Assembly (NCBI RefSeq): GCF_020144665.1 | Contig: NZ_JAAHBQ010000018.1 | Coordinates: 1-64,000, forward strand | Source: Oscillatoria salina IIICB1 | Lineage (GTDB): Bacteria; Cyanobacteriota; Cyanobacteriia; Cyanobacteriales; SIO1D9 | Direction of reading: 5' to 3' | Length of the DNA stretch: 64,000 bases | Notes under the pieces: generated by a model | What the model was told of the DNA's origin: nothing | The model's database searches: none | The model's input: only the letters and a program-made list of their open reading frames with translations | Part shown: positions 1 to 64,000 of the stretch, in pieces | Numbering within the stretch: position 1 is the first letter of the stretch | Layout of the letters: every line of letters starts with the position of its first letter | Position numbers and translations under genes: made by a program

Positions 1-185
1 CTGGGGGAGAGGTTCAAATCTTGAACTTAACAATTACCACCATTAACCGAACTAAGAATTTAAGAACCTAACCCCCCTACCCCCTTCCCTACAACCGAAG
101 GGGGAGTAAAGAATAGTTTTAAACCTTTTCTTCTTCTTCTCCCCTCTCCTCGTAGGAGAGGGGCTGGGGGAGAGGTTCAAATCTT
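1..185. repeat. Direct repeat flanking a short A+T-rich spacer
   Basis: A 22-base motif beginning CTGGGGGAGAGG stands at 1-22 and again at 164-185. The second copy is preceded by an inverted pair of CCCCTCTCCT and AGGAGAGGGG around 140-162. No coding potential was seen from 1 to 282. This resembles the short dispersed non-coding repeats common in cyanobacterial genomes. The left part of the element may lie outside the window. Confidence 0.55.
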
Positions 186-282
186 TATTGACTTAAAATC
201 TGCTGCAAATTGTAAAAAAAAACGCCCCCGCTCAAGCAAATTAGTTAAAATTAAATTACCACAAAATTAACCTAATATTGTT

Positions 283-1116
283 ATGGAAACCATCTTAGGT
301 AGTTTATTCATCCTAACTTTAATCACAGGTATTTCCGGACTGAAAATTGACCGAGAATACGAGCGGGGCGTAATTTTTCGCTTAGGTCGCTATCATCAAA
401 CTAAAGGACCCGGTATGTACTGGATTTTGCCCGTAATCGACCAAAAAGCACAAGTAGATATTCGCACCAAAACTGTTGATATCGCCCCCCAAGAAACAGT
501 CACCGCCGACAGCGTAACTATTAAAGTTAATGCTGTGCTTTATTATCGTATTATTGACGCTAACAAAGCAATTAATAACGTCGAAAAATATCAAACCGCA
601 GTTTACCAAGCTGCAATGACGACTTTACGCAACGTAGTCGGACAAAATAATCTTGACGACGTTCTCCAAAAGCGCGATAAAATTAACTTCAAAGTTCAAG
701 AAATTGTTGATGAAATGACCGAACCTTGGGGCGTAGAAATCGAGCGCGTAGAAATTCGAGACGTAGAAATTCCTTTAGCAATGCAACGCGCAATGGCGAA
801 AGAAGCCGAAGCTTTACGAGAAAAAAGAGCGCGTTTAATTAAAGCTTCCGCCGAACAAGAAGCCTCGATTAAATTAGCCGAAGCTTCTAAGAAAATTGTC
901 GAAAATCCCGCCGCGCTAGAGTTACGTCGCTTGCAAATGCTCACAGAAATTGGTGCAGAAAATAATACCACTACTTTAATTATGATGCCGTCGGATTTTA
1001 TTTCTTTGGCAAAGCAATGGACAGAATCACTTCAGCAGAATAAAAATGTTTCTGTCAATGGTGCTGCGAAAGAGATAATTGATTCTCATGGGGAATTAAA
1101 CAGCGAAGAAACTTGA
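283..1116 (+). CDS. SPFH/band-7 (slipin, stomatin-like) membrane protein
   Basis: This is a 277-residue membrane-anchored scaffold protein of the stomatin/slipin family, whose members form oligomeric rings and organise membrane microdomains. One hydrophobic segment lies at residues 2-20. It is followed by the typical slipin opening EYERGVIFRLGRY (residues 26-38) and an SPFH domain to about residue 190. A charged helix (KEAEALREKRARLIKASAEQ) and the family's C-terminal pattern around LTEIGAENNTTTLIMMP follow. Length and architecture match bacterial slipins, which often pair with an NfeD-like protease; none is seen downstream here. The ATG follows an A+T-rich leader with no strong Shine-Dalgarno. 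The gene ends two bases before a perfect palindrome that may act as its terminator. The cellular role in cyanobacteria is not known to me. Confidence 0.9.
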   Translation: METILGSLFILTLITGISGLKIDREYERGVIFRLGRYHQTKGPGMYWILPVIDQKAQVDIRTKTVDIAPQETVTADSVTIKVNAVLYYRIIDANKAINNVEKYQTAVYQAAMTTLRNVVGQNNLDDVLQKRDKINFKVQEIVDEMTEPWGVEIERVEIRDVEIPLAMQRAMAKEAEALREKRARLIKASAEQEASIKLAEASKKIVENPAALELRRLQMLTEIGAENNTTTLIMMPSDFISLAKQWTESLQQNKNVSVNGAAKEIIDSHGELNSEET

Positions 1117-1117
1117 T

Positions 1118-1147
1118 TGTAGAGACGTTGCATGCAACGTCTCTACA
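1118..1147. repeat. Perfect 30-bp palindrome of the GTAGAGACGTTGCA family
   Basis: Two arms of TGTAGAGACGTTGCA face each other without a spacer. Related, less perfect copies occur at 3888, 10627, 21485 and, inside a PKS gene, at 62178. The transcript would form a long hairpin just after the slipin stop codon, so a terminator or mRNA-stabilising role is plausible. It has the form of a dispersed miniature palindromic repeat. Confidence 0.75.
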
Positions 1148-1182
1148 TAATTTGAATTGAGGTGAGTAAATAACATTCGATC

Positions 1183-1280
1183 CTCGTCCCTTGGCTCCGC
1201 CAGGGGACGCACACCCAAGGCTCTGCCTTGATTAAAATGGAGGCTGGAGGTTTCATTCCCCGGCAGAGTCAGGGAACGAG
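1183..1280. repeat. About 100-bp element with terminal inverted repeats
   Basis: The ends CTCGTCCCTTGGCTCCGCC (1183-1201) and GGCAGAGTCAGGGAACGAG (1262-1280) are imperfect inverted repeats. Between them are smaller hairpins, such as CAAGGC-TCT-GCCTTG at 1216-1230. The element directly abuts the truncated XisI reading frame at 1281. It has the form of a miniature mobile or REP-like element and may be what broke that gene. Confidence 0.55.
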
Positions 1281-1433
1281 AAAATTATCGACGGCAAAAT
1301 TTGGATTCATCGAGATGGTACAGAAGAGGGTGTTGCTAGTGAATTTCTGAATGCAGGTATTCCCAAAGAACGTATTGTTTTAGCCTTTAAGTCCCCTAGT
1401 GTGAGGAAGCATACAGGATTTGCGATCGCGTAA
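1281..1433 (+). pseudogene. C-terminal fragment of a XisI-like protein
   Basis: Fifty codons in one frame end at TAA (1431-1433). They read KIIDGKIWIHRDGTEEGVA, then a segment ending KERIVLAFKSPSVRKHTGFAIA. This is the C-terminal half of XisI, the fdxN-element excision controlling factor family, which is normally about 110 residues. No start codon or N-terminal half is present; the frame begins exactly at the edge of the inverted-repeat element. XisI proteins usually sit beside XisH, which is absent. I call it a relic. Confidence 0.7.
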
Positions 1434-1480
1434 TTTCTCAAGCGCGATTTTGAGGAAGAAATTTTTCCTTAAAGTAATTA

Positions 1481-2668
1481 TTATTGAAGCAAATTATTTA
1501 ATTTAGAAACCGTGGACTCTGGTTGACCATCAAGAGGAAAAATTAAAATACTCTTAACTTCTGGATTATTAACCAAATTTTCTAAATGATGAAACTGTCG
1601 TTCTGTGATAGCAATTCCATCAGTTTGTTTGACATACTTTAATTCTTCTTGAAAATTTTCCTCATTATAAACTTGAATAAAAACACGGTCAACATTCCAT
1701 TTTTGCCAGTCCGCAGCAAAATATCTCTTAGCCCAATAAGGATTATGATGACAAAGATCGAAACTAACGGAAGGGTTAGCTTGTTTCATCTCAGAAATTA
1801 ACAGTTGCACAAACTTCGTTAAATTAGCAGTACGGTCAACTTTCCCAGGAAGTTCTGCATGATATCCCAAATAATCATCCCATTGCACTGCATCAATTTC
1901 TGGATATTTAGTCACAAATTCTACAAGAATATTTTTGAAAAAATCAGCAACTTCAGGTATTTCTACATCCAGGACATAATGGTCAACACCAGGATGCGTT
2001 TTATCTACACCAGGAACTATCCATTTGCGAGAAACAGCTAAGTCAAATACGGGACTATTCTCGTCAATTTTAATACCTTTTTCAAAGTAAGCATGAACTT
2101 CCATTCCTTGTTTATGAGCTTCATCAATTAACCAATCTAACCATTTGTCTTGAAACTCGTTAGGACAGCTTTGGTAGCCTAATGTTTGTTGCATAACTTG
2201 ACTATTATACATCGTACAAGCATTACCCCAAACTCCATGAATAATGGTATTAATTCCTTGAGAACGATAGTAGCGTACTCGTTCGCGAATGGTTTGTTCG
2301 CTAGCGTTATTCGTGATTTGGTAACGACTTAAATAAACACCTCGAATTGCTTTTTGTTCCCAAGGAGTTTTTGGTTTTGCTGGTAATGGTGAAGCTGGTT
2401 GAGTTGCTGGTTCAAGTTTTTCTAAGTCTGTTGCAGAAGGAGAAGGAGAAGCTGAAGGAGTAGGATTAGAATTAGGTTTTGTCGAAGCTATGGGAGTCGG
2501 AGTTGATATCGGAAGAGAGATTTGCTGAACTTTGGAGAAAAGTTGGCTAATATTGGGAATTCCATATTGACTAAACCACCAATAACCACCACCTAAGACA
2601 ACTAGAATGAGAGAAATTGGAATATTAGCGCAACCACATCCACTGGGCTTTTTTTTCTGGTTTGACAT
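1481..2668 (-). CDS. Membrane-anchored GHL10-type glycosyl hydrolase-like protein
   Basis: This 395-residue protein has a short cytoplasmic N-terminus with a CGCA motif, one transmembrane segment (about residues 18-34), and a Pro/Ser/Thr-rich linker (about 45-105). The rest is a TIM-barrel-like domain. That domain opens with IRGVYLSRYQ and carries WGNACTMYNS, GMEVHAYFE and IDAVQWDDYLGYH, which fit the family 10 glycosylhydrolase-like group (GHL10/YngK type) common in cyanobacteria. The acidic pair in QWDDY is a candidate catalytic site. The substrate is unknown; a polysaccharide of the envelope is possible. It is transcribed towards the XisI remnant and separated by 298 bases of featureless A+T-rich DNA from the gene upstream. 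Confidence 0.75.
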   Translation of the reverse strand: MSNQKKKPSGCGCANIPISLILVVLGGGYWWFSQYGIPNISQLFSKVQQISLPISTPTPIASTKPNSNPTPSASPSPSATDLEKLEPATQPASPLPAKPKTPWEQKAIRGVYLSRYQITNNASEQTIRERVRYYRSQGINTIIHGVWGNACTMYNSQVMQQTLGYQSCPNEFQDKWLDWLIDEAHKQGMEVHAYFEKGIKIDENSPVFDLAVSRKWIVPGVDKTHPGVDHYVLDVEIPEVADFFKNILVEFVTKYPEIDAVQWDDYLGYHAELPGKVDRTANLTKFVQLLISEMKQANPSVSFDLCHHNPYWAKRYFAADWQKWNVDRVFIQVYNEENFQEELKYVKQTDGIAITERQFHHLENLVNNPEVKSILIFPLDGQPESTVSKLNNLLQ

Positions 2669-2966
2669 TGTTTAGATAGGTGAAATTGAGCCGATACTGA
2701 GAGAATTAATAACTAAATTTTCATTAACCAGGGAAAAAGTCCAACGCAGCCTCAAATAAAAACAGCAACACAAACTAATCGGGTTAGCCAAGTTTTTCTG
2801 ACTAAATTTTTCTGAATTAGATGAGTTAAAGTATGTTCGATAATTGTCATTTCTTCGAGCTGATAAATCAATTAAATGGTGATTAAAGCTTGTGAATTTA
2901 GAAAAGCAAGTTGCTTAAAAATGTCTGGAAATAATCTCATTATTTACTAGTGGTAAAAAATCATTA

Positions 2967-3857
2967 TTAATCTACCGCAGCAATTCCTGCTAAGTTGAGA
3001 ATTTCGGGAATCAAATCTTCTCGTTTAACCGCCATCATGTGAACTCCATGACAAATTTGCTTCGCTAATTTTACTTGTTCGGCGGCAATTTTCATTCCTT
3101 CTTGAAGGGGTTCTGCGGCATTTGCTAATCTATTAATAGTTTCGTCGGGAATATTGACACCGGGAACGCAACGATTAATAAATTGAGCATTTTTTGCGGA
3201 TTTTAAGAGGAAAATTCCAGCTAAAATTGGCTTATTTGTGTTGACTGCAACTTGAGTCATAAATTTGTCCAATTTATCAAAATCACTGATTAGTTGACTT
3301 TGGAAAAATTGCGCCCCTGCTGCCAATTTACGCTCGAATCTTTTTTGTAAACTAGCCCAACTTTTTAACTGAGGGTCAACAGCAGCACCACAGAAAAGAT
3401 TTAAAGGTTCGTCAGTGAGGGGTTTATCGTTGTAATCGAAACCTTGATTTAGTTTAGCAATTAATTTGAGTAGACGCACAGATTCGAGATCGAAAACACT
3501 TTTTGCATCTTGATGATCGCCTGCTTTGACTGGATCGCCTGTTAATGCTAATATATTACGAATTCCGAGAGCGTGAGCGCCCATCAAGTCAGCTTGTAAA
3601 CCGATACAGTTGCGATCGCGGCACGCAATCTGACAAATTGGTTCTATTCCCTGTTGTAATAAAATTGTCGATGCAGCTACGGATGACATTCGCAGCACTG
3701 CCCGACTGCCATCGGTTACATTAACAGCATGAACTCTACCTTGCAGAGTTTTTGCCATTTTTAGCATTCTAGCTGGATTTCCGCCTTTGGGAGGCATAAC
3801 TTCAGCCGTAATCAAAAATTCCTTTGCTTGAATAGCGCGACGGAAACGGGTAGTCAT
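2967..3857 (-). CDS. Methylenetetrahydrofolate reductase family protein
   Basis: This 296-residue protein has the MTHFR (MetF-like) TIM-barrel fold. The N-terminal segment FLITAEVMPPKGGNPARML holds the family's conserved catalytic Glu region. VNVTDGSRAVLRMSS, QIACRDRN and NILALTGDP are the usual MetF landmarks for flavin and folate binding. The enzyme reduces 5,10-methylenetetrahydrofolate to the 5-methyl form used in methionine synthesis. Cyanobacterial and actinobacterial versions differ from E. coli MetF and may use other electron donors, so I give no symbol. It lies 67 bases downstream of trpS on the same strand, with a hairpin repeat between them, so co-transcription is uncertain. Confidence 0.85.
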   Translation of the reverse strand: MTTRFRRAIQAKEFLITAEVMPPKGGNPARMLKMAKTLQGRVHAVNVTDGSRAVLRMSSVAASTILLQQGIEPICQIACRDRNCIGLQADLMGAHALGIRNILALTGDPVKAGDHQDAKSVFDLESVRLLKLIAKLNQGFDYNDKPLTDEPLNLFCGAAVDPQLKSWASLQKRFERKLAAGAQFFQSQLISDFDKLDKFMTQVAVNTNKPILAGIFLLKSAKNAQFINRCVPGVNIPDETINRLANAAEPLQEGMKIAAEQVKLAKQICHGVHMMAVKREDLIPEILNLAGIAAVD

Positions 3858-3887
3858 GGAAAATTGGTAGTGGGTAGTTGGTAATTG

Positions 3888-3915
3888 GTAGAGACGTTAT
3901 CGAAAACATCTCTAC
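3888..3915. repeat. GTAGAGACGTT-family hairpin
   Basis: GTAGAGACGTT on one side faces AACATCTCTAC on the other with a short loop. It lies between trpS and the MTHFR gene. It is a degenerate copy of the palindrome at 1118-1147 and could attenuate transcription from trpS. Confidence 0.5.
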
Positions 3916-3924
3916 AGCTAATTG

Positions 3925-4935
3925 TTAGAGAGGGGTAGAATAACCGAAAGCAGATTTGACTCTCGCGAGAGTTTCATTAGCTACGGCTTCTGCTTTTTGG
4001 CGACCATCGCGTAAAATTGACTTAAGATAGTCGCGATCGCTCATAATCATCTGATACTTTTCTTGAATTGGCTTCAATGCTTCGATGGTAGTTTCCGTAA
4101 GCAGAGGTTTAAACTGTCCCCAACCCATATCTTGACACTCAATAGCAACTTCTGACTTAGGTTTACCTGACAAAAGACCATAAAGCGTCAAAAGATTGTT
4201 ACACTCAGGACGTTCCGGGTTATCAAATTCCAAACCCTTGACAGGATCGGTTTTACAACGTTTAATTTTTTTAGCGATCGCCTCTGGAGGATCGAGTAAA
4301 TTAATTCTACTCATCTCTGAAGGATCTGACTTAGACATTTTACTGGTTCCGTCAGTCAAACTCATCACCCGCGCACCTTCAGTCCGAATTAAAGGATCTG
4401 GTAACTTTAATACAGGTTTGTCTTTGCTACCAAATTGATCGTTAACTCGAACAGCAATATCGCGAGTCAATTCCAAATGTTGCTTTTGGTCTTCCCCTAC
4501 AGGTACTTTATCGGTATCATAGAGCAAAATATCCGCCGCCATCAAGACAGGATAGTCTAACAAACCCACACCAACATTTTCCCCTTGTTTGAGCGCTTTT
4601 TCCTTAAACTGAATCATCCGCTCCAGCCAATTCAAAGGCGTGATACAGTTGAGTAACCAGGTAAGTTCGCTATGAGCGGGAATGTGGGATTGAATGAAAA
4701 TTGTCGAATAGGCTAAATCGATCCCGCAAGCCAAATACAAAGCAGCTACCTTGTAAGTATTATCGGCTAAAGTTGCGCGATCGTGAGGTACAGTAATCGC
4801 GTGTAAATCTACCACGCAAAAGAAATTATCGTATTGTTGCTGAATTTCTACCCAGTTGCGAATTGCACCTAGATAGTTACCCAGATGTAAATTTCCAGTT
4901 GGTTGAACTCCAGAGAGAACTCGCTGCTTACTCAT
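3925..4935 (-). CDS. trpS: Tryptophanyl-tRNA synthetase
   Basis: This 336-residue class I aminoacyl-tRNA synthetase charges tRNA-Trp with tryptophan in the cytoplasm. The HIGH-type signature appears as GNLHLGNYLGAI near residue 13, and the KMSKS signature as SKMSKSDPSE near residue 198. VLSGVQPTG at the N-terminus and VGEDQKQHLELTRD are diagnostic of bacterial TrpRS. The length matches the bacterial norm of about 330-340 residues. It is the first gene of a short minus-strand pair with the MTHFR gene. Confidence 0.97.
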   Translation of the reverse strand: MSKQRVLSGVQPTGNLHLGNYLGAIRNWVEIQQQYDNFFCVVDLHAITVPHDRATLADNTYKVAALYLACGIDLAYSTIFIQSHIPAHSELTWLLNCITPLNWLERMIQFKEKALKQGENVGVGLLDYPVLMAADILLYDTDKVPVGEDQKQHLELTRDIAVRVNDQFGSKDKPVLKLPDPLIRTEGARVMSLTDGTSKMSKSDPSEMSRINLLDPPEAIAKKIKRCKTDPVKGLEFDNPERPECNNLLTLYGLLSGKPKSEVAIECQDMGWGQFKPLLTETTIEALKPIQEKYQMIMSDRDYLKSILRDGRQKAEAVANETLARVKSAFGYSTPL

Positions 4936-5016
4936 TCCTATAGCTTAAGATAGTCGTGCTGGCACTGCCCAAATGATTATAGTAGTTTGGGGTAGTTATG
5001 TAGCATTTTTCTCATT

Positions 5017-5319
5017 ATGACTCAATCTTCGTCTCATCAGGATCTCGCGCAACTAAAAAAATGTCTCGCTTTAGCACAAGATGTCGAAAAACACCAGGAA
5101 GCGAAACAATTATTTGAGCAACTTTATGAAAAACTGGCTGAAGAAAATCCCCAAGCCGCGAGTTTACTAGATACAATCTGGCAAGAATTAATTGCTGCGC
5201 GTCGTTCCGAGACTTTTTGGCATAAAATTAGTGATTTTGAGAAAGATATGGCCGATCAAATGTTCCAAAATTTAACTCAATCTCGCCAAAATTATCTTCG
5301 TTTGATGCAAGAAATGTAG
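5017..5319 (+). CDS. Small conserved-type hypothetical protein, helical
   Basis: This 100-residue protein reads throughout as alpha-helix, rich in Leu, Ala, Gln and Glu (for example QLKKCLALAQDVEKHQEAKQLFEQLYEKLAEE). It has no signal peptide, membrane segment or cysteine pair. I do not recognise a named family. It is divergent from trpS with 81 bases between start codons and has normal codon use. A regulatory or adaptor role is only a guess. Confidence 0.7.
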   Translation: MTQSSSHQDLAQLKKCLALAQDVEKHQEAKQLFEQLYEKLAEENPQAASLLDTIWQELIAARRSETFWHKISDFEKDMADQMFQNLTQSRQNYLRLMQEM

Positions 5320-5474
5320 CTTTATTTTTAGTTCGTAATGAGGGCTTTATTCTCAAAATTATTTTTTTTTCACAGTTATTATCCTTCTTTGAGCTACCTC
5401 AAAGACAAAGCAGGGAAGTTTTATCACAGTAAAAGTAGCATTCAATAGCCCCTAATCCCGAAAAGGTGAGCCAG

Positions 5475-6272
5475 ATGAGTCAGACAACCCTAGATATTCA
5501 GAAAGCCCCCGGACACCAGATTTTAGCAGCCACGGGTAAGAAATATCTCCGTCCCGGAGGACGCAGTGCGACAGAACAACTTCTAAAGTGGGCAGATTTT
5601 CAACCCCATGAAACGGTCTTGGAGTTAGCTGCAAGTTTCGGCTATAGTGCAATTACCCTAGCCCAACGTTACGGGGTCAACGTCATCGGCGTTGAAAAGA
5701 ATAGCGAAAGCGTCCAAAAAGCCCGTCGAAATGTGCAACTGGCAGGATTAGAAAACCAAATTGAAATTATTGAAGGCGATATCTTTCACTTAGAAGCCAT
5801 TTCAGGACAGTTTAATTATGTCCTTGCAGAAGCGATTCTTTCAATGCAAGCGGCTTCGGGGAAAGCGAAAATTTTGACGGGAGTTCGTCAAAAACTGAAG
5901 CCAGGAGGCAAATTTTTGTCCCACGAACTTTTAGCCCAAGCTAAAGAAGCTCAAATTCATAAAGATTTAGCCCAAAGCATTCGCAGCAACACAACACCAA
6001 TTTCCGAATCAGGATGGTTAGAACTTTGTGAAAATGCCGGATTACAGGTGCAGCAACACAAAATAGGCGCGATGGGATTACTGAGTCCTCGGCAAATGAT
6101 TATTGATGAAGGTCTAGGAAATACCCTCAAAATTGGCTGGAATATTTTCACCCATCCCCCGATTCGTCAACGGGTTTTGCAGATGCGAGCGGTTTTTCAA
6201 AAGTACCGTCACGAATTAGGATACATCATTCTCTGTGCAACAACCGGAGAAGGGGAAGAAACTTCAGCGTGA
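5475..6272 (+). CDS. Class I SAM-dependent methyltransferase
   Basis: This 265-residue cytosolic methyltransferase has a Rossmann core. Motif I is VLELAASFGYSAITLA, followed by the acidic residue of VNVIGVEKN and motif II/III around IEIIEGDIFHLE. The C-terminal part contains RQMIIDEGLGNTLKIGWNIF and is not typical of any substrate class I know. An in-frame GTG at 5466 exists, but the ATG at 5475 has AAAAGG eight bases upstream and is preferred. It starts a run of plus-strand genes (methyltransferase, cupin, then past the Crp gene an unknown and norB). That context suggests a part in the nitric-oxide response, perhaps handling a damaged or toxic small molecule. The substrate cannot be read from sequence. 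Confidence 0.8.
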   Translation: MSQTTLDIQKAPGHQILAATGKKYLRPGGRSATEQLLKWADFQPHETVLELAASFGYSAITLAQRYGVNVIGVEKNSESVQKARRNVQLAGLENQIEIIEGDIFHLEAISGQFNYVLAEAILSMQAASGKAKILTGVRQKLKPGGKFLSHELLAQAKEAQIHKDLAQSIRSNTTPISESGWLELCENAGLQVQQHKIGAMGLLSPRQMIIDEGLGNTLKIGWNIFTHPPIRQRVLQMRAVFQKYRHELGYIILCATTGEGEETSA

Positions 6273-6319
6273 TGAATCTTTCTCAAAGCTACTATAACCC
6301 AATCGATAAATAGATAACA

Positions 6320-6667
6320 ATGACAACCCAAACAAATCAACCTACCCAATCGTTTTTCCTCAACCTCCAAGATAAGATTGAATATCCTCAAGAGGGAATT
6401 CTTAGCAACGTTCTTCTCAAAGACTCGAACTGTCAATATACCCTATTCTGCTTGGCTGCGGAAACAGAGATTTCTGAGCATACTTCTACCCGCAATGCAA
6501 CTGTTAATATCCTAGCCGGGAACGGGACATTAACCTTAGAAGGAAAAGAGATTGCCCTGTCCCCAGGGGTGTTTGTTTTTATGAAAGCCAATGCACCCCA
6601 CGCCCTGAAAGCTGAGGAAAATTTAGCGTTTTTGCTCACCCTCTCGGAAAGCGAAAAAACTAATTAG
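6320..6667 (+). CDS. Small single-domain cupin protein
   Basis: This 115-residue protein has one conserved beta-barrel (cupin) domain. ISEHTSTRNATVNILAGNGTLTLEGKEIALSPGVFVFMKANAPHALKAEE shows the two cupin motifs with metal-ligand-type His (EH and PHAL). Small cupins of this type sit beside Crp/Fnr regulators and NO-handling genes in several bacteria, and some bind Fe or Zn. It lies 47 bases after the methyltransferase. Its end overlaps the convergent Crp gene by 8 bases. The role is unproven. Confidence 0.8.
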   Translation: MTTQTNQPTQSFFLNLQDKIEYPQEGILSNVLLKDSNCQYTLFCLAAETEISEHTSTRNATVNILAGNGTLTLEGKEIALSPGVFVFMKANAPHALKAEENLAFLLTLSESEKTN

Positions 6668-7370
6668 GATTTTCAGAATGCTCCCCTTGCGCGATCGCGT
6701 CCAACTCGACTCGATCTAAAATGATAATCTGTCCGCCTCGCTGATAACTCAGTACCGACTTCAGACCCTTGACCAAACGGACACATTCTTCGTAGCTAAT
6801 CCCAATACTGCGGGCTAAACGATAGTAAGGGAGCTTCATCTTGAGCGTTTGACCCTTTGGATTCACTTCTACCCCATACTGGTCAGCAAAATGTAAGATC
6901 ATACGCGCTAACCGAACAATGGCTCGTTCAGATACTAAGCCATGTACAGTGTTATGCAATTCTTGCAGTCGGGCGTTAAACACTGCCAACATCTGCAAGG
7001 CAATGTCGGGATGTTCCTGAATGGTCGCCAGTAAAACCGATCGCTCTACAGTCAGAATTTCACAGTCTGATTGCGCTGTAACCGTCGCTGGTGCAATTTG
7101 GTTTCCCACCAAGGCAGGAGCAGCAAAGATTTCCCCCTTAGTCAAGCTCCGTAAGACAGTTTCTTTGCCAGTGGTAGCAATTTTGGTGACTTGTAGCGAA
7201 CCTCGCAGTAAGCTATACAACCGAGGAGCTAAATCATCCCCTTCATGCAGAATAATCTCTCCCTTATGGTAGAAGGATACCTGAGTATAAGGTTGCAACT
7301 TCTGACGTTCTTCATCACTTAAGGAGGCAAACAACTGAATTTGTGAAAGTTGCTCAAGGGTAGCGGGCAT
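6660..7370 (-). CDS. Crp/Fnr-family transcription regulator
   Basis: This 236-residue regulator has a cyclic-nucleotide-binding-type beta-roll (residues about 10-125: LFASLSDEERQKLQPYTQ, HKGEIILHEGD, LRGSLQVTK) and a long dimerisation helix. A C-terminal winged helix follows (about 150-225), with RLARSIGISYEECVRLVKGL as the recognition region. No Fnr-type cysteine cluster is seen at the N-terminus, so it is not an oxygen-sensing FeS Fnr. Its place between a cupin gene and a NO reductase operon, divergent from the latter, fits a DNR/NnrR-like NO-responsive activator. In Synechocystis 6803 a Crp-type gene also lies near norB, as far as I remember. The sensing mechanism is inferred, not seen. 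Confidence 0.85.
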   Translation of the reverse strand: MPATLEQLSQIQLFASLSDEERQKLQPYTQVSFYHKGEIILHEGDDLAPRLYSLLRGSLQVTKIATTGKETVLRSLTKGEIFAAPALVGNQIAPATVTAQSDCEILTVERSVLLATIQEHPDIALQMLAVFNARLQELHNTVHGLVSERAIVRLARMILHFADQYGVEVNPKGQTLKMKLPYYRLARSIGISYEECVRLVKGLKSVLSYQRGGQIIILDRVELDAIAQGEHSENPN

Positions 7371-7435
7371 CTTAACTTTACCGATAGGAATTTTTGAGTT
7401 GTGAAGGGCGCGATCGCGAAAAAAAAATTACGTTT

Positions 7436-8002
7436 ATGAGCTACCTCATAGAACTCAGCACACGGTTTGAGGATAATCCACTCGTAGCGTTAAAGACGAT
7501 TATGACAACTACCCCTTCTACCGTATCAGTCTTTTCTCAACATTTAGGCATGAGTGAAACTCAAGTCAATGAAATTTTATCTCAGTCCCTCGCTGAGTGT
7601 CTCAACTCCCCTGAACTCCAACAACTATTAGAGAGTCTAGATATCCGCAAACTCCAAGAGACTTTACCTACTGCGGGTACAGTCTTACAAAAACGCTTAC
7701 CCCCTTTCTACCATTGGCTGAAAAATGAATTAGGAGTGGCGCGAGTTCCTGATTCCCCAGACCATACTACTACTTGGGTCATTGGCTTCCTTAACCACAC
7801 CGAAACCCTCAATCATTTAGTGAAACTCCACCGTCCCGTACCCCCCTCAGCCGTAGAAGCATCAGTTCCCCGCTTAGTAGCCACCTTTGATGGAGTGGAA
7901 GATGAGGCAATTCGTCAAGAGTGGCAAAAAGCGATTGCTGCGCTCTGTGTCCCCTTAGTCATAGATGCTCGTCAACGAGAAACTGTTGCCCAAGCCCTTT
8001 AA
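7436..8002 (+). CDS. Conserved-type protein of unknown function upstream of norB
   Basis: This 188-residue soluble protein is largely helical, with no signal peptide, membrane helix or recognised catalytic motif. The first part (residues 1-90) resembles an all-helical sensor or adaptor. The second part contains TTWVIGFLNHTETLNHLVKLHRP with several His residues. The reading frame extends upstream to a TTG at 7394, but the ATG at 7436 gives the natural start; the extra residues are encoded by a HIP1-containing spacer. It is divergent from the Crp gene (65 bases) and 117 bases upstream of norB, so a shared NO-responsive promoter is likely. The function is unknown. Confidence 0.7.
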   Translation: MSYLIELSTRFEDNPLVALKTIMTTTPSTVSVFSQHLGMSETQVNEILSQSLAECLNSPELQQLLESLDIRKLQETLPTAGTVLQKRLPPFYHWLKNELGVARVPDSPDHTTTWVIGFLNHTETLNHLVKLHRPVPPSAVEASVPRLVATFDGVEDEAIRQEWQKAIAALCVPLVIDARQRETVAQAL

Positions 8003-8106
8003 AAAACGCAATAGAAGCTAGTTATTTTGTCAAGAAGAAACTAGCGTAAGAGAAGTAGGAGCTACATCCTAACTTTGATAACTCTTTTCATGATCTGTAT
8101 TTAACC

Positions 8107-8119
8107 AATCAATTTGATT
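8107..8119. promoter_or_regulatory. Short palindrome at the norB start
   Basis: AATCA-ATT-TGATT is a perfect 5-bp-arm inverted repeat placed immediately before the norB ATG. It resembles half of a Crp/Fnr-type site (TTGAT...ATCAA) in composition but has the wrong order and spacing. It may instead be a translational hairpin. Weak evidence. Confidence 0.2.
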
Positions 8120-10420
8120 ATGACGGATTCAACTCTTCCTCAGAGTGCTACAGCCACTAAAAGCAAGGGACTCTCTCTACCCGCTTGGCTGGTTCTCATT
8201 TGTCTCGTTGCCTTTACCATTCTCTTAACCGCCGGAGCAGTGATTTGGAAAAATGCCCCCCCCATTCCTGAAGCCATACGCTCTCCCCAACAAGAAGTCC
8301 TCATCACCAAGGCAGACATTCAAGATGGACAAGTCACTTATCTCGCTCGTGGGGGTCAACATTTAGGAAGTATTTGGGGACATGGAAGCTATTTAGCCCC
8401 CGATTGGTCAGCCGATGTCCTCCATCGCTGGGGTTTAGCCACAGCAGGGGTTTTGTACAACGGGAATCCTGACTTCTCTCAAGCAGACTTAGAAGTTCTT
8501 TCCCCAGAGAAGCGGGCGGGTTTAGAAGCAAGGGTTCGCCAAACCTTCAAAACCAATCGCTATGACCCCGAAACCCAAGAGTTAATCTTGACTTCCTCTC
8601 AAGCTCAAGGGTTACAACAAGTTTTCCGGGATTACCACGAACTATTAATTAATGGTTCTCCCGTTCAGTCAATTCCCAGCCACTGGTTTAAAAATGATAC
8701 TCAAATCCATAATGTAACAGCATTTTTTACTTGGACAGCTTGGGCGGCGGTGGCAAATCGTCCCAACGCGCCTTTTTCCTATACTGCCAACTGGCCCCAT
8801 GATGATTTGGTGGGAAATCAACCGCCAGGACAGTTTTTGGTGTGGTCAATTGTTTCAGTGATTACGTTAATTGCAGGAATTGGGATTTTCCTGTTTGTCT
8901 ATCTGACTCAAGAGGAATCGGAAGAAGTTCAACCCGTTCCTGCTCGTCCAGCAATGGCAATTCCTACACCGAGTCAAAAGGTTACGTCTTTATTTTTTGG
9001 CGTGGCGATGGCTTTGTTTCTGTTTCAAATTGTCATGGGAATGTTTACCGCCCATTATGCAGTGGAAGCGGAAGGCTTTTATGGTCTGCCGTTGAGCAAC
9101 TTTCTACCCTATGCTGCCTCTCGGACTTGGCATTTACAATTAGGGATTTACTGGATTGCTACTTGTTGGCTTGCCGCCGGACTTTATTTTGCTCCCCGCT
9201 TTGGACAGAAAGAACCAAAGTATCAAGGGGTAGGCAATATGATTCTGCTGATTGCCTTAGCTGGCATTGTGGTGGGGTCAATGATTGGCACTTGGGAAGC
9301 GGTGACTGGCGTTCTCAGTGTGAAGAATAGCTTTTTGTGGGGACACCAAGGCTACGAGTATGTGGAGTTAGGTCGCGTTTGGCAGGTGTTCTTGATTGGG
9401 GGCATGGTGTTTTGGCTGTGGTTATTGTACCGCGCTTTTCGCCCTGCCCTGCAAAAGGAAGAAAATCCCACCGGGTTAAGTCACTTTTTCCTATATAGTG
9501 CGATTACCATTCCTTTGTTTTATTCCGTTGGCTTGATGTACACCAGTCATACCCCTGTGAGTATTGCGGAGTATTGGCGTTGGTGGGTGATTCACCTCTG
9601 GGTTGAAGGCTTTTTTGAAGTGTTTGCAACGGTGGTGATTGCTTATCTGTGCAGTGAGTTGGGATTTTTGAAGAAGTCTTCGGCTTTACAGGCGACTTAT
9701 TTAACCACGATTCTTTATCTAGGGAGTGGGGTAATAGGGACGCTACACCATCTCTATTTTTCGGGTACACCTTCGTTTATTGCTGCATTAGGCTCGGTTT
9801 TCTCGGCTTTGGAGGTTGTTCCTCTGAGTTTAATTGGTTTTGAGATTCTCAAAGCTCTAAAGATTTCGCGGGAAGCGGAAGGGTTTTATCGTTGGCCGTT
9901 ACGGTTCTTTATTGCTACCTGTTTCTGGAATTTAATTGGAGCAGGAGTTTTTGGATTTTTGATTAATCCGCCCATTGTTTTGTATTATTCTCAGGGACTC
10001 AATACTACGCCGATTCATGCTCACTCGGCTTTGTTTGGGGTTTACGGCTGTTTAGCTCTGGCGTTGATGTTGTTTGCGCTGCGGGAGCTTGTGCCGGAAC
10101 AGGCGTGGAATGAGAAGTTACTGCGCTTTTCGTTTTGGTCGATTAATATTGGCTTGGCAGTGATGATGATTTTTGGGTTAATTCCCAATGGATTTTATCA
10201 GTTAACGGAATCAGTCAATCATGGCACTTGGTATGCTCGCAGTGCGGAGGTGATTACCAGTCCTTGGATGGAGTGGACGGTGTGGTTACGCATTCCGGGG
10301 GATGTGATTTTTGCTTTGGGTGCTGTGACGATGTTTTTCTTTACCGTTCGCGCTGTGATAGCGATTTTCCGTTTTCCAGTGCCGGGACGAACGGGACAAT
10401 TGCAAGACGCTGAATCTTAG
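8120..10420 (+). CDS. norB: Quinol-dependent nitric oxide reductase (qNOR)
   Basis: This 766-residue inner-membrane haem-copper-oxidase relative reduces two NO to N2O with electrons from quinol. The N-terminus has one membrane helix (about residues 15-40). A periplasmic cytochrome-c-like extension without a CXXCH haem site follows (about 60-235) and contains WPHDDLVGNQPP, diagnostic of single-subunit qNOR. The rest is the 12-helix NorB core, with His-containing helices including YWRWWVIHLWVEGFFEVF and GVIGTLHHLYFSG. Length matches qNOR (about 750-770) rather than cNOR (about 450). The frame also opens at TTG 8114, but the ATG at 8120 is the better start. It detoxifies NO or supports partial denitrification, probably under the neighbouring Crp-type regulator. 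Confidence 0.95.
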   Translation: MTDSTLPQSATATKSKGLSLPAWLVLICLVAFTILLTAGAVIWKNAPPIPEAIRSPQQEVLITKADIQDGQVTYLARGGQHLGSIWGHGSYLAPDWSADVLHRWGLATAGVLYNGNPDFSQADLEVLSPEKRAGLEARVRQTFKTNRYDPETQELILTSSQAQGLQQVFRDYHELLINGSPVQSIPSHWFKNDTQIHNVTAFFTWTAWAAVANRPNAPFSYTANWPHDDLVGNQPPGQFLVWSIVSVITLIAGIGIFLFVYLTQEESEEVQPVPARPAMAIPTPSQKVTSLFFGVAMALFLFQIVMGMFTAHYAVEAEGFYGLPLSNFLPYAASRTWHLQLGIYWIATCWLAAGLYFAPRFGQKEPKYQGVGNMILLIALAGIVVGSMIGTWEAVTGVLSVKNSFLWGHQGYEYVELGRVWQVFLIGGMVFWLWLLYRAFRPALQKEENPTGLSHFFLYSAITIPLFYSVGLMYTSHTPVSIAEYWRWWVIHLWVEGFFEVFATVVIAYLCSELGFLKKSSALQATYLTTILYLGSGVIGTLHHLYFSGTPSFIAALGSVFSALEVVPLSLIGFEILKALKISREAEGFYRWPLRFFIATCFWNLIGAGVFGFLINPPIVLYYSQGLNTTPIHAHSALFGVYGCLALALMLFALRELVPEQAWNEKLLRFSFWSINIGLAVMMIFGLIPNGFYQLTESVNHGTWYARSAEVITSPWMEWTVWLRIPGDVIFALGAVTMFFFTVRAVIAIFRFPVPGRTGQLQDAES

Positions 10421-10547
10421 GTTTCAGAAGCTAATTCACTAAAAATGGACAATGGTTATCACAAAACCCAGTGGTTTTAGACAGCCATTGTCCGCACTTG
10501 TAGTTGTCGGCAATCTGTTGGGCTTGCAAAGCAGCCTTCGGCCGATC

Positions 10548-10566
10548 ATCCCGTAAGGGATTTTTC
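10548..10566 (+). terminator. Candidate intrinsic terminator after norB
   Basis: ATCCC-GTAA-GGGAT forms a short stem followed by TTTTT. It lies about 130 bases after the norB stop. A longer inverted pair, GGACAATGG and CCATTGTCC, stands upstream at about 10447-10490. The stem is only five pairs, so the call is tentative. Confidence 0.4.
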
Positions 10567-10626
10567 AGTGATAACAGTTAAGTTGAAATAGAGTCAAAGT
10601 TTTCTGGAAAAGAAACATCTTCACTG

Positions 10627-10655
10627 TGTAGAGACGTTGCATTTTAGTCTCTACA
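10627..10655. repeat. GTAGAGACGTTGCA-family hairpin
   Basis: TGTAGAGAC and GTCTCTACA arms surround a loop in the norB to lipoprotein intergenic space. It is a partly decayed copy of the palindrome at 1118-1147. It could terminate both converging transcripts. Confidence 0.55.
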
Positions 10656-10709
10656 TCACATCTGTAGCTTTTTTTTCTTGAATTTACCTGAAAATTACTT
10701 AACAAGAAG

Positions 10710-11480
10710 CTATAAATTAGGTCGCGAACCATCAATCATAATCGAGGAAATAGCGCCATCATCGCGATATTTAGTGGTTTCAAAATAACTACCGTATTCG
10801 TCTTGGGAATTGCCATAAATTCCCGCAAAGCCTTTTGACGCAGCTAAACTGCCATTAGAACGAAAAATGATATTTTCCGCAGGTTGTTGAGCAAATTCGA
10901 TGTATTCTCTCGATTCGTAATCGCTGTTATATTGGAGTTTGGCGTCACCGTAAACAGACTCAGCTTCTTTAATTAAAGTTGTTGGTCCCACTCCTTCGGA
11001 AGTGCGATAATTAGGGTTATCGGTGAGGAGAATTTTAATTGGATCGGAATCAGTTATTGGTTCGTAACTAAAATAGGCGATATAATACTGAACTTCGCCA
11101 TTTTTACTAACAGAGATTGCGTCTAAGTCTACCATGAAAGGGGTGACAACTTCAAATTCAGCCTCGTCTTTTAACTGGGCTTTTAATTCACCCAAAGTCA
11201 TGCCAATTTTAGCTTCACCAATGCTATTAGCTGAGATAGTTTGAGTCTCTGAAGTAGGAGGAGAAAGTTTTTGCGTTGCTTGAGTTTTACTGTCAGGAAT
11301 TTCGTCTTCGCTGTTTTCGTCAGTTGGAGAAACAGTAATTTCGTTAGGGCTGTCAGTTTCTTGATTTGAAGATGTTTCCTCACGAGAATCAACAGGTGAT
11401 TCTATGTTATCGGTTTGTGTCGCAGGCGTGCAGCTTGCGAGGATGATTAGTAAGCAAGGAAGCAACCAAGAGAATTTCAT
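10710..11480 (-). CDS. Hypothetical lipoprotein
   Basis: This 256-residue protein has a signal peptide and lipobox (MKFSWLLPCLLIILASC, Cys at residue 17), so it should be a membrane-anchored periplasmic or outer-membrane lipoprotein. A low-complexity acidic Ser/Thr/Glu linker follows (residues 20-85). The C-terminal domain begins near ISANSIGEAKIGMTLGELKAQL. That opening resembles the small periplasmic domain found in many bacterial lipoproteins of unknown function. It lies 63 bases downstream of the sensor kinase on the same strand and may be co-transcribed with it. The function is unknown. Confidence 0.75.
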   Translation of the reverse strand: MKFSWLLPCLLIILASCTPATQTDNIESPVDSREETSSNQETDSPNEITVSPTDENSEDEIPDSKTQATQKLSPPTSETQTISANSIGEAKIGMTLGELKAQLKDEAEFEVVTPFMVDLDAISVSKNGEVQYYIAYFSYEPITDSDPIKILLTDNPNYRTSEGVGPTTLIKEAESVYGDAKLQYNSDYESREYIEFAQQPAENIIFRSNGSLAASKGFAGIYGNSQDEYGSYFETTKYRDDGAISSIMIDGSRPNL

Positions 11481-11543
11481 AGTTAGTAAGCCAAATTTTG
11501 GCGGGAATAACCTTTTTTTCGACGATAATTGGGGAAAGTACCA

Positions 11544-14500
11544 CTATAAACAGTTTAAGTTAGCATTGCGGAATTCGGGTTGGTGAAGGGGAATCTGGAT
11601 TACGAATTCTGCTCCTTGTCCGGGTGTAGAATAACATTCTAGCGTACCGCCGTGTTGTTTAGTGATGATTGAGTAGCTGATGCTTAGACCTAAACCCGTT
11701 CCTTTTCCGACGGGTTTGGTGGTGAAAAAGGGGTCAAATAAGCGCTTTCTGGTAGTTTCATTCATTCCTTGTCCATTATCAGCGATCGCGATTTTAATTT
11801 CACTATTGTTGAGAATTTCGGTAGTAATCCGAATTTGACTCGGATTGGCTTCGATTTCTTCGAGGGAGCGTTTGTGGTTATAATCTTCTAAGGAATCAAT
11901 TGCATTAGCGATAATATTCATTAAAACTTGATTAAGTTGACCGGGGAAACATTCTACTAATGGTAGATTTCCGTAGTCTTTGATAACTTCTATACCGGGA
12001 CTATCTGACTTAGCTTTCAAGCGGTTGTGGAGAATCATCAGTGTGGAGTCAATACATTCGTGGATGTTGACTGATTTCATTTCGGCTTCGTCGAGACGAG
12101 AGAAAACGCGCAAGGATTTGACGATTTCCCGAATGCGTTCGGAGCCAACTTTCATGCTAGAAATTAGTTTAGGCAAGTCTTTGAGTAAAAATTCTAGGTC
12201 AATAGCTTCGATTTCGTCAGCAATTTCCGAGCTAGGTTCGGGATATTCTTGTTCATATAGCTCTAATAAACTGAGTAAATCTTGAGTGTATTCCTCGGCA
12301 TGAATCAGATTACCATGAATAAAGTTAACCGGATTATTAATTTCGTGAGCGATACCTGCTACCATTTGCCCTAAACTGGACATTTTCTCACTTTGGATGA
12401 GTTGGAGTTGGGTGCGTTGGAGTTGGGTTAAGGTAAATTGTAGCTCTTGTGCTTGTTTTTGAGCGGTTTCAGCAGCTTGCTGTGTTTGTTGATAAAGTTC
12501 AGCTTGGTTAAGAGCGATCGCTAATTGATCGACTACTATTTCCAGCAATTCTACCTCGCAATCTTGCCAAGCTCGTTCTTTGGTACTATGAATGCAACTT
12601 AAAGCCCCTATTTCTCCATTGAGAGTCCGAACTGGGAGAATGAGCAAAGCTTTACTATCGCAATCTTCTGGGGTTTTCTGGAAAATAAAATGAGGATATT
12701 GAGAAACGTCATCGACACGCAAAACTTCCGCGCATAAAAGCTTTTCTGTAATCGGATCGATCTCGGTAGAGTCGGGTAAACTAGCAGGATAAATACCAAG
12801 CATAGTTGCTAATTCAGGATTTTTAGCTTCTTTAATAATTTCCCAAACAGGTAAATTTGCTTCATTTTTGTACCACGCAAACATACAGCGATCGCACTGT
12901 AATAAGTTGCGCACTTCCATGACAGTAGTAGCTAAAATTGTTTCTAAATCCAGAGAGAGACGAATTAAATTTGCGAGGCGGTTAATTAACGCTTCTCGTT
13001 CAGCTAAAGCGCGATATTTAGCTTCACTTTCGATTAAAGCAGCTTCTGCGGCTTTGCGATCGCTAATATCGCGAGCAACAGTGTAAAACATTTGTTGCTC
13101 GACAGAAAAGGTGGAGTTCCACGCCAACCATTTATAAGAACCATCTTGGCAAAGATAACGATTTTCAAAAGAAATTGTCCGATTACCTCCAAGAACTTTC
13201 ATCGTTTCTCGCAGAGAAGTTTCTCGGTCTTCTGGATGTATAAAATCAAGAAAAGGTTTAGCTGTTAGTTGTTCTCGCGTCCAACCGAGAGTGTTTTCCC
13301 AAGCGGGGTTAAGTTGCGTGAAATAGCCATCTCGATTAGCAATAGCGAGCATTTCAATCGAAAGGTAGAAAAAGTTATCTCGCTGTTGTTCGGCGAGGAT
13401 GCGATCGCTAATATCGAAAATGAATCCATCCCAAACAATATCACCGTTAGCTTGTTTTGTCGGACGCGAACGAGCTTGGGACCACTTTATTTTCCCGGAT
13501 GGGGTAATGACTCGATATTCGTGATTCCAAGGCTGTAAAGTTTCTCCGGAAATTGCAATCGAATTTTTGACTCCTGGGAGATCGTCCGGATGGACAATTT
13601 CATACATTAAAGCCGGATTTTCCTGGATCTCTTCTGAATTTACTTCGTATAACTCCCGACAACCAGAACTGACGTAGGTGAATTTTTGCGAATTATCGGA
13701 ACTCAGACAAAACTGATAAATTATTCCTGGTATATTAGCTACAACTCGTTGAAAACGGATTTCACTTTCGTGTAGTGCTGTTTGTGCTTGTTGACGTTGT
13801 TCTCGTGCCAAACGTTCTTTGAGCAAAATGGATAAATATTCGGCAACTTCGGTAAGGGTGGCAATTTCGTTTTGACTCCATTTTCTGGCTACAGGTGAGT
13901 CAAAACCGAGCAAACCAAGTAAATTTTGGGAATGGGGCAAAGATACATTGAGTAAAGCACGGGTATTACCTGCTAAAATTGTTGCTGCTAGGGGTGCAAT
14001 ACGAGTGTCGGTGGTAACATCGGCGATCGCGATCGATTTTTGGTTCCGCAAACTATTTAGATATTCAGGTGCCGAATTTAAGTTAATTTCTAATCCTCTC
14101 GATGCAGGTATTCCTGGCGGTTCAACTGAGCGAATCACTTTTAAGTTACCTTGTTTGTCAACGGTTGAATAAGCAACTTTAATTTGGGGGAAAGATTCAC
14201 TTACCAGTTGTAGTGTGCGAGCGATAACTTCCTCAACTGACATTTCCACATTAATGCCAGTGGAGATACTATTAATTAACTGCAAGCGCTTTTGGCTTTT
14301 TTTGAGTTCCTGAAAAGTTTTTTGGCGATCGCTAATTTCTGCACTTAATTGAGCCGTTCGCTCTTCTACTAATTTCTCTAACTTTTCTTGATACTGCTGT
14401 AATTGTGTTTGGACTTGTTTATTTTCTGTAATATCGCGCGCAACCACGTGCAAACATCCGTCGGCGGGTACAGCACTCCAAGCAAGCCATTTATAAGAAC

Positions 14501-15743
14501 CGTCTTGGCAGCGATAGCGATTTTCAAAACCAATTGTTATTCCCCCTGTTGTCAGTTTTTCTACCTCAGCAACGGTGGATTCCACATCTTCTGGATGAAC
14601 AAAACTACAAAATGGTTTTGCTAACAATTCCTTTGTGGAAAAACCAAGAATTTTCTCAAAAGCTGGATTAACTTGCTTAAAATAACCATCAAAGCCAGCA
14701 ATTCCTAGTAAATCCCAAGAAAGGTTAAACAAATTGTCTAATTCAGTTTGTGCTTGTTTGCGCTTGTTAATTTCTGTTTGCAACTTTTGCAAAGCTACTG
14801 CTAAATCAGCATTAGTTGCCTCATCTGTTAAAAGTAAGCGATCGATTTCTTCTTCCACCGTCTGCGAGGAAGGTTGGACGAGAAACTCATCAAATTCATC
14901 TCCTTTAGCGATAAATTTAGTTTGAGTCGCCCAACAGTTAGTCTCGAATAATCGAGAAGACAAACCGGCAAATTTACCTGCTAACATGGCGCTACCCCAA
15001 CAAACTCCTAATGCTTTTTGATAGCGTCCTTCCCAACTATTTTTTACTCGAAAGCGACATTCTTGACGTTCCCAGTTTAATTCATGCAGTTGCCATTTTC
15101 CCCAACCAGCAACTTTTGCCATCGCACTTAAAGCCGCAAAACCTTCTGCAAAGCGATCGTACTGAGAAATTATTTGCCAATCATCAGCGATACTGTTTCT
15201 TCCTCGATCTTGTAATGCTAAACTAAAGCGCTCAGTACCCACCATTGCTTGCATTCCTGCCATTAAACGAGCAAGAGTAGAATTAATCCACATCATCAAT
15301 ATAGACTTATTTTCCAACAACAAGCCTTGCTGAGGATGCCATTCAATATGTACACCTTCTAGGGTAATTTGAGGGTTAGTGGGAGGAGTTGTTGGATAAG
15401 CGATCGCGATCGCGCCCCCAATTTCGCCGTTTTCGTCTCGCCAAGGTTGCATTTCCCAGCGATGCCAAATTTCTCTCCCGTCTGGTAAAGTTAGCTTATC
15501 TAAGTCAGATTCGCTTGCTTTTCCTGACAAACAGCGATCGCTACCAGTTTGCCATTCTTGGCTCAAATCTGAAAATATTTCTTCATGTTTAGTAGCGATC
15601 GCTACTTTTTCCTCTAAACCATAATCACTAAGCCACCGTTTTGAAGCGAACAAGTAGCGCATTTGGCGATCGAACATCGCTATCCTTTGGGGTGTATGCT
15701 CTAAAAACCGTGAGAATAGTTCAGATTGTTTAATAACTTGCAT
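11544..15743 (-). CDS. Large cytosolic PAS/GAF sensor histidine kinase with V4R-like domain
   Basis: This 1399-residue protein has no transmembrane segment. The order read by eye is: PAS (10-120); a V4R-like ligand-binding domain (about 150-290, ending AKGDEFDEFLV); PAS (330-445, with YRCQDGSYKWLAW); coiled coil; GAF (490-640); PAS (660-785); PAS (790-905, again YLCQDGSYKWLAW); and GAF (925-1080). A class I kinase core ends it: H-box GQMVAGIAHEINNPVNF, N-box QVLMNIIANAIDS, then DNGQGM and GKGTGLGLS. All catalytic motifs look intact. No receiver domain is fused and no response regulator lies adjacent, so its partner is elsewhere. Two PAS domains share nearly identical motifs, suggesting internal duplication. 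The signal is unknown; the V4R-like domain suggests a small hydrophobic or tetrapyrrole ligand. Confidence 0.85.
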   Translation of the reverse strand: MQVIKQSELFSRFLEHTPQRIAMFDRQMRYLFASKRWLSDYGLEEKVAIATKHEEIFSDLSQEWQTGSDRCLSGKASESDLDKLTLPDGREIWHRWEMQPWRDENGEIGGAIAIAYPTTPPTNPQITLEGVHIEWHPQQGLLLENKSILMMWINSTLARLMAGMQAMVGTERFSLALQDRGRNSIADDWQIISQYDRFAEGFAALSAMAKVAGWGKWQLHELNWERQECRFRVKNSWEGRYQKALGVCWGSAMLAGKFAGLSSRLFETNCWATQTKFIAKGDEFDEFLVQPSSQTVEEEIDRLLLTDEATNADLAVALQKLQTEINKRKQAQTELDNLFNLSWDLLGIAGFDGYFKQVNPAFEKILGFSTKELLAKPFCSFVHPEDVESTVAEVEKLTTGGITIGFENRYRCQDGSYKWLAWSAVPADGCLHVVARDITENKQVQTQLQQYQEKLEKLVEERTAQLSAEISDRQKTFQELKKSQKRLQLINSISTGINVEMSVEEVIARTLQLVSESFPQIKVAYSTVDKQGNLKVIRSVEPPGIPASRGLEINLNSAPEYLNSLRNQKSIAIADVTTDTRIAPLAATILAGNTRALLNVSLPHSQNLLGLLGFDSPVARKWSQNEIATLTEVAEYLSILLKERLAREQRQQAQTALHESEIRFQRVVANIPGIIYQFCLSSDNSQKFTYVSSGCRELYEVNSEEIQENPALMYEIVHPDDLPGVKNSIAISGETLQPWNHEYRVITPSGKIKWSQARSRPTKQANGDIVWDGFIFDISDRILAEQQRDNFFYLSIEMLAIANRDGYFTQLNPAWENTLGWTREQLTAKPFLDFIHPEDRETSLRETMKVLGGNRTISFENRYLCQDGSYKWLAWNSTFSVEQQMFYTVARDISDRKAAEAALIESEAKYRALAEREALINRLANLIRLSLDLETILATTVMEVRNLLQCDRCMFAWYKNEANLPVWEIIKEAKNPELATMLGIYPASLPDSTEIDPITEKLLCAEVLRVDDVSQYPHFIFQKTPEDCDSKALLILPVRTLNGEIGALSCIHSTKERAWQDCEVELLEIVVDQLAIALNQAELYQQTQQAAETAQKQAQELQFTLTQLQRTQLQLIQSEKMSSLGQMVAGIAHEINNPVNFIHGNLIHAEEYTQDLLSLLELYEQEYPEPSSEIADEIEAIDLEFLLKDLPKLISSMKVGSERIREIVKSLRVFSRLDEAEMKSVNIHECIDSTLMILHNRLKAKSDSPGIEVIKDYGNLPLVECFPGQLNQVLMNIIANAIDSLEDYNHKRSLEEIEANPSQIRITTEILNNSEIKIAIADNGQGMNETTRKRLFDPFFTTKPVGKGTGLGLSISYSIITKQHGGTLECYSTPGQGAEFVIQIPLHQPEFRNANLNCL

Positions 15744-16265
15744 ATTTCCAGAATTGACAGCGCGATCGTTTTCTAAGTAATTTTTTTACTTAATTTTGTA
15801 TTTTAGGCTTTCATTTTTACAACGGTAATGTGGATTTTACTTAATTTCTGTGTCTTATCAGTTTTTAGGCAAAATTTCTCAAATCAAATTTTTTAAATTT
15901 GCGTAATTTGACCAAGATAAACAATTTTTCACAGAAAAATTGCGATTATCAGTTATTGACTAGTAAATATTTTCCCGGAAATCAAGCTTGATTCTAGCTT
16001 CGAGATTTTACTCAGTTATCAGTTTATTCTCCTTATTTCCCAATCCCCAATCCCCAATCAACAGTGAACAGTGACCAATTTACCCTCGAATCTGTCGTTC
16101 TTCTAATGCCACCTTCTTGAATCTCTCCCATTAGCAATCCCATCCCAACTGTTGACTGATAACTGTTCACTGATAACTGATAACTGAACCCAATCCCCAA
16201 TCACCAATCACCAACTAATCCCCTTTAAAGATAAGCTGGTTTACGGTGTTTGTATTGATTCTCTC
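15744..16265. repeat. Intergenic region with two cyanobacterial short repeat families
   Basis: About 520 bases separate the divergent sensor-kinase and dapL genes. From about 16010 to 16210 the DNA is built from two short repeats. One is a heptamer-like CAATCCC/CCAATCA series. The other is an ACTGATAACTG/CAGTTATCAG series. The same two families recur at 26345-26398, 29950-30272, 38881-38953 and 50684-50770. The rest (15744-16010) is A+T-rich and should hold both promoters. No ORF of note was seen. Confidence 0.7.
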
Positions 16266-17501
16266 ATGGCAACGATTAACGATAACTACCTCAAACTCAA
16301 AGCCGGATATCTGTTTCCGGAAATTGCGCGACGGGTGAATACCTTTGCCCAAGCCAATCCTGATGCTAGAATTATCAAGTTAGGCATTGGTGACGTAACC
16401 GAACCCTTGCCAGAAGCTTGCCGCACAGCGATGATTAAAGCTGTGGAAGATATGGGATCTCGCGCGACGTTCAAAGGCTACGGTCCTGAACAAGGTTATG
16501 CTTGGTTACGAGAGAAAATTGCCGCCGAGGATTTCCAAGCTAGGGGCTGCGAGGTTGATGCTTCAGAAATCTTCGTTTCTGATGGCGCCAAGTGCGACAC
16601 AGGTAACATTCTTGATATCTTTGGCAAAAATAACAAAATTGCCGTTACTGACCCAGTTTATCCTGTTTATGTAGACACAAATGTGATGGCAGGACATACT
16701 GGCGAAGTCAATGAAAAAGGAGAATTTCAAGGCTTAGTTTATATCCCGATTACCGCCGAAAACGATTTTCAGGCTTCTCTACCTTCAGCAAAAGTTGATT
16801 TAATTTATTTGTGTTTTCCTAATAATCCTACGGGAGCGGTTATTAGCAAAGACGAACTGAAAAAATGGGTAGAATATGCTCAAGAAAATAACTCAATTAT
16901 TTTCTTTGATGCTGCTTATGAAGCTTACATCACTAACCCAGAACTTCCTCATTCAATTTACGAAATCGAAGGAGCAAGAAATTGCGCGATCGAGTTTCGT
17001 TCTTTCTCCAAAAATGCAGGTTTCACTGGAATTCGTTGCGCTTTTACTGTTGTCCCGAAAGAACTAACAGCTAAAGCGGCTGATGGTTCTGATGTCGAAC
17101 TTTGGAAGCTGTGGAATCGCCGTCAATCTACTAAATTCAACGGCGTTTCTTACATTGTTCAACGAGGTGCAGAAGCAGTTTATTCGGAAGCTGGAAAGGC
17201 ACAAATTAAGTCGTTAATTGACTTTTATTTGGAAAACGCCACCCTCATCCGCGAGCAACTTTCCCAAGCAGGAATCGATGTATACGGTGGGGTACACGCA
17301 CCTTATATTTGGTTGAAAACTCCCGCAGGTTTATCTAGTTGGGATTTCTTCGATAAACTGTTACAAACCTGTCATGTTGTGGGAACTCCTGGTTCCGGTT
17401 TTGGTGCTGCTGGTGAAGGTTATTTCCGCATTTCCGCGTTTAATAGTCGCGAGAATGTTGAAGAAGCTATGAAACGCATCGGCGAAAAATTTAAAGTCTA
17501 A
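16266..17501 (+). CDS. dapL: LL-diaminopimelate aminotransferase
   Basis: This 411-residue PLP enzyme converts tetrahydrodipicolinate directly to LL-diaminopimelate for lysine and peptidoglycan synthesis, the route used by cyanobacteria, plants and Chlamydia. The N-terminus [18 protein letters not shown] and the segment [13 protein letters not shown] are characteristic of Dap[20 protein letters not shown] and [13 protein letters not shown] (the last with the PLP lysine, near residue 249) are fold-type I aminotransferase motifs. Length matches family members (about 410). It appears monocistronic and ends before a hairpin at 17509. Confidence 0.97.
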
Positions 17502-17508
17502 AAAGATC

Positions 17509-17529
17509 GGGGTGGGCGCTGCCCATCCT
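17509..17529 (+). terminator. Hairpin after dapL
   Basis: GGGTGGGC-GCT-GCCCATCC forms a G+C-rich stem with some G-T pairs and is followed by a T-rich stretch. It is eight bases after the dapL stop. It is also of the kind of dispersed GGTGGGC/GCCCACC hairpin common in cyanobacteria. Confidence 0.4.
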
Positions 17530-17569
17530 CGTTTGATTTTGCAAGTTTATTTATCTTTTAAATTATCTG

Positions 17570-17665
17570 ATGAATAGTCAAGAAATTTTGATTCGAGAGG
17601 CACAACCACAAGATATTACCTCGATTATGGAATTGCTTTCAGAGCGGAGGTTTTATGAACGATAA
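17570..17665 (+). pseudogene. N-terminal fragment of a GNAT-like acetyltransferase
   Basis: Thirty-one codons from ATG 17570 to TAA 17663 encode MNSQEILIREAQPQDITSI and a few more residues. This matches the first beta strand and helix of GNAT N-acetyltransferases (the IREAxxxDI pattern). No continuation appears in any frame, so it is a truncated relic. Its end overlaps the start of the next gene by 11 bases, which suggests that the antitoxin is translated from inside it. Confidence 0.5.
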
Positions 17666-17936
17666 ACAAAAGCAAATTGACCCTATATCAAATGAATTTA
17701 CTAACTATGAAGAAGCAGCAGAGTTTTGGGATAACCATGACACCACTGACTATTTAGAGGATTTGGAAGATGTCACTCTAGAAGCAGTGGAGTTGAAACA
17801 GCGACATTTTGAGATCGAAATAGAAGTAGATTTAATGAAAGTTTTGTCCCAACAAGCCCAACACCAAGGGGTAGGAGTTAGTCAATTAGTTAGTAAAATT
17901 ATTCGAGAAAGATTTGCCGACGAAGTATTTACTTAA
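17655..17936 (+). CDS. CopG-type (ribbon-helix-helix) antitoxin, apparently without toxin
   Basis: This 93-residue protein begins with a short acidic region. It contains FTNYEEAAEFWDNHDTTDYLED, the signature of the CopG-antitoxin family (Pfam CopG_antitoxin type). A C-terminal ribbon-helix-helix follows (residues about 50-90: FEIEIEVDLMKVLSQQAQHQG then VSQLVSKIIRERF). Such proteins bind DNA as dimers and repress their own operon while neutralising a toxin, often BrnT-like. No toxin gene is adjacent: upstream is only a GNAT fragment, downstream a convergent unrelated gene. GGAGG at 17646-17650 sits five bases before the ATG as a good Shine-Dalgarno. It may be a solitary remnant of a toxin-antitoxin pair. 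Confidence 0.75.
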   Translation: MNDKQKQIDPISNEFTNYEEAAEFWDNHDTTDYLEDLEDVTLEAVELKQRHFEIEIEVDLMKVLSQQAQHQGVGVSQLVSKIIRERFADEVFT

Positions 17937-17977
17937 ATCAGGAAATATGCTATATTTATTATTAAATAACGAAAAGT

Positions 17978-18721
17978 CTAGCGATAGATTGCGTTATCAA
18001 CTGTAACTCGGAAAAATTCACCCTCGGACTCAAAGCGATCGCTATTCATGTACCAGCCAACTCGCAAGCGTGTTGGAATGGTGTAGCCGCCAAAAGTCCC
18101 TTCCTGCTCAACAATACCCCCGAAGTTGAGATAACGGAATTCAGTATTATCTGGATTTCCCCAGCGCCTTAACTCTACACTATTCAGGCGACCTGTATTT
18201 TCGGTAGTTAAGGTAAGTTCGGCTTGGTTATCGAGGGCTGGAAAGCTAAGTTGTAGCTGCGATGAGTTTGTCGTCCATGATACTTCACTACCACAGAATA
18301 CCGACGGCAACCAAACTAATTCTGCTTGAAAGCGACCAAAAGTAGATTTGGCGATCTCAAGTCCTGAAGCTTGCTTAACTGGGATGAGTCCCCATAGCTT
18401 CCATTGCATAGCACCTACACCGTCTACAATTCGATCTGAGCCACGGATCGGTAAGCCATTCATACTTACTTTAGCACTCCAAATCGTGCCGCGAGATCGA
18501 GAAATAACTTGTTCTGCGGTGAAGGGAAGCCAATTTTGTAGTTTAATCTCTCCGTGCATTTTTAAGCGAACCGCTGATGCAAGTTTTGTTCCCGGTGCGA
18601 TCGCGTGTTCCAGATATCTTTGCGCTGCTTGGGGAAGCTGAGAAAGTTGCTTTGATGGGAAAGTATCTTGGTTAGATTTGGCTGACTCCCACAAAGCATT
18701 AAGTGAAACCTGTTTAGTCAT
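17978..18721 (-). CDS. Hypothetical protein, DUF6544/DUF6920-like
   Basis: This 247-residue soluble protein opens with SQLPQAAQRYLEHAIAPGTKLASAVRLKMHGEIKL and continues with beta-rich segments such as WLPFTAEQVIS, GLIPVKQASG and YLNFGGIVEQEGTFGGYTIPTRLRVGWY. This pattern is seen in a family of bacterial proteins of unknown function in which a short helical start precedes a lipid- or envelope-type beta fold. The reading frame extends 12 bases upstream to a TTG, but the ATG at 18721 has GGAGGA five bases before it and is chosen. No signal peptide is seen. It follows the small gene at 18802 by 80 bases. Confidence 0.65.
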   Translation of the reverse strand: MTKQVSLNALWESAKSNQDTFPSKQLSQLPQAAQRYLEHAIAPGTKLASAVRLKMHGEIKLQNWLPFTAEQVISRSRGTIWSAKVSMNGLPIRGSDRIVDGVGAMQWKLWGLIPVKQASGLEIAKSTFGRFQAELVWLPSVFCGSEVSWTTNSSQLQLSFPALDNQAELTLTTENTGRLNSVELRRWGNPDNTEFRYLNFGGIVEQEGTFGGYTIPTRLRVGWYMNSDRFESEGEFFRVTVDNAIYR

Positions 18722-18801
18722 GGATTCCTCCAATGTCTACTCACAGTTTATTGCATCTGCCAACAATTTCTCTAAAAATACTTTCTTCTCAGACAAAATC
18801 A

Positions 18802-19017
18802 TCAAAGCTGTTCTTGATACAAACTTTGCAACAAATTTTCTAACTTTTCTTCAGGACAACATTCAATTAACATCTCAAAAGCATCCAGCAATTTCGCCGC
18901 ACTTTCTCCCAAAGTAGGACTCATTCCCCAAACATCTTGTACCCAATCTTGGGGACGTTCGTCATCAAAAATTAAACGTTCTAATAACTGTTTTGTTTCT
19001 TGCTTATCCAGAGACAT
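18802..19017 (-). CDS. Small hypothetical acidic protein
   Basis: This 71-residue, acidic, probably all-helical protein (MSLDKQETKQLLERLIFDDER to CCPEEKLENLLQSLYQEQL) has no signal peptide or known motif. It has normal start and stop codons and codon use like its neighbours. It sits between the DUF gene and futA on the same strand. I do not recognise it. Confidence 0.55.
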   Translation of the reverse strand: MSLDKQETKQLLERLIFDDERPQDWVQDVWGMSPTLGESAAKLLDAFEMLIECCPEEKLENLLQSLYQEQL

Positions 19018-19119
19018 AAATTTAGTTAAATTCTTAGATTATTTCAGCATATCCTGTAATTATATTATCACAAATTGAGATATTTTTGGAAATTAATTTA
19101 TTTAAATTTAAATAATTGA

Positions 19120-19136
19120 GCGGGCAGGATGCCCGC
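19120..19136 (-). terminator. Hairpin downstream of futA
   Basis: GCGGGC-AGGAT-GCCCGC forms a perfect six-pair G+C stem ten bases beyond the futA stop. On the minus strand it is followed by an A+T-rich but not purely T tract. It also belongs to the GCGGGCA dispersed hairpin type. Likely transcript end. Confidence 0.5.
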
Positions 19137-19146
19137 CCCACCCCGA

Positions 19147-20223
19147 TTATTTCCAGCCAGAACGATCCATTAATTGTACCGCTTCTGAGTTCTTTTCACC
19201 ATAGCCAGAAACATTTAATTCTGACTCTTTGAATTCGCCAAAACTCGCAACTGTCTCGTTAGGTTCTAAATTGCTAATCGCGGGGAATTCATTATTTTGA
19301 TTAGCAAAAATTTCTTGAGCTTCAGGAGTAGTCAAATATTCGATAAATTTAACCGCATTTTCTTGATTTGGAGCATTGGCAGCTACCGCAGCGCCACTAA
19401 TATTAACATGGGTTCCGCCTTCATTTTGATTAGGGAAAAATACGCCAATATTTTCAACAATTTGTTGGCTTTGGGGGTCATCAGCTTGCTTAAGTCGGGC
19501 GATATAATAGTGATTGACGATCGCTACGTCGCATTCCCCGGCTGCTACGGCTTTGATTTGGTCGGTGTCGTTACCTTCGGGTTCGCGGGCAAAATTTTCG
19601 ACTAAACCTTTTGCCCATGTTTCGGTTTCTTCAACGCCTTTTTCTTCTATTTTGGAAGCTACTAAAGATTGGTTGTAAATATTGCTCGAACTTCTCACAC
19701 AAACTCGATCTTGCCACTCAGGTTCGGCTAAAGCTTCGTAGGTGCTTAATTCGTCGGGATTAACGTTATCTTGGTTGTAAACTATAATTCTTGCCCGTTT
19801 AGTTAAACCAAACCAATATCCTTCGGGACTACGAACATTTGCCGGAATTGCTGAAGTAATTGTTTCTGATTCTACGGGTTGTAAAATTCCTTCTTGTTGC
19901 GCCCGCCAAAGATTACCAACATCGACGGTAATTAAAACATCTGCGGGACTATTTTCGCCTTCGTTTTTAATTCTTTCGATTAATTCTTCGGCGTTTCCTT
20001 CGATTAAATTAACTTCGATACCTGTTTCTTCGGTAAAGTTGTCATACAATTGTCGATCGCTGTCGTAATGTCTGGATGAGTACAAATTTATTTCACCAGC
20101 ATTGGCTGCGGTGGTTTCCGTGTCGGTGGTGTTAGCTTCGGGGGTGTTGTTTGTGCATCCAGCGATCGCGGCGATCGCTAATCCGGTTAAAATCCCTGCT
20201 AATCTACTTCTAGTGTCGATCAT
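19147..20223 (-). CDS. futA: Fe(III) ABC transporter substrate-binding lipoprotein (FutA-like)
   Basis: This 358-residue periplasmic ferric-ion binding protein has a lipobox (LAIAAIAGC, Cys at 22). The mature chain begins NLYSSRHYDSDRQLYDNF, typical of FutA/IdiA/FbpA proteins. The Tyr residues in SSRHY, TKRARIIVYN, SSNIYNQS and VNHYYIARL are the expected iron ligands. It should deliver ferric iron to a FutB permease and FutC ATPase, neither of which is in the window. The gene stands alone, divergent from dprA across a 123-base region containing a regularly spaced repeat set. Its nearness to a metallophore-like cluster may be a local iron theme or coincidence. Confidence 0.92.
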   Translation of the reverse strand: MIDTRSRLAGILTGLAIAAIAGCTNNTPEANTTDTETTAANAGEINLYSSRHYDSDRQLYDNFTEETGIEVNLIEGNAEELIERIKNEGENSPADVLITVDVGNLWRAQQEGILQPVESETITSAIPANVRSPEGYWFGLTKRARIIVYNQDNVNPDELSTYEALAEPEWQDRVCVRSSSNIYNQSLVASKIEEKGVEETETWAKGLVENFAREPEGNDTDQIKAVAAGECDVAIVNHYYIARLKQADDPQSQQIVENIGVFFPNQNEGGTHVNISGAAVAANAPNQENAVKFIEYLTTPEAQEIFANQNNEFPAISNLEPNETVASFGEFKESELNVSGYGEKNSEAVQLMDRSGWK

Positions 20224-20254
20224 CTTGTTTTTACTTTTTTCAGTGGATTATCGA

Positions 20255-20303
20255 TTAGTTGTCATAAAGTATTTTACAACTAATGAGATTAATTCTTAGT
20301 TGT
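20255..20303. promoter_or_regulatory. Three alternating 8-bp half-sites upstream of futA
   Basis: TTAGTTGT at 20255-20262, ACAACTAA at 20276-20283 and TTAGTTGT at 20296-20303 form overlapping inverted repeats with spacing of 21 and 20 bases, close to two helical turns. They lie 32 to 80 bases upstream of the futA start codon and 44 bases or more from dprA. This geometry suits an operator for a dimeric repressor, for example an iron regulator. The motif itself is not a textbook Fur box. Confidence 0.45.
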
Positions 20304-20346
20304 CAAGAAACATTTTTGCTAAAATTTTTCTCAGGGAGTAGGATTC

Positions 20347-21450
20347 TTGGTTGAAGAAAGAGCATATTGGCTAGCATGGTCACAAGTGCCGAAAGTAGGA
20401 TCTGTCTTACTGCAACGCTTGTACCAGCATTTCGGAACCTTGCAAAAAGCTTGGCTGGCTTCCGAGTACGAATTACGGGCGGTTGAGGGCTTAGGTGGAA
20501 AGACTCTTAGCATCATCGTCGCCAAGCGAAATAGCCTCAACCCAGAACAACTCCTCAGCCAACACCTCGTCAAGAACCCCAATTTTTGGACACCAGCAGA
20601 CCAAGATTACCCTTATTTATTGCGAGAGATTCCTAGTCCACCCGGTTTATTATACTACCGAGGGGAGGTCAACCGCCAAGAAAATCAAGGCATTACGCCA
20701 ATGGTGGGTATTGTCGGAACTCGCTACCCCACCGAACATGGACGCAGATGGACGCGCAAAATCAGCGCCGCCTTAGCTAAACACGGCTTTACCGTCGTTT
20801 CCGGGATGGCTGCGGGAATAGACACCGAAGCCCATCAAGGCTGTTTAGAAGCAGGAGGACGAACCATCGCGGTATTAGGAACTGGTGTAGATATTATCTA
20901 TCCTTCTAGTAACAGAAAACTCTACGAACAAATCCAAAACAAAGGTTTGATTGTAAGTGAATATGTCGCAGGAACTACACCAAATGCGAGGAATTTTCCG
21001 CCGCGAAATCGAATTATTGCGGGTTTATGTCGGGCAGTTTTAGTAATGGAAGCGCCACAAAAATCAGGCGCATTAATTACTGCGAGATATGCTAATGAAT
21101 TTGGTCGAGATATTTATGTTTTACCTAACTCTCCCGACCGCGAAGAATATCGAGGTTGTTTGAAACTTTTAAATCGCGGTGCTTTTGGCATCGAAGGCGA
21201 AGCAGAATTATTGGAAATGTTAGGCACAATTCCTCAATTAGATGTGATTGTCGAACCTCAGCAACCAATCCCCGAATTGGAACTTAGTTTAGCAAAAGTT
21301 TTGTCAACAATTGCCTCGGAAGCCATGCCTTTTGATTTAATTGTTCAAGCTGTAAACATGGATTCCAGTGCCGTTTCCGCAGCTTTATTAGAGTTAGAAT
21401 TAATGGGATTAATCAGTCAATTACCAGGCATGAGATATCGCCGCAATTAA
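20347..21450 (+). CDS. dprA: DNA-processing protein DprA
   Basis: This 367-residue DprA/Smf protein binds incoming single-stranded DNA and loads RecA during natural transformation. An N-terminal helix-hairpin-helix/SAM-like part (WLAWSQVPKVGSVLLQRLY) is followed by the Rossmann-like DprA core. Core motifs are VGIVGTRYPTEHGRRW, VSGMAAGIDTEAHQG, GRTIAVLGTGVDIIYP, FPPRNRIIAGLC and SGALITARYA. A C-terminal winged-helix-like domain lies at about 305-365. The start is TTG, preceded by CAGGGAG; no in-frame ATG near it would keep the conserved N-terminus. Confidence 0.95.
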   Translation: MVEERAYWLAWSQVPKVGSVLLQRLYQHFGTLQKAWLASEYELRAVEGLGGKTLSIIVAKRNSLNPEQLLSQHLVKNPNFWTPADQDYPYLLREIPSPPGLLYYRGEVNRQENQGITPMVGIVGTRYPTEHGRRWTRKISAALAKHGFTVVSGMAAGIDTEAHQGCLEAGGRTIAVLGTGVDIIYPSSNRKLYEQIQNKGLIVSEYVAGTTPNARNFPPRNRIIAGLCRAVLVMEAPQKSGALITARYANEFGRDIYVLPNSPDREEYRGCLKLLNRGAFGIEGEAELLEMLGTIPQLDVIVEPQQPIPELELSLAKVLSTIASEAMPFDLIVQAVNMDSSAVSAALLELELMGLISQLPGMRYRRN

Positions 21451-21484
21451 GATGAAATATCCCAGAAAAGGCGACAAATTTCCT

Positions 21485-21513
21485 GTAGAGACGTAGCATT
21501 GCTACCTCTCCAC
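21485..21513. repeat. GTAGAGACGTAGC-family hairpin
   Basis: GTAGAGACGTAGC and GCTACCTCTCCAC arms flank ATT. It lies 35 bases after dprA. It is a variant of the dispersed palindrome family at 1118 and 10627 and may terminate dprA transcription. Confidence 0.5.
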
Positions 21514-21580
21514 CAGGTAATGATATTTAGCAAACATCGGGTATTTTCTAAGAGAAAATTTCTCCAATTACTGTCAGAAA

Positions 21581-21742
21581 CTACGCCAAACCTTGAAAAA
21601 GAAAACCAGCCCACCAGTAAGGATGTGCAAACGGTGACTCGTCCCGACAACAACTTTCTAAACGGTGAAAAGCCTTAGCGTAAGCCTCCGTATCCTTGCC
21701 GTAGCGCTCTTGGAAATACCGACTGAAACGGCTTTCTCGCCA
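21581..21742 (-). pseudogene. C-terminal fragment resembling a CHAT-domain protease
   Basis: An open stretch of about 54 codons ends at TAG (21581-21583). It encodes RYFQERYGKDTEAYAKAF, then a segment ending PFAHPYWWAGFLFQGLA. The HPYxWAGF ending is the usual last strand of CHAT (caspase HetF-associated) domains. No start codon or catalytic His/Cys part is present, and upstream frames are closed. It looks like the tail of a deleted gene. The rest of the 21451-21933 spacer shows only A+T-rich DNA and a hairpin repeat. Confidence 0.4.
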
Positions 21743-21933
21743 ATTTGCTTATATCGAATTCAGGTTTCTACATACTAATCATGGTTTCTGGGTCTTGGGC
21801 TGAAAGTATGCTTCTCCAAAATCCCTAAATCTCCTTGTAAAAGCAGACTAAGATTGATTCACAATCTTAGTCTGGCTCGATTTAATTTTATATTTAATGT
21901 ATTTGGATTGTATTACGAGCAATGACTCGCCGA

Positions 21934-22986
21934 TCAATTTTTCAATTCACCATTTTCCCAGGTTCCTTGAACGCGAGTACCATCGGAGAAGATGTAAACA
22001 CCCTCACCGTTTTTGTCTCCGTTGCTAAATTCTCCTTCGTAGCGATCGCCGTTTTCATAGGTGCAAACTGCTTCACCGTTTAATTGACCTTCGCTAAATT
22101 CTCCCTGACAGCGAGATCCATTCGCAAAGTAATATGTTCCCGTACCATTAAACCGATTGTTACTAAACTCGCCTTCGTAACGATTGCCGTTGGTAAAAGT
22201 ATAGGTTCCACTGCCGCTAAACTTCCCTTCGCTAAATTCACCTTCGTATTTATTCCCATCAGCGAAGGTTAAAGTTCCTTGTCCGTCAGGAGTTCCATTA
22301 CTAAAACTACCTTCGTAACGGTTGCCGTTAGCAAATTTTCGCACCCCGACACCGTTAAATTGACCGTTACTAAATTCTCCGGTATAACTGCCACCATCGG
22401 CAAAGGTATAAGTTCCCTGTCCTTCTGGTTGACCGTTTTTCAGTTCGCCTTGATAGCGGTTGCCATTAGTATATTCGCAGGTTCCCTGACCAGAAATTGT
22501 GCCATTAGTAACACTACCAGAACATTTATTGCCGTTAGCATAAGTAAAAGTTCCTTCACCGTTGGGCGCGCCGTCTTTAAATTCACCTTCGTAACTACCG
22601 CCATCGGTAGAAGTATAAACCCCTTGACCGTTAGCTTGACCTCCTGCAAACTCGCCTTCGTAGCGATCGCCATCGGCATAAACGCGCACTCCTCTACCGC
22701 TTGGCGTTCCTGCTTGGAATTCCCCTTCGTAAGTACCCCCATCGGCAAAAGTATAAACTCCTTGACCTTGTTTTTTGCCATCAACAAACGCTCCTTGATA
22801 GCGATCGCCATTAGCATATTCACACACAACTCTACCATTTAAATTCCCGTTGCTAATTTCCCCTTCGCAACGCCCTCCATCGGGTAAGGTAACAACTCCA
22901 GCCGTTGCTAGGAGAGGATTACTAAACTCAAAGCTAGAAGCAACTAAAAGTACAATGCCTAATTTAGCAATCTTAATCATTTTCAT
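21934..22986 (-). CDS. Secreted MORN-repeat protein
   Basis: This protein of about 350 residues has a signal peptide (IAKLGIVLLVASS to ATAGV) followed entirely by about 13 complete 23-residue MORN repeats and a partial last one. The pattern is YEGEF-x-NG-x-x-x-G-x-G-x-YTFADG. Three repeats begin with Cys instead of Tyr. MORN repeats form a long beta-meander surface and in bacteria are often exported or envelope-associated; the partner is unknown. The reading frame opens at a TTG (23010), but the ATG at 22986 after TTTGAGG starts a proper signal peptide. It is directly downstream of the TonB-type gene (6-30 bases), implying an operon. Confidence 0.85.
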   Translation of the reverse strand: MKMIKIAKLGIVLLVASSFEFSNPLLATAGVVTLPDGGRCEGEISNGNLNGRVVCEYANGDRYQGAFVDGKKQGQGVYTFADGGTYEGEFQAGTPSGRGVRVYADGDRYEGEFAGGQANGQGVYTSTDGGSYEGEFKDGAPNGEGTFTYANGNKCSGSVTNGTISGQGTCEYTNGNRYQGELKNGQPEGQGTYTFADGGSYTGEFSNGQFNGVGVRKFANGNRYEGSFSNGTPDGQGTLTFADGNKYEGEFSEGKFSGSGTYTFTNGNRYEGEFSNNRFNGTGTYYFANGSRCQGEFSEGQLNGEAVCTYENGDRYEGEFSNGDKNGEGVYIFSDGTRVQGTWENGELKN

Positions 22987-23016
22987 AAACCTCAAAGCCA
23001 ATTCTGCCAATTCTTT

Positions 23017-24531
23017 CTAATCAAACCTAATTGTCACTTCCACTCGACGGTTTCTGCCTGTGGTCGGTTGACAACTCATTCTTCCTACAGCATCTAATGC
23101 TGCTTGGTTGAGTTCGTTATATTTGCTTGGTTCTACCAGTTGTGGGCTACTTACATTCCCGTTTTGGTCAACCACAAAAGCAACTTTGACTTCATCTTTA
23201 ATGTTGCGACCCTGAAGAGATGACGGATACACTGGTTCTGGTTGGGCACAACTTCCGCCTTGTCCTGAACCCGATGGAGCGCGTGCGGGCGCTCCTCGGT
23301 TGGCGGCAACTGAGCCTGGGTTGCTGGAGTCAAAGCTTCCTTGGCTTCCACCGGGATTGCTGGGTGCATTTCCCCCACTCAAATCGCCGGAAAAACCACC
23401 ACCAGAGTTGGAGTCAAGGGGACTGGAAATGCTTCCCGGTCTACCTGGTGCGTTATTATTGCTGGCAATGCTACCCGGAGAATCGCTACCGAATTCGCCT
23501 TGGCTACCACCAGGAACACCTGAAGCGGAACCACTACCGAAATTATCGCGAAAAGTGCGATCGCTTCCACTTCCAGATAAGGGACTGGAAATGCTTCCCG
23601 GTTGATTGGGTGGATTGTTATTACTCGCTACCGCACCAGGATTAGTGGAACCAAAATTATTCTCGCTGTTAGTCGCAGTCTGGGAACTATTGTCTAAATT
23701 ATCGCGAAAAGTGCGATCGCTTCCACCTCCAGATAAGGGACTGGAAATGCTTCCCGGTTGATTGGGTGCATTGTTATTACTCGCTACCGCACCAGGATTA
23801 GTGGAACCAAAATCATTCTCGCTGTTAGTCGCAGTCTGGGAACTATTGTCTAAATTATCGCGAAAAGTGCGATCGCTCGAACTCGACAAGGGACTCGACG
23901 TGCTTCCCGTTTGACTGGGTGGATTGTTATTACTCGCTACTTGATTAGGGTCTACTGGAGCGAAATTATCATTTGATGAGGGTGCGTCACTACCGCTTAG
24001 GCGATCGCGCAACGGTCGCTCGTTAGAATTAGATTCTAGGGGTTGAGAACTAGCTTCCCTCGACGTTTGAGCAGCAGTTTGTGATTCCTCCTCTAACTCA
24101 GTCGGTTGTGTTGTGGGAGTGGTCGCAGTAGTCGCCGTCGTTTCCGGTTGGGGAGTAGGTTCTTTTGGCTGTGCAATTTTGGGTTTTTCCGGTTCCACAG
24201 GAGTTGGAATTGGTTCGGGAACCTTCGTTTCTGGTTTCGGTTGCTTTGGTTGTTCTATTTTGGGTTTTTCCGGTTCCGGTGGAGTCGGTGTCGGTTCGGG
24301 AACCTCTGGTTTTTCTTCAGGTTCGCGAATTTCTTCTTCCTCTGGTGGTTCCTCGACGAGAATAAATTCTATCGGATCTTCGGCATAAGCTGGTTGTTTG
24401 GGCAACCAGGTTAAGATTAAAGCCAGAGCCACATGAAATAATACAGAACCCACAAAAGTCAGGGCAAGGAATTTCTTTAACTGCTCTTGTTCCCTTTTTC
24501 GCTGCTCAATACAAAAGCTAGACAGACTCAT
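23017..24531 (-). CDS. tonB: TonB-family energy transducer with long repetitive linker
   Basis: This 504-residue protein has a cytoplasmic N-terminus, one membrane anchor (about residues 20-43), and a Pro/Glu-rich linker (EPTPTPPEPEKPKI type, 60-130). A very long Ser/Asn/Gly-rich repeat region (150-415) follows. The C-terminal TonB domain (425-504) contains YPSSLQGRNIKDEVKVAF and ends VEVTIRFD. TonB couples the proton motive force, through ExbB/ExbD, to outer-membrane receptors. ExbBD are not in the window. The repetitive part contains two nearly identical 52-residue units and diverged copies. The gene lies 450 bases downstream of the metallophore-type cluster and may energise its receptor at 30270-32813. 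A divergent member with an unusual spacer is also possible. Confidence 0.8.
   Translation of the reverse strand: MSLSSFCIEQRKREQEQLKKFLALTFVGSVLFHVALALILTWLPKQPAYAEDPIEFILVEEPPEEEEIREPEEKPEVPEPTPTPPEPEKPKIEQPKQPKPETKVPEPIPTPVEPEKPKIAQPKEPTPQPETTATTATTPTTQPTELEEESQTAAQTSREASSQPLESNSNERPLRDRLSGSDAPSSNDNFAPVDPNQVASNNNPPSQTGSTSSPLSSSSDRTFRDNLDNSSQTATNSENDFGSTNPGAVASNNNAPNQPGSISSPLSGGGSDRTFRDNLDNSSQTATNSENNFGSTNPGAVASNNNPPNQPGSISSPLSGSGSDRTFRDNFGSGSASGVPGGSQGEFGSDSPGSIASNNNAPGRPGSISSPLDSNSGGGFSGDLSGGNAPSNPGGSQGSFDSSNPGSVAANRGAPARAPSGSGQGGSCAQPEPVYPSSLQGRNIKDEVKVAFVVDQNGNVSSPQLVEPSKYNELNQAALDAVGRMSCQPTTGRNRRVEVTIRFD
23551..23975. repeat. 156-bp tandem direct repeats inside the TonB gene
   Basis: Repeat starts (AAAAGTGCGATCGCT) are at 23551, 23707 and 23863, so the period is 156 bases (52 codons). 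The first two units are almost identical and the third diverges. Each contains a HIP1 GCGATCGC. The repeat keeps the reading frame and lengthens the periplasm-spanning linker. Confidence 0.8.
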
Positions 24532-24982
24532 TGCTCAATCTTCCCTTCCCCAAAGTTTTTGCAATCGACACGGCGCGATCGCTCGAAATTTCGCGCACGC
24601 TAGGCTAATCGAGGGTAACAGATTTCTTTTTCCTCGATTATTGCAATTAATTCTTACTAAGTTAGTTATAGTAAATCAAATTGTTGCAAATAGCAACCAA
24701 TAAGTCAAGTATATTTTCGCTCAGTTATCTGCCAGAGAGAAAAATCAGCACAAAGCTTTGTTTGTCAAGTGTTTTTCTAGATAAATTTTGTGAAATAATC
24801 TCCTCCAGAGTAGATTGACTCGGCTGAGAATAACGACCAATAGCTTTTCTACTTATTGAAAATAGTTATAAAATAGTGACGAACAGGAATAAGTGTAGCA
24901 AGCAGTACACCACTTTAGTCTATTTGTCAACTTAGAGATAAAGTTGTTTACTTAGCTAACTAACAGTTTTTTGCTAAAAAAT
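24532..24982. other. Intergenic region between MATE and tonB genes, nothing recognised
   Basis: This is 451 bases of mostly A+T-rich DNA with a HIP1 site near 24575. It should hold the tonB promoter and the end of the biosynthetic operon. I found no ORF, tRNA, clear hairpin terminator or recognisable Fur box by eye. Confidence 0.5.
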
Positions 24983-26341
24983 CTAGACTATTTTCAGCTT
25001 TATAAATTCTCTAAAAGTCAAATAAACTACTAATAAACCAGCCAAGAATTCTGCCAAAAATAAACTATAATAAACCCCATTTACACCAAACCAAATCGGC
25101 ACAAATAAAATTACTGGGACAAACAGAATTAATTGTCTATTCACAATTAAAATTCCGGCAATTTTACCCTTACCCATAGCCTGAAACATCGCAATGCTAC
25201 ACCAAATAAAAGATATCAAAGGTAAGAGTAAAATCACAATCCGAAAGTTGAGCAAAGAAGTTGCTGTAAAATCGAAATTTGGAAGTAACCAACTGAGAAA
25301 AAATTGAGGATAAAATTGTAAAGGTAGCCAAAGAATAGTTGACAAAATTGTCCCACCGATACTAAAAGTTAAATAAGCTTTCTTCACCCTTTCATAGAAG
25401 CCACCGCCATAATTTATGCCAATAACTGGATGGAGAGCTTGCACAAATCCATATAGCGGAGTAGTAATTAAAGAATACATAGCTAAAGTTGCTCCAACAA
25501 AAGCAAGATCGTTATCGGAACCATAGTGAGCAATTGATTTATAAATAACAGTTAATTGGACAATTTCGATACTGTGCATTAGGATCACAGAACTACCAAC
25601 TGAGATAATTTGCTTTGTTAAATTTTTATTAGCAAAAGCTAACCTTTTTAGATTAACCTGAATTGAGCTTTTACCAGAAAGAAAATAAGTCCAATTGACG
25701 CAAGTGTAAACAAATGCAGAAATAACTGTAGCAAAAGCTATTCCTCGCACTCCCCAATTAAGAATAAGTACAAAAGTAAGATTTAAGGTTATATTTGTGA
25801 AGACGTAAATGGCAGAAAAAATAGTTGCCAAAGGGATTTTTCCTTCTGCCTTAATAAGTTGACTGGAACCAATTGCTAAAATGAAAAATAGCGAACCAAG
25901 AACATAAGTTTGGAAATAGACAACTCCCAAGTCAGCAATTTCTCCTGAGCCACCCATAAAGTTAATTAATGGTTGGCTAAAAATATAACCCAAGATAGTT
26001 AGAAAAAAGGAGATAATTACACTAAGTAAAGTGAAATTACCAAAGATTTTTGCTTGAATATTAACATCTCCAGAGCCAAGAGAGCGACTAAGAACTGAAG
26101 CCGAACCTACACCGACAAAGAGAGCAAAACCAATTACTAAAGAAGTAAGTGGAAGAGCGAGAGATATAGCTGCGAGGGCATTTTTATCAATGAAGCGTCC
26201 CGCCGAAAATACATCGATAAAGTTATTCAAACTAATCAAAAGCATTCCGATAATTCCAGGAGGAGTTAACTTTAACATTAGCTTGACGAGATTATCTTTA
26301 GCGATCGCGTCTGCGATCTTAGCTTGTGATGATGAAGTCAT
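24983..26341 (-). CDS. MATE-family efflux transporter
   Basis: This 452-residue inner-membrane protein has about 12 hydrophobic helices in two halves typical of MATE exporters. The first helix pair carries LTPPGIIGMLLISLNNFIDVFSAGRFID and the loop AAISLALPLTSLVIG, matching the NorM/DinF-like pattern. It should export a cationic or metabolite substrate by Na+ or H+ antiport. It is the last gene of the biosynthetic operon and is the natural candidate to secrete its product. The frame reaches upstream to 26377, but those 12 residues come from an ACTGATAACTG-type repeat. The ATG at 26341 is therefore preferred. Confidence 0.88.
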   Translation of the reverse strand: MTSSSQAKIADAIAKDNLVKLMLKLTPPGIIGMLLISLNNFIDVFSAGRFIDKNALAAISLALPLTSLVIGFALFVGVGSASVLSRSLGSGDVNIQAKIFGNFTLLSVIISFFLTILGYIFSQPLINFMGGSGEIADLGVVYFQTYVLGSLFFILAIGSSQLIKAEGKIPLATIFSAIYVFTNITLNLTFVLILNWGVRGIAFATVISAFVYTCVNWTYFLSGKSSIQVNLKRLAFANKNLTKQIISVGSSVILMHSIEIVQLTVIYKSIAHYGSDNDLAFVGATLAMYSLITTPLYGFVQALHPVIGINYGGGFYERVKKAYLTFSIGGTILSTILWLPLQFYPQFFLSWLLPNFDFTATSLLNFRIVILLLPLISFIWCSIAMFQAMGKGKIAGILIVNRQLILFVPVILFVPIWFGVNGVYYSLFLAEFLAGLLVVYLTFREFIKLKIV

Positions 26342-26344
26342 ATA

Positions 26345-26398
26345 AACAGTTACCAGTGAACAGTTATCAGTTACCAATCCCCAATCGCTAATCCCCGA
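26345..26398. repeat. Short repeat cluster between thioesterase and MATE genes
   Basis: ACAGTTACCAGTGAACAGTTATCAGTTACC is followed by CCAATCCCCAATCGCTAATCCCC-like units, the same two families as at 16010-16210. The stop codon of the type II thioesterase (26388) lies inside the GGGGATTAG unit, so the repeat forms the gene's last codons. Confidence 0.65.
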
Positions 26399-27143
26399 TC
26401 GCCTTTTGCACGAGAGACTGTAGTAGGCTGGACTCAGAAAAATAGATAAAGAAATGATCTCCGGGGAACATTTCTAAGGAAAAATCAGCATTAGTTAGTT
26501 CTTCCCATGCTTGCAAATCTGACGCACTAGCTTTCCAATCATCCCAGCCACCAAAAGCGCTAATTGGACAATTTAACCGTGGTTTGGGAGTGTAGACATA
26601 AGTTTCCAGAACCGCAAAATCTGCTCGCAGTGTCGGAAGAAACAATTCCATCAATTCTGCATTATTTAACACCTCTTCCGGTGTCCCGTTATAACGGCGT
26701 AGTTCTTTGAGGAACGTTGCTTCTGGTAAATTATGAAGTGGTGGGTCTGGGTCGGGAATTTGCGGCGGACGGCGACCAGAAACAAACAATTGTACTGGAC
26801 TCAAATGATGATTTTTGGCGAGTAGTTGGGCTAGTTCAAAACTAAGCACTGCACCCATACTGTGACCAAAAAAAGCAAAGGGTTTATTGAGACTGGGAAG
26901 GATAGCTTTTTCTAGTGCTTGAAGTAGAGGTTGCAGCCGAGTAAAGGGAGGTTCCATTAAGCGAATTCCTCGTCCGGGAAGTTCCACCGGACAAACTTCG
27001 ATATAATTTGGTAGACGATCTGCCCAGGTGCGAAAACTCAAAGCGCTACCGCCAGCATAATGAAAACAGAAAAGTCTTAGTTTGGCTTGGGGATTAGGTT
27101 TGGGACAAGTAACCCAGTTGTTAAAAGTTGAGGTTGTGTTCAT
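26388..27143 (-). CDS. Type II thioesterase (GrsT-like)
   Basis: This 251-residue alpha/beta hydrolase acts in trans to clear stalled or mis-primed acyl groups from NRPS and PKS carrier domains. Motifs are LFCFHYAGGSALSFRTW at the N-terminus, VELPGRG, and the nucleophile elbow FFGHSMGAVLSFELA (Ser near residue 93). The Asp is in the FGGWDDW region, and the catalytic His is in MFPGDHFFIY. Length matches the family (about 240-250). It is nine bases downstream of the P450 gene in the biosynthetic operon. Confidence 0.92.
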   Translation of the reverse strand: MNTTSTFNNWVTCPKPNPQAKLRLFCFHYAGGSALSFRTWADRLPNYIEVCPVELPGRGIRLMEPPFTRLQPLLQALEKAILPSLNKPFAFFGHSMGAVLSFELAQLLAKNHHLSPVQLFVSGRRPPQIPDPDPPLHNLPEATFLKELRRYNGTPEEVLNNAELMELFLPTLRADFAVLETYVYTPKPRLNCPISAFGGWDDWKASASDLQAWEELTNADFSLEMFPGDHFFIYFSESSLLQSLVQKAIGD

Positions 27144-27152
27144 TTTGAGTAA

Positions 27153-28562
27153 TTAATTTAGTGAGTAGCACTGTGAGCTTTTTTGGGGTTGACGTTGACC
27201 GAGAATTGTCATTTTTACGCCATTAGCGGGATAACAAATTAGCCCATCAAATCGAGGTTGTTCGGGTTTTTGCTGTGCGAGTGTGCATTGATAGCGAGAA
27301 AGAATAGTTGCTAAGACTAACTTCATTTCATATAAAGCAAAAGCTCCCCCAATGCAACCGCGAGAACCGCCACCAAAGGGGAGAAATTCCCAAGGTGAAA
27401 ATTGCCTTTCGAGAAAGCGTTTTGGCTTAAATTGGTTGGGTTCAGGGTACAAATCTTGGCGTCGATGAGTTGCACAAATATTGACTCTGAGGACAGTATC
27501 CTGATTTAATTCGTAACTGAGCAAATTTAGGGGTGATTCGACTCTGCGGGGAAAGGTGAATAGTTGAGTTGGGTAAATCCGCAGAGATTCATTACAGACA
27601 GCGCTGAGATAGGGAAGTTCAACGATGTTCGTGGGATTTGGGGACTCACCCAAGGAATCAAGTTCTTGAAGCAATTTTTCGCGGACTGAGGGGAAACGGT
27701 GAATCCAGTATAGCGCCCAAGTTATGGCGATCGCTGAAGCATCTTGGGCGGCGAAAAGAGGCGAAAGCAGGAGATCGCGAATTTCGTCGTTGCTGAGGAA
27801 TTCGCCCGTTTCGTCGCGAATTGAGATGAGTTCAGAGAGGATATTAGTTGGAGATGATTTAATGTGGTTATTATCTGGTTGTTGTTGGCGACGTGCGGCA
27901 ACTTCTGCCGAAATTAGTTGAAATAGTTCTTGTCGGAGACTGAGAAAATTCCCTTCGGGATTAGCTTTAGCTAAAATTGGTTCTAAGAAAGGAAGTAGAA
28001 AAGAGATCGATAAAAACGGCGATCGCAGATACTTGATAATCTTCGGAAGTAACTTTCTGAGGGATGTTTCTCTCGGTTCGTTATTTTGACTCAAGCCTAA
28101 GACTACCCCTAAGCTTATTTCTAGCGCGATCGCTTCGATAATCTCAAACATGGAGACAGTTTTACCAGTTTCCGACTCTAGGGACATTTTCGCAAATTTT
28201 TCGGCGGTAATGTCACAAATTCGCTGTCCGTAAGCTTGCAGACGCGCACCGTGAAAAGCTGGCATTAATAGCTTACGTCGATGTTTGTGCTGGAAGCCGT
28301 CGAGTTGTAGTAAACCTCGTTCACCTGTAAGAAAACTACTGTCTCGGTTTAACTCTCCGGGAGCAGTAATCTGTTTGGTATTGGTGAAAATCTGTTTGAT
28401 TGCTTCTGGGTTACTGACAAACACTGTGGGTATCCCATCAAACATAAGCGTGAAAATATCTCCATAGCGAGATTCCAGTGAATCGACATACTTAATCGGA
28501 TCGACAATTAACTTGAGATACTGCAATAATAGGGGAGTTTTGGCAGATGGTGGTAGTTTCAT
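27153..28562 (-). CDS. Cytochrome P450, probable tailoring oxygenase
   Basis: This 469-residue haem monooxygenase carries the I-helix element AAQDASAIAITWALYW and the K-helix ExxR as ESLRIYP. The haem-binding loop is FLPFGGGSRGCIGGAFALYEM, with the thiolate Cys near residue 402. The overall pattern fits the cyanobacterial CYP110/CYP120-like class. No N-terminal membrane anchor is clear. Its place between the MFS carrier and the type II thioesterase suggests that it hydroxylates or otherwise oxidises the NRPS-PKS product; a redox partner is not encoded here. There is a 58-base gap after the MFS gene. Confidence 0.92.
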   Translation of the reverse strand: MKLPPSAKTPLLLQYLKLIVDPIKYVDSLESRYGDIFTLMFDGIPTVFVSNPEAIKQIFTNTKQITAPGELNRDSSFLTGERGLLQLDGFQHKHRRKLLMPAFHGARLQAYGQRICDITAEKFAKMSLESETGKTVSMFEIIEAIALEISLGVVLGLSQNNEPRETSLRKLLPKIIKYLRSPFLSISFLLPFLEPILAKANPEGNFLSLRQELFQLISAEVAARRQQQPDNNHIKSSPTNILSELISIRDETGEFLSNDEIRDLLLSPLFAAQDASAIAITWALYWIHRFPSVREKLLQELDSLGESPNPTNIVELPYLSAVCNESLRIYPTQLFTFPRRVESPLNLLSYELNQDTVLRVNICATHRRQDLYPEPNQFKPKRFLERQFSPWEFLPFGGGSRGCIGGAFALYEMKLVLATILSRYQCTLAQQKPEQPRFDGLICYPANGVKMTILGQRQPQKSSQCYSLN

Positions 28563-28620
28563 GGCTACTCTCGCTAAATTTTTCCAGAAATTGTTGTAGA
28601 ATTCGTCAAGAAAGAAGATT

Positions 28621-29946
28621 CTAAGTTTCGAGATTGAGGATCTCGCGATTTATCTGGGAAAAGCTTTTGGCAATCAGAATCAAACTAATCAGCGAAATAA
28701 CGATTCCCAGCGCAAATGTTCCTTGATAGTCGATAGCTTCAGTAATTACACCACTAAGCGCCGCAGCACCGATCCCGCCCAGATAAACAAAGGAATTTTG
28801 GATGGTAAAATCAGTCCCAGCCCGATCTAATTGACTTTTATCCATCATTACTGTCAACATTGTTGTGCTTGCCATACTGCCAGTAAAATGAACCAAGATT
28901 GCGGCAAAATAAAGAAAGACACGATTTGTGACTCCAAAAGCTGCGAGAATATAAGTTACGGTAGCGAAGGTTTCGAGTAAACCAAACAAAAGCAGCGATC
29001 GCTTTCTTCCCAAAGGTGCAATCAATAAACCAGCCGTCACTGCACCGAAAATTGCCGCCGTATAACTCACAATTCCTAGCAAAAAACCGATTTCTGCTAA
29101 AGATAAGCCAATATCCACCAACATCGGACGAAACATCGTACTTGCCATGAAAGAACCGACGGTGTAGAGTACCAAAATTATCAACCAGTGTCCGATACCG
29201 GGACGCGAGAAAAAGCTAGTAAAGATTTTGAGATAGGAAATAATCAGCGAAAAGAGATTGCGAGAGTCAACAGCTTGCGCCGAAAATTGAGAATCTGAGC
29301 CTCTTTGAGGAATTTGATAAGATTGGGAAAGATTTTGAGAGTGTGAATGCTGATTTCTTTGTCTGGGTAACGTCTCGTGATGCTGGAAAATAGGAATCAA
29401 AGCCACTAACATAATTGTGGCGATCGCTAGTAACGTAGCAGTCCATCCAAACTGACTTAGTAACAATAACATCCCACCGCCACCAATCACCGAACCGAGA
29501 TACGCCCCTCCTCTTTGGACACCGTTTCCTAAACCTCGCTCATCAGGTGACAAAAGTCCTACCGCTAAAGCATCTGTAGCTATATCTTGCGTCGAACACA
29601 AGCAACACAGCAAGAAAATACTAATCAGTATAATCGTAAAATGCTCTTCGATACTTAGCCACGCACAAGCAGCACTAGCACCAACTACAATCAGTTGCAA
29701 GCAAATAATCCAGAAGCGATAATGTCCCCAACGAGTAAAGCCATAACGGTCAATTAAAGGCGACCAAAGAAAGTTCACCGTCAGTGGAAGTGCAAGCAGG
29801 GAAAGCATTCCAATCCCTTCTAAAGACATTCCTTGCTGACGCATAAACACTGGTAAGGCTTCGAGGAAAAAGATAATCGGAATGTACTGAGAGACGTACA
29901 AACTACCTAGTAATCCAAGTTTTTTCAGGCTTTTGCTGGTAATCAC
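28621..29946 (-). CDS. MFS transporter, RhtX/FptX/AmpG-like
   Basis: This 441-residue inner-membrane carrier has about 12 helices. The opening SKSLKKLGLLGSLYVSQYIPIIFFLEALPVFMRQQG and the motif STQDIATDALAVGLLSPDERGLGNGVQRGG are those of the AmpG/RhtX/FptX group. RhtX and FptX are single-protein importers for rhizobactin and pyochelin, both taken across the inner membrane after TonB-dependent uptake. It follows the TonB receptor gene after a 323-base repeat-filled gap and precedes the P450. I infer import of the metal-loaded product; AmpG-type muropeptide transport or export remain alternatives. Confidence 0.82.
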   Translation of the reverse strand: MITSKSLKKLGLLGSLYVSQYIPIIFFLEALPVFMRQQGMSLEGIGMLSLLALPLTVNFLWSPLIDRYGFTRWGHYRFWIICLQLIVVGASAACAWLSIEEHFTIILISIFLLCCLCSTQDIATDALAVGLLSPDERGLGNGVQRGGAYLGSVIGGGGMLLLLSQFGWTATLLAIATIMLVALIPIFQHHETLPRQRNQHSHSQNLSQSYQIPQRGSDSQFSAQAVDSRNLFSLIISYLKIFTSFFSRPGIGHWLIILVLYTVGSFMASTMFRPMLVDIGLSLAEIGFLLGIVSYTAAIFGAVTAGLLIAPLGRKRSLLLFGLLETFATVTYILAAFGVTNRVFLYFAAILVHFTGSMASTTMLTVMMDKSQLDRAGTDFTIQNSFVYLGGIGAAALSGVITEAIDYQGTFALGIVISLISLILIAKSFSQINREILNLET

Positions 29947-29949
29947 GGT

Positions 29950-30272
29950 AAAATTTGGGGATTAGGGATTGGGTATTGGGGATTAGGGATTAGGGATTAG
30001 GGATTAGGGATTGGGGATTAGGGATTGGGGATTAGGGATTGGGTATTAGGGATTAGGGATTAGGGATTAGGGATTAGGGATTAGGGAGACAAGGAGTATA
30101 AACTGATAACTGATAACTGATAACTGTTCACTGAACCCAGTCCCCACCTCACCAGTCCCCACCTCACCACCTCACCAGTCCCCACCTCACCACCTCACCA
30201 GTCCCCAGTCCCCACCTCACCAGTCCCCACCTCACCACCTCACCAGTCCCCAGTCCCCACCTCACCACCTCA
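29950..30272. repeat. Dense short-repeat array between MFS and TonB-receptor genes
   Basis: From about 29955 to 30090 the DNA is a GGGATTA/GGGGATT heptamer-type array. It passes into ACTGATAACTG units (30095-30135) and then into a CCCCACCTCACCA/CACCTCACCAGT array (30138-30272). The receptor's stop codon (30270-30272) lies inside the last array. The three unit types are consecutive and account for nearly all of the spacer. Slippage and recombination should make this stretch polymorphic. Confidence 0.85.
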
Positions 30273-32813
30273 CCATTCGCTTCTAAATTGAATGCCGAAA
30301 GTAGCTGGTGCGCCAAAAGTACCGACAACACCAACAGGGGAAAAGCTGTCAAAAGCTTGAGTTTTGTAGGTATTATCGAAAATGTTATTGGCAAATAAAT
30401 AAATGCCGTAGTTATCGAATTCGTATCCGAGACGAGCATTAACCAGTGCATAGGGATCTTGTTGAACTGTATTAATGTCGTCAAAATTGGTAGTTCCAAA
30501 GCCAACTAATTCCAATCGTCCAAAGAAGCCACCATCAGGCTGACGGTATTGTACCGCTAGGTTATAGGTGAGATTGGGAGCATAAGGAAGTTTATTTCCG
30601 TCTAGGGTTTCCCCGGTAAAAGGAGAAATTCCACCAGTAAATTCTGCTTGGAGAATACCCAAACCAGCGATGATATCTAGTCCGTCGATGGGATTTGCTC
30701 TGATTTCTAATTCTGCACCTGTGGTTTTAGCATCGGCGGTATCGATAATGAAACTGCCATCGGGACCGAAACTGGGAAACTGGAAGTTGTCGATGGGACT
30801 ATGAAAAACAGCGATATTGAGAAAGACGCGATCGCTCAATAACGACGATTTTAAACCAATTTCATAGTTCCAGGATCTTTCTCCTTCAAAGATTGCCGTT
30901 GCTTCGTTAAAGGGATTGAAATTTGGACCTGGCGGACGATAACCTTTGCTAATGCTGCCATAAGCCATCACATCTTCGTTAAAGTTATATTCCACGACAA
31001 AGCGAGGCAACACTTCGCTACCGTCGGTTTCGAGATTTCTTAAGGATAAAGTGGTTAAAGGTTCGCCCACTGTCGGGATAAACGTATTTTCAAATAGTTC
31101 GATCTCGCTGTTAGTGGACTCATATCGTAATCCCGCAATCAAATTTACTTGCTCGATTGGTTGATAGCTAACTTGACCAAAAACCGCTAAGGTTCTGTTG
31201 TCGAACTCACCATCAATTTGTTCGATTCCCGGAAGTGCTGAATCTATGCCATTAATGAAGGGACGATCTTCAGTAAAATTAGAAGTTTCAAAATAGCCGC
31301 CTAGTATCCACTGAAATTGTTCCGCGTCTTCAGGAGACTGTAAGCGGATTTCTTGAGTCCAGGTTGTCGAGTCGAAGTCAGTGGTATTAATGAGGATATC
31401 GGCTGGAGAATAATCTGCGTCTAACTGTCCATTTTGGTTAGAAAAACGGCGAGTGGTAATCAAAGTGGCGCGGAAATCTGGATCGGTGTAAGCAATTCTC
31501 AGTGATTGAGCGTTAGAAATGAGGTCGTTAAAGCCATTGAAATCTAGCTCGGCATCAAAAGGATCGTCATCGTCGGGAACATAAGCTACAGCACCTTCTC
31601 GATAATCATCAAAGGAGGTATTAAACGTAATTTCCCATTCTTCTGAAGGTGTCCAGAGTAATTTTCCTCGGATGTTGTAGCCGAAACCATCATTAATATC
31701 CTCATCGAGCAAGGTGTTTTCTACATAGCCGTCTCTCGTGTAGTAAAGCCCCGATAAGCGAAAGAATAATTCGTCTTCTACGATTGGACCACTGACGCTT
31801 AGTTGAGATTCAAAATGGTCATAGTTAGCGTAACTGAGTGAATTTCTGAATTCAAATTCGTTAGTTGGTCGGCGGGTAATTACGTTAACCACACCTCCGA
31901 GAGAACTTCTCCCGTAGAGGGTGTTTTGCGGACCGCGTAACACTTCGATGCGTTCGATGTCGTTTAGTTCGACATCGATGAATCCAGCAAATCCGTAAGG
32001 GACATCATCGACGAAGAAGCCGACTGCATCTCTAGTCGATAAATTAAAGTTGGAAATGCCGCGAATGCTGTAGAAACTCGTGGAACGGTTTCCGCCCCCG
32101 GAAAAAAAGGTGAAGTTGGGAGTATTGTCAGCAACGCCTTCAAAGGAGTCGATATCAGCATCTTCAACTTGTTCTTCTGTCAAGACTGTAATGCTGATGG
32201 GTACATCTTGAACGTCTTCTTCGGTTCTTTGGGCGGTGACTGTGATGAAAATCTCTTCGGTTTCCGTTTGGGTGAAGGTTTCGTCTACTGTGGGTTCTTG
32301 GGTTGTCGGTTGAGTGGTTTCCGGTGTAGGCTCGGTTGTACCTTGAGGTGGACGAGAGATTGGGGCTGATGAGTCAATGACGCTTAAAACTAATCCGCCA
32401 CTACTTGAGTTTACTTGAACTGTAGGGACATCAGTTCTGCCCACGACCGTTACCCGAATCGTGTTGTTCGTGCGCTGTTCCACTGTCACCGAAGCAATAT
32501 TTTCGCTGGGGTTAGCTTGTTGAAAACGATTGTCTTGGGGTAAACGCAACTGAGTGTTAATAATGTCAGCAAAAAATGTCTCCCCAAAACTCCCGCTATA
32601 GATTTGGGGTATTTCCCCATCTGCTGTTTCCAGGATAATTTCGATGCCGCTTGCAGTGGGATTAATTCGTACACCCGTTACTTGTACTGCCGCTCGAGCA
32701 GGTTGGGCGATTAGCACGGTAGCGCCAATCGCTGATGTTGCCATAGATATCCCCCATAAGGGATTGAATAAATTACCCTTACTCACAAAGCTCCTCACAC
32801 AAATTTTTTGCAA
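30270..32813 (-). CDS. TonB-dependent outer-membrane receptor with AMIN domain
   Basis: This 847-residue siderophore-receptor-type protein has a signal peptide (ISMATSAIGATVLIAQPARA). An N-terminal AMIN domain (about 42-150: VQVTGVRINPTASGIEIILET) follows, an arrangement typical of cyanobacterial FhuA/IutA-like receptors. A Pro/Thr linker is next, with a possible TonB box around EEIFITVTAQR, then a plug domain (about 195-310: DVPISITVLTEEQVED and ERIEVLRGPQNTLYGRSSLGGVVNVITRRP). The C-terminus is a 22-strand-type barrel ending in an aromatic residue (RSEW). It begins 15 bases after the terminal NRPS gene, so the two are almost certainly co-transcribed. That is the strongest contextual sign that the cluster makes a metal-binding compound. 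Confidence 0.93.
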   Translation of the reverse strand: MQKICVRSFVSKGNLFNPLWGISMATSAIGATVLIAQPARAAVQVTGVRINPTASGIEIILETADGEIPQIYSGSFGETFFADIINTQLRLPQDNRFQQANPSENIASVTVEQRTNNTIRVTVVGRTDVPTVQVNSSSGGLVLSVIDSSAPISRPPQGTTEPTPETTQPTTQEPTVDETFTQTETEEIFITVTAQRTEEDVQDVPISITVLTEEQVEDADIDSFEGVADNTPNFTFFSGGGNRSTSFYSIRGISNFNLSTRDAVGFFVDDVPYGFAGFIDVELNDIERIEVLRGPQNTLYGRSSLGGVVNVITRRPTNEFEFRNSLSYANYDHFESQLSVSGPIVEDELFFRLSGLYYTRDGYVENTLLDEDINDGFGYNIRGKLLWTPSEEWEITFNTSFDDYREGAVAYVPDDDDPFDAELDFNGFNDLISNAQSLRIAYTDPDFRATLITTRRFSNQNGQLDADYSPADILINTTDFDSTTWTQEIRLQSPEDAEQFQWILGGYFETSNFTEDRPFINGIDSALPGIEQIDGEFDNRTLAVFGQVSYQPIEQVNLIAGLRYESTNSEIELFENTFIPTVGEPLTTLSLRNLETDGSEVLPRFVVEYNFNEDVMAYGSISKGYRPPGPNFNPFNEATAIFEGERSWNYEIGLKSSLLSDRVFLNIAVFHSPIDNFQFPSFGPDGSFIIDTADAKTTGAELEIRANPIDGLDIIAGLGILQAEFTGGISPFTGETLDGNKLPYAPNLTYNLAVQYRQPDGGFFGRLELVGFGTTNFDDINTVQQDPYALVNARLGYEFDNYGIYLFANNIFDNTYKTQAFDSFSPVGVVGTFGAPATFGIQFRSEW

Positions 32814-32828
32814 CTACTTGTTTTATGA

Positions 32829-35800
32829 CTATACATTATTGAGAGTCATTTGCAACTGTTTGGCTAATTCTTCTACGTGAGGTTCAGTAAACATGGAAAA
32901 ATGGTTGCCGGGGATAGATTTTGTTTGGATCGGTTGCTGAGAGTATGGACTCCAACCAAAATAGCGATCGCTACTCTCAAATTCGGTCGAGTCGAAATCA
33001 TGAGTAATTTTCTCTATTGCTTTAAATAAGGTAATGTGGTAAGGGTAAACCTGTGGCTGATAAGATCGCATAGCTTGGACATGAGCCTTAAAAAGCTGGT
33101 AATTTCGTAGATGTTGGGCAAGTTCGCGATCGCTAGCCGTTAAGTTCGCCTTTTGATTCAAAAGGGCAAATTGCTCATTTAGCGGCAAATCCCGTAATTC
33201 TTGATAAGAAACATCAAACTCAATTCCAAACCAAGTTTTAATCGACTCAGCAAGACGCAGCAAAAACTTAGCATCGTCATCTTTACTCGGTTTAATCCTC
33301 ATTTGAGGCAAAATAGCATCAATTATGACCAACAAACTCACTTTTTCACCCTGACGAAGTAATTGTTGCGCCATCTCAAAAGCAACTACACCGCCGTAAC
33401 ACCAACCACCCAAAAAATATGGTCCCGTCGGCTGCACCTGACGAATTTCTTCTAAGTAATAAGCGGCTGTTTCCTCCACCGACTGAGGTTTTTCTTGCAA
33501 TTGATTAGGAGTTTGTTCCAAAGCATAAAAAGGTCGGTTTTTGTCGAGTTTTTGTGCCAAATTCAAATAAGCAGTAATATCTCCCCCAGCCGCATGAACG
33601 CAGAAAAAAGGAAGCTTGTCACCAGCAGGCTGAATTGCCACCAAAGGAGAACCCAAACCCAAACCCTCTGGTTGATTATTAAGTATGTTTGCTAATTGTT
33701 CAATAGTCGGATTCTCGAACAGAGTAGACAGAGGAAGATTGTGTCCAAAAACCTCATAAATTTGTGCCATTAAGCGTACTGTTAAAAACGAGTGACCGCC
33801 TAATGCAAAAAAGTTATCTTTAACGCCAACAGACTTAACATTTAAAAGCTTTGACCAAATTTTCGCCAAGGCTAACTCAGTAAAAGTTCTCGGAGCAACA
33901 AAAGATTGATGAGAACTAAGGCGAAGTAAATTATTTTTAGGTAAAGCTTGCTTGTCTACTTTCCCATTTGGTGTTAAAGGAATTTCCTCCAAAATCGTAA
34001 AAGCCGAGGGAATCATATACTCAGGTAATTTTTCGCGCAAATAATCATTTAATTGCGGCAAAACATCCGGTTCATCTGTCACCAAATAAGCTGCGATCGC
34101 GGTATCCGAATTAAATTTAGTCGCAATCGCAACCGCATCTTGAATAGCTGGATATTGAACAATAACCTGCTTAACTTCTCCTAATTCAACCCGGAAACCG
34201 CGAATTTTTATTTGCTCATCAATCCGCCCTAAATATTCCAAATTGCCATCAGGTAAATAACGCCCTAAATCGCCAGTTTTAAACAACTTACTTCCAGGAA
34301 AAAAGGGATTATCAATAAATCTCTCTTGAGTTAAATTAGGACGCTGCCAATATTCCTTAGCCAAGCCATCACCACCAACATATAATTCGCCAACAATTCC
34401 TACCGGAGTTGGTTGCAAATAACCATCTAAAACATAAATTTGGGTATTATTAATCGGGCGACCGATTGGCACGCTAGTCGCCTTTTCAGACAACAAATTA
34501 GTATCGTAATAAGTAACATTAGCCGAAACTTCCGAAGAACCATAAAGGTTAATTAATTTCGCATTCGGCATCAATTCGCGAAACTTGTTAACTAACTCAA
34601 GAGAGATAGCTTCGCCACTGGTTATCCAAACCTTTAACTCAGTTAAATTAGTAGTTAAATGACCGTAACTTTCTAAAATTACCCGCAGCAAAGAAGGAAC
34701 CAAAACAACTCGCGTTACCCTATTTTCAGCAAGAGATTCGAGAAATAATTGCGGATTTCTAACAATTGAATCAGCAAAAATAACAGTAGGTATTCCTTGA
34801 AGCAAAGGAGCAAAAATTTCCCAAACTGAATCAACAAAGCTAATTGCGGTTTTCTGACAACAAATTTCCTCTGTTGAAAAAGGGTATTTTTGCCACAGCC
34901 AGTGTAAGCCATTAACAGTACCTTTATGAGTACCAAGAACACCTTTAGGAGTTCCCGTTGAGCCGGAAGTATAGATTATATAAGCAGTATTTTCTGCTGT
35001 GGAAATTTGGCTAGGGTTGAGGTTACTTTTTTGTTGAATATTTTGCCATTCTTGGTCTAAATTTATAACTGCAATTTCGGCTAAATTGTCAGTTATTTTG
35101 TCTACTTGAGTAAGCAAAGATGAATGACTAATAATCAAGGTTGATTTTGAGTCAGAGAGCATAAAATTAAGGCGCTCAACTGGATAATTTGGGTCAAGAG
35201 GAAGATAAGCACCACCAGCTTTGAGAATTGCCAAAATTGCGATGACTATTTCGACGGAACGTTCTAAACAAATGGCGACAATAGTTTCTTGAGTAACACC
35301 TAGTTTTTGGAGATAATTAGCTAATTGATTGACTTTTTGATTCAGTTGTTGATAAGTTAGTTTTTCTGTTGGGCTGATTAAAGCTATATTGTCTGGTGTT
35401 TGCTCAACTTGTTGGTTAAATAATCGATCGAGAGAGGTTGTTTGGGGATAGTCTGCTTGAGTGTTATTCCACTGAGTTAAAATTTGTTGTTGTTGGCTAG
35501 TTAGTAAGGGTAGTTGAGAAATTTTTCGCTCTGGATTAGCAACAATACCTGTTAATAAAGTCTGGAAGTTCTCAATCAAGCAAGTAATGGTTTCCGCATC
35601 AAACAAATCGGTGCTGTATTCCAAAAAGCCAGTTAAATTTTGCTTAGATTTAGTAATTGAAAGGAAAAGATCGAACTGAGCCGTACCGCTATCCATTTCT
35701 AAACTACGCAAAGTTAATCCAGGAATTTCTTGAACAGTTTGAGGTGTATTTTGGAGAACAAACATCACCTGAAACAAAGGATTTCGGCTTAAGTCTCGTT

Positions 35801-36923
35801 CGGGTTGTAAGGTTTCGACTAATTGCTCGAAAGGCAAGTCTTGATGAGCATAAGCATTGAGAGTTACTTCTCGAACTCGACTCAAAAGTTCGCGAAAAGT
35901 AGGATTGCCACTTAGGTCATTACGAAAGACTAAAGTATTAACAAATAAGCCTAACATCGGTTCTAATTCTGGGCGTTTGCGGTTAGCAATTGAGGAACCG
36001 ATTAAGATATCTTCTTGATTTGTATAGCGGTAAAGCAAGGTACTAAAAGCAGCTAACAAAGTCATAAATAAAGTGACTTGTTCTTGCTGACTTAATTGAT
36101 GCAATCCTGCGGTAAGAGTTGGCGAGAAAGTAAAACATTGCTTTGCACCTTTAAACGCAGCCACAGAAGGTCGCGGGCGATGACTAGGTAACTTTAATAC
36201 AGGTAAATCGCCGCTTAGTTGCTGTTTCCAGTAGTTAAGTTGGGTGTTGAATAATTCACCAGGGAGATGCAAATTTTGCCAAATTGCAAAGTCTGCATAT
36301 TGAATTGGAAGTTCCGGTAAAGGTGAAGGTCGATTTTGAGAGAAAGCTGCATACAAAGTTGCTAACTCTCGTTCAAATACACCAATTGACCAGCCATCAG
36401 TGACGATATGGTGCATAGTTAGCAACAAAACGTATTCTTCTTGATTTAAACGCAGTAATTTGGCTCGTATCAGTGGTTTTTGGCTTAAATCGAAGGGTTT
36501 TTGCCCTTCCTCTCTGGCGATACATTCAACTTTCGCCTCCCAGTCGTTACCTAAATGCTGAAGATCGATGATGGGTAGTTCCCAAGTTAATTCCGACGGA
36601 GACGCGATCGCTTGTACAGGTTGTCGATCTACAAGGACAAAACTCGTCCGCCAAATTTCATGTCGTCTCATAATTTCGTTGAGACTTTGCTTCAATGCTA
36701 TTACATTCAATGCGCCTTTTAAATGAAGGACACCGACAATATTGTAGAAGGAACTTCCTTGATAAAGTTGGTCAATAAACCAAAGTCGTTGCTGAGGAAA
36801 TGATAAAGGAATTAACTCTGTATTTGAACGCTTAGGAATCGTTTCAGAATTGAATTTTCCTTTTTTCCATTTAGCGAATAAAGCTTGTTTTGCAGGTGAT
36901 AAATCAGAGTATTTGCTATCCAT
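32829..36923 (-). CDS. NRPS C-A-PCP-TE, terminal module
   Basis: This 1364-residue enzyme has an N-terminal helix (LSPAKQALFAKWKKGK) and a condensation domain (45-480, HHIVTDGW near residue 170). The adenylation domain (500-1010) has YTSGSTGTPKG. Its binding-pocket residues, aligned by eye to GrsA, read VDWVISLANK, one change from the VDWVISLADK signature I recall for beta-alanine. The PCP has GGHSF (about 1035-1105). A thioesterase lies at 1115-1360. Its nucleophile elbow is GGWCYGG, a Cys (codon 33399-33401, residue 1175) in place of the usual Ser. It adds the last amino acid and releases the chain. The upstream PKS gene ends 29 bases before it and the TonB receptor follows 15 bases after. 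Confidence 0.95.
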   Translation of the reverse strand: MDSKYSDLSPAKQALFAKWKKGKFNSETIPKRSNTELIPLSFPQQRLWFIDQLYQGSSFYNIVGVLHLKGALNVIALKQSLNEIMRRHEIWRTSFVLVDRQPVQAIASPSELTWELPIIDLQHLGNDWEAKVECIAREEGQKPFDLSQKPLIRAKLLRLNQEEYVLLLTMHHIVTDGWSIGVFERELATLYAAFSQNRPSPLPELPIQYADFAIWQNLHLPGELFNTQLNYWKQQLSGDLPVLKLPSHRPRPSVAAFKGAKQCFTFSPTLTAGLHQLSQQEQVTLFMTLLAAFSTLLYRYTNQEDILIGSSIANRKRPELEPMLGLFVNTLVFRNDLSGNPTFRELLSRVREVTLNAYAHQDLPFEQLVETLQPERDLSRNPLFQVMFVLQNTPQTVQEIPGLTLRSLEMDSGTAQFDLFLSITKSKQNLTGFLEYSTDLFDAETITCLIENFQTLLTGIVANPERKISQLPLLTSQQQQILTQWNNTQADYPQTTSLDRLFNQQVEQTPDNIALISPTEKLTYQQLNQKVNQLANYLQKLGVTQETIVAICLERSVEIVIAILAILKAGGAYLPLDPNYPVERLNFMLSDSKSTLIISHSSLLTQVDKITDNLAEIAVINLDQEWQNIQQKSNLNPSQISTAENTAYIIYTSGSTGTPKGVLGTHKGTVNGLHWLWQKYPFSTEEICCQKTAISFVDSVWEIFAPLLQGIPTVIFADSIVRNPQLFLESLAENRVTRVVLVPSLLRVILESYGHLTTNLTELKVWITSGEAISLELVNKFRELMPNAKLINLYGSSEVSANVTYYDTNLLSEKATSVPIGRPINNTQIYVLDGYLQPTPVGIVGELYVGGDGLAKEYWQRPNLTQERFIDNPFFPGSKLFKTGDLGRYLPDGNLEYLGRIDEQIKIRGFRVELGEVKQVIVQYPAIQDAVAIATKFNSDTAIAAYLVTDEPDVLPQLNDYLREKLPEYMIPSAFTILEEIPLTPNGKVDKQALPKNNLLRLSSHQSFVAPRTFTELALAKIWSKLLNVKSVGVKDNFFALGGHSFLTVRLMAQIYEVFGHNLPLSTLFENPTIEQLANILNNQPEGLGLGSPLVAIQPAGDKLPFFCVHAAGGDITAYLNLAQKLDKNRPFYALEQTPNQLQEKPQSVEETAAYYLEEIRQVQPTGPYFLGGWCYGGVVAFEMAQQLLRQGEKVSLLVIIDAILPQMRIKPSKDDDAKFLLRLAESIKTWFGIEFDVSYQELRDLPLNEQFALLNQKANLTASDRELAQHLRNYQLFKAHVQAMRSYQPQVYPYHITLFKAIEKITHDFDSTEFESSDRYFGWSPYSQQPIQTKSIPGNHFSMFTEPHVEELAKQLQMTLNNV

Positions 36924-36952
36924 GATAATTATTAAACTTAGAACTTGAGTAT

Positions 36953-39900
36953 CTATTTAGCCAAAAAAGCTTCTACTTCTTCATCTGATAATTCGGCAAT
37001 TTTTTCGAGCAAAAGTTGCTCAATCATTTCTGCTTGTTTAGCTACAGTCGAAGCTTGAATTAACAAGTCACGGAGAGGTAAAGAACTAGGAAACTTTGCC
37101 CGCAAACGAGAAATTAACTGAGTAGCAACTAACGAGTCTCCTCCTAACTCAAAAAAGTTATCATAAATTCCCACTTGCTTAATACCAAGAACTTCTTGCC
37201 ACATTTCGGCAATTTCCGTTTCTAGTTCGTTAGTTGGAGCAAAATAAGAACTATTTAAATTCGTGGGTCTTGAGTGTTTTTCTTGAATTGAAGAGCGATC
37301 GTTTAAGTTTAGTTCGTCAAACAAAGTCTCAAAATCTTCAGCATTTTCTGGGTTAAAAGTATAAAGATTTTCACTTAATTTGCTAAACTGTTCGCCAACT
37401 TTTACCGTAACTACATTTTTACCTTTTTCTGCTAATTTATTAATTAATTGAGAACCCTTGCCATTTTCATCTACAAACACAAAACAGCGCTCTTTTTTAT
37501 CCAAACTGACTGAATCATTTTGTCCAGAAAAAGAATTTGATTTCGCCTCAATCCAGTAACGCTGACGTTCAAAAGGATAGGTTGGTAAGGGAACGCGATA
37601 ACGTTTTTCATGCTGATAAAATCCCGCCCAATCTATTTCTACACCTGCCAGAAAAAGTTTACCTACAGTATTTAATAAAAAGGCGAGATCGGAAGTTCTC
37701 TCTTGCGGGTGGCGTAAAGAAGTTAAGACAATTTGCTTAGTTTCCGGTCTTAAATGGCGTTTGGTTAAGGTGCTTAAAGTTCGTCCCGGTCCCACTTCTA
37801 AGAAAATTGCTTCAGCTTGTCGCAATAATTCAGAAATTCCCGGAGAGAATTTGACAGTTTGGCGCAAATGTTTAGCCCAATAATTGGGATTTGTAGCTTC
37901 CCGATCGGTAATCCAAGTACCAGTAACATTAGAAATAAAAGGAATTTGCGGTGGCTGCAAATTGAGCTTTTCGATTATCAACCGGAAAGGTTCTAAAATT
38001 GGCTGCATCATCTCAGAATGGAAAGCGTGAGATGTATGTAAAATTCGACATTCTACACCTTGCGTAGCTAATTTATTTTGTAATGCTTTTATGAGGTTAG
38101 TTTCACCGGAAACAACGCAGGAGGATGGACTGTTAATTGCTGCTAAAGATATTTCGGAAAATATCTCTAAATCGAGTAAAGATTGGATTTCAGTTGAGGA
38201 AAGTGGCACAGCCAGCATACTTCCTGACGGCAATTTCTGCATCAGTTGACCCCTTGCTGCGACTAAAGTTAAAGCATCTTCTAAAGAAAAAACACCAGCC
38301 AGAGTAGCTGCTACATATTCGCCAATACTATGACCAATTAAGGCTTTAGGATGTACGCCCCATTCGAGCCATAATTTGGCGAGAGAATACTCGATGACAA
38401 ATAAGGCAGGTTGGGCAAATTTTGTCTGGTCTAAAGAGTTTATTTCGCAGGTTTCACGCGGGTAGAGAAGCTGACGTAAATCTAATTTTAAATGAGGTTG
38501 GAGAATTTCTGCACAAATATTTACTTGTTGGCGGAATGTTGGCTCAAATTCGTACAATTCTCGCGCCATATTGATGTATTGCGCTCCTTGTCCAGAAAAC
38601 ATAAATATTACTGAACGATTGCCAGGTTTTTGGTATTGGGTAAAAACGCTTGCGGGTGCGAGAGTAGTTAAGGCTGCGATCGCGTCTTCTAAATTATCGG
38701 AAAAAGGACAAACTACCATGCGGCGATAGTCGAAATTTTGACGACCAACTTGCAGTGTATAAGCTACATCAGCGAGATTCAAATTAGGATTATTTTGTAA
38801 ATGTGCTGCGAGATTTGCCGTTGCTGTTTCTAAAGCGGAATTAGTCTTAGCTGAAAGTAATAATAATTGCCAAGGGCGATTGGTGATTGGGGATTGGGGA
38901 CTGGGGATTGGGGATTGGGAATTGATAACTGATAACTGATTACTGTTAACTGAAACTGGTGCTTCTTCAAGGATTAGATGAGCATTAGTTCCGCCAATTC
39001 CAAAAGAACTAACTCCAGCGCGACGAGGAGTTTTCTTAGTTTTCCATTCCGCAAGTTTGGTGTTGACATAAAAGGGACTATTGGCAAAATCAATCTGAGG
39101 ATTTGGTTGGAAAAAATGTAAACTGGGGGGTATTTGTTGATGTTTTAAAGCTTGAACAGTTTTGATTAAACCAGTAATCCCCGCAGCCGTATTCAAATGT
39201 CCGACATTAGATTTTACTGACGCGATCGCGCAAAAGCCTTTTTCCTCGGTGTGGCTACGAAACGCTTGGGTAAGAGCTTCTATTTCAATCGGATCTCCTA
39301 AACTGGTTCCAGTACCATGTGTTTCGACGTAGGTAATCGTCTCTGGTTCAACTTGCGCTAACGCGATCGCCTCTAAAATTACTTCTTTTTGACCCTCGAC
39401 GCTAGGAGCAGTATAACCAACTTTTAAGGAACCATCATTATTAATTGCTGAACCTTTGATAATCGCGTGAATAAAATCACCATCAACTAAAGCGTCTTCA
39501 AGGCGTTTTAAAACTACCACACCCAAACCATTACCAAAAATAGTTCCTTGAGCATTCGCATCAAAAGCTCGACAATGACCATCAGGAGAAAGAATTCCTC
39601 CTTCTTGATAAGCATAACCTGTTTTTTGGGAAGCATTAATCGAAACACCTCCAGCTAAGGTAATATCGCTTTCTCCGTTGAGCAAACTTTGACAAGCTAA
39701 GTGAACCGCAACTAATGATGTCGAACAAGTAGTTTGCACATTAACACTCGGTCCGCGCAAATTTAACTTATAAGAAATTTGGGTCGGTAAATGGTCTTTA
39801 TCATTACCAATTAAGGTTTGAAACAAGTCCACCGATGCCATAAATTCCCGATTCGGATACAAATTTAAAAATAAGTAACTACTCAGCGCTGCACCTGCAT

Positions 39901-40282
39901 AAATTCCAATTTGTCCTGAATAATTTTCCGGATTGTAGCCAGCATTTTCTAATGCTTCCCAAACACATTCTAAAAAGAGACGATGTTGGGGATCTGCTAT
40001 TTCTGCTTCTCTGGGTGTAAAACCAAAAAATGCAGCATCGAATAACTCGATATCTTCGAGAATACTCCCTGCTTTTACATAATTTGGGTCATTAAACACT
40101 ACTGGATTTATACCTGCGGCTTTTAGTTCTTCATCAGTAAAAAAATTAATTGATTCCACGCCATCTCGCAGATTTTGCCAAAAAATATCTACGTTTGGCG
40201 CTCCGGGAAAACGTCCTGCTATACCGATAATAGCGATTTCATCTTTCTCTGACAAGCTATCAATTTGATTTGGATTAATCAT
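36953..40282 (-). CDS. Type I PKS module KS-AT-ACP with KR relic
   Basis: This is a 1109-residue extension module. The KS (10-430) has an intact triad: Cys in TTCSTS near residue 186, VETHGTGTSLGDP and NVGHLNTAAG. The AT (about 540-870) has GHSIGEY near 650, and HAFH, the malonyl-type motif. The ACP (about 1020-1085) has GGDSL. There is no ketoreductase. A stretch near 930-995 (ERCFVFVDENGKG and NVVTVKVGEQFSKLSENLYTFNPEN) matches the KR structural subdomain of the PKS at 58957-63471, so the catalytic KR seems deleted. The KS-AT linker holds translated repeat sequence (about 443-467). It should add malonyl and leave a beta-keto group. Confidence 0.95.
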   Translation of the reverse strand: MINPNQIDSLSEKDEIAIIGIAGRFPGAPNVDIFWQNLRDGVESINFFTDEELKAAGINPVVFNDPNYVKAGSILEDIELFDAAFFGFTPREAEIADPQHRLFLECVWEALENAGYNPENYSGQIGIYAGAALSSYLFLNLYPNREFMASVDLFQTLIGNDKDHLPTQISYKLNLRGPSVNVQTTCSTSLVAVHLACQSLLNGESDITLAGGVSINASQKTGYAYQEGGILSPDGHCRAFDANAQGTIFGNGLGVVVLKRLEDALVDGDFIHAIIKGSAINNDGSLKVGYTAPSVEGQKEVILEAIALAQVEPETITYVETHGTGTSLGDPIEIEALTQAFRSHTEEKGFCAIASVKSNVGHLNTAAGITGLIKTVQALKHQQIPPSLHFFQPNPQIDFANSPFYVNTKLAEWKTKKTPRRAGVSSFGIGGTNAHLILEEAPVSVNSNQLSVINSQSPIPSPQSPITNRPWQLLLLSAKTNSALETATANLAAHLQNNPNLNLADVAYTLQVGRQNFDYRRMVVCPFSDNLEDAIAALTTLAPASVFTQYQKPGNRSVIFMFSGQGAQYINMARELYEFEPTFRQQVNICAEILQPHLKLDLRQLLYPRETCEINSLDQTKFAQPALFVIEYSLAKLWLEWGVHPKALIGHSIGEYVAATLAGVFSLEDALTLVAARGQLMQKLPSGSMLAVPLSSTEIQSLLDLEIFSEISLAAINSPSSCVVSGETNLIKALQNKLATQGVECRILHTSHAFHSEMMQPILEPFRLIIEKLNLQPPQIPFISNVTGTWITDREATNPNYWAKHLRQTVKFSPGISELLRQAEAIFLEVGPGRTLSTLTKRHLRPETKQIVLTSLRHPQERTSDLAFLLNTVGKLFLAGVEIDWAGFYQHEKRYRVPLPTYPFERQRYWIEAKSNSFSGQNDSVSLDKKERCFVFVDENGKGSQLINKLAEKGKNVVTVKVGEQFSKLSENLYTFNPENAEDFETLFDELNLNDRSSIQEKHSRPTNLNSSYFAPTNELETEIAEMWQEVLGIKQVGIYDNFFELGGDSLVATQLISRLRAKFPSSLPLRDLLIQASTVAKQAEMIEQLLLEKIAELSDEEVEAFLAK
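37305..37500 (-). other. Relic of a ketoreductase structural subdomain within the PKS
   Basis: The segment NVVTVKVGEQFSKLSENLYTFNPEN aligns with AVVTVRMGEKFVRVSEIEYTINPDS of the KR-bearing PKS at 58957-63471. There it begins the long non-catalytic half of the KR domain. Here the remaining roughly 330 residues, including the NADPH site and catalytic Tyr, are missing. The ACP follows shortly after. Confidence 0.7.
38881..38953. repeat. Translated short repeats in the KS-AT linker
   Basis: GGGGATTGGGGACTGGGGATT-type heptamers and GATAACTGATAACTG units are identical in type to the intergenic arrays. Here they are read in frame on the minus strand as SVNSNQLSVINSQSP and IPSPQSPI. No stop arises in the used frame. 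Confidence 0.85.
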
Positions 40283-40334
40283 AAGTTTAAATTTTGCTAA
40301 TAGAGTAGAAAAACTGACTGATTTTGGTTAAAAA

Positions 40335-41105
40335 CTAAGGTTTGCGAAAAATATAAACTATTCTTGTATCCCTTAATTCCGAAATAGGAACATCTTCCGT
40401 TACATCATGAATGATAACTTTCTCGAAGCCGATCTCTTTCAAAGCTGACTCAATTTCTGTACGAGAATAAGCTTTAATTTCGCAATCAACAACTTTTCGT
40501 TGCCATTTTCCTTTACTTAATTGAAAAGTGACGTGCTGAGTTTGCCATGATTTACTTTCTAAGTCATAAATCGAACGTTTTAGCCACGCATAATCGTCGC
40601 TAAAATCACCTAACATTTCCTCAACTACAGTATTCTCATCAGAGACTATTTCTCCTTCACTTAAATCAAAAGCAAACCAACCATTTTCTAATAGTGCAGA
40701 ATAGACATTGCGAAAAGCTTTTTTCAGATCCTCAAGACTCAAAATATAGTTAAAAACACAACTTGCTGCGACAACAGCATGGAAAGTTGGCGGCAATTCT
40801 AAAGAACAAATATCACCTACCATAAATTTACCTTCGGGAACATTTTTGCAAGCAAAATGTAACATTCTCTCCGATAAATCAAGCCCGGTAACTTGATAAC
40901 CTTTAGCAATTAGTTCGCTAACTAATTCTCCTCTCCCGCAACCAACATCTAGAATGCGAGATTCTGTCGGTAAATATTCCAGGAAATATTTGCCGACAAA
41001 TTCTAACCAAAGTTCGCTGCTGCGATCGTCTGGATAAGCAAAAGCCCACTCATTAAAAAGAGCGCGAGCATTTTCATTTTCGGTTGCATTATTGACTGAA
41101 TCCAT
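40335..41105 (-). CDS. SAM-dependent methyltransferase, first of a tandem pair with 41158-41922
   Basis: This class I methyltransferase of about 256 residues has motif I ILDVGCGRGELVSELIAKGY, the acidic GLDLSERML, and later FVGD/FDLSEGEIV segments. It is closely similar along its whole length to the next gene upstream, so the two are recent tandem duplicates. The frame opens at a TTG (41117) just after AGGAG. The ATG at 41105 aligns with the paralogue's start and is used here; the true start is uncertain. It should methylate O or N atoms of the NRPS-PKS product or of an extender unit. The substrate cannot be read. Confidence 0.88.
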   Translation of the reverse strand: MDSVNNATENENARALFNEWAFAYPDDRSSELWLEFVGKYFLEYLPTESRILDVGCGRGELVSELIAKGYQVTGLDLSERMLHFACKNVPEGKFMVGDICSLELPPTFHAVVAASCVFNYILSLEDLKKAFRNVYSALLENGWFAFDLSEGEIVSDENTVVEEMLGDFSDDYAWLKRSIYDLESKSWQTQHVTFQLSKGKWQRKVVDCEIKAYSRTEIESALKEIGFEKVIIHDVTEDVPISELRDTRIVYIFRKP

Positions 41106-41157
41106 ATAAATAATCAACTACTCCTAATTATTTTTTTCAACGGAAAAGTATTCAAGA

Positions 41158-41922
41158 TTAAGGTTTACGAAAAACGTAGACTATTCTTGAGTCAGTTAAC
41201 AAAGGAACATCTTGGCTGACATCATGAAGGACAACTTTTTCAAAGCCAATATTTTCTAATATCGCTTGAACTTCTGTACGAGAATATCCCTTGGCTTGAC
41301 AATCTACATCTTTTCGTTGCCAACTGCCACCTAGCAAGCGAAATGTAATGTGTTTAATTTGCCATAACTTGTTGGCTGGAGTATAAATTGTTCGTTGTAA
41401 CCAAGCATAATCATCAGCAAAATCTCCTGAGAATTCTTCGGCAATTGAACTATCATTTTCGCTGACTATTTCTCCCTCACTTAAATCAAAACCAAACCAA
41501 CCTTTTGCTAATAAAGCATTATAGACATTGCGGAAAGCTTTTTCTAAATCCTCAAGACTCAAAATATAGTTAAAAACGGTGCTTGAGGAAATAATTGCTT
41601 GATATGTTGGTGGCATTTCTAAAGAGCAAATATCACCAAGAATAAACTCTCCCCTAGGAGCATTTTGACGAGCGAAATGTAACATCTCCTCAGAGAGATC
41701 GATTCCACTAGCTTGATAGCCTTTATTGATGAGTTCGTTGACTAATTCTCCTTTGCCACAACCAACATCTAAAATGCGAGAGCTTGGTGATAAATTTGCT
41801 AAGAAATATTTACCGACAAATTCTAACCAAAGTTGACTACTCCGTTCGTCTTGGTAAGCAAAAGCCCAATCATTGTAGAATGAGCGAGCATTTTTTTCGG
41901 ATTCTCGTTTTGCTGTATACAT
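41158..41922 (-). CDS. SAM-dependent methyltransferase, second of the tandem pair
   Basis: This 254-residue class I methyltransferase has ILDVGCGKGELVNELINKGY (motif I), GIDLSEEML and GDICSLEMPPTY. It is a paralogue of the neighbour at 40335 and shares the stretch FVGKYFL and the C-terminal RIVYVFRKP. AGGAG stands ten bases before the ATG. It lies 40 bases downstream of the decarboxylase. Two near-copies may methylate two sites or have split functions. Either could replace the missing FkbG-type O-methyltransferase of the hydroxymalonyl cassette, although they are not of the FkbG type by appearance. Confidence 0.88.
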   Translation of the reverse strand: MYTAKRESEKNARSFYNDWAFAYQDERSSQLWLEFVGKYFLANLSPSSRILDVGCGKGELVNELINKGYQASGIDLSEEMLHFARQNAPRGEFILGDICSLEMPPTYQAIISSSTVFNYILSLEDLEKAFRNVYNALLAKGWFGFDLSEGEIVSENDSSIAEEFSGDFADDYAWLQRTIYTPANKLWQIKHITFRLLGGSWQRKDVDCQAKGYSRTEVQAILENIGFEKVVLHDVSQDVPLLTDSRIVYVFRKP

Positions 41923-41962
41923 CAAAAAATTACTCCTAAATTAATTTGTCTCGATTGCTTTT

Positions 41963-43615
41963 TTAAGCGACATGATCGGCAGATTCTAGAGAGGTTGAAT
42001 TTGCTATTTCTAGGGCAATTTGGATTTGGTCATTTAAGACTTCATCAATATCCTTTTCAGTAGTTAGAGGGTTAGCAATTACTGCCCTAAGAGCAACAAT
42101 AGGAATCGTTCGTTCCAGGTTGGTTTTTGTAGTGCGGGAAATAAAAGTTCGACCTGCTTGGCGCTGTTTTTTCTGAAGAATTTCGTTAAATTGATTGATG
42201 CGCTGATTGTCGATTTCGGTCAACTGTTTTTGCGCCGCTCTTGCTCTTAAATTTTCGGGAATGTAACGATAAATAAGCAAGTTGATTTCTGGTTCAGCTA
42301 GTAACTCAAATTCTGGCAATTCGCGAATTCGATTAGCGAGATATTGAGTTTTATGAATTCCTTCATCAATTAAAAATTCATAGCCTTTAATGCCGATTAA
42401 ATTTAACCCAGCGTGTAGGAACAATGCCATACCCGATCGCGAACCTTCTAAAGCTCGTTTACCTAGATCGAATGAGCCTTTACGAATGGTATAAGTGGCA
42501 TTTTTTTCGATTACTTTTGCTATGTGGGGATTGCGGAGAAAAAGCATCCCTAAATTCATTGGTAAATAGAGTTGTTTATGTCCGTCAATTGTTACCGAAT
42601 CAGCTTGTTCGATACCCGCAAGTTTATGTTGGTATTGTTGGGAAAAAATTAGCGCCCCACCCCAAGCTGCATCGACATGAAAATGGACATTAGCTTCTCG
42701 TGCAATGGCGGCAATTTCTGTTAGGGAATCTACGCCACCGGAGTCGGTAGTTCCAGCAACACCAACGATCGCGATAATATGTTTATTCTGGGCTTGACAA
42801 TCGGCAACAGTTTGCTGTAAAGCTGGGATATCGATGCGATTATTGCTGTTACTCTTGACTTTAATTAAGCCACGCGCCCCAATGCCTAATAAGTCTGCGG
42901 CTTTATCAAATGAGTAGTGCATCAAGTCGGAACCAATGACTACCGCTTCTTTGTAACCGTAGTAGTTGAGGGCGGCGACTAAACCTTCGCTTTCGATACC
43001 GGGAAAGTCATCTTTTGGTCCGAGGGAAGTGTTGCGGGCGCACCAAAGTGCGGTAATATTCGCTGCCGTGCCGCCGGAAACCAAGATACCGAGGGTACTT
43101 TGGCTATTTTGGATGTGTTGAGCGTAGAAGCGATCGCTAAAGTTGTAAATTAGTCGGTGTATCATTGCTAAAGCCTGACGCTCATAGGGGCTTAAGGCTT
43201 TCGATGTTTCTATTTTGACTACGTTTTGATTCATTGCCATCATTAATTTCGCCAAAGGTTGCACAAAATAAGGCAATGCTGAGGTCATGTGACCGATGAA
43301 TTTTGGCGATCCCGTATGTACTGAATGGGCAATGACGTTATTAGCTAAGTAGTCAAGATAGCTTTCAAAATTAGTAGGTTCGACGGGAATATTTACATCA
43401 GAAAATTTTTCTAACAACGAATTAAATTCAATTGTCGTAGTTGGACGATCTTCTGCTAAAAAATCCTCGGTTAAGTTGGTAAATTTTTCATTTATTTCTT
43501 TTCTTTCAGAGGCTAATTGCTCGCTCATAGCAAATAGCTGCATTATTTTTTTTTCAATTTCCGGTTTACTTTCTAAAGCACTTTTAAAAGTGATTTTTGG
43601 TTGGCTTAAGGTCAT
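41963..43615 (-). CDS. PLP-dependent group II amino acid decarboxylase
   Basis: This 550-residue protein of the glutamate/aspartate/diaminobutyrate decarboxylase family carries LVSGGTAANITALWCARN and VGVAGTTDSGGVD. HVDAAWGGALIF contains the PLP-contacting Asp, and DGHKQLYLPMNLG contains the Schiff-base lysine (near residue 347). It lies between the NRPS with a beta-alanine-like A-domain signature and the methyltransferases. The simplest inference is an aspartate decarboxylase (PanP-like) making beta-alanine for the two A domains. 2,4-Diaminobutyrate decarboxylase is the main alternative, since such enzymes occur in siderophore clusters. Confidence 0.88.
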   Translation of the reverse strand: MTLSQPKITFKSALESKPEIEKKIMQLFAMSEQLASERKEINEKFTNLTEDFLAEDRPTTTIEFNSLLEKFSDVNIPVEPTNFESYLDYLANNVIAHSVHTGSPKFIGHMTSALPYFVQPLAKLMMAMNQNVVKIETSKALSPYERQALAMIHRLIYNFSDRFYAQHIQNSQSTLGILVSGGTAANITALWCARNTSLGPKDDFPGIESEGLVAALNYYGYKEAVVIGSDLMHYSFDKAADLLGIGARGLIKVKSNSNNRIDIPALQQTVADCQAQNKHIIAIVGVAGTTDSGGVDSLTEIAAIAREANVHFHVDAAWGGALIFSQQYQHKLAGIEQADSVTIDGHKQLYLPMNLGMLFLRNPHIAKVIEKNATYTIRKGSFDLGKRALEGSRSGMALFLHAGLNLIGIKGYEFLIDEGIHKTQYLANRIRELPEFELLAEPEINLLIYRYIPENLRARAAQKQLTEIDNQRINQFNEILQKKQRQAGRTFISRTTKTNLERTIPIVALRAVIANPLTTEKDIDEVLNDQIQIALEIANSTSLESADHVA

Positions 43616-43654
43616 TTTAACTCCTATTTAGAGGTGATGGTGAACTGGGGAATG

Positions 43655-46600
43655 TTAACTGTTAATAGCTCGATGTTTTTGTCTGATTTTTTTGCGGCGT
43701 TTGATTGAATTTTGACGATGTAATGGGCGGTTATCAGTTGGGAGTAAATCATCTTTTTTCTTTTGCTGCTGACTTAAATATTCAGCCAAGTGGCTAATCG
43801 TTGGATATTGAAACATTACTACTAATGGTAAATTTAGCTGGAATGTTTTTGCTAGTCTACTATGTACTTGCACCAACAGTAATGAATGACCGCCGAGATC
43901 GAAGAAGTTGTCATAAATACCTACTTCTTCAACTTGCAGTGCTTCTTGCCAAATAGTAGCAATAGTTTGCTCTAATTCGGTTTGGGGTGCTTGATAAACG
44001 GCTTCTAATTCAGGACGCAGGCGATCGGGAACTGGTAGCGCTTGACGATTTATTTTACCATTTGGCAGTAAAGGTAAAGAGTCGAGAATGACAAATATTG
44101 CCGGAATCATATAGTCGGGTAAATGTTTTTTCAACCAGTACTGAAGTTCGCTAATGGTGAGTTCGCTAACCACATAAGCTACTAATTGCGGTTCATCTGT
44201 TCTGGCGATAACTACTGCTTCGTCAACGTTTTCATTATTAGTGAGTACCGCTTCAATTTCTCCTAGTTCAATTCGGAAACCACGCAGTTTTACTTGGTTG
44301 TCAATCCGTCCAACTAATTCGAGGTTTCCATCGGGAAGATAGCGGGCTAAATCTCCAGTTTTATAAAGTTTTTGTTCGCTGAATTGAGAGTTAGTTTCCA
44401 GATTAAGAAAAGGGTTAGAAATAAACCTTTCTGCTGTTAGTTCAGGTCGGTTTAAATAACCTCTTGCTAGTCCAGTACCACCAATATATAATTCACCAGG
44501 TACGCCAATAGGAACGGGTTGTAAATGTCGATCTAACAAATAAATTTGGGTATTGGTTAGAGGACGACCGATCGCTACAGATAAAGTTGCTGAATTTTGG
44601 GGAGTAAATTCGTAGCAAGTGACATCAGCAGAAACTTCTGAGGAACCGTATAGGTTCAAAAGCGTACTTTGTGGCAAGATTTGCCGAAATTTGCTTAATA
44701 AATCGAGACTGAGTGCTTCTCCACTGCTAATCCAAAGTTGCAATTTTGGTAGGATTTGTTGCAGATTGGGATAAGTGTCTAAAAGTACGCGCAGCAAAGA
44801 GGGAACAAGTACCAATCTGGTAACATTATGATGAGCAAGAGTTTCAACGAATTGCTGCGGATTTTTGATGACGCGATCGCTAATTACAACTGTGGGAATT
44901 CCTTGTAATAATGGTCCGAATATTTCCCAAATTGAGTCAACAAAATTTAAGGATGTTTTCTGACAACAAACTTCTCCTGGAGTGAAAGGATAAGTCTCCC
45001 ACATCCAATTAAATCGATTGACAGCACCTTTGTGAAGACCGAGAACCCCTTTAGGTTTACCTGTGGAACCGGAGGTATAGATAACGTAAGCTAGATTATC
45101 AATTGTAGCATTGCTAACAGGATTTTCTGAGCTTTCTTGAGCAATAGTTTCGTCGGTATCGAGACAAATTACCTGTGCGTTGGTGGTGGAAATTTTATCC
45201 AGCAAATGTTGTTGAGTCAACAAAATTGGTGCTTGAGCATCCTCTAACATGAATTCTAACCGTTCTTGGGGATAAGCGGGATCTAGAGGTACATACGCTC
45301 CCCCAGCTTTGAGAATCGCTAAAATGGCGATGGCGCTTAACTCGGATCTCTCCAAACAAATTCCTACTAATACTTCTGGTTTGACACCCAACTTTTGCAA
45401 ATAATTTGCTAACTGATTGACTTTTGAATTCAGTTCTCGATAAGTTAATTTTTCTTCGCCAAAAATAACCGCAACTTCATCGGGCGTACGTTCTACTTGG
45501 GCAGCAAATAACTCATGAATACACCGATTTTGCTGATAATCAGTTTTGGTATTATTCCACTCCAATAATAACTTTTTTTGTTCGTCGGTAGCAAGCAAAG
45601 GTAAATTCCAAATCTGCTGTTCTGGATTATCTACAATACTCTCTAGTAAAGTTTGCCAATGTTTTAGCCAGCGAGAAATCGTTTCAGCATTAAATAGATC
45701 GCTGTTATATTCACACTCAACTAAAAGTTGCTCATTGGTTTGACGAACATCAAAGAAAATATCGGTAATTGTTGCCCCCGTCGGATTGCGTTCAAAGTCA
45801 ATTTCGCCCCCGGCAAACGTTGACTTTGATAGCGGTCGGTCTAAATTAAAAATCGCTGTCACCAAGGGAGAACGACTCGGATCGCGAGGTAAATTTAATT
45901 TTTTTACTAAGTTGATAAACGGATAAATTTGCCGATCGTAAGCATCTGATAACAACCCTTTAACTGAATTCAGATACTCAGTAAATGTCAAATTTTCACT
46001 TACTTTACTGCGAATTGGCAACAGATTCACGTAATGACCAACCAAATATTCACCTTGCACAGTAGATTGTCCTGCGGAAGTAATCCCAACCACAAGATCT
46101 TCTTGGTCGCTCAATCGATGTAACAAAGTCACAAAACTTGCAAAAAGAGTTGTAAAGAAAGTGCTTTTTTGCTTGACACTTAAGCTTTTTAATGCTTGGA
46201 ATAATGACGTATTTAAAGTTATACTTTGTCGAGTGCCGACGTGCAGATTGATTGCCGGACGAGGACGATCTGTAGGCAACTCTAACACCGGAACGCGATC
46301 GGCAAATTGATTAGTCCAATAAGCCTCAGCTTTTGCCATTTCTGGACTATTTTGCTGTTGTAATTCCCAGTGAATATAATCACTCAATTGCATTGGTTGG
46401 GGGAGATTATGAGAAATACTTTGACATTCGGCAGTGTAAATTTCAGCTAATTCTTGTTGCAAAACACCAAACGACCAACCATCAGCAATAATGTGATGAA
46501 TTGTCAAAACTAGCAAATGATGTTGTTCCGCCAATTTAACAATTTTCGTACGCAGTAGGGGTAGTCCCCCCGTGGCTACCCCGGCTTCCCCCGTGGCTAC

Positions 46601-49060
46601 CCCGGCTTCCCCCGTGGCTACCCCGGCTTCCCCCGTGGCTACCCCGGCTTCCCCCGTGGCTACCCCGGCTTCCCCCGTGGCTACCCCGGCTTCCCCCGTG
46701 GCTTTTTCCTGACTATTTCCTATTTGAAAATCAAAGGTTTGTTGAGCTTCTTGGGCGAGAAATTCAGCTAACTTTGGAGAAATTTCACTATTACCTAAAT
46801 TCGAGAAATCGATTAAAGGTAACTCTATTTCCCAAGTAGAATGAATGCGCTGATAATCTCCTTCGGGGCTAAAAGTAGTTCGCAGTGCTTCATGACGATT
46901 CACAACTTCTTGAATCGCTTTCTGCATCGCTGAAAAATTAAACGAACCGCGCAAATGAATCGTTGCTGATTGGTTATAAGCGCGGGAAACTTCCTCTCCC
47001 ATTTGCGCCATAAACCAAATTTCCTTTTGTGCTGCTCCTAAAGGAATAGTACGCGATTTTGGATGCTCAAATTTCGAGGTAATTTCTGCGACGATTGTGT
47101 TTAAATTAGCTGAATTTTCCGAATCACCATTTTTGTTAGCCAAATCATTTTCTGATGATGGTAAAAATCCTCCTGCTTGCATCTCCACAATGCTTTCCTT
47201 CACCGCCCGAATAAATCGCTCAATATCTTCTTCAGTATGAGCAGTAGAAAGGAAAAACCTCCGGTTATCTAAAGCATAAATCCCCTTATCAAGCAAGTGA
47301 TAGAAGAACAAATCTATCCAATTGAGAACGGGTGAATAGGTAAAACGGAACAGCGAACCAAAATGCACAACTTGAATTGGCAGTTGTTTTTCCTCAAAAT
47401 AACTGTTAAGTGTAGCTGCTAATTGGCTTGTTTTGGCGGTTAATTCTTCCTGAAGCTTTCCTCCTTGTTCTTTTAAGTAATTAAGCGATGCCCAAGCCGC
47501 AGTCATAACCAGAGGATGTTTGAAAAATGTTCCTTTAAAATGAGTTGTTTCGACATGAGGAGAAGAATCATCGCCATATTGCCAAAAGCCACCATCTAAT
47601 ACATCCATAAAAGCAGCTTTGCCAGCTAAAATTCCAATTGGCATTCCTGCTCCTACAGCCTTGCCGTAAGTAGTTAAATCTGCTCGAATATTCCACAAAG
47701 CTTGGATACCACCGGGGTGCATCCGAAAGCCAGTAATAATTTCATCAAAGATTAATACAACTCCTGTTTCTGCCGTAATTCGCCTCAGTTCGTGGAGAAA
47801 TTCTTTTGGTTGTAAATCGGGTCGAGTGCTTTGTATTGGTTCAACTAAAATAGCAGCTAATTCATGAGCATGATTTTTGACGATTTCCAGGGATTTGGGA
47901 TTACCATAATCGAGGATGAGAGTTTGTTCAACTTTGTACTGAGGAATTCCTGGAGCGATCGCCATCGGATCTAGGGTTTCATCTTCATTGGGTACACCCA
48001 TCATCAAAACATCATCTAAGGTTCCGTGATATGAACCTGCAAAGTAAGCGATTTTGCTGCGTCCAGTTACGGTTCGTGCGGTGCGGATTGCACCCATTAC
48101 GGCTTCTGTGCCATCGTTACAAAAAGCGACTCTTTCTTGGTCGGTTAATTCACAAATTAATTTGGCAACTTTACCTGCAAGAATTGATTGAGGACCGTGT
48201 TGAATTCCTTGCTGAAGATAGTTTTGAATAGGTTCGATGATAAATGAGGGTGAATGACCAAATAAAAGTGCGCCAAACCCCATAATCATGTCTACATATT
48301 CGTTGCCGTCAATATCCCAAATTCTGGCACTTTCTCCACGTTGGGGATAGATTGGGTAGCGCATTTCTTTCAAAGAAGGTCGAAAACCCATTGCGGCTCT
48401 AACATTAGCATGATAAGGGCGATCTTCTTGGGTGAGTTGTTTTGATTTGGGGGTACGTTTGACGATACTTGCAATTAGTGAATCGAGATGTTTTTGCTGT
48501 TGAGAATTAAGGGTTGAGGTTTTTGCTTTGGGTGGAATTTTTGGCTTGGGCTGTGGCTGTGGAGGAGTTGGATTGAACGTCTCTACCTTGTGGTTTCCTT
48601 GGGTTACGTTAGTATTGCTGCTTAATAATTCTAACTGTTTCGACATCAATTCGAGTTGCTGGGCAACCAGTCGCGCGAGATCTGCTTTCTCTGGATGTTT
48701 GCTCTGGCGCTTCTCTACAGGAAATTGAGGTTTTTCTTTAACTATTTTGGGAGCATCGATAGAGATATTTTCTGGGATTTCTGCGGGGATTTGCTCGGCG
48801 ATATAAATCGCTAATTCGTTAATTGTTGTGCAGTTTTCTAGCAATAAGCGAAAAGATAAATCTAGTCCAAATTTTTCTTTAATTGGGGCTTTTACTTGGA
48901 TAAATAATAAAGATTCTAAACCAAGTTCAAAAAAATTGGTATGAACGTCTATTTCCGTCTTACTAACGCCAAGCACTTTGGCAAAAATATCTTTTAAGCT
49001 CGATAAAACTAGCTCGAACTGCGGATTTTTTTCAGTTAAGTTAACGTTTGCTTGAGACAT
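43655..49060 (-). CDS. Hybrid ACP-aminotransferase-C-A-PCP megasynthase
   Basis: An 1801-residue protein. An ACP (20-95, LGLESLLF) is followed by a helix (AQQLELMSKQLELL) and a GSA-type aminotransferase (about 205-650, DEIITGFR and the PLP Lys in TTYGKAVGAGMPIG). The C domain (690-1140) has HHIIADGW. The A domain (1160-1660) has a pocket code VDWVISLADK by eye, the beta-alanine signature as I recall it. The PCP is near 1722 (GGHSL). The aminotransferase should turn the beta-keto thioester from the preceding KS-AT protein into a beta-amine, as in mycosubtilin and microcystin systems; the C domain then joins it to beta-alanine. A 21-bp minisatellite is translated in the C domain at residues 786-831. 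Confidence 0.95.
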   Translation of the reverse strand: MSQANVNLTEKNPQFELVLSSLKDIFAKVLGVSKTEIDVHTNFFELGLESLLFIQVKAPIKEKFGLDLSFRLLLENCTTINELAIYIAEQIPAEIPENISIDAPKIVKEKPQFPVEKRQSKHPEKADLARLVAQQLELMSKQLELLSSNTNVTQGNHKVETFNPTPPQPQPKPKIPPKAKTSTLNSQQQKHLDSLIASIVKRTPKSKQLTQEDRPYHANVRAAMGFRPSLKEMRYPIYPQRGESARIWDIDGNEYVDMIMGFGALLFGHSPSFIIEPIQNYLQQGIQHGPQSILAGKVAKLICELTDQERVAFCNDGTEAVMGAIRTARTVTGRSKIAYFAGSYHGTLDDVLMMGVPNEDETLDPMAIAPGIPQYKVEQTLILDYGNPKSLEIVKNHAHELAAILVEPIQSTRPDLQPKEFLHELRRITAETGVVLIFDEIITGFRMHPGGIQALWNIRADLTTYGKAVGAGMPIGILAGKAAFMDVLDGGFWQYGDDSSPHVETTHFKGTFFKHPLVMTAAWASLNYLKEQGGKLQEELTAKTSQLAATLNSYFEEKQLPIQVVHFGSLFRFTYSPVLNWIDLFFYHLLDKGIYALDNRRFFLSTAHTEEDIERFIRAVKESIVEMQAGGFLPSSENDLANKNGDSENSANLNTIVAEITSKFEHPKSRTIPLGAAQKEIWFMAQMGEEVSRAYNQSATIHLRGSFNFSAMQKAIQEVVNRHEALRTTFSPEGDYQRIHSTWEIELPLIDFSNLGNSEISPKLAEFLAQEAQQTFDFQIGNSQEKATGEAGVATGEAGVATGEAGVATGEAGVATGEAGVATGEAGVATGGLPLLRTKIVKLAEQHHLLVLTIHHIIADGWSFGVLQQELAEIYTAECQSISHNLPQPMQLSDYIHWELQQQNSPEMAKAEAYWTNQFADRVPVLELPTDRPRPAINLHVGTRQSITLNTSLFQALKSLSVKQKSTFFTTLFASFVTLLHRLSDQEDLVVGITSAGQSTVQGEYLVGHYVNLLPIRSKVSENLTFTEYLNSVKGLLSDAYDRQIYPFINLVKKLNLPRDPSRSPLVTAIFNLDRPLSKSTFAGGEIDFERNPTGATITDIFFDVRQTNEQLLVECEYNSDLFNAETISRWLKHWQTLLESIVDNPEQQIWNLPLLATDEQKKLLLEWNNTKTDYQQNRCIHELFAAQVERTPDEVAVIFGEEKLTYRELNSKVNQLANYLQKLGVKPEVLVGICLERSELSAIAILAILKAGGAYVPLDPAYPQERLEFMLEDAQAPILLTQQHLLDKISTTNAQVICLDTDETIAQESSENPVSNATIDNLAYVIYTSGSTGKPKGVLGLHKGAVNRFNWMWETYPFTPGEVCCQKTSLNFVDSIWEIFGPLLQGIPTVVISDRVIKNPQQFVETLAHHNVTRLVLVPSLLRVLLDTYPNLQQILPKLQLWISSGEALSLDLLSKFRQILPQSTLLNLYGSSEVSADVTCYEFTPQNSATLSVAIGRPLTNTQIYLLDRHLQPVPIGVPGELYIGGTGLARGYLNRPELTAERFISNPFLNLETNSQFSEQKLYKTGDLARYLPDGNLELVGRIDNQVKLRGFRIELGEIEAVLTNNENVDEAVVIARTDEPQLVAYVVSELTISELQYWLKKHLPDYMIPAIFVILDSLPLLPNGKINRQALPVPDRLRPELEAVYQAPQTELEQTIATIWQEALQVEEVGIYDNFFDLGGHSLLLVQVHSRLAKTFQLNLPLVVMFQYPTISHLAEYLSQQQKKKDDLLPTDNRPLHRQNSIKRRKKIRQKHRAINS
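46567..46703. repeat. 21-bp minisatellite inside a condensation domain
   Basis: Six exact 21-base units (CCCCCGTGGCTACCCCGG plus CTT on the plus strand) and an 11-base partial copy lie head to tail. On the coding strand each unit encodes GEAGVAT. The G+C content is far above that of the surroundings. It sits between ...FDFQIGNSQEKAT and GLPLLRTKIVKL, where other C domains have an uninterrupted FDL...GPLLR segment. Confidence 0.95.
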
Positions 49061-49106
49061 TGTTTTAAATAGTTGCTTTTTGAAAAAGTTTATGCTAAAG
49101 ATTGAT

Positions 49107-52064
49107 TTAATTTTCTTGACTCAATAAATCTATTTGTTGAGCCATAATTTCAACTTGCCGAGACATGATTTCTTCGAGTGAATCTTCTCTCTTTGCTGGC
49201 TGGCGATTACTTTCTGGATAAGTTTCCAACTGGTAATTGTCAGTTTTTTGATTAGCAAAAGAAGCTTTTTTCCCAGAATTGCTGTTAGAGAGATTTGTCT
49301 CTGATTTTTGTTCTTTATTTTTTTCTAACCAATATCGTTTTCGTTCAAAAGGATAAGTCGGTAAAGGAAGACGTTGGTGTTTTTCATTTTGGTAAAAATT
49401 AGCCCAATTTACCTCAACTCCGGCTAGCCAAAGTCGTCCTAATGTTTTCAAGAAAAACTCTACATCTGAGGCTTTTTCTTGAGGATGACGTAGCGAGTTC
49501 AAAATAATTGGCTGCGAATTTTCGCCAGCATTAAGTTTAGCTAATTTACTTAAAGTTCTTCCGGGTCCTACTTCTAACATAATTGAGTCAGCTTGTTGTA
49601 GTAACACTTGCAAACCTTGAGCAAAATTAACCGTTTCTCGAAGATGTTTCGCCCAATAAAAAGGATTTGTCGCTTGTTCCGCAGTAATCCAATCACCCGT
49701 TAAGTTAGAAAGATAAGGAATTTGGGGAGGATGAAGATTAACTCGTTTAACTTGCTCGGTAAAAGCTGCTAAAATTGGTTCCATCATTGGAGAATGAAAA
49801 GCATGGGAAACGTGCAGAATACGACAGTTTATTCCTTGAGAAATTAACTGCTTTTCTAGTAGTTCTACGGCTTTTGTCGAACCAGAAATTACACAAGCAG
49901 ATGGACTATTAATTACCGCCAAAGAGAGAGAATCTTCCCGCAGAAAAGGTTCGATTTCGCTTGCTGAAAGTGAAACAGCAAGCATACTTCCCCCAGGCAA
50001 ACTTTGCATTAATTGTCCTCGCGAAGCTACCAAACTTAAAGCATCGGATAAAGAGAAGACACCAGCAAGAGTAGCGGCTACATATTCACCAATACTATGA
50101 CCAATTAGCGCTTTTGGCTGCACTCCCCATTCTATCCATAATTGAGCTAAAGCGTACTCAATTACAAATAACGCAGGTTGGGCAAATTTGGTTTGTTGTA
50201 AAGACTTTTCTGGTGCTGTTTCTTCATTTTGTTCTGGATAAAGTAAATCGCGCAAGTCTAAGCCTAAATGAGGTTTAAGTATTTCCAAACAATTATCTAC
50301 TTGTTTGCGAAAGATTGGCTCAACTTGATAAAGTTCTCGCGCCATATTTATATACTGCGAACCTTGTCCAGAAAACATAAAAATGACAGTGGGTTCTTCA
50401 ATTTTGTGGTAATGAGTAAATACTTGTTGGGGATCGAGATTGGTTAATTTTTGTACCACATTTTGGCTTAATTTTTCCCTAGATTTTTCGAGTAGCTGAT
50501 AATTGGGACAAACGATAATGCGACGATGAGCAAAAGTACGACGACCAATTTGGAGAGTATAAGCTACATCAGCTAAATTAATTTCGGGATTTTGTTGGAG
50601 GTAATCTGCTAAATTCGCTGTGGATTTTTCTAAAGCAGAGTTAGTTTTAGCTGATAAGACAAACAACAGCCAAGGGCGACTGTTTGGAGATTGGGAATTG
50701 GGGATTAGGGATTGGGGATTAGGGATTGGGGATTGGGAATTAGTAACTGATAATTGGTCACTGTTAACTGAAATAGGCGCTTCTTCTAAAACTGCGTGAA
50801 CATTTGTGCCGCCAATTCCAAACGAACTAACTCCAGCGCGGCGAGGTGTACCGTTAGTTTTCCATTGGGAGAGTTTAGTATTAACATAAAAGGGACTGTT
50901 AGCAAAATCAATTTTTGGATTGGGTTGTTGGAAATGTAAACTTGGTGGAATTAATTGATGTTTGAGGGCTAATACTGTCTTAATTAAACCAGCAATTCCC
51001 GCCGCCGCACCTAAATGTCCAAAATTGCTTTTTACTGAACCGATAGCACAGAAATTTTTCGCCTCGGTGCTATTACGAAAAGCTTGGGTGAGGGCTGAGA
51101 CTTCGATGGGGTCGCCTAAATCGGTTGCGGTTCCATGAGCTTCGATGTAAGTTATAGTTTCAGGGTCAATTCCGGCGATAAATTGAGCTTCGGAGATGAC
51201 TGCGGTTTGACCATCGATGCTAGGAGCGGTATAACTAAGTTTGAAACCACCGTCGTTGTTAATCGCCGAGCCTTTAATTATTGCATGGATACGATCTCGG
51301 TCGGCGATCGCGTTTTCTAATCTTTTCAGAATTACAATCCCTACACCGCTACCAAAAACTGTTCCTTGCGCTTGAGCGTCAAAAGTTCGGCAATGTCCGT
51401 CAATTGATACTACTGAACCGTCTTGATATAAGTATCCTCCAATTTGGGGAACTTTAATCGAAACGCCACCTGCTAATGCTAAATCGCATTCACCATTAAG
51501 CAAGCTTTGACAAGCGAGATGAACTGCTACAAGTGAGGTGGAACAAGCAGTTTGGACGCTCAAAGAAGGTCCTCTGAGGTTCAATTTATAAGAAACTCGT
51601 GTGGGTAAATAATCTTTATCGTTAGTAATAAGTGTGGGAAAAAATGACTGAGCTTCTAAAGTATAATCCAGGTTATTTAAAAGATAAATACTTAAATCTG
51701 TACCCGCATAAACCCCAATTGAACCTGGATAAGTTTGAGTATTATAACCTGCATTTTCAATGGCTGACCAAGCTTCTTCTAGGAAAATACGATGTTGCGG
51801 GTCCATCATTTCTGCTTCCTTGGTACTGTAATCAAAAAAGGCAGCATCAAATAAATCGATATCAGCAAGCACACTATTGGCTTTCACGTAATTGGGGTTA
51901 TTTAATAAAGAAATATCTACACCGTTAGCTAGTAGTTCCTCATCGCTAAAAAATTCAATACATTCTCTACCATCTCGCAGATTTTGCCAGAATTCATCCA
52001 GATTCTTCGCTTTCGGAAAGCGACCCGACATACCAATAATTGCTATTGCTGAATCGTTACTCAT
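49107..52064 (-). CDS. Type I PKS KS-AT without carrier protein
   Basis: This 985-residue PKS has a KS (5-430; Cys in TACSTS near 173, [23 protein letters not shown]) and an AT (about 530-880; GHSIGEY near 655; HAFH, malonyl type). There is no ACP or reductive domain. The C-terminus ends in a helix [20 protein letters not shown] that resembles the ACP-aminotransferase linker helix of the next protein. That protein begins with the missing ACP, so one module is split across two genes 46 bases apart. The KS-AT linker carries translated short repeats (about residues 431-461). Confidence 0.95.
50684..50770. repeat. Translated short repeats in a second KS-AT linker
   Basis: GGGATTAGGGATTGGGGATT-type units and an ACTGATAATTGGTCACTG unit are read in frame as [15 protein letters not shown] and [14 protein letters not shown]. 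The repeat is of the same families and at the same linker position as at 38881-38953, but with a different unit count. Confidence 0.85.
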
Positions 52065-52081
52065 AACTAAATAAAAATAAC

Positions 52082-55000
52082 TTAATTTTGCTTTAATTTT
52101 TTTCTAAAATTTGTTCGTTGTTGTCTTAAATTCTTGAGTGACTCGCGATATTCTGCACGAGTTTGACCTTGTTTGGCAGCAGTTTCTATTGCTTCTCCCG
52201 ATGTGAAAAATTTGGCAAGAGCATCAATAGTTGGAGATTTAATCATCTCCACAACTGATAATTCTTGAGCAAAAATTTCTTGTAATCTAACTTGGGTTTT
52301 AATTAAAAGTAGGGAATTGCCTCCTAATTCAAAGAAGTTATCATGAATTCCTACCTCTTCTAATTGGAGAATTTCTCGCCAAATTGCAGCAATACTTTGT
52401 TGAATTTCAGTTTGGGGTTTGACAAAGGCGAATTTTTCAGGAGTACGAATATTTTTCGGTACGGGTAAAGCGCGGCGATCGATTTTTCCATTAACTGTTA
52501 AAGGCAAAGTTTCGAGAATGATAAAGTGAGCCGGAATCATGTATTCAGGCAGTTTTTGTTCTAGGAAATTACGCCATTCATTTGCAGATAAATTTTCAGG
52601 ATTATTTTGATTTGATTTCAGAACTAAATAAGCTACTAACTGCTGACTTTCCTCAGTTTCAGCAACAGTAGTCAGAACTACTTCTCTAATCAAAGGATGA
52701 AGTTTTAATGTTGATTCAATCTCACCAAGTTCAATACGATGACCATTAATTTTTACTTGGAAATCTTCTCGTCCGAGAAACTCAATATTACCATTCGGTA
52801 AATAACGTCCTAAATCGCCAGTTTTATACAATCTTTCTTGAGTTTGAGGATGAATAATAAAGCTAGCATTAGTTTTTTCTGGATTATCCCAATAGCCTTT
52901 AGCTAATCCAATTCCACCGATATAAAGCTGTCCGGGAACCCAAATTGGACAAGGTGACATTGCTTCATTCAAAACATAAAAATGCTGGTTAGCCATTGGA
53001 CGACCGTAGGGTATACTTTTCCAAGTTGAGTCAACTTTTTCAATCGGATAAAGAATCGACCAAATTGAAGCTTCTGTGGCTCCTCCTAAGCTAATTAGCT
53101 GCACTTTTGGAGATAAGGCGCGAATTTGTTCGGGTAAGCTTAAAGGTAGCCAGTCTCCACTTAACATTACTAACCTGAGTGAGGGAAGTAATTGTGTGGA
53201 GGAACCTGTTGTATATTCAACTAACATTTGCATTAGTTGGGGTACGGAGTTCCAAACTGTAACTTGGTTTTCAGTTATTAATTGTAGCCAATGAGCAGGA
53301 TTTTTAGTACCATCGGCATCAGGAATAACAATGGTTCCTCCGGCGCTTAAAGTGCCAAAAGTGTCATAAACTGAGAGATCGAAACTGAGAGATGATAAGG
53401 CAAATATGCGGTCTTTTGAGTTTACCTGAAAGCGTTGATTGATGTCGAGAATGGTATTAACTGCACCTCGATGATCGATTGTGACTCCTTTGGGTTTTCC
53501 AGTGGAACCGGAAGTGTAGATTACATAAGCTAAATCGGTGGGTTGGGTGACATATTTTAGGGTAATATTAGAGTCAGAAACTTCGCTAGTATCTAGATTA
53601 AGGCGTTGGACATTTTCAGGTAATTTTAAAGTGTCAAGATGGGATTGAGTAAGTACCCATTGAACTTTTCCTGACTCTAACAAATACCATTGTCGCTCGG
53701 TGGGTAGTTTGGGGTCAATGGGTAAATAAGCAGCCCCAGAAGCTAAAACCCCCAAAACAGCGACAATTTGTTCCCATCCTTTCTCCATCAGAATAGCAAT
53801 TAATTGGTTAGGAGTTGCGCCGAGTTGTTGGAGTTGAGTTGCGAGGTAATTTGCGCGATCGCGTAATTCTCGATAAGTTAAAATACGATCGCTACTGACT
53901 ATGGCTGTTTGCTGGGGATGCAACAAAGCTTGCTCGAAAAAACCACTATGCAGTAAAACTTTTTCCGGAATTGGTTTGTCAGTACAATTAATCGCGGCAA
54001 TCTGTTTTTTTTGTGTTATTGGTAACAGTTTTCTTGTCTTCGTTTGCCAAATTTTCTCTTCATTCGCCAGACGTTCAAGAAAGTCACTGTAAGCATTAAA
54101 CATATCATCTAAAAGTCCGGCGGGAAATAGTTCTTCTACTGCATCCCAATAGAAAATTAAAGCATTATTGTCTTCATAAACTTGATGATCTAAATAAACT
54201 TGTGGTGTTTGGCTGACGCTATAAACAATGTCTCCTAACCATGACATCGGTAAAGAGTCTCTGCTGCTTGTATCACCCATTAAGGTACTTGTAAATACCA
54301 CAGGCATTATTGCACCCGAATTTCTTTCTTGTCTCCGGGCTAATTCTCGCAAAATATGTACGCCACTAACATAACGATGGTCGAGGGCATCCCAAAATTG
54401 TTTTTGGATACGTTTAACTCGCTCTACAAACGAGTCTGGTTCGGAGTTATCTACTGCTAATAAAGTTAAGGAAGTGAAGTCTCCGACAAGATCATTTACT
54501 TGGGAATGGATGGGCAAAGTATTAAACAAAGTTAACGTGAGCGTAAAGCGAGGATTTTTACTCCAAAGCGTAAGAATTTCCGTAAATGCTGTTAACAATA
54601 ATCCCGTAGGAGTTACACCTAATTTTGTTGCTTGTTGTTTAATTTTTTGCCAGGTGGTTGAGGCTAATTTTCCGCTTCGGCGCATAATGCGCGGTTGTTT
54701 AATTGTGGCTAAACTTTTTTCTAAAGGTAGTTCGGGCGATGGTGGTAAACTAGGAAGAAGATTTTGCCAATAATTTAGCGAACGACGGTAGGTTTCCGAT
54801 TTACGAAACTCAATTTCTGCTAAAACATAGTCTCGAAATGATAGTTCTAAACGAGGAAGAGATGCTTTTGGGTTTTCCATTAGTTGAGCCAATTCTCGAC
54901 TAATAATTCCCAAACTCCAAGCATCACAAATTAAGATATCAAAGCTAAAATGTAGCCTCACTCGTTGATTATTTAGCAGAGATGCTTGAATTTCAAAGAG

Positions 55001-55471
55001 GGGCCACTTTTCAGCAGCAAAAATTTGGTGGTCTAATCTTTCCCGAATTTCAGCCAAGCGATTTTTTGCTGTTTCTGGGGTTTCTTCTCGCAAGTCCCAA
55101 ACTTTAATTTGATAAGCGGGAACTTGCTCTAAAATTCGCTGTTCGCCATTATTTTGGACGATTGCTCGTAGCATACCATGACGTTCGATTATTTGCTGCC
55201 ATGCGTGGCTAAAATGTTCTAAATTTAAGTCAAATGTATCGATTTCTAAATACAAATGAGTGGCAACATTTCCTAATTCAAAAGCTCCTTGACGACCAAT
55301 CCAATAAGCTTGTTGAATATCAGTGAGGGGAAAGGGTTCATTTTGTGCTTCTGGTTGAGGAATTATTGTTGGTAGTTCGCTATCTTGAGACTTGACTTTT
55401 TTACCTCGTAAGCGTTTTTCTAAAAGGGCTTGTTTGGCTGGTGATAGCTGCGATTTTGCTGATAATGACAT
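52082..55471 (-). CDS. NRPS Cy-A-PCP, predicted cysteine heterocyclisation module
   Basis: This 1129-residue enzyme has an N-terminal helix (LSPAKQALLEKRLRGK). A heterocyclisation (Cy) domain (45-470) opens with FPLTDIQQAYWIGR, and its DxxxxDxxS motif reads DILICDAWS, replacing HHxxxDG. The A domain (500-1000) has YTSGSTGKPKG. Its pocket residues, read by eye against GrsA, are DLYNMSLIWK, the cysteine signature of thiazoline synthetases such as those for pyochelin and yersiniabactin. The PCP (about 1035-1100) has GGNSL. It should condense Cys onto the ketide from upstream and cyclise it to a thiazoline, a common metal ligand. No epimerase, methyltransferase or oxidase domain is embedded. Confidence 0.95.
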   Translation of the reverse strand: MSLSAKSQLSPAKQALLEKRLRGKKVKSQDSELPTIIPQPEAQNEPFPLTDIQQAYWIGRQGAFELGNVATHLYLEIDTFDLNLEHFSHAWQQIIERHGMLRAIVQNNGEQRILEQVPAYQIKVWDLREETPETAKNRLAEIRERLDHQIFAAEKWPLFEIQASLLNNQRVRLHFSFDILICDAWSLGIISRELAQLMENPKASLPRLELSFRDYVLAEIEFRKSETYRRSLNYWQNLLPSLPPSPELPLEKSLATIKQPRIMRRSGKLASTTWQKIKQQATKLGVTPTGLLLTAFTEILTLWSKNPRFTLTLTLFNTLPIHSQVNDLVGDFTSLTLLAVDNSEPDSFVERVKRIQKQFWDALDHRYVSGVHILRELARRQERNSGAIMPVVFTSTLMGDTSSRDSLPMSWLGDIVYSVSQTPQVYLDHQVYEDNNALIFYWDAVEELFPAGLLDDMFNAYSDFLERLANEEKIWQTKTRKLLPITQKKQIAAINCTDKPIPEKVLLHSGFFEQALLHPQQTAIVSSDRILTYRELRDRANYLATQLQQLGATPNQLIAILMEKGWEQIVAVLGVLASGAAYLPIDPKLPTERQWYLLESGKVQWVLTQSHLDTLKLPENVQRLNLDTSEVSDSNITLKYVTQPTDLAYVIYTSGSTGKPKGVTIDHRGAVNTILDINQRFQVNSKDRIFALSSLSFDLSVYDTFGTLSAGGTIVIPDADGTKNPAHWLQLITENQVTVWNSVPQLMQMLVEYTTGSSTQLLPSLRLVMLSGDWLPLSLPEQIRALSPKVQLISLGGATEASIWSILYPIEKVDSTWKSIPYGRPMANQHFYVLNEAMSPCPIWVPGQLYIGGIGLAKGYWDNPEKTNASFIIHPQTQERLYKTGDLGRYLPNGNIEFLGREDFQVKINGHRIELGEIESTLKLHPLIREVVLTTVAETEESQQLVAYLVLKSNQNNPENLSANEWRNFLEQKLPEYMIPAHFIILETLPLTVNGKIDRRALPVPKNIRTPEKFAFVKPQTEIQQSIAAIWREILQLEEVGIHDNFFELGGNSLLLIKTQVRLQEIFAQELSVVEMIKSPTIDALAKFFTSGEAIETAAKQGQTRAEYRESLKNLRQQRTNFRKKLKQN

Positions 55472-55515
55472 TATTTTAAGTTCCGAAAAGTAGTTGTAAA
55501 AATAATAATTAAAGA

Positions 55516-56583
55516 TTAATCAGTTATGTCAATTTTTAGATAATCTGGGAAAGGCTGAATTTGCTGGAAATTATTTTCGAGAATTACTAAGTTATCTTGC
55601 TTGTCAATCTCTTTAAAGCCAGCAAATTTATAAGTAATATACATCATCCGGTTGCGATTGTTGGCGACAAATTCGGCACGGAGGGGAACGTTTTTTTCTT
55701 GAGCTAAATTAAGCAAATAATTCAGCATCACTGTCCCTACTCCTCTAGACATAACCCGACAGGACATGAGGAAAAGCTTTATTGTCCAACAATTGTCGAG
55801 ACATTCAACTAAAACTAAGCCAATTTTCCCATAGTCTCCATACTTATCGGTTAAACTAGCGATTAATAATTTATGCTGCTTTGATTGGCGAAATCGATCG
55901 AGTTGTTCGTAGGAATAAGTATAGCCTGTGGTGTTGAGTTGATTGGTTCTGACTGTTAATTCTTCTGCTCTTTGTAAATCTTCTTCTTTTGCAGTGGAAA
56001 TAGTCAAGTGCATTTTGAGGGTAGCTAAAAATGCTTCTTGAGTACCAATAAATTCTGACTCGGCTTGCTTGCGCTCTAAATCGCTGAGGTACATCAACCT
56101 TCGTTTTTGCGAATCCTCAGTAATAAAACGAGGATTAAATTCGGGCATTGTTAATAGCTTATATAGGTTACAAGCATTGATACATAAGACTTCTGGAAGA
56201 GAAAACTGTACTTCTTCCAGTTCAAACATCCGATCGTCGATAAACGCGATCGCGTCAATCCCAATATTAATTTTTTCAGCAATTTGTTGCAGAGAATGAG
56301 CTTTGGAGTTCCAGTTAATTTGCGGATAGAGAAAATAGTCTTGCAAGCCAAATTCTTGCAATTTCTCCATCGCTTTTGCGCGATCGTTTTTACTAGCGAT
56401 CGATTGTAAAATCCCTCGACTGTCTAAAGTCTTGATAATCTCAACTACCCGATTAGCTAATTCAACTCGCTCGTCCTCCAGCAAGACACCTTTCCAGAGG
56501 GTATTATCTAAATCCCAAACTAAACATTTAATTGTTTTTTTAGTTGTTTGCTGATGCTGTTTTTGTTCAGATTTAACAATCAT
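55516..56583 (-). CDS. FkbH-like HAD/GNAT glyceryl transferase-phosphatase
   Basis: This 355-residue protein has an N-terminal HAD phosphatase domain (CLVWDLDNTLWKGVL, SIASKNDR, IAFIDDR). A C-terminal acyltransferase-like domain carries LMSCRVMSRGVGT, the conserved Cys that receives the glyceryl group in FkbH proteins. FkbH takes 1,3-bisphosphoglycerate, dephosphorylates it and loads glycerate onto a dedicated ACP. That is the first step to hydroxymalonyl- or methoxymalonyl-ACP, although single-gene FkbH-loaded glyceryl starters also exist. It forms a tight set with the acyl-CoA dehydrogenase (4-base gap), the ACP and the hydroxyacyl dehydrogenase. Confidence 0.93.
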   Translation of the reverse strand: MIVKSEQKQHQQTTKKTIKCLVWDLDNTLWKGVLLEDERVELANRVVEIIKTLDSRGILQSIASKNDRAKAMEKLQEFGLQDYFLYPQINWNSKAHSLQQIAEKINIGIDAIAFIDDRMFELEEVQFSLPEVLCINACNLYKLLTMPEFNPRFITEDSQKRRLMYLSDLERKQAESEFIGTQEAFLATLKMHLTISTAKEEDLQRAEELTVRTNQLNTTGYTYSYEQLDRFRQSKQHKLLIASLTDKYGDYGKIGLVLVECLDNCWTIKLFLMSCRVMSRGVGTVMLNYLLNLAQEKNVPLRAEFVANNRNRMMYITYKFAGFKEIDKQDNLVILENNFQQIQPFPDYLKIDITD

Positions 56584-56587
56584 AATT

Positions 56588-57787
56588 CTAACTATTTGTC
56601 AATACCTTTGCTGATAAATCGCGAGAAAAAGCCGCTAAACTATGTTGTTGATAACCATAATCGGCGATCGCAATTTGTTGAATTTGGGTGCTACCTTCGA
56701 TGATTTCCATTATTTTTGCATCTCGCCAATATCTTTGGACGGGGTAGTCACCGCTACAACCATTTCCACCATGAATTTGCACCGCATCATTAGCGATTTT
56801 TGTTGCTGTTGTCGAGGCGAAATATTTCGCAATGGAAGTTTCCATAATTGAGCGAGGATCTCCTTTATCTTTGAGGTAGCCTGCTTGATAACAAAGTAGC
56901 CTCGCTGCTTTCACATTGACGACCATTTCTGTAATCATTTGGCGGATTAATTGATGCTCTTTCAAAGCTACACCAAATTGCTGTCGCTGACTGGTATATT
57001 GCAAGCAAGCTTCTAAACAAGCTTGAGCAATACCAACACAACCCCAAGCTACACTATATCTCCCATAATCTAGTGCGGAATTAGCCACACAAGAGAAACC
57101 AAAACCTCGTCTACCGACCAAATTTTCTTGAGGAATTTGACAATCGTTGAGGTGCAATTCTGCTAACATGGAAGCTCGCACGCCTAACATTCCGGAAATG
57201 GGTTTAATTGTTAGTCCTGGGCTATTTTTAGGAACTAAAAAAGCTGAGGGTTGATTGTCCCATTGTGCAAAGACTAAAAAGACATCGGCAATTTGACCGT
57301 AGGTAATCCATTTTTTCTGCCCGTTTAAGATATAAGAGTTACCGGAATTTGTAGCAGTAGTTTCGACATTTTTCGCATCGCTACCGATATTTGGTTCGCT
57401 TAAAGCAAACGCACCTAATACTTCTCCAGTGGCTAATTTCGGCAACCAATATTCTTTTTGAGATTTACTTCCCCATTTCAGCAAAGCATAAGCAACCATG
57501 TTGTGAACAGTTAGCAAACTCCGCAGGGAAGAACAACCTCGCCCAATTTCTTCACAAAGAAGACCATAGGCGATCGCGTCGATGCCACCACCGCCCCATT
57601 CCTGCGGCAGCACTGCCCCTAAATAACCTTTTTGGGCTAATTTGTCAATCAGGTCTTTTGGCGTGTGTTCTTGGCGATCGCAGCGATCGGCGATATCCAT
57701 GATTTCGCTGTCTACGAAGCTTCTATATGCTATTTGCTTTTCTTTTTGCTGAGGAGTTAATTCTAGTTGCATTTTTCGTGAACTCAA
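56588..57787 (-). CDS. Acyl-CoA dehydrogenase family protein (FkbI-like)
   Basis: This 399-residue flavoprotein carries GAFALSEPNIGSDAKNVET, YILNGQKKWITYGQIADVF, VQIHGGNGCSGDYPVQRYWRDAKIMEIIEGSTQI (the last with the candidate catalytic Glu). In the methoxymalonyl pathway the FkbI homologue oxidises the glyceryl-ACP-derived aldehyde stage towards hydroxymalonyl-ACP. It is separated by three bases from the ACP gene and four bases from the FkbH gene, so translation is probably coupled. Confidence 0.93.
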   Translation of the reverse strand: MSSRKMQLELTPQQKEKQIAYRSFVDSEIMDIADRCDRQEHTPKDLIDKLAQKGYLGAVLPQEWGGGGIDAIAYGLLCEEIGRGCSSLRSLLTVHNMVAYALLKWGSKSQKEYWLPKLATGEVLGAFALSEPNIGSDAKNVETTATNSGNSYILNGQKKWITYGQIADVFLVFAQWDNQPSAFLVPKNSPGLTIKPISGMLGVRASMLAELHLNDCQIPQENLVGRRGFGFSCVANSALDYGRYSVAWGCVGIAQACLEACLQYTSQRQQFGVALKEHQLIRQMITEMVVNVKAARLLCYQAGYLKDKGDPRSIMETSIAKYFASTTATKIANDAVQIHGGNGCSGDYPVQRYWRDAKIMEIIEGSTQIQQIAIADYGYQQHSLAAFSRDLSAKVLTNS

Positions 57788-57790
57788 TTG

Positions 57791-58039
57791 TTAGTTTGCT
57801 AACACGGTGGTTTTGGCTTCTACTAAACGAGTCATGGCTTCTATCGTGCGGAAATTGTCAAATTCTAGGTCTTCGTTCTCGATTGAAATTTGAAATTCTT
57901 GCTCGATAAATAAGACTAATTGCATCGCGAACATTGAATTAACGAAGCCCGCAGCAAAGATATCTTCATCGTCTTTGATTTCGCGAGTTCCAAAGTATGG
58001 TGAGAGGAAATTCTTGATTTTTGTTTTAATTTCATTCAT
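57791..58039 (-). CDS. Discrete acyl carrier protein (FkbJ-like)
   Basis: This 82-residue ACP has the phosphopantetheine serine in GFVNSMFAMQLVLFIEQEF, near residue 34. The NSxFAMQL form rather than DSL is typical of ACPs that carry glyceryl and hydroxymalonyl units. Its place between the FkbK and FkbI homologues confirms the assignment. The charged unit is then used by an AT domain of a PKS. Confidence 0.93.
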   Translation of the reverse strand: MNEIKTKIKNFLSPYFGTREIKDDEDIFAAGFVNSMFAMQLVLFIEQEFQISIENEDLEFDNFRTIEAMTRLVEAKTTVLAN

Positions 58040-58059
58040 GTTAAAATTTGCCCTAAATT

Positions 58060-58932
58060 TTAGCTATAAGTATAGAAACCTTGTCCACTTTTCCGACCGT
58101 ACAATTTAGCATCTACCATTTTTTTGAGTAAATTGCAAGGTCGATATTTACTATCGTTAAAACTTTCAAACAAAACTTCGATTGAATAAAGAATTGTATC
58201 TAAGCCAATTAAGTCGGCTGTTTCTAAAGGTCCCATTTTGTGACCAAAACAGGTTTTGAATAGGCGATCGATTTCTGAAGCTGAAGCTACGTTTTCTTGG
58301 ACTAGATAAATGGCTTCATTGATTGTCAACATTAACACGCGGTTAGAAACAAAACCGGGTGAGTCATTAACTATAATACAGTCTTTGTTCATTTGAGACA
58401 ACATTTTTTTGGCTGTCTCAATTGTTTCCTCGGAGGTGTGATAGCCGCGAATCATTTCGACCATTTCTTTCATTGGTACTGGGTTCATGAAATGAATCCC
58501 AATAACTTTTTCGGGACGTTTAGTTACTGAGCCAATTTTTGTAATGGAAATGGCAGAAGTGTTGGCAGCAAATACACAATTTGGCGGACAGCTTTCGTCA
58601 ATTTGTGCATAAACTTTTTGCTTAATCTCCCATTTTTCGGTGGTATTTTCGATGACAAATTCCGCCGCTTTGAGAAATTGGTAATTTGTTGTGAATTTGA
58701 TGCGACTGAGAACTTCGTCTGGATTTTCTGCTGGCTGCTTTTGTTTGAAAAATCCTTGAAAGCGGAGATTATTTTTAACTTGTTGTTTCGCTTGTTCGAG
58801 AATTTCCTCTGTAACATCTATGAGGATGACTTGATGATTGGTTTGAGCGAGGTTTTGCGCTACCCCGACACCCATGACACCAGCCCCGATTACGCCAACT
58901 GTTTTAATTTCCATTTTTGCTCTTTTCCTCAA
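58060..58932 (-). CDS. 3-Hydroxyacyl-CoA dehydrogenase family protein (FkbK-like)
   Basis: This 290-residue NAD-dependent dehydrogenase has the Rossmann motif VGVIGAGVMGVGVAQNLAQ, the acidic VILIDV, and the domain KVIGIHFMNPVPMKEMVEMI. SPGFVSNRVLML and GHKMGPLETADLIGLD are 3-hydroxybutyryl-CoA dehydrogenase family landmarks. In FkbK homologues it oxidises glyceryl-ACP to the 2-hydroxy-3-oxo intermediate. It is 20 bases upstream of the ACP gene and 24 bases downstream of the KR-containing PKS, in one operon. Confidence 0.92.
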   Translation of the reverse strand: MRKRAKMEIKTVGVIGAGVMGVGVAQNLAQTNHQVILIDVTEEILEQAKQQVKNNLRFQGFFKQKQPAENPDEVLSRIKFTTNYQFLKAAEFVIENTTEKWEIKQKVYAQIDESCPPNCVFAANTSAISITKIGSVTKRPEKVIGIHFMNPVPMKEMVEMIRGYHTSEETIETAKKMLSQMNKDCIIVNDSPGFVSNRVLMLTINEAIYLVQENVASASEIDRLFKTCFGHKMGPLETADLIGLDTILYSIEVLFESFNDSKYRPCNLLKKMVDAKLYGRKSGQGFYTYS

Positions 58933-58956
58933 TTATGTAACTGTTTTTAGCTAAAA

Positions 58957-61900
58957 TCAGCTATTGACAATCAATTCTGCTGCTTCCTCTTCAGTTAAAT
59001 TTTCGATTTCCGCCAAGACCATTTCTTCAATTAAGACGGCAAATTCGGCAATTGAAGGAGCTTCGATAAACGCTCGCAAGGGAACTTCTAACTGAAAAGT
59101 TTGTCGCAGACGATGAATTAATTGGGTGGCTAATAAAGAATGTCCTCCTAAAGCAAAGAAATTGTCATGAATGCTGACTAATTCGATTCCTAAAAATTCT
59201 TGATAGAGTTCGGCAATTTGGCGCTCAGTTTCGTTGCGCGGTGCAATATAAGCAGTGCGTCGGCGCGAATTTTCCTTATTTTGCTCTGATTTAGTTACTG
59301 CTGTTGGATTAGGAAGAGATTGACGTTTCAGCCATTTGTCAATTTCCGCAGTTAAATCGGTACGCCAAATTGCAATTTGGGGAACTAAGCGATAAGAAAA
59401 TATTCGCTGCAAAGCATCGATTGTTTCTTGTTGGAAAACGGCGGTTTCGTTTGAGTTTGCAGTTGTTTCAGCTAAGGAATTTCGCAGTAAGTTGGTATTT
59501 TCGGCGTGAAACCAATTTGCACTGCACCAGTGAGTTTTTCCGAGTTGATTTTGTCGGCTAGCAAAAGCATCGACAAAGTTATTTGTCGCTGTATAAGCAG
59601 CAAAGCCTACTCCACCTAAGACTGCACCAATTGAGGAAATTAAGAAACAAAAATCAACTTCTTTGTCTGACAAAATTTTCTCTAAAGTGTAGAGTCCGTA
59701 GACTTTAGCGCGAAACTGTAATTCACATTCTTTGGGGGTGGTTTCTTGAATGGTGCGGACGATTTCTTCACCAATAAAAGCGGCTGCATGAATTACCCCA
59801 TTAACTTTACCGAAGCGCTTTTCTGCTTGGGAAAATACTTGCTGCATTTGAGTTTCGTCAGCGACATCTGCTGTTGCGATCGCCACTTCTGCTCCTAATT
59901 CTTCTAATTGTCGCACTTTCTCGATCTTTGTGCTAGCTTCCGGTGGTAGTCCGGAACGTCCTACTAATACTAACTTGGCGCTGACAGTTCTGGCGAGATA
60001 TTCAGCAATTGTTAAGCCAATTCTTCCCAATCCTCCGGTAATCAGATATACTCCTTCCGGACGCAAGCGTTGAGGTAATTCCACGATTTTGTCGAGTTTG
60101 ACTGGGGTAAAAGTTTGCAACCATCGTTGCTTTCCTCGGTAAGCGATAATCAAATCATCAGTTTGAGTTGCGAATTCACTCAGCAGCAAATCTATTTCCG
60201 GTGAGGTAAGATTTGCGGCTAAATCCAGACTATGACAGGTAAGATTGCTGTATTCTTGGGGAATAACTTTGCATAATCCTAACAAAGTCGCTTTTTCGGG
60301 ATGACAGACATCAATGCTTTCAATTGCGTGCATTCCCCTAGATATTACCCAAATGTCAATCGCATCGTTAATTAGTTGTTCGCTAATTGCTTGAGTGAGA
60401 AACAAAAGACTATAAAAGTTGTAAGCTTGGGTTTGGCTAAAATCTTCCTTTTCTTGATTTAGCTTGAGACTCCATAGATGTAAAATCCGATGAGGAATTT
60501 GCTTATTTGCTTGCAGACTTTGCAGAAGTTGCTGATAGTCATTTTTCGAGTCAGGGTTAATGGTATATTCGATCTCGCTAACTCGGACGAATTTCTCTCC
60601 CATCCTGACAGTGACAACTGCTTCGTTTTCTGATGTTAATCGCTGTAAAATTTGCGAACTTAGCTGAGTTTCCTCTGCAAACACCAAATAACTACACTTT
60701 TGCGCTACTTTGATTTCCGGTAAGATTGATTGCTTCCAGGTGGGAACATAGAACCAATCGGCGGGATCTGACTTTCTGGTAGAACTAGGTAAAATAGTGG
60801 CAGATTTTGGCGGTTCCAACCAGTAACGCTGACGTTCAAAAGGATAAGTTGGTAAGGGAATGCGATAAAGTTGCTTCTCAGCCGCAAATTTTGACCAATC
60901 GATTTTAACTCCCGATAACCACAACTGACCTAAAGTATGAAGTAAAAATTCCTCATCTGACTGTTGGGTGTAAGCATCGCGTAGGGAACTAAAAACATTT
61001 CCTTCCTCTTCTAAACACTGTACAGTTAAGCTACTCAAGGTTTGTCCGGGTCCCACTTCTAAGAAAATTGGTTGTTGTTGCGCTAATTCTTTAATTCCGT
61101 CTGCAAAACGTACAGGTTGACACAGATGCTTAGTCCAATATTCGGGATTTGTCGCTTCTGCGGCAGTTATCCAAGTTCCGGTAACATTGGAGATATAAGG
61201 AATTTGCGGTGGTTTGAGGTTGATTGTTTTGACTAATTCCGTGAAAGGTTGCGCGATCGCCTCCATCATCTGAGAATGGAAAGCGTGGGATGTCTGTAAG
61301 TGTCGATAAGCTTGTCCGTTTTCAGCTAATTGGTTAGCTAATTTTGCTACTGCTTCCTTTGTTCCCGCAACGACGCAAAGTTTGCTTCCGTTAACCGCAG
61401 ATAAGGACAATTCTGAGTTGAGGAAGGGACGTACTTCAGCCTCAGCCAGAGGAATTGCTAACATCGCTCCACCTGGTAGTTTAGCAATCATTTGCGCCCT
61501 TTTCGCGACCAAAGTTAAGGCATCTTCTAAGGATAAAACTCCGGCTATGGTTGCCGCAACGTATTCACCAATACTGTAACCGATCGCTGCTGTGGGATAT
61601 ATTCCCCAAGACAGCCATAATTGGGCTAATGCGTACTCGATGACAAAAATCGCAGGTTGGGTAATCTGAGTTTGGTTGAGTTTTTGGCTATTTTCGTCGA
61701 GAGATGCGGAGGTACGATTTAACATTTGTCGTAAATCGATCTTAGATGTAGTTGGATTAGAGGAAGTTACCCAATCACCAGGATAAATTATCTCTCTTAA
61801 ATCGATTCCAAGCAAAGGTTTGAGGAATTCGCAACAACGCGCGATCGCATTTTGAAATACTGCTTCATTTTGATACAGTTCCTTCGCCATATTGACATAT

Positions 61901-63471
61901 TGAGTTCCCAACCCGGTAAACAGGAAAACTACGGGAATTTCGCTGGTTTCCGCTTGAGAAGTCAGAAATCTTTGAGGATCTCGCAGCGACGCAGTTGCAT
62001 CTTCGATATCTTTCCCAACTACAACTCGTCGATACTCAAATTCTCGGCGACCCATCTGTAAAGTATAAGCCACATCAGCTAAATTCAGTTGCGGATTTTG
62101 TTGCAAATATGCAGCTAAATTTTCTGTCGCTGTATCTAAAGCCGATCGCGTTTTCGCCGATAATATCAACAACTGAGGTGTAGAAACGTTGTCTGCAACG
62201 TCTCTACCATTAGTAGATTCTTCGAGAATAACATGAGCATTCGTACCGCCAAAACCAAACGAACTCACCCCAGCCCGACGGGGACTTCCGTTAGCTTTCC
62301 ACTCAGTTAACTTTGTATTGACATAAAAAGGACTATTAACAAAATCTATTTGAGGATTTGGTGTCTCGAAATTAATTATCGGAGGGAGACACTTTTTTTC
62401 TAAAGCTAAAACCGTCTTAATGAAGCCCGCAATTCCGGCGGCTGCGTCTAAATGTCCAATATTTGTTTTCACCGAACCAAGGGCGCAAAAACCTTTTTTC
62501 TCCGTTGCAAAAGCTTGTTTTAACGCCGCAACTTCAATCGGATCTCCCAGCGCAGTTCCGGTTCCATGAGTTTCAATATAACTAATCGTTTCTGGTTCAA
62601 CTTCCGCCATAATTTGCGCGGCACGAATCACCTTGGCTTGGGCTGATTCACTTGGTGCTGTATAACTAACTTTTCCCGCACCATCGTTATTAATTGCCGA
62701 ACCTTTAATTACTGCATAAATATAATCTCTGTCTGCGATCGCGTCTTCGAGTCTTTTGAGGACAACTACCCCGACTCCATTACCCCCAACTGTACCTTGA
62801 GCTTTCGCATCAAATGCGCGACAATGACCGTCGGGAGAAATTCCTTCGGGACAAAGAGTTATTTCATTTTGCGGTGCTTTAATTGATACTCCAGCCGCTA
62901 AAGCTAGGTCACATTCGCCACTTAATAAACTTTGATAAGCTAAGTGAACTGCAACTAAGGAACTCGAACAAGCAGTTCCCACACTAACGCTTGGTCCACT
63001 GAGATTTAATTTATAAGAAACTCTGGTAGCTGCATAATCTTTGTCGTGCGCGAGTAAAGTAGGAAAATAGCCGAGAGTTTCTCTCACGTTGTTGGGGAAA
63101 AGATTGTAAAGCAAATAAGTGCTGGTTCCTATTCCCGCATAAACTCCTATGGGTCTTTCTTCTCTTTCTGAGTCATATCCAGCGTTTTCTAATGCTGTCC
63201 AAGCGCATTCTAATAAGATTCGATGTTGGGGATCGACGATTTCGGCTTCTTTAGGAGAAAAGCCAAAAAATGCCGCATCAAATAAGTCAATATCTGCTAA
63301 TAATCCCGCCGCTTTAATTTCTCGTTCGGCGGTTTCTGAGTTATCAAACTTTGAAACATATTCGCGTCCATTTGTCAAGTTATCCCAAAATTCTGCGATA
63401 TTTTTGCTACCGGGGAAACGCCCAGCCAACCCAATTACTGCTACTTCTAAATCGTTTGTTTCATTATTCAT
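58957..63471 (-). CDS. Type I PKS module KS-AT-KR-ACP
   Basis: This 1504-residue module has a KS (8-420; TACSSS near 167; IETHGTGTALGDP; NIGHLDAAAG) and an AT (about 500-860). The AT's serine motif is GYSIGEY instead of GHSIGEY, while HAFH is kept. A complete KR (about 925-1340) has YLITGGLGRIG and the catalytic stretch SSIGAVLGGVGFAAYTATNN. The ACP is near 1444 (GGHSL). It adds an extender and reduces it to a beta-hydroxyl. The FkbH-K cassette follows directly, so this AT is the best candidate for a hydroxymalonyl-type unit. The AT has a longer loop (SSNPTTSKIDLRQMLNRTSAS) than its siblings, and the KS-AT linker includes a translated palindromic repeat at 62178. Confidence 0.95.
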   Translation of the reverse strand: MNNETNDLEVAVIGLAGRFPGSKNIAEFWDNLTNGREYVSKFDNSETAEREIKAAGLLADIDLFDAAFFGFSPKEAEIVDPQHRILLECAWTALENAGYDSEREERPIGVYAGIGTSTYLLYNLFPNNVRETLGYFPTLLAHDKDYAATRVSYKLNLSGPSVSVGTACSSSLVAVHLAYQSLLSGECDLALAAGVSIKAPQNEITLCPEGISPDGHCRAFDAKAQGTVGGNGVGVVVLKRLEDAIADRDYIYAVIKGSAINNDGAGKVSYTAPSESAQAKVIRAAQIMAEVEPETISYIETHGTGTALGDPIEVAALKQAFATEKKGFCALGSVKTNIGHLDAAAGIAGFIKTVLALEKKCLPPIINFETPNPQIDFVNSPFYVNTKLTEWKANGSPRRAGVSSFGFGGTNAHVILEESTNGRDVADNVSTPQLLILSAKTRSALDTATENLAAYLQQNPQLNLADVAYTLQMGRREFEYRRVVVGKDIEDATASLRDPQRFLTSQAETSEIPVVFLFTGLGTQYVNMAKELYQNEAVFQNAIARCCEFLKPLLGIDLREIIYPGDWVTSSNPTTSKIDLRQMLNRTSASLDENSQKLNQTQITQPAIFVIEYALAQLWLSWGIYPTAAIGYSIGEYVAATIAGVLSLEDALTLVAKRAQMIAKLPGGAMLAIPLAEAEVRPFLNSELSLSAVNGSKLCVVAGTKEAVAKLANQLAENGQAYRHLQTSHAFHSQMMEAIAQPFTELVKTINLKPPQIPYISNVTGTWITAAEATNPEYWTKHLCQPVRFADGIKELAQQQPIFLEVGPGQTLSSLTVQCLEEEGNVFSSLRDAYTQQSDEEFLLHTLGQLWLSGVKIDWSKFAAEKQLYRIPLPTYPFERQRYWLEPPKSATILPSSTRKSDPADWFYVPTWKQSILPEIKVAQKCSYLVFAEETQLSSQILQRLTSENEAVVTVRMGEKFVRVSEIEYTINPDSKNDYQQLLQSLQANKQIPHRILHLWSLKLNQEKEDFSQTQAYNFYSLLFLTQAISEQLINDAIDIWVISRGMHAIESIDVCHPEKATLLGLCKVIPQEYSNLTCHSLDLAANLTSPEIDLLLSEFATQTDDLIIAYRGKQRWLQTFTPVKLDKIVELPQRLRPEGVYLITGGLGRIGLTIAEYLARTVSAKLVLVGRSGLPPEASTKIEKVRQLEELGAEVAIATADVADETQMQQVFSQAEKRFGKVNGVIHAAAFIGEEIVRTIQETTPKECELQFRAKVYGLYTLEKILSDKEVDFCFLISSIGAVLGGVGFAAYTATNNFVDAFASRQNQLGKTHWCSANWFHAENTNLLRNSLAETTANSNETAVFQQETIDALQRIFSYRLVPQIAIWRTDLTAEIDKWLKRQSLPNPTAVTKSEQNKENSRRRTAYIAPRNETERQIAELYQEFLGIELVSIHDNFFALGGHSLLATQLIHRLRQTFQLEVPLRAFIEAPSIAEFAVLIEEMVLAEIENLTEEEAAELIVNS
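62178..62208. repeat. GTAGAGACGTTGCA-family palindrome inserted in the PKS KS-AT linker
   Basis: GTGTAGAAACGTTG and CAACGTCTCTACC arms surround TCTG inside the coding region. It is read in frame as NGRDVADNVST, just before LLILSAKT. It is a translated copy of the dispersed intergenic palindrome (compare 1118-1147), at the same linker position where the other two PKS genes carry heptamer arrays. Confidence 0.8.
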
Positions 63472-63569
63472 CTTACTTTGGTTATTTAAGCTGAGAATTT
63501 GCTAATAAATTTGGAGATTTAACTAAACTTAGGTTTGATATTTTGCTAACTAAAGCTTGGCTAATAAAT

Positions 63570-64000
63570 TTACCCTTGAGCCGCCCGCGATTTTTGCAAT
63601 CTTTGCTGCAAGCGACTTTTACCCGCCGAGATTTTTTTCACCAATTCAGGACTTTTTTGTGGCTCAGTTTTTGCTTGAGAAGCTTCACTTAAATATTTAG
63701 CTAAAGCCTTAATTTTCGGATACTTAAATAAATCGACTAATGAAATATATTTTACCTCATCTGGTAATATTTTCTGCAAATTATTGTAAACTTTGGCGAT
63801 CGATAAAGAATTGCCACCAATTTCAAAGAAATGATCGTTAACGCCAATTTTTTCTAAGTTTAAAACTTCTTGCCAAACAGCAGTAATTGTTTGTTCGAGA
63901 TGATTCTGAGGTGCGACATAAGTAGCTTGAAAATCTTGTAGGAAACTGTCAGGATGAGGAAGTGCGCGACGGTCTACTTTTCCATTTGCTGAGAGAGGTA
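63570..64000 (-). CDS. NRPS C-terminal A-PCP fragment (cut by the window edge)
   Basis: This is the last 142 residues of an NRPS whose start lies beyond the window. It begins at the A10 motif (PLSANGKVDRRALP) of an adenylation domain. Then comes a PCP with FFEIGGNSLSIAKVYNNL and a charged tail (KKISAGKSRLQQRLQKSR) that may dock to the next enzyme. The substrate pocket is outside the window, so the amino acid is unknown. It lies 98 bases upstream of the KR-containing PKS on the same strand and feeds it. The cluster therefore continues upstream. Confidence 0.93.
   Translation of the reverse strand, partial: PLSANGKVDRRALPHPDSFLQDFQATYVAPQNHLEQTITAVWQEVLNLEKIGVNDHFFEIGGNSLSIAKVYNNLQKILPDEVKYISLVDLFKYPKIKALAKYLSEASQAKTEPQKSPELVKKISAGKSRLQQRLQKSRAAQG

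Follow-up and report, generated by a model that had tools for sequence, protein, structure and literature searches.

The 64,000-nucleotide stretch of Oscillatoria salina IIICB1 analyzed here (the window) carries a polyketide synthase (PKS) module, P0001, with a short segment resembling part of a ketoreductase (KR) between its AT and ACP domains. This raises the questions of whether the segment is the footprint of a deleted KR, from which module it would then descend and what the loss would mean for the product. P0001 and its parts are located as follows:

36953..40282, minus strand: P0001, a KS-AT-[KR stub]-ACP polyketide synthase module of 1109 aa (Pfam and NCBIfam scans)
39113..40243, minus strand: KS domain, residues 14-390
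37637..38608, minus strand: AT domain, residues 559-882, with GHSIGEY and HAFH motifs
37307..37492, minus strand: KR stub, residues 931-992 (PF21394, NF047870, our own profile and fold search)
37013..37246, minus strand: ACP, residues 1013-1090, with LGGDSL motif

P0001 displays all motifs of a non-reducing extension module (TCSTS, HGTGT, GHLN, GHSIGEY and LGGDSL) and no KR; we take the KS, AT and ACP motifs as signs of complete domains, and the combination of GHSIGEY and HAFH presumably marks a malonyl-type AT. The AT-ACP linker comprises ~100 residues and starts after the AT end at residue 910; positions 37305-37500 on the minus strand correspond to residues 928-993. In this region, the Pfam model PF21394 (Beta-ketacyl_N) matches residues 937-994 with 35.4 bits (cut-off 26.9), and the NCBIfam model NF047870 (“KR prefix domain”) matches residues 926-991 with 59.9 bits (cut-off 35). 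The predicted absence of the catalytic half was confirmed, as the Pfam scan yielded no match in P0001 to PF08659, the NADPH-binding Rossmann subdomain forming the KR catalytic part, without which P0001 does not qualify as carrying a functional PKS ketoreductase. Likewise, P0001 leaves uncovered the catalytic part of our own profile of intact modules, built from 29 intact AT-KR-ACP regions with 614 positions. P0001 aligns to this profile at positions 1-35 (AT end), 61-128 (within the KR structural subdomain) and 554-614 (ACP); positions 36-60, the first strand with WFYxPxWK (~30 residues), are gone, as are positions ~129-553 downstream of the stub (~420 residues). As aligned, the stub is an interior island of the KR structural subdomain with gaps on both sides. 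The original prediction had placed it at the start of this subdomain; the assignment to the subdomain holds, but the start itself is missing.

The stub was predicted to fold into a beta-alpha-beta-beta-beta-alpha core (pLDDT 65-86). The top fold matches of this model are both KRs, from MlnE (5d2e, E 2.4e-3) and from 6ulw; E 0.001 was not reached by any match, and the model benefited from KR rows included in its alignment. The whole-module model of P0001 (mean pLDDT 53) is too poor for placing the stub. Compared with the KR structural subdomain of modular PKS (PF21394, NF047870), the stub is thus alike in its ~60-residue sequence, element order and fold matches, but comprises the interior third only, with the first strand, second half and catalytic subdomain missing.

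Full-length matches to a profile of stub plus ACP were found in 3 of 386 genomes of a phylum sample (the window genome, Lyngbya sp. CCAP 1446/10 [G334] and G129) and in 4 of 195 genomes of an overlapping order sample, where Argonema antarcticum (G425) joins these three. A family-level genome search returned the window's own genome only. A fresh deletion restricted to the window genome is ruled out, as four lineages carry the stub. On our own profile, the modules L017 and L018 align at 55/56-131 and again at 549/551-614, and L149 at 57-133 and 548-614; the upstream junction lies at the identical place in all four carriers, and no internal gap occurs across the 62 codons of the stub in any of them.

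The stub module is part of a terminal cassette with conserved order, consisting of a PLP decarboxylase, sometimes a methyltransferase, the last PKS and then C-A-PCP-TE. In the window, P0001 is flanked by the following genes:

32829..36923, minus strand: P0004, C-A-PCP-TE, the next and last module, A code VDWLISLANK
40335..41117, minus strand: SAM methyltransferase of 260 aa, between decarboxylase and PKS
41158..41925, minus strand: SAM methyltransferase of 255 aa, 66% identical to the one at 40335..41117
41963..43615, minus strand: P0008, PLP-dependent aspartate 1-decarboxylase PanP (NCBIfam, 632.5 bits, cut-off 606.1)
43655..49060, minus strand: P0003, ACP-aminotransferase-C-A-PCP, upstream of P0001, A code VDWLISLADK

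We surveyed this cassette in 42 rows, 23 of which were used and represent 21 clusters (two clusters being covered twice); the 19 rows left out, including LEGE 12452 and KVJ20, both with KR, showed no last PKS followed by a C-A-PCP-TE gene. In G655, G665 and G659, as well as in two C-scar clusters out of three, the sequence covered stops before the TE gene or within it. Related clusters with an intact KR, which it had been suggested to look for, are common, with 12 of the 21 last modules keeping their KR, four containing the stub described here (N-stub), three a C-stub and two being clean. An intact KR in matching context (decarboxylase, KS-AT-KR-ACP, C-A-PCP-TE) was identified in G167, G298 and G276b. 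The C-stub modules of Nostoc ATCC 43529, N. calcicola and N. paludosum (L034, L050 and L062) keep the C-terminal KR end, covering positions 494/503-614 of our profile with one breakpoint common to the three copies, whereas no scar is left in the clean last modules of G338 and Nostoc CMAA1605. A second cluster of the window genome (contig C38, 53001-72000, L095) ends in KR-bearing PKS modules, its C-A-PCP-TE being 61% identical to P0004.

Selection on the stub was compared with that on the remaining domains. Among L017, L018 and L149, the stub displays dN/dS values of 0.61-0.92, compared with 0.09-0.12 for KS, 0.15-0.18 for AT and 0.14-0.29 for ACP; the nonsynonymous excess in the stub versus KS, AT and ACP combined yields Fisher p values of 0.0029, 0.0016 and 0.0028 for three pairs that overlap and are not independent. 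For the equivalent segment of intact modules, ten of 14 pairs range from 0.12 to 0.26; outliers are one pair with 0.47 and one with 1.73 and almost no synonymous change, and two are unscorable, their KR having been swapped so that KR and KS-AT histories differ. From these substitution patterns we read the stub as a decaying relic that is still required to be passable in frame, and weak constraint on its length or fold may persist, given that none of the four carriers has an internal gap. It is improbable that the stub is instead a domesticated spacer or docking element, retained for holding the ACP in position or for bringing the neighboring methyltransferases to the 3-oxo intermediate. Such a role would suit both the gap-free interior in four lineages and the predicted fold, but not the relaxed dN/dS of the stub. 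Recruitment in particular is disfavored because stub and methyltransferase do not co-occur: Lyngbya (G334) and Argonema (G425) contain the stub and no window-type methyltransferase genome-wide at E 1e-30, and the clean clusters of G338 and Nostoc CMAA1605 contain the methyltransferase and no stub.

The stub was further compared with a KR-bearing sibling module in the window:

58957..63471, minus strand: P0002, KS-AT-KR-ACP with a complete KR (Pfam scan)
60193..60687, minus strand: complete KR structural part of P0002, residues 929-1093 (Pfam scan)

Both peptides quoted in support of the original prediction are present in the sequences of P0001 and P0002, and pairwise alignment sustains their similarity: the P0001 AT-ACP linker aligns locally to the AT-ACP region of P0002 with a score of 126, which none of 2000 shuffled linkers reached (maximum 61). 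Together with the lack of any similar stretch in the clean modules, this makes it very unlikely that the likeness to KR reflects chance or composition in the normal post-AT linker of a non-reducing module, even if the stub sits at the usual linker place and linkers of 60-80 residues occur in some non-reducing relatives. A better match to an unrelated linker family, which would speak for such an origin, was sought as well, but no family other than KR matched the stretch in Pfam and NCBIfam scans.

The four stub modules group in a single clade (support 94/93) when KS-AT regions from 47 rows are placed in a tree, nested in a 100/100 clade of 23 rows that contains 14 KR, four N-stub, three C-stub and two clean modules. 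Another tree, with 52 rows, agrees and gives the stub clade a support of 95. The intact KR nearest to the stub among the best 45 matches listed, stubs aside, is that of G167/L153 (56% identity over 57 residues), a module from a neighboring clade with a gene order as in the stub clusters. It is extremely improbable that P0001 and P0002 are within-cluster duplicates of which P0001 then lost its KR, the origin initially proposed on the grounds of related KS-AT-(KR)-ACP architectures in one cluster and now of a significant alignment, because their KS-AT regions are not sisters, a constrained tree joining them is 117 log-likelihood units worse (p-AU 2.3e-8 under the model used, the long P0002 branch of 0.52 in the 47-row tree being the main caveat), and the stub aligns to P0002 with a score of 125 compared with 183 for G167. 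P0002 ranks among the weaker matches to the stub and is absent from the best 45 matches listed.

In the 47-row tree, the clean modules of CMAA1605 and G338 may be sister to the stub modules (81/57), a placement undecided in the 52-row tree; complete erosion after a single loss and two losses are both possible. KR-bearing orthologs (G655, G659, G665, G651 and NMS8) surround the Nostoc C-stub on the 52-row tree, and this topology therefore indicates that the KR was lost at least two times within the last-PKS family, the C-scar being an event separate from the N-stub. The ancestry of the Nostoc C-scar is not simple, since the nearest intact gene looks recombined. This KR module (G276, L152:5581-10209) is nested among the C-scar modules L050, L034 and L062; its KS-AT is 95.6% identical to that of L050, but identity falls to 74.7-77.3% just past the gap, as if its KR region had been exchanged or regained via recombination. 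Elsewhere in the cassette PKS family, L039 and L158 as well as L027 and L157 share KS-AT regions that are 83-84% identical and KR catalytic parts of only 35-44%, pointing to probable KR swaps.

Collectively, the stub is very probably the relic of a KR that the pathway's last PKS module, itself derived from a KR-bearing terminal cassette, lost by deletion in an ancestor shared by four or more cyanobacterial lineages, and it now serves as a spacer under relaxed constraint. The footprint proposed originally is hence supported by homology above curated cut-offs, by intact-KR orthologs in matching context, by nesting in a mostly KR-bearing clade and by relaxed constraint. In the proposed course of events, a deletion in this ancestral last module left two gaps of ~30 and ~420 residues, visible on comparison with intact modules, which enclose an interior KR structural piece between AT and ACP. 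P0001 descends from KR-bearing modules of the corresponding cassette in other genomes rather than from P0002, and its stub now evolves as a spacer, the relaxation being seen for three of the four carriers. Because the stub lacks any cofactor-binding or catalytic part, the module would pass a 3-oxoacyl chain to C-A-PCP-TE.

Since P0001 contains the KS, AT and ACP motifs and the window contig shows no further KR-like match at E 1e-3, the chain that it passes to P0004 is, as judged from domain content, most likely a 3-oxoacyl chain, which makes a retained ketone plausible. The gene neighborhood differs along with the KR. The A domain immediately preceding the decarboxylase has the code VDWL[IV]SLADK in six of six N-stub and clean clusters, each with an aspartate decarboxylase beside this module, and in none of the eight KR clusters with a readable upstream A domain. 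We assume this code to be beta-alanine-like, which fits the adjoining aspartate decarboxylase; P0008 would then act as beta-alanine supplier. In four of the six N-stub and clean clusters, decarboxylase and PKS are separated by a methyltransferase at least 53% identical to those of the window; in none of the 12 KR clusters does such a methyltransferase occupy this place. Since N-stub and clean clusters may share an ancestor, these correlations with KR loss may count as one or two events. The two neighboring methyltransferases may process the 3-oxo group further, and the ketone may be free in some members of the cluster family and masked in others. Enol O-methylation of 3-oxoacyl-ACP is established in cyanobacteria for LynB2, and the enol-ether modules LynB2, BarF and JamN employ MT-ACP didomains (PMC10127204), unlike the window with its stand-alone methyltransferase genes. 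It is conceivable, although rather doubtful, that KR loss was one step in a coordinated rebuild of the pathway end, yielding a 5-amino-3-oxo- or 3-methoxy-pent-2-enoyl-beta-alanine terminus and possibly a metal-binding 1,3-dicarbonyl, with a putative TonB receptor gene as a neighbor in the window.

Several further features were observed around the cluster. A putative TonB-receptor-like protein is encoded in the cluster at 30270-32813, and a condensation-A-PCP protein at 52082-55471 has the A code DLYSMSLIWK, which we take to be Cys-like; a metallophore is a possible product. An FkbH-domain protein, an acyl-CoA dehydrogenase and a 3-hydroxyacyl-CoA dehydrogenase follow in a row at 55516-58932, presumably resembling an extender set of the methoxymalonyl or hydroxymalonyl type. 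Within the P0003 condensation domain, positions 46567-46703 hold 6.5 copies of a 21-base unit with 100% identity, encoding an in-frame (ATGEAGV)n repeat; the unit was not found elsewhere in the genome within one mismatch. A literature search revealed nothing direct on the product of the cluster.

Domain deletion, including ER loss, has been reported to drive the diversification of cyanobacterial PKS/NRPS, an example being MinA of Nostoc linckia NIES-25, which lacks the ER (PMC12184294). In both cases, a reductive domain was lost among related clusters and the oxidation state changed with it, presumably so for the window, but here KR rather than ER was lost, and a legible scar is retained in four lineages. 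Azalomycin F modules 3 and 6 likewise contain a partial KR in a modular PKS; there, ~50 structural-subdomain residues are missing and the rest is kept (PMC9899208), the reverse of the window stub. In the Nostoc C-scar modules, the KR was lost from the corresponding cassette module and the opposite KR end is kept. No further published partial-KR modules were found in the literature beyond these two reports, which is no proof of absence. As domain loss is already known in cyanobacterial PKS/NRPS evolution, the stub is a new, unusually legible example of a known route and not a new kind.

Domain loss is a known way for such pathways to alter their products, and the last modules with KR (12), N-scar (4), C-scar (3) and no scar (2) constitute a natural series on this process. 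Their scars mark cut points between AT and ACP that nature has tolerated, which are useful for engineering KR removal, and the products of the series would directly reveal whether the oxidation state depends on KR loss alone.
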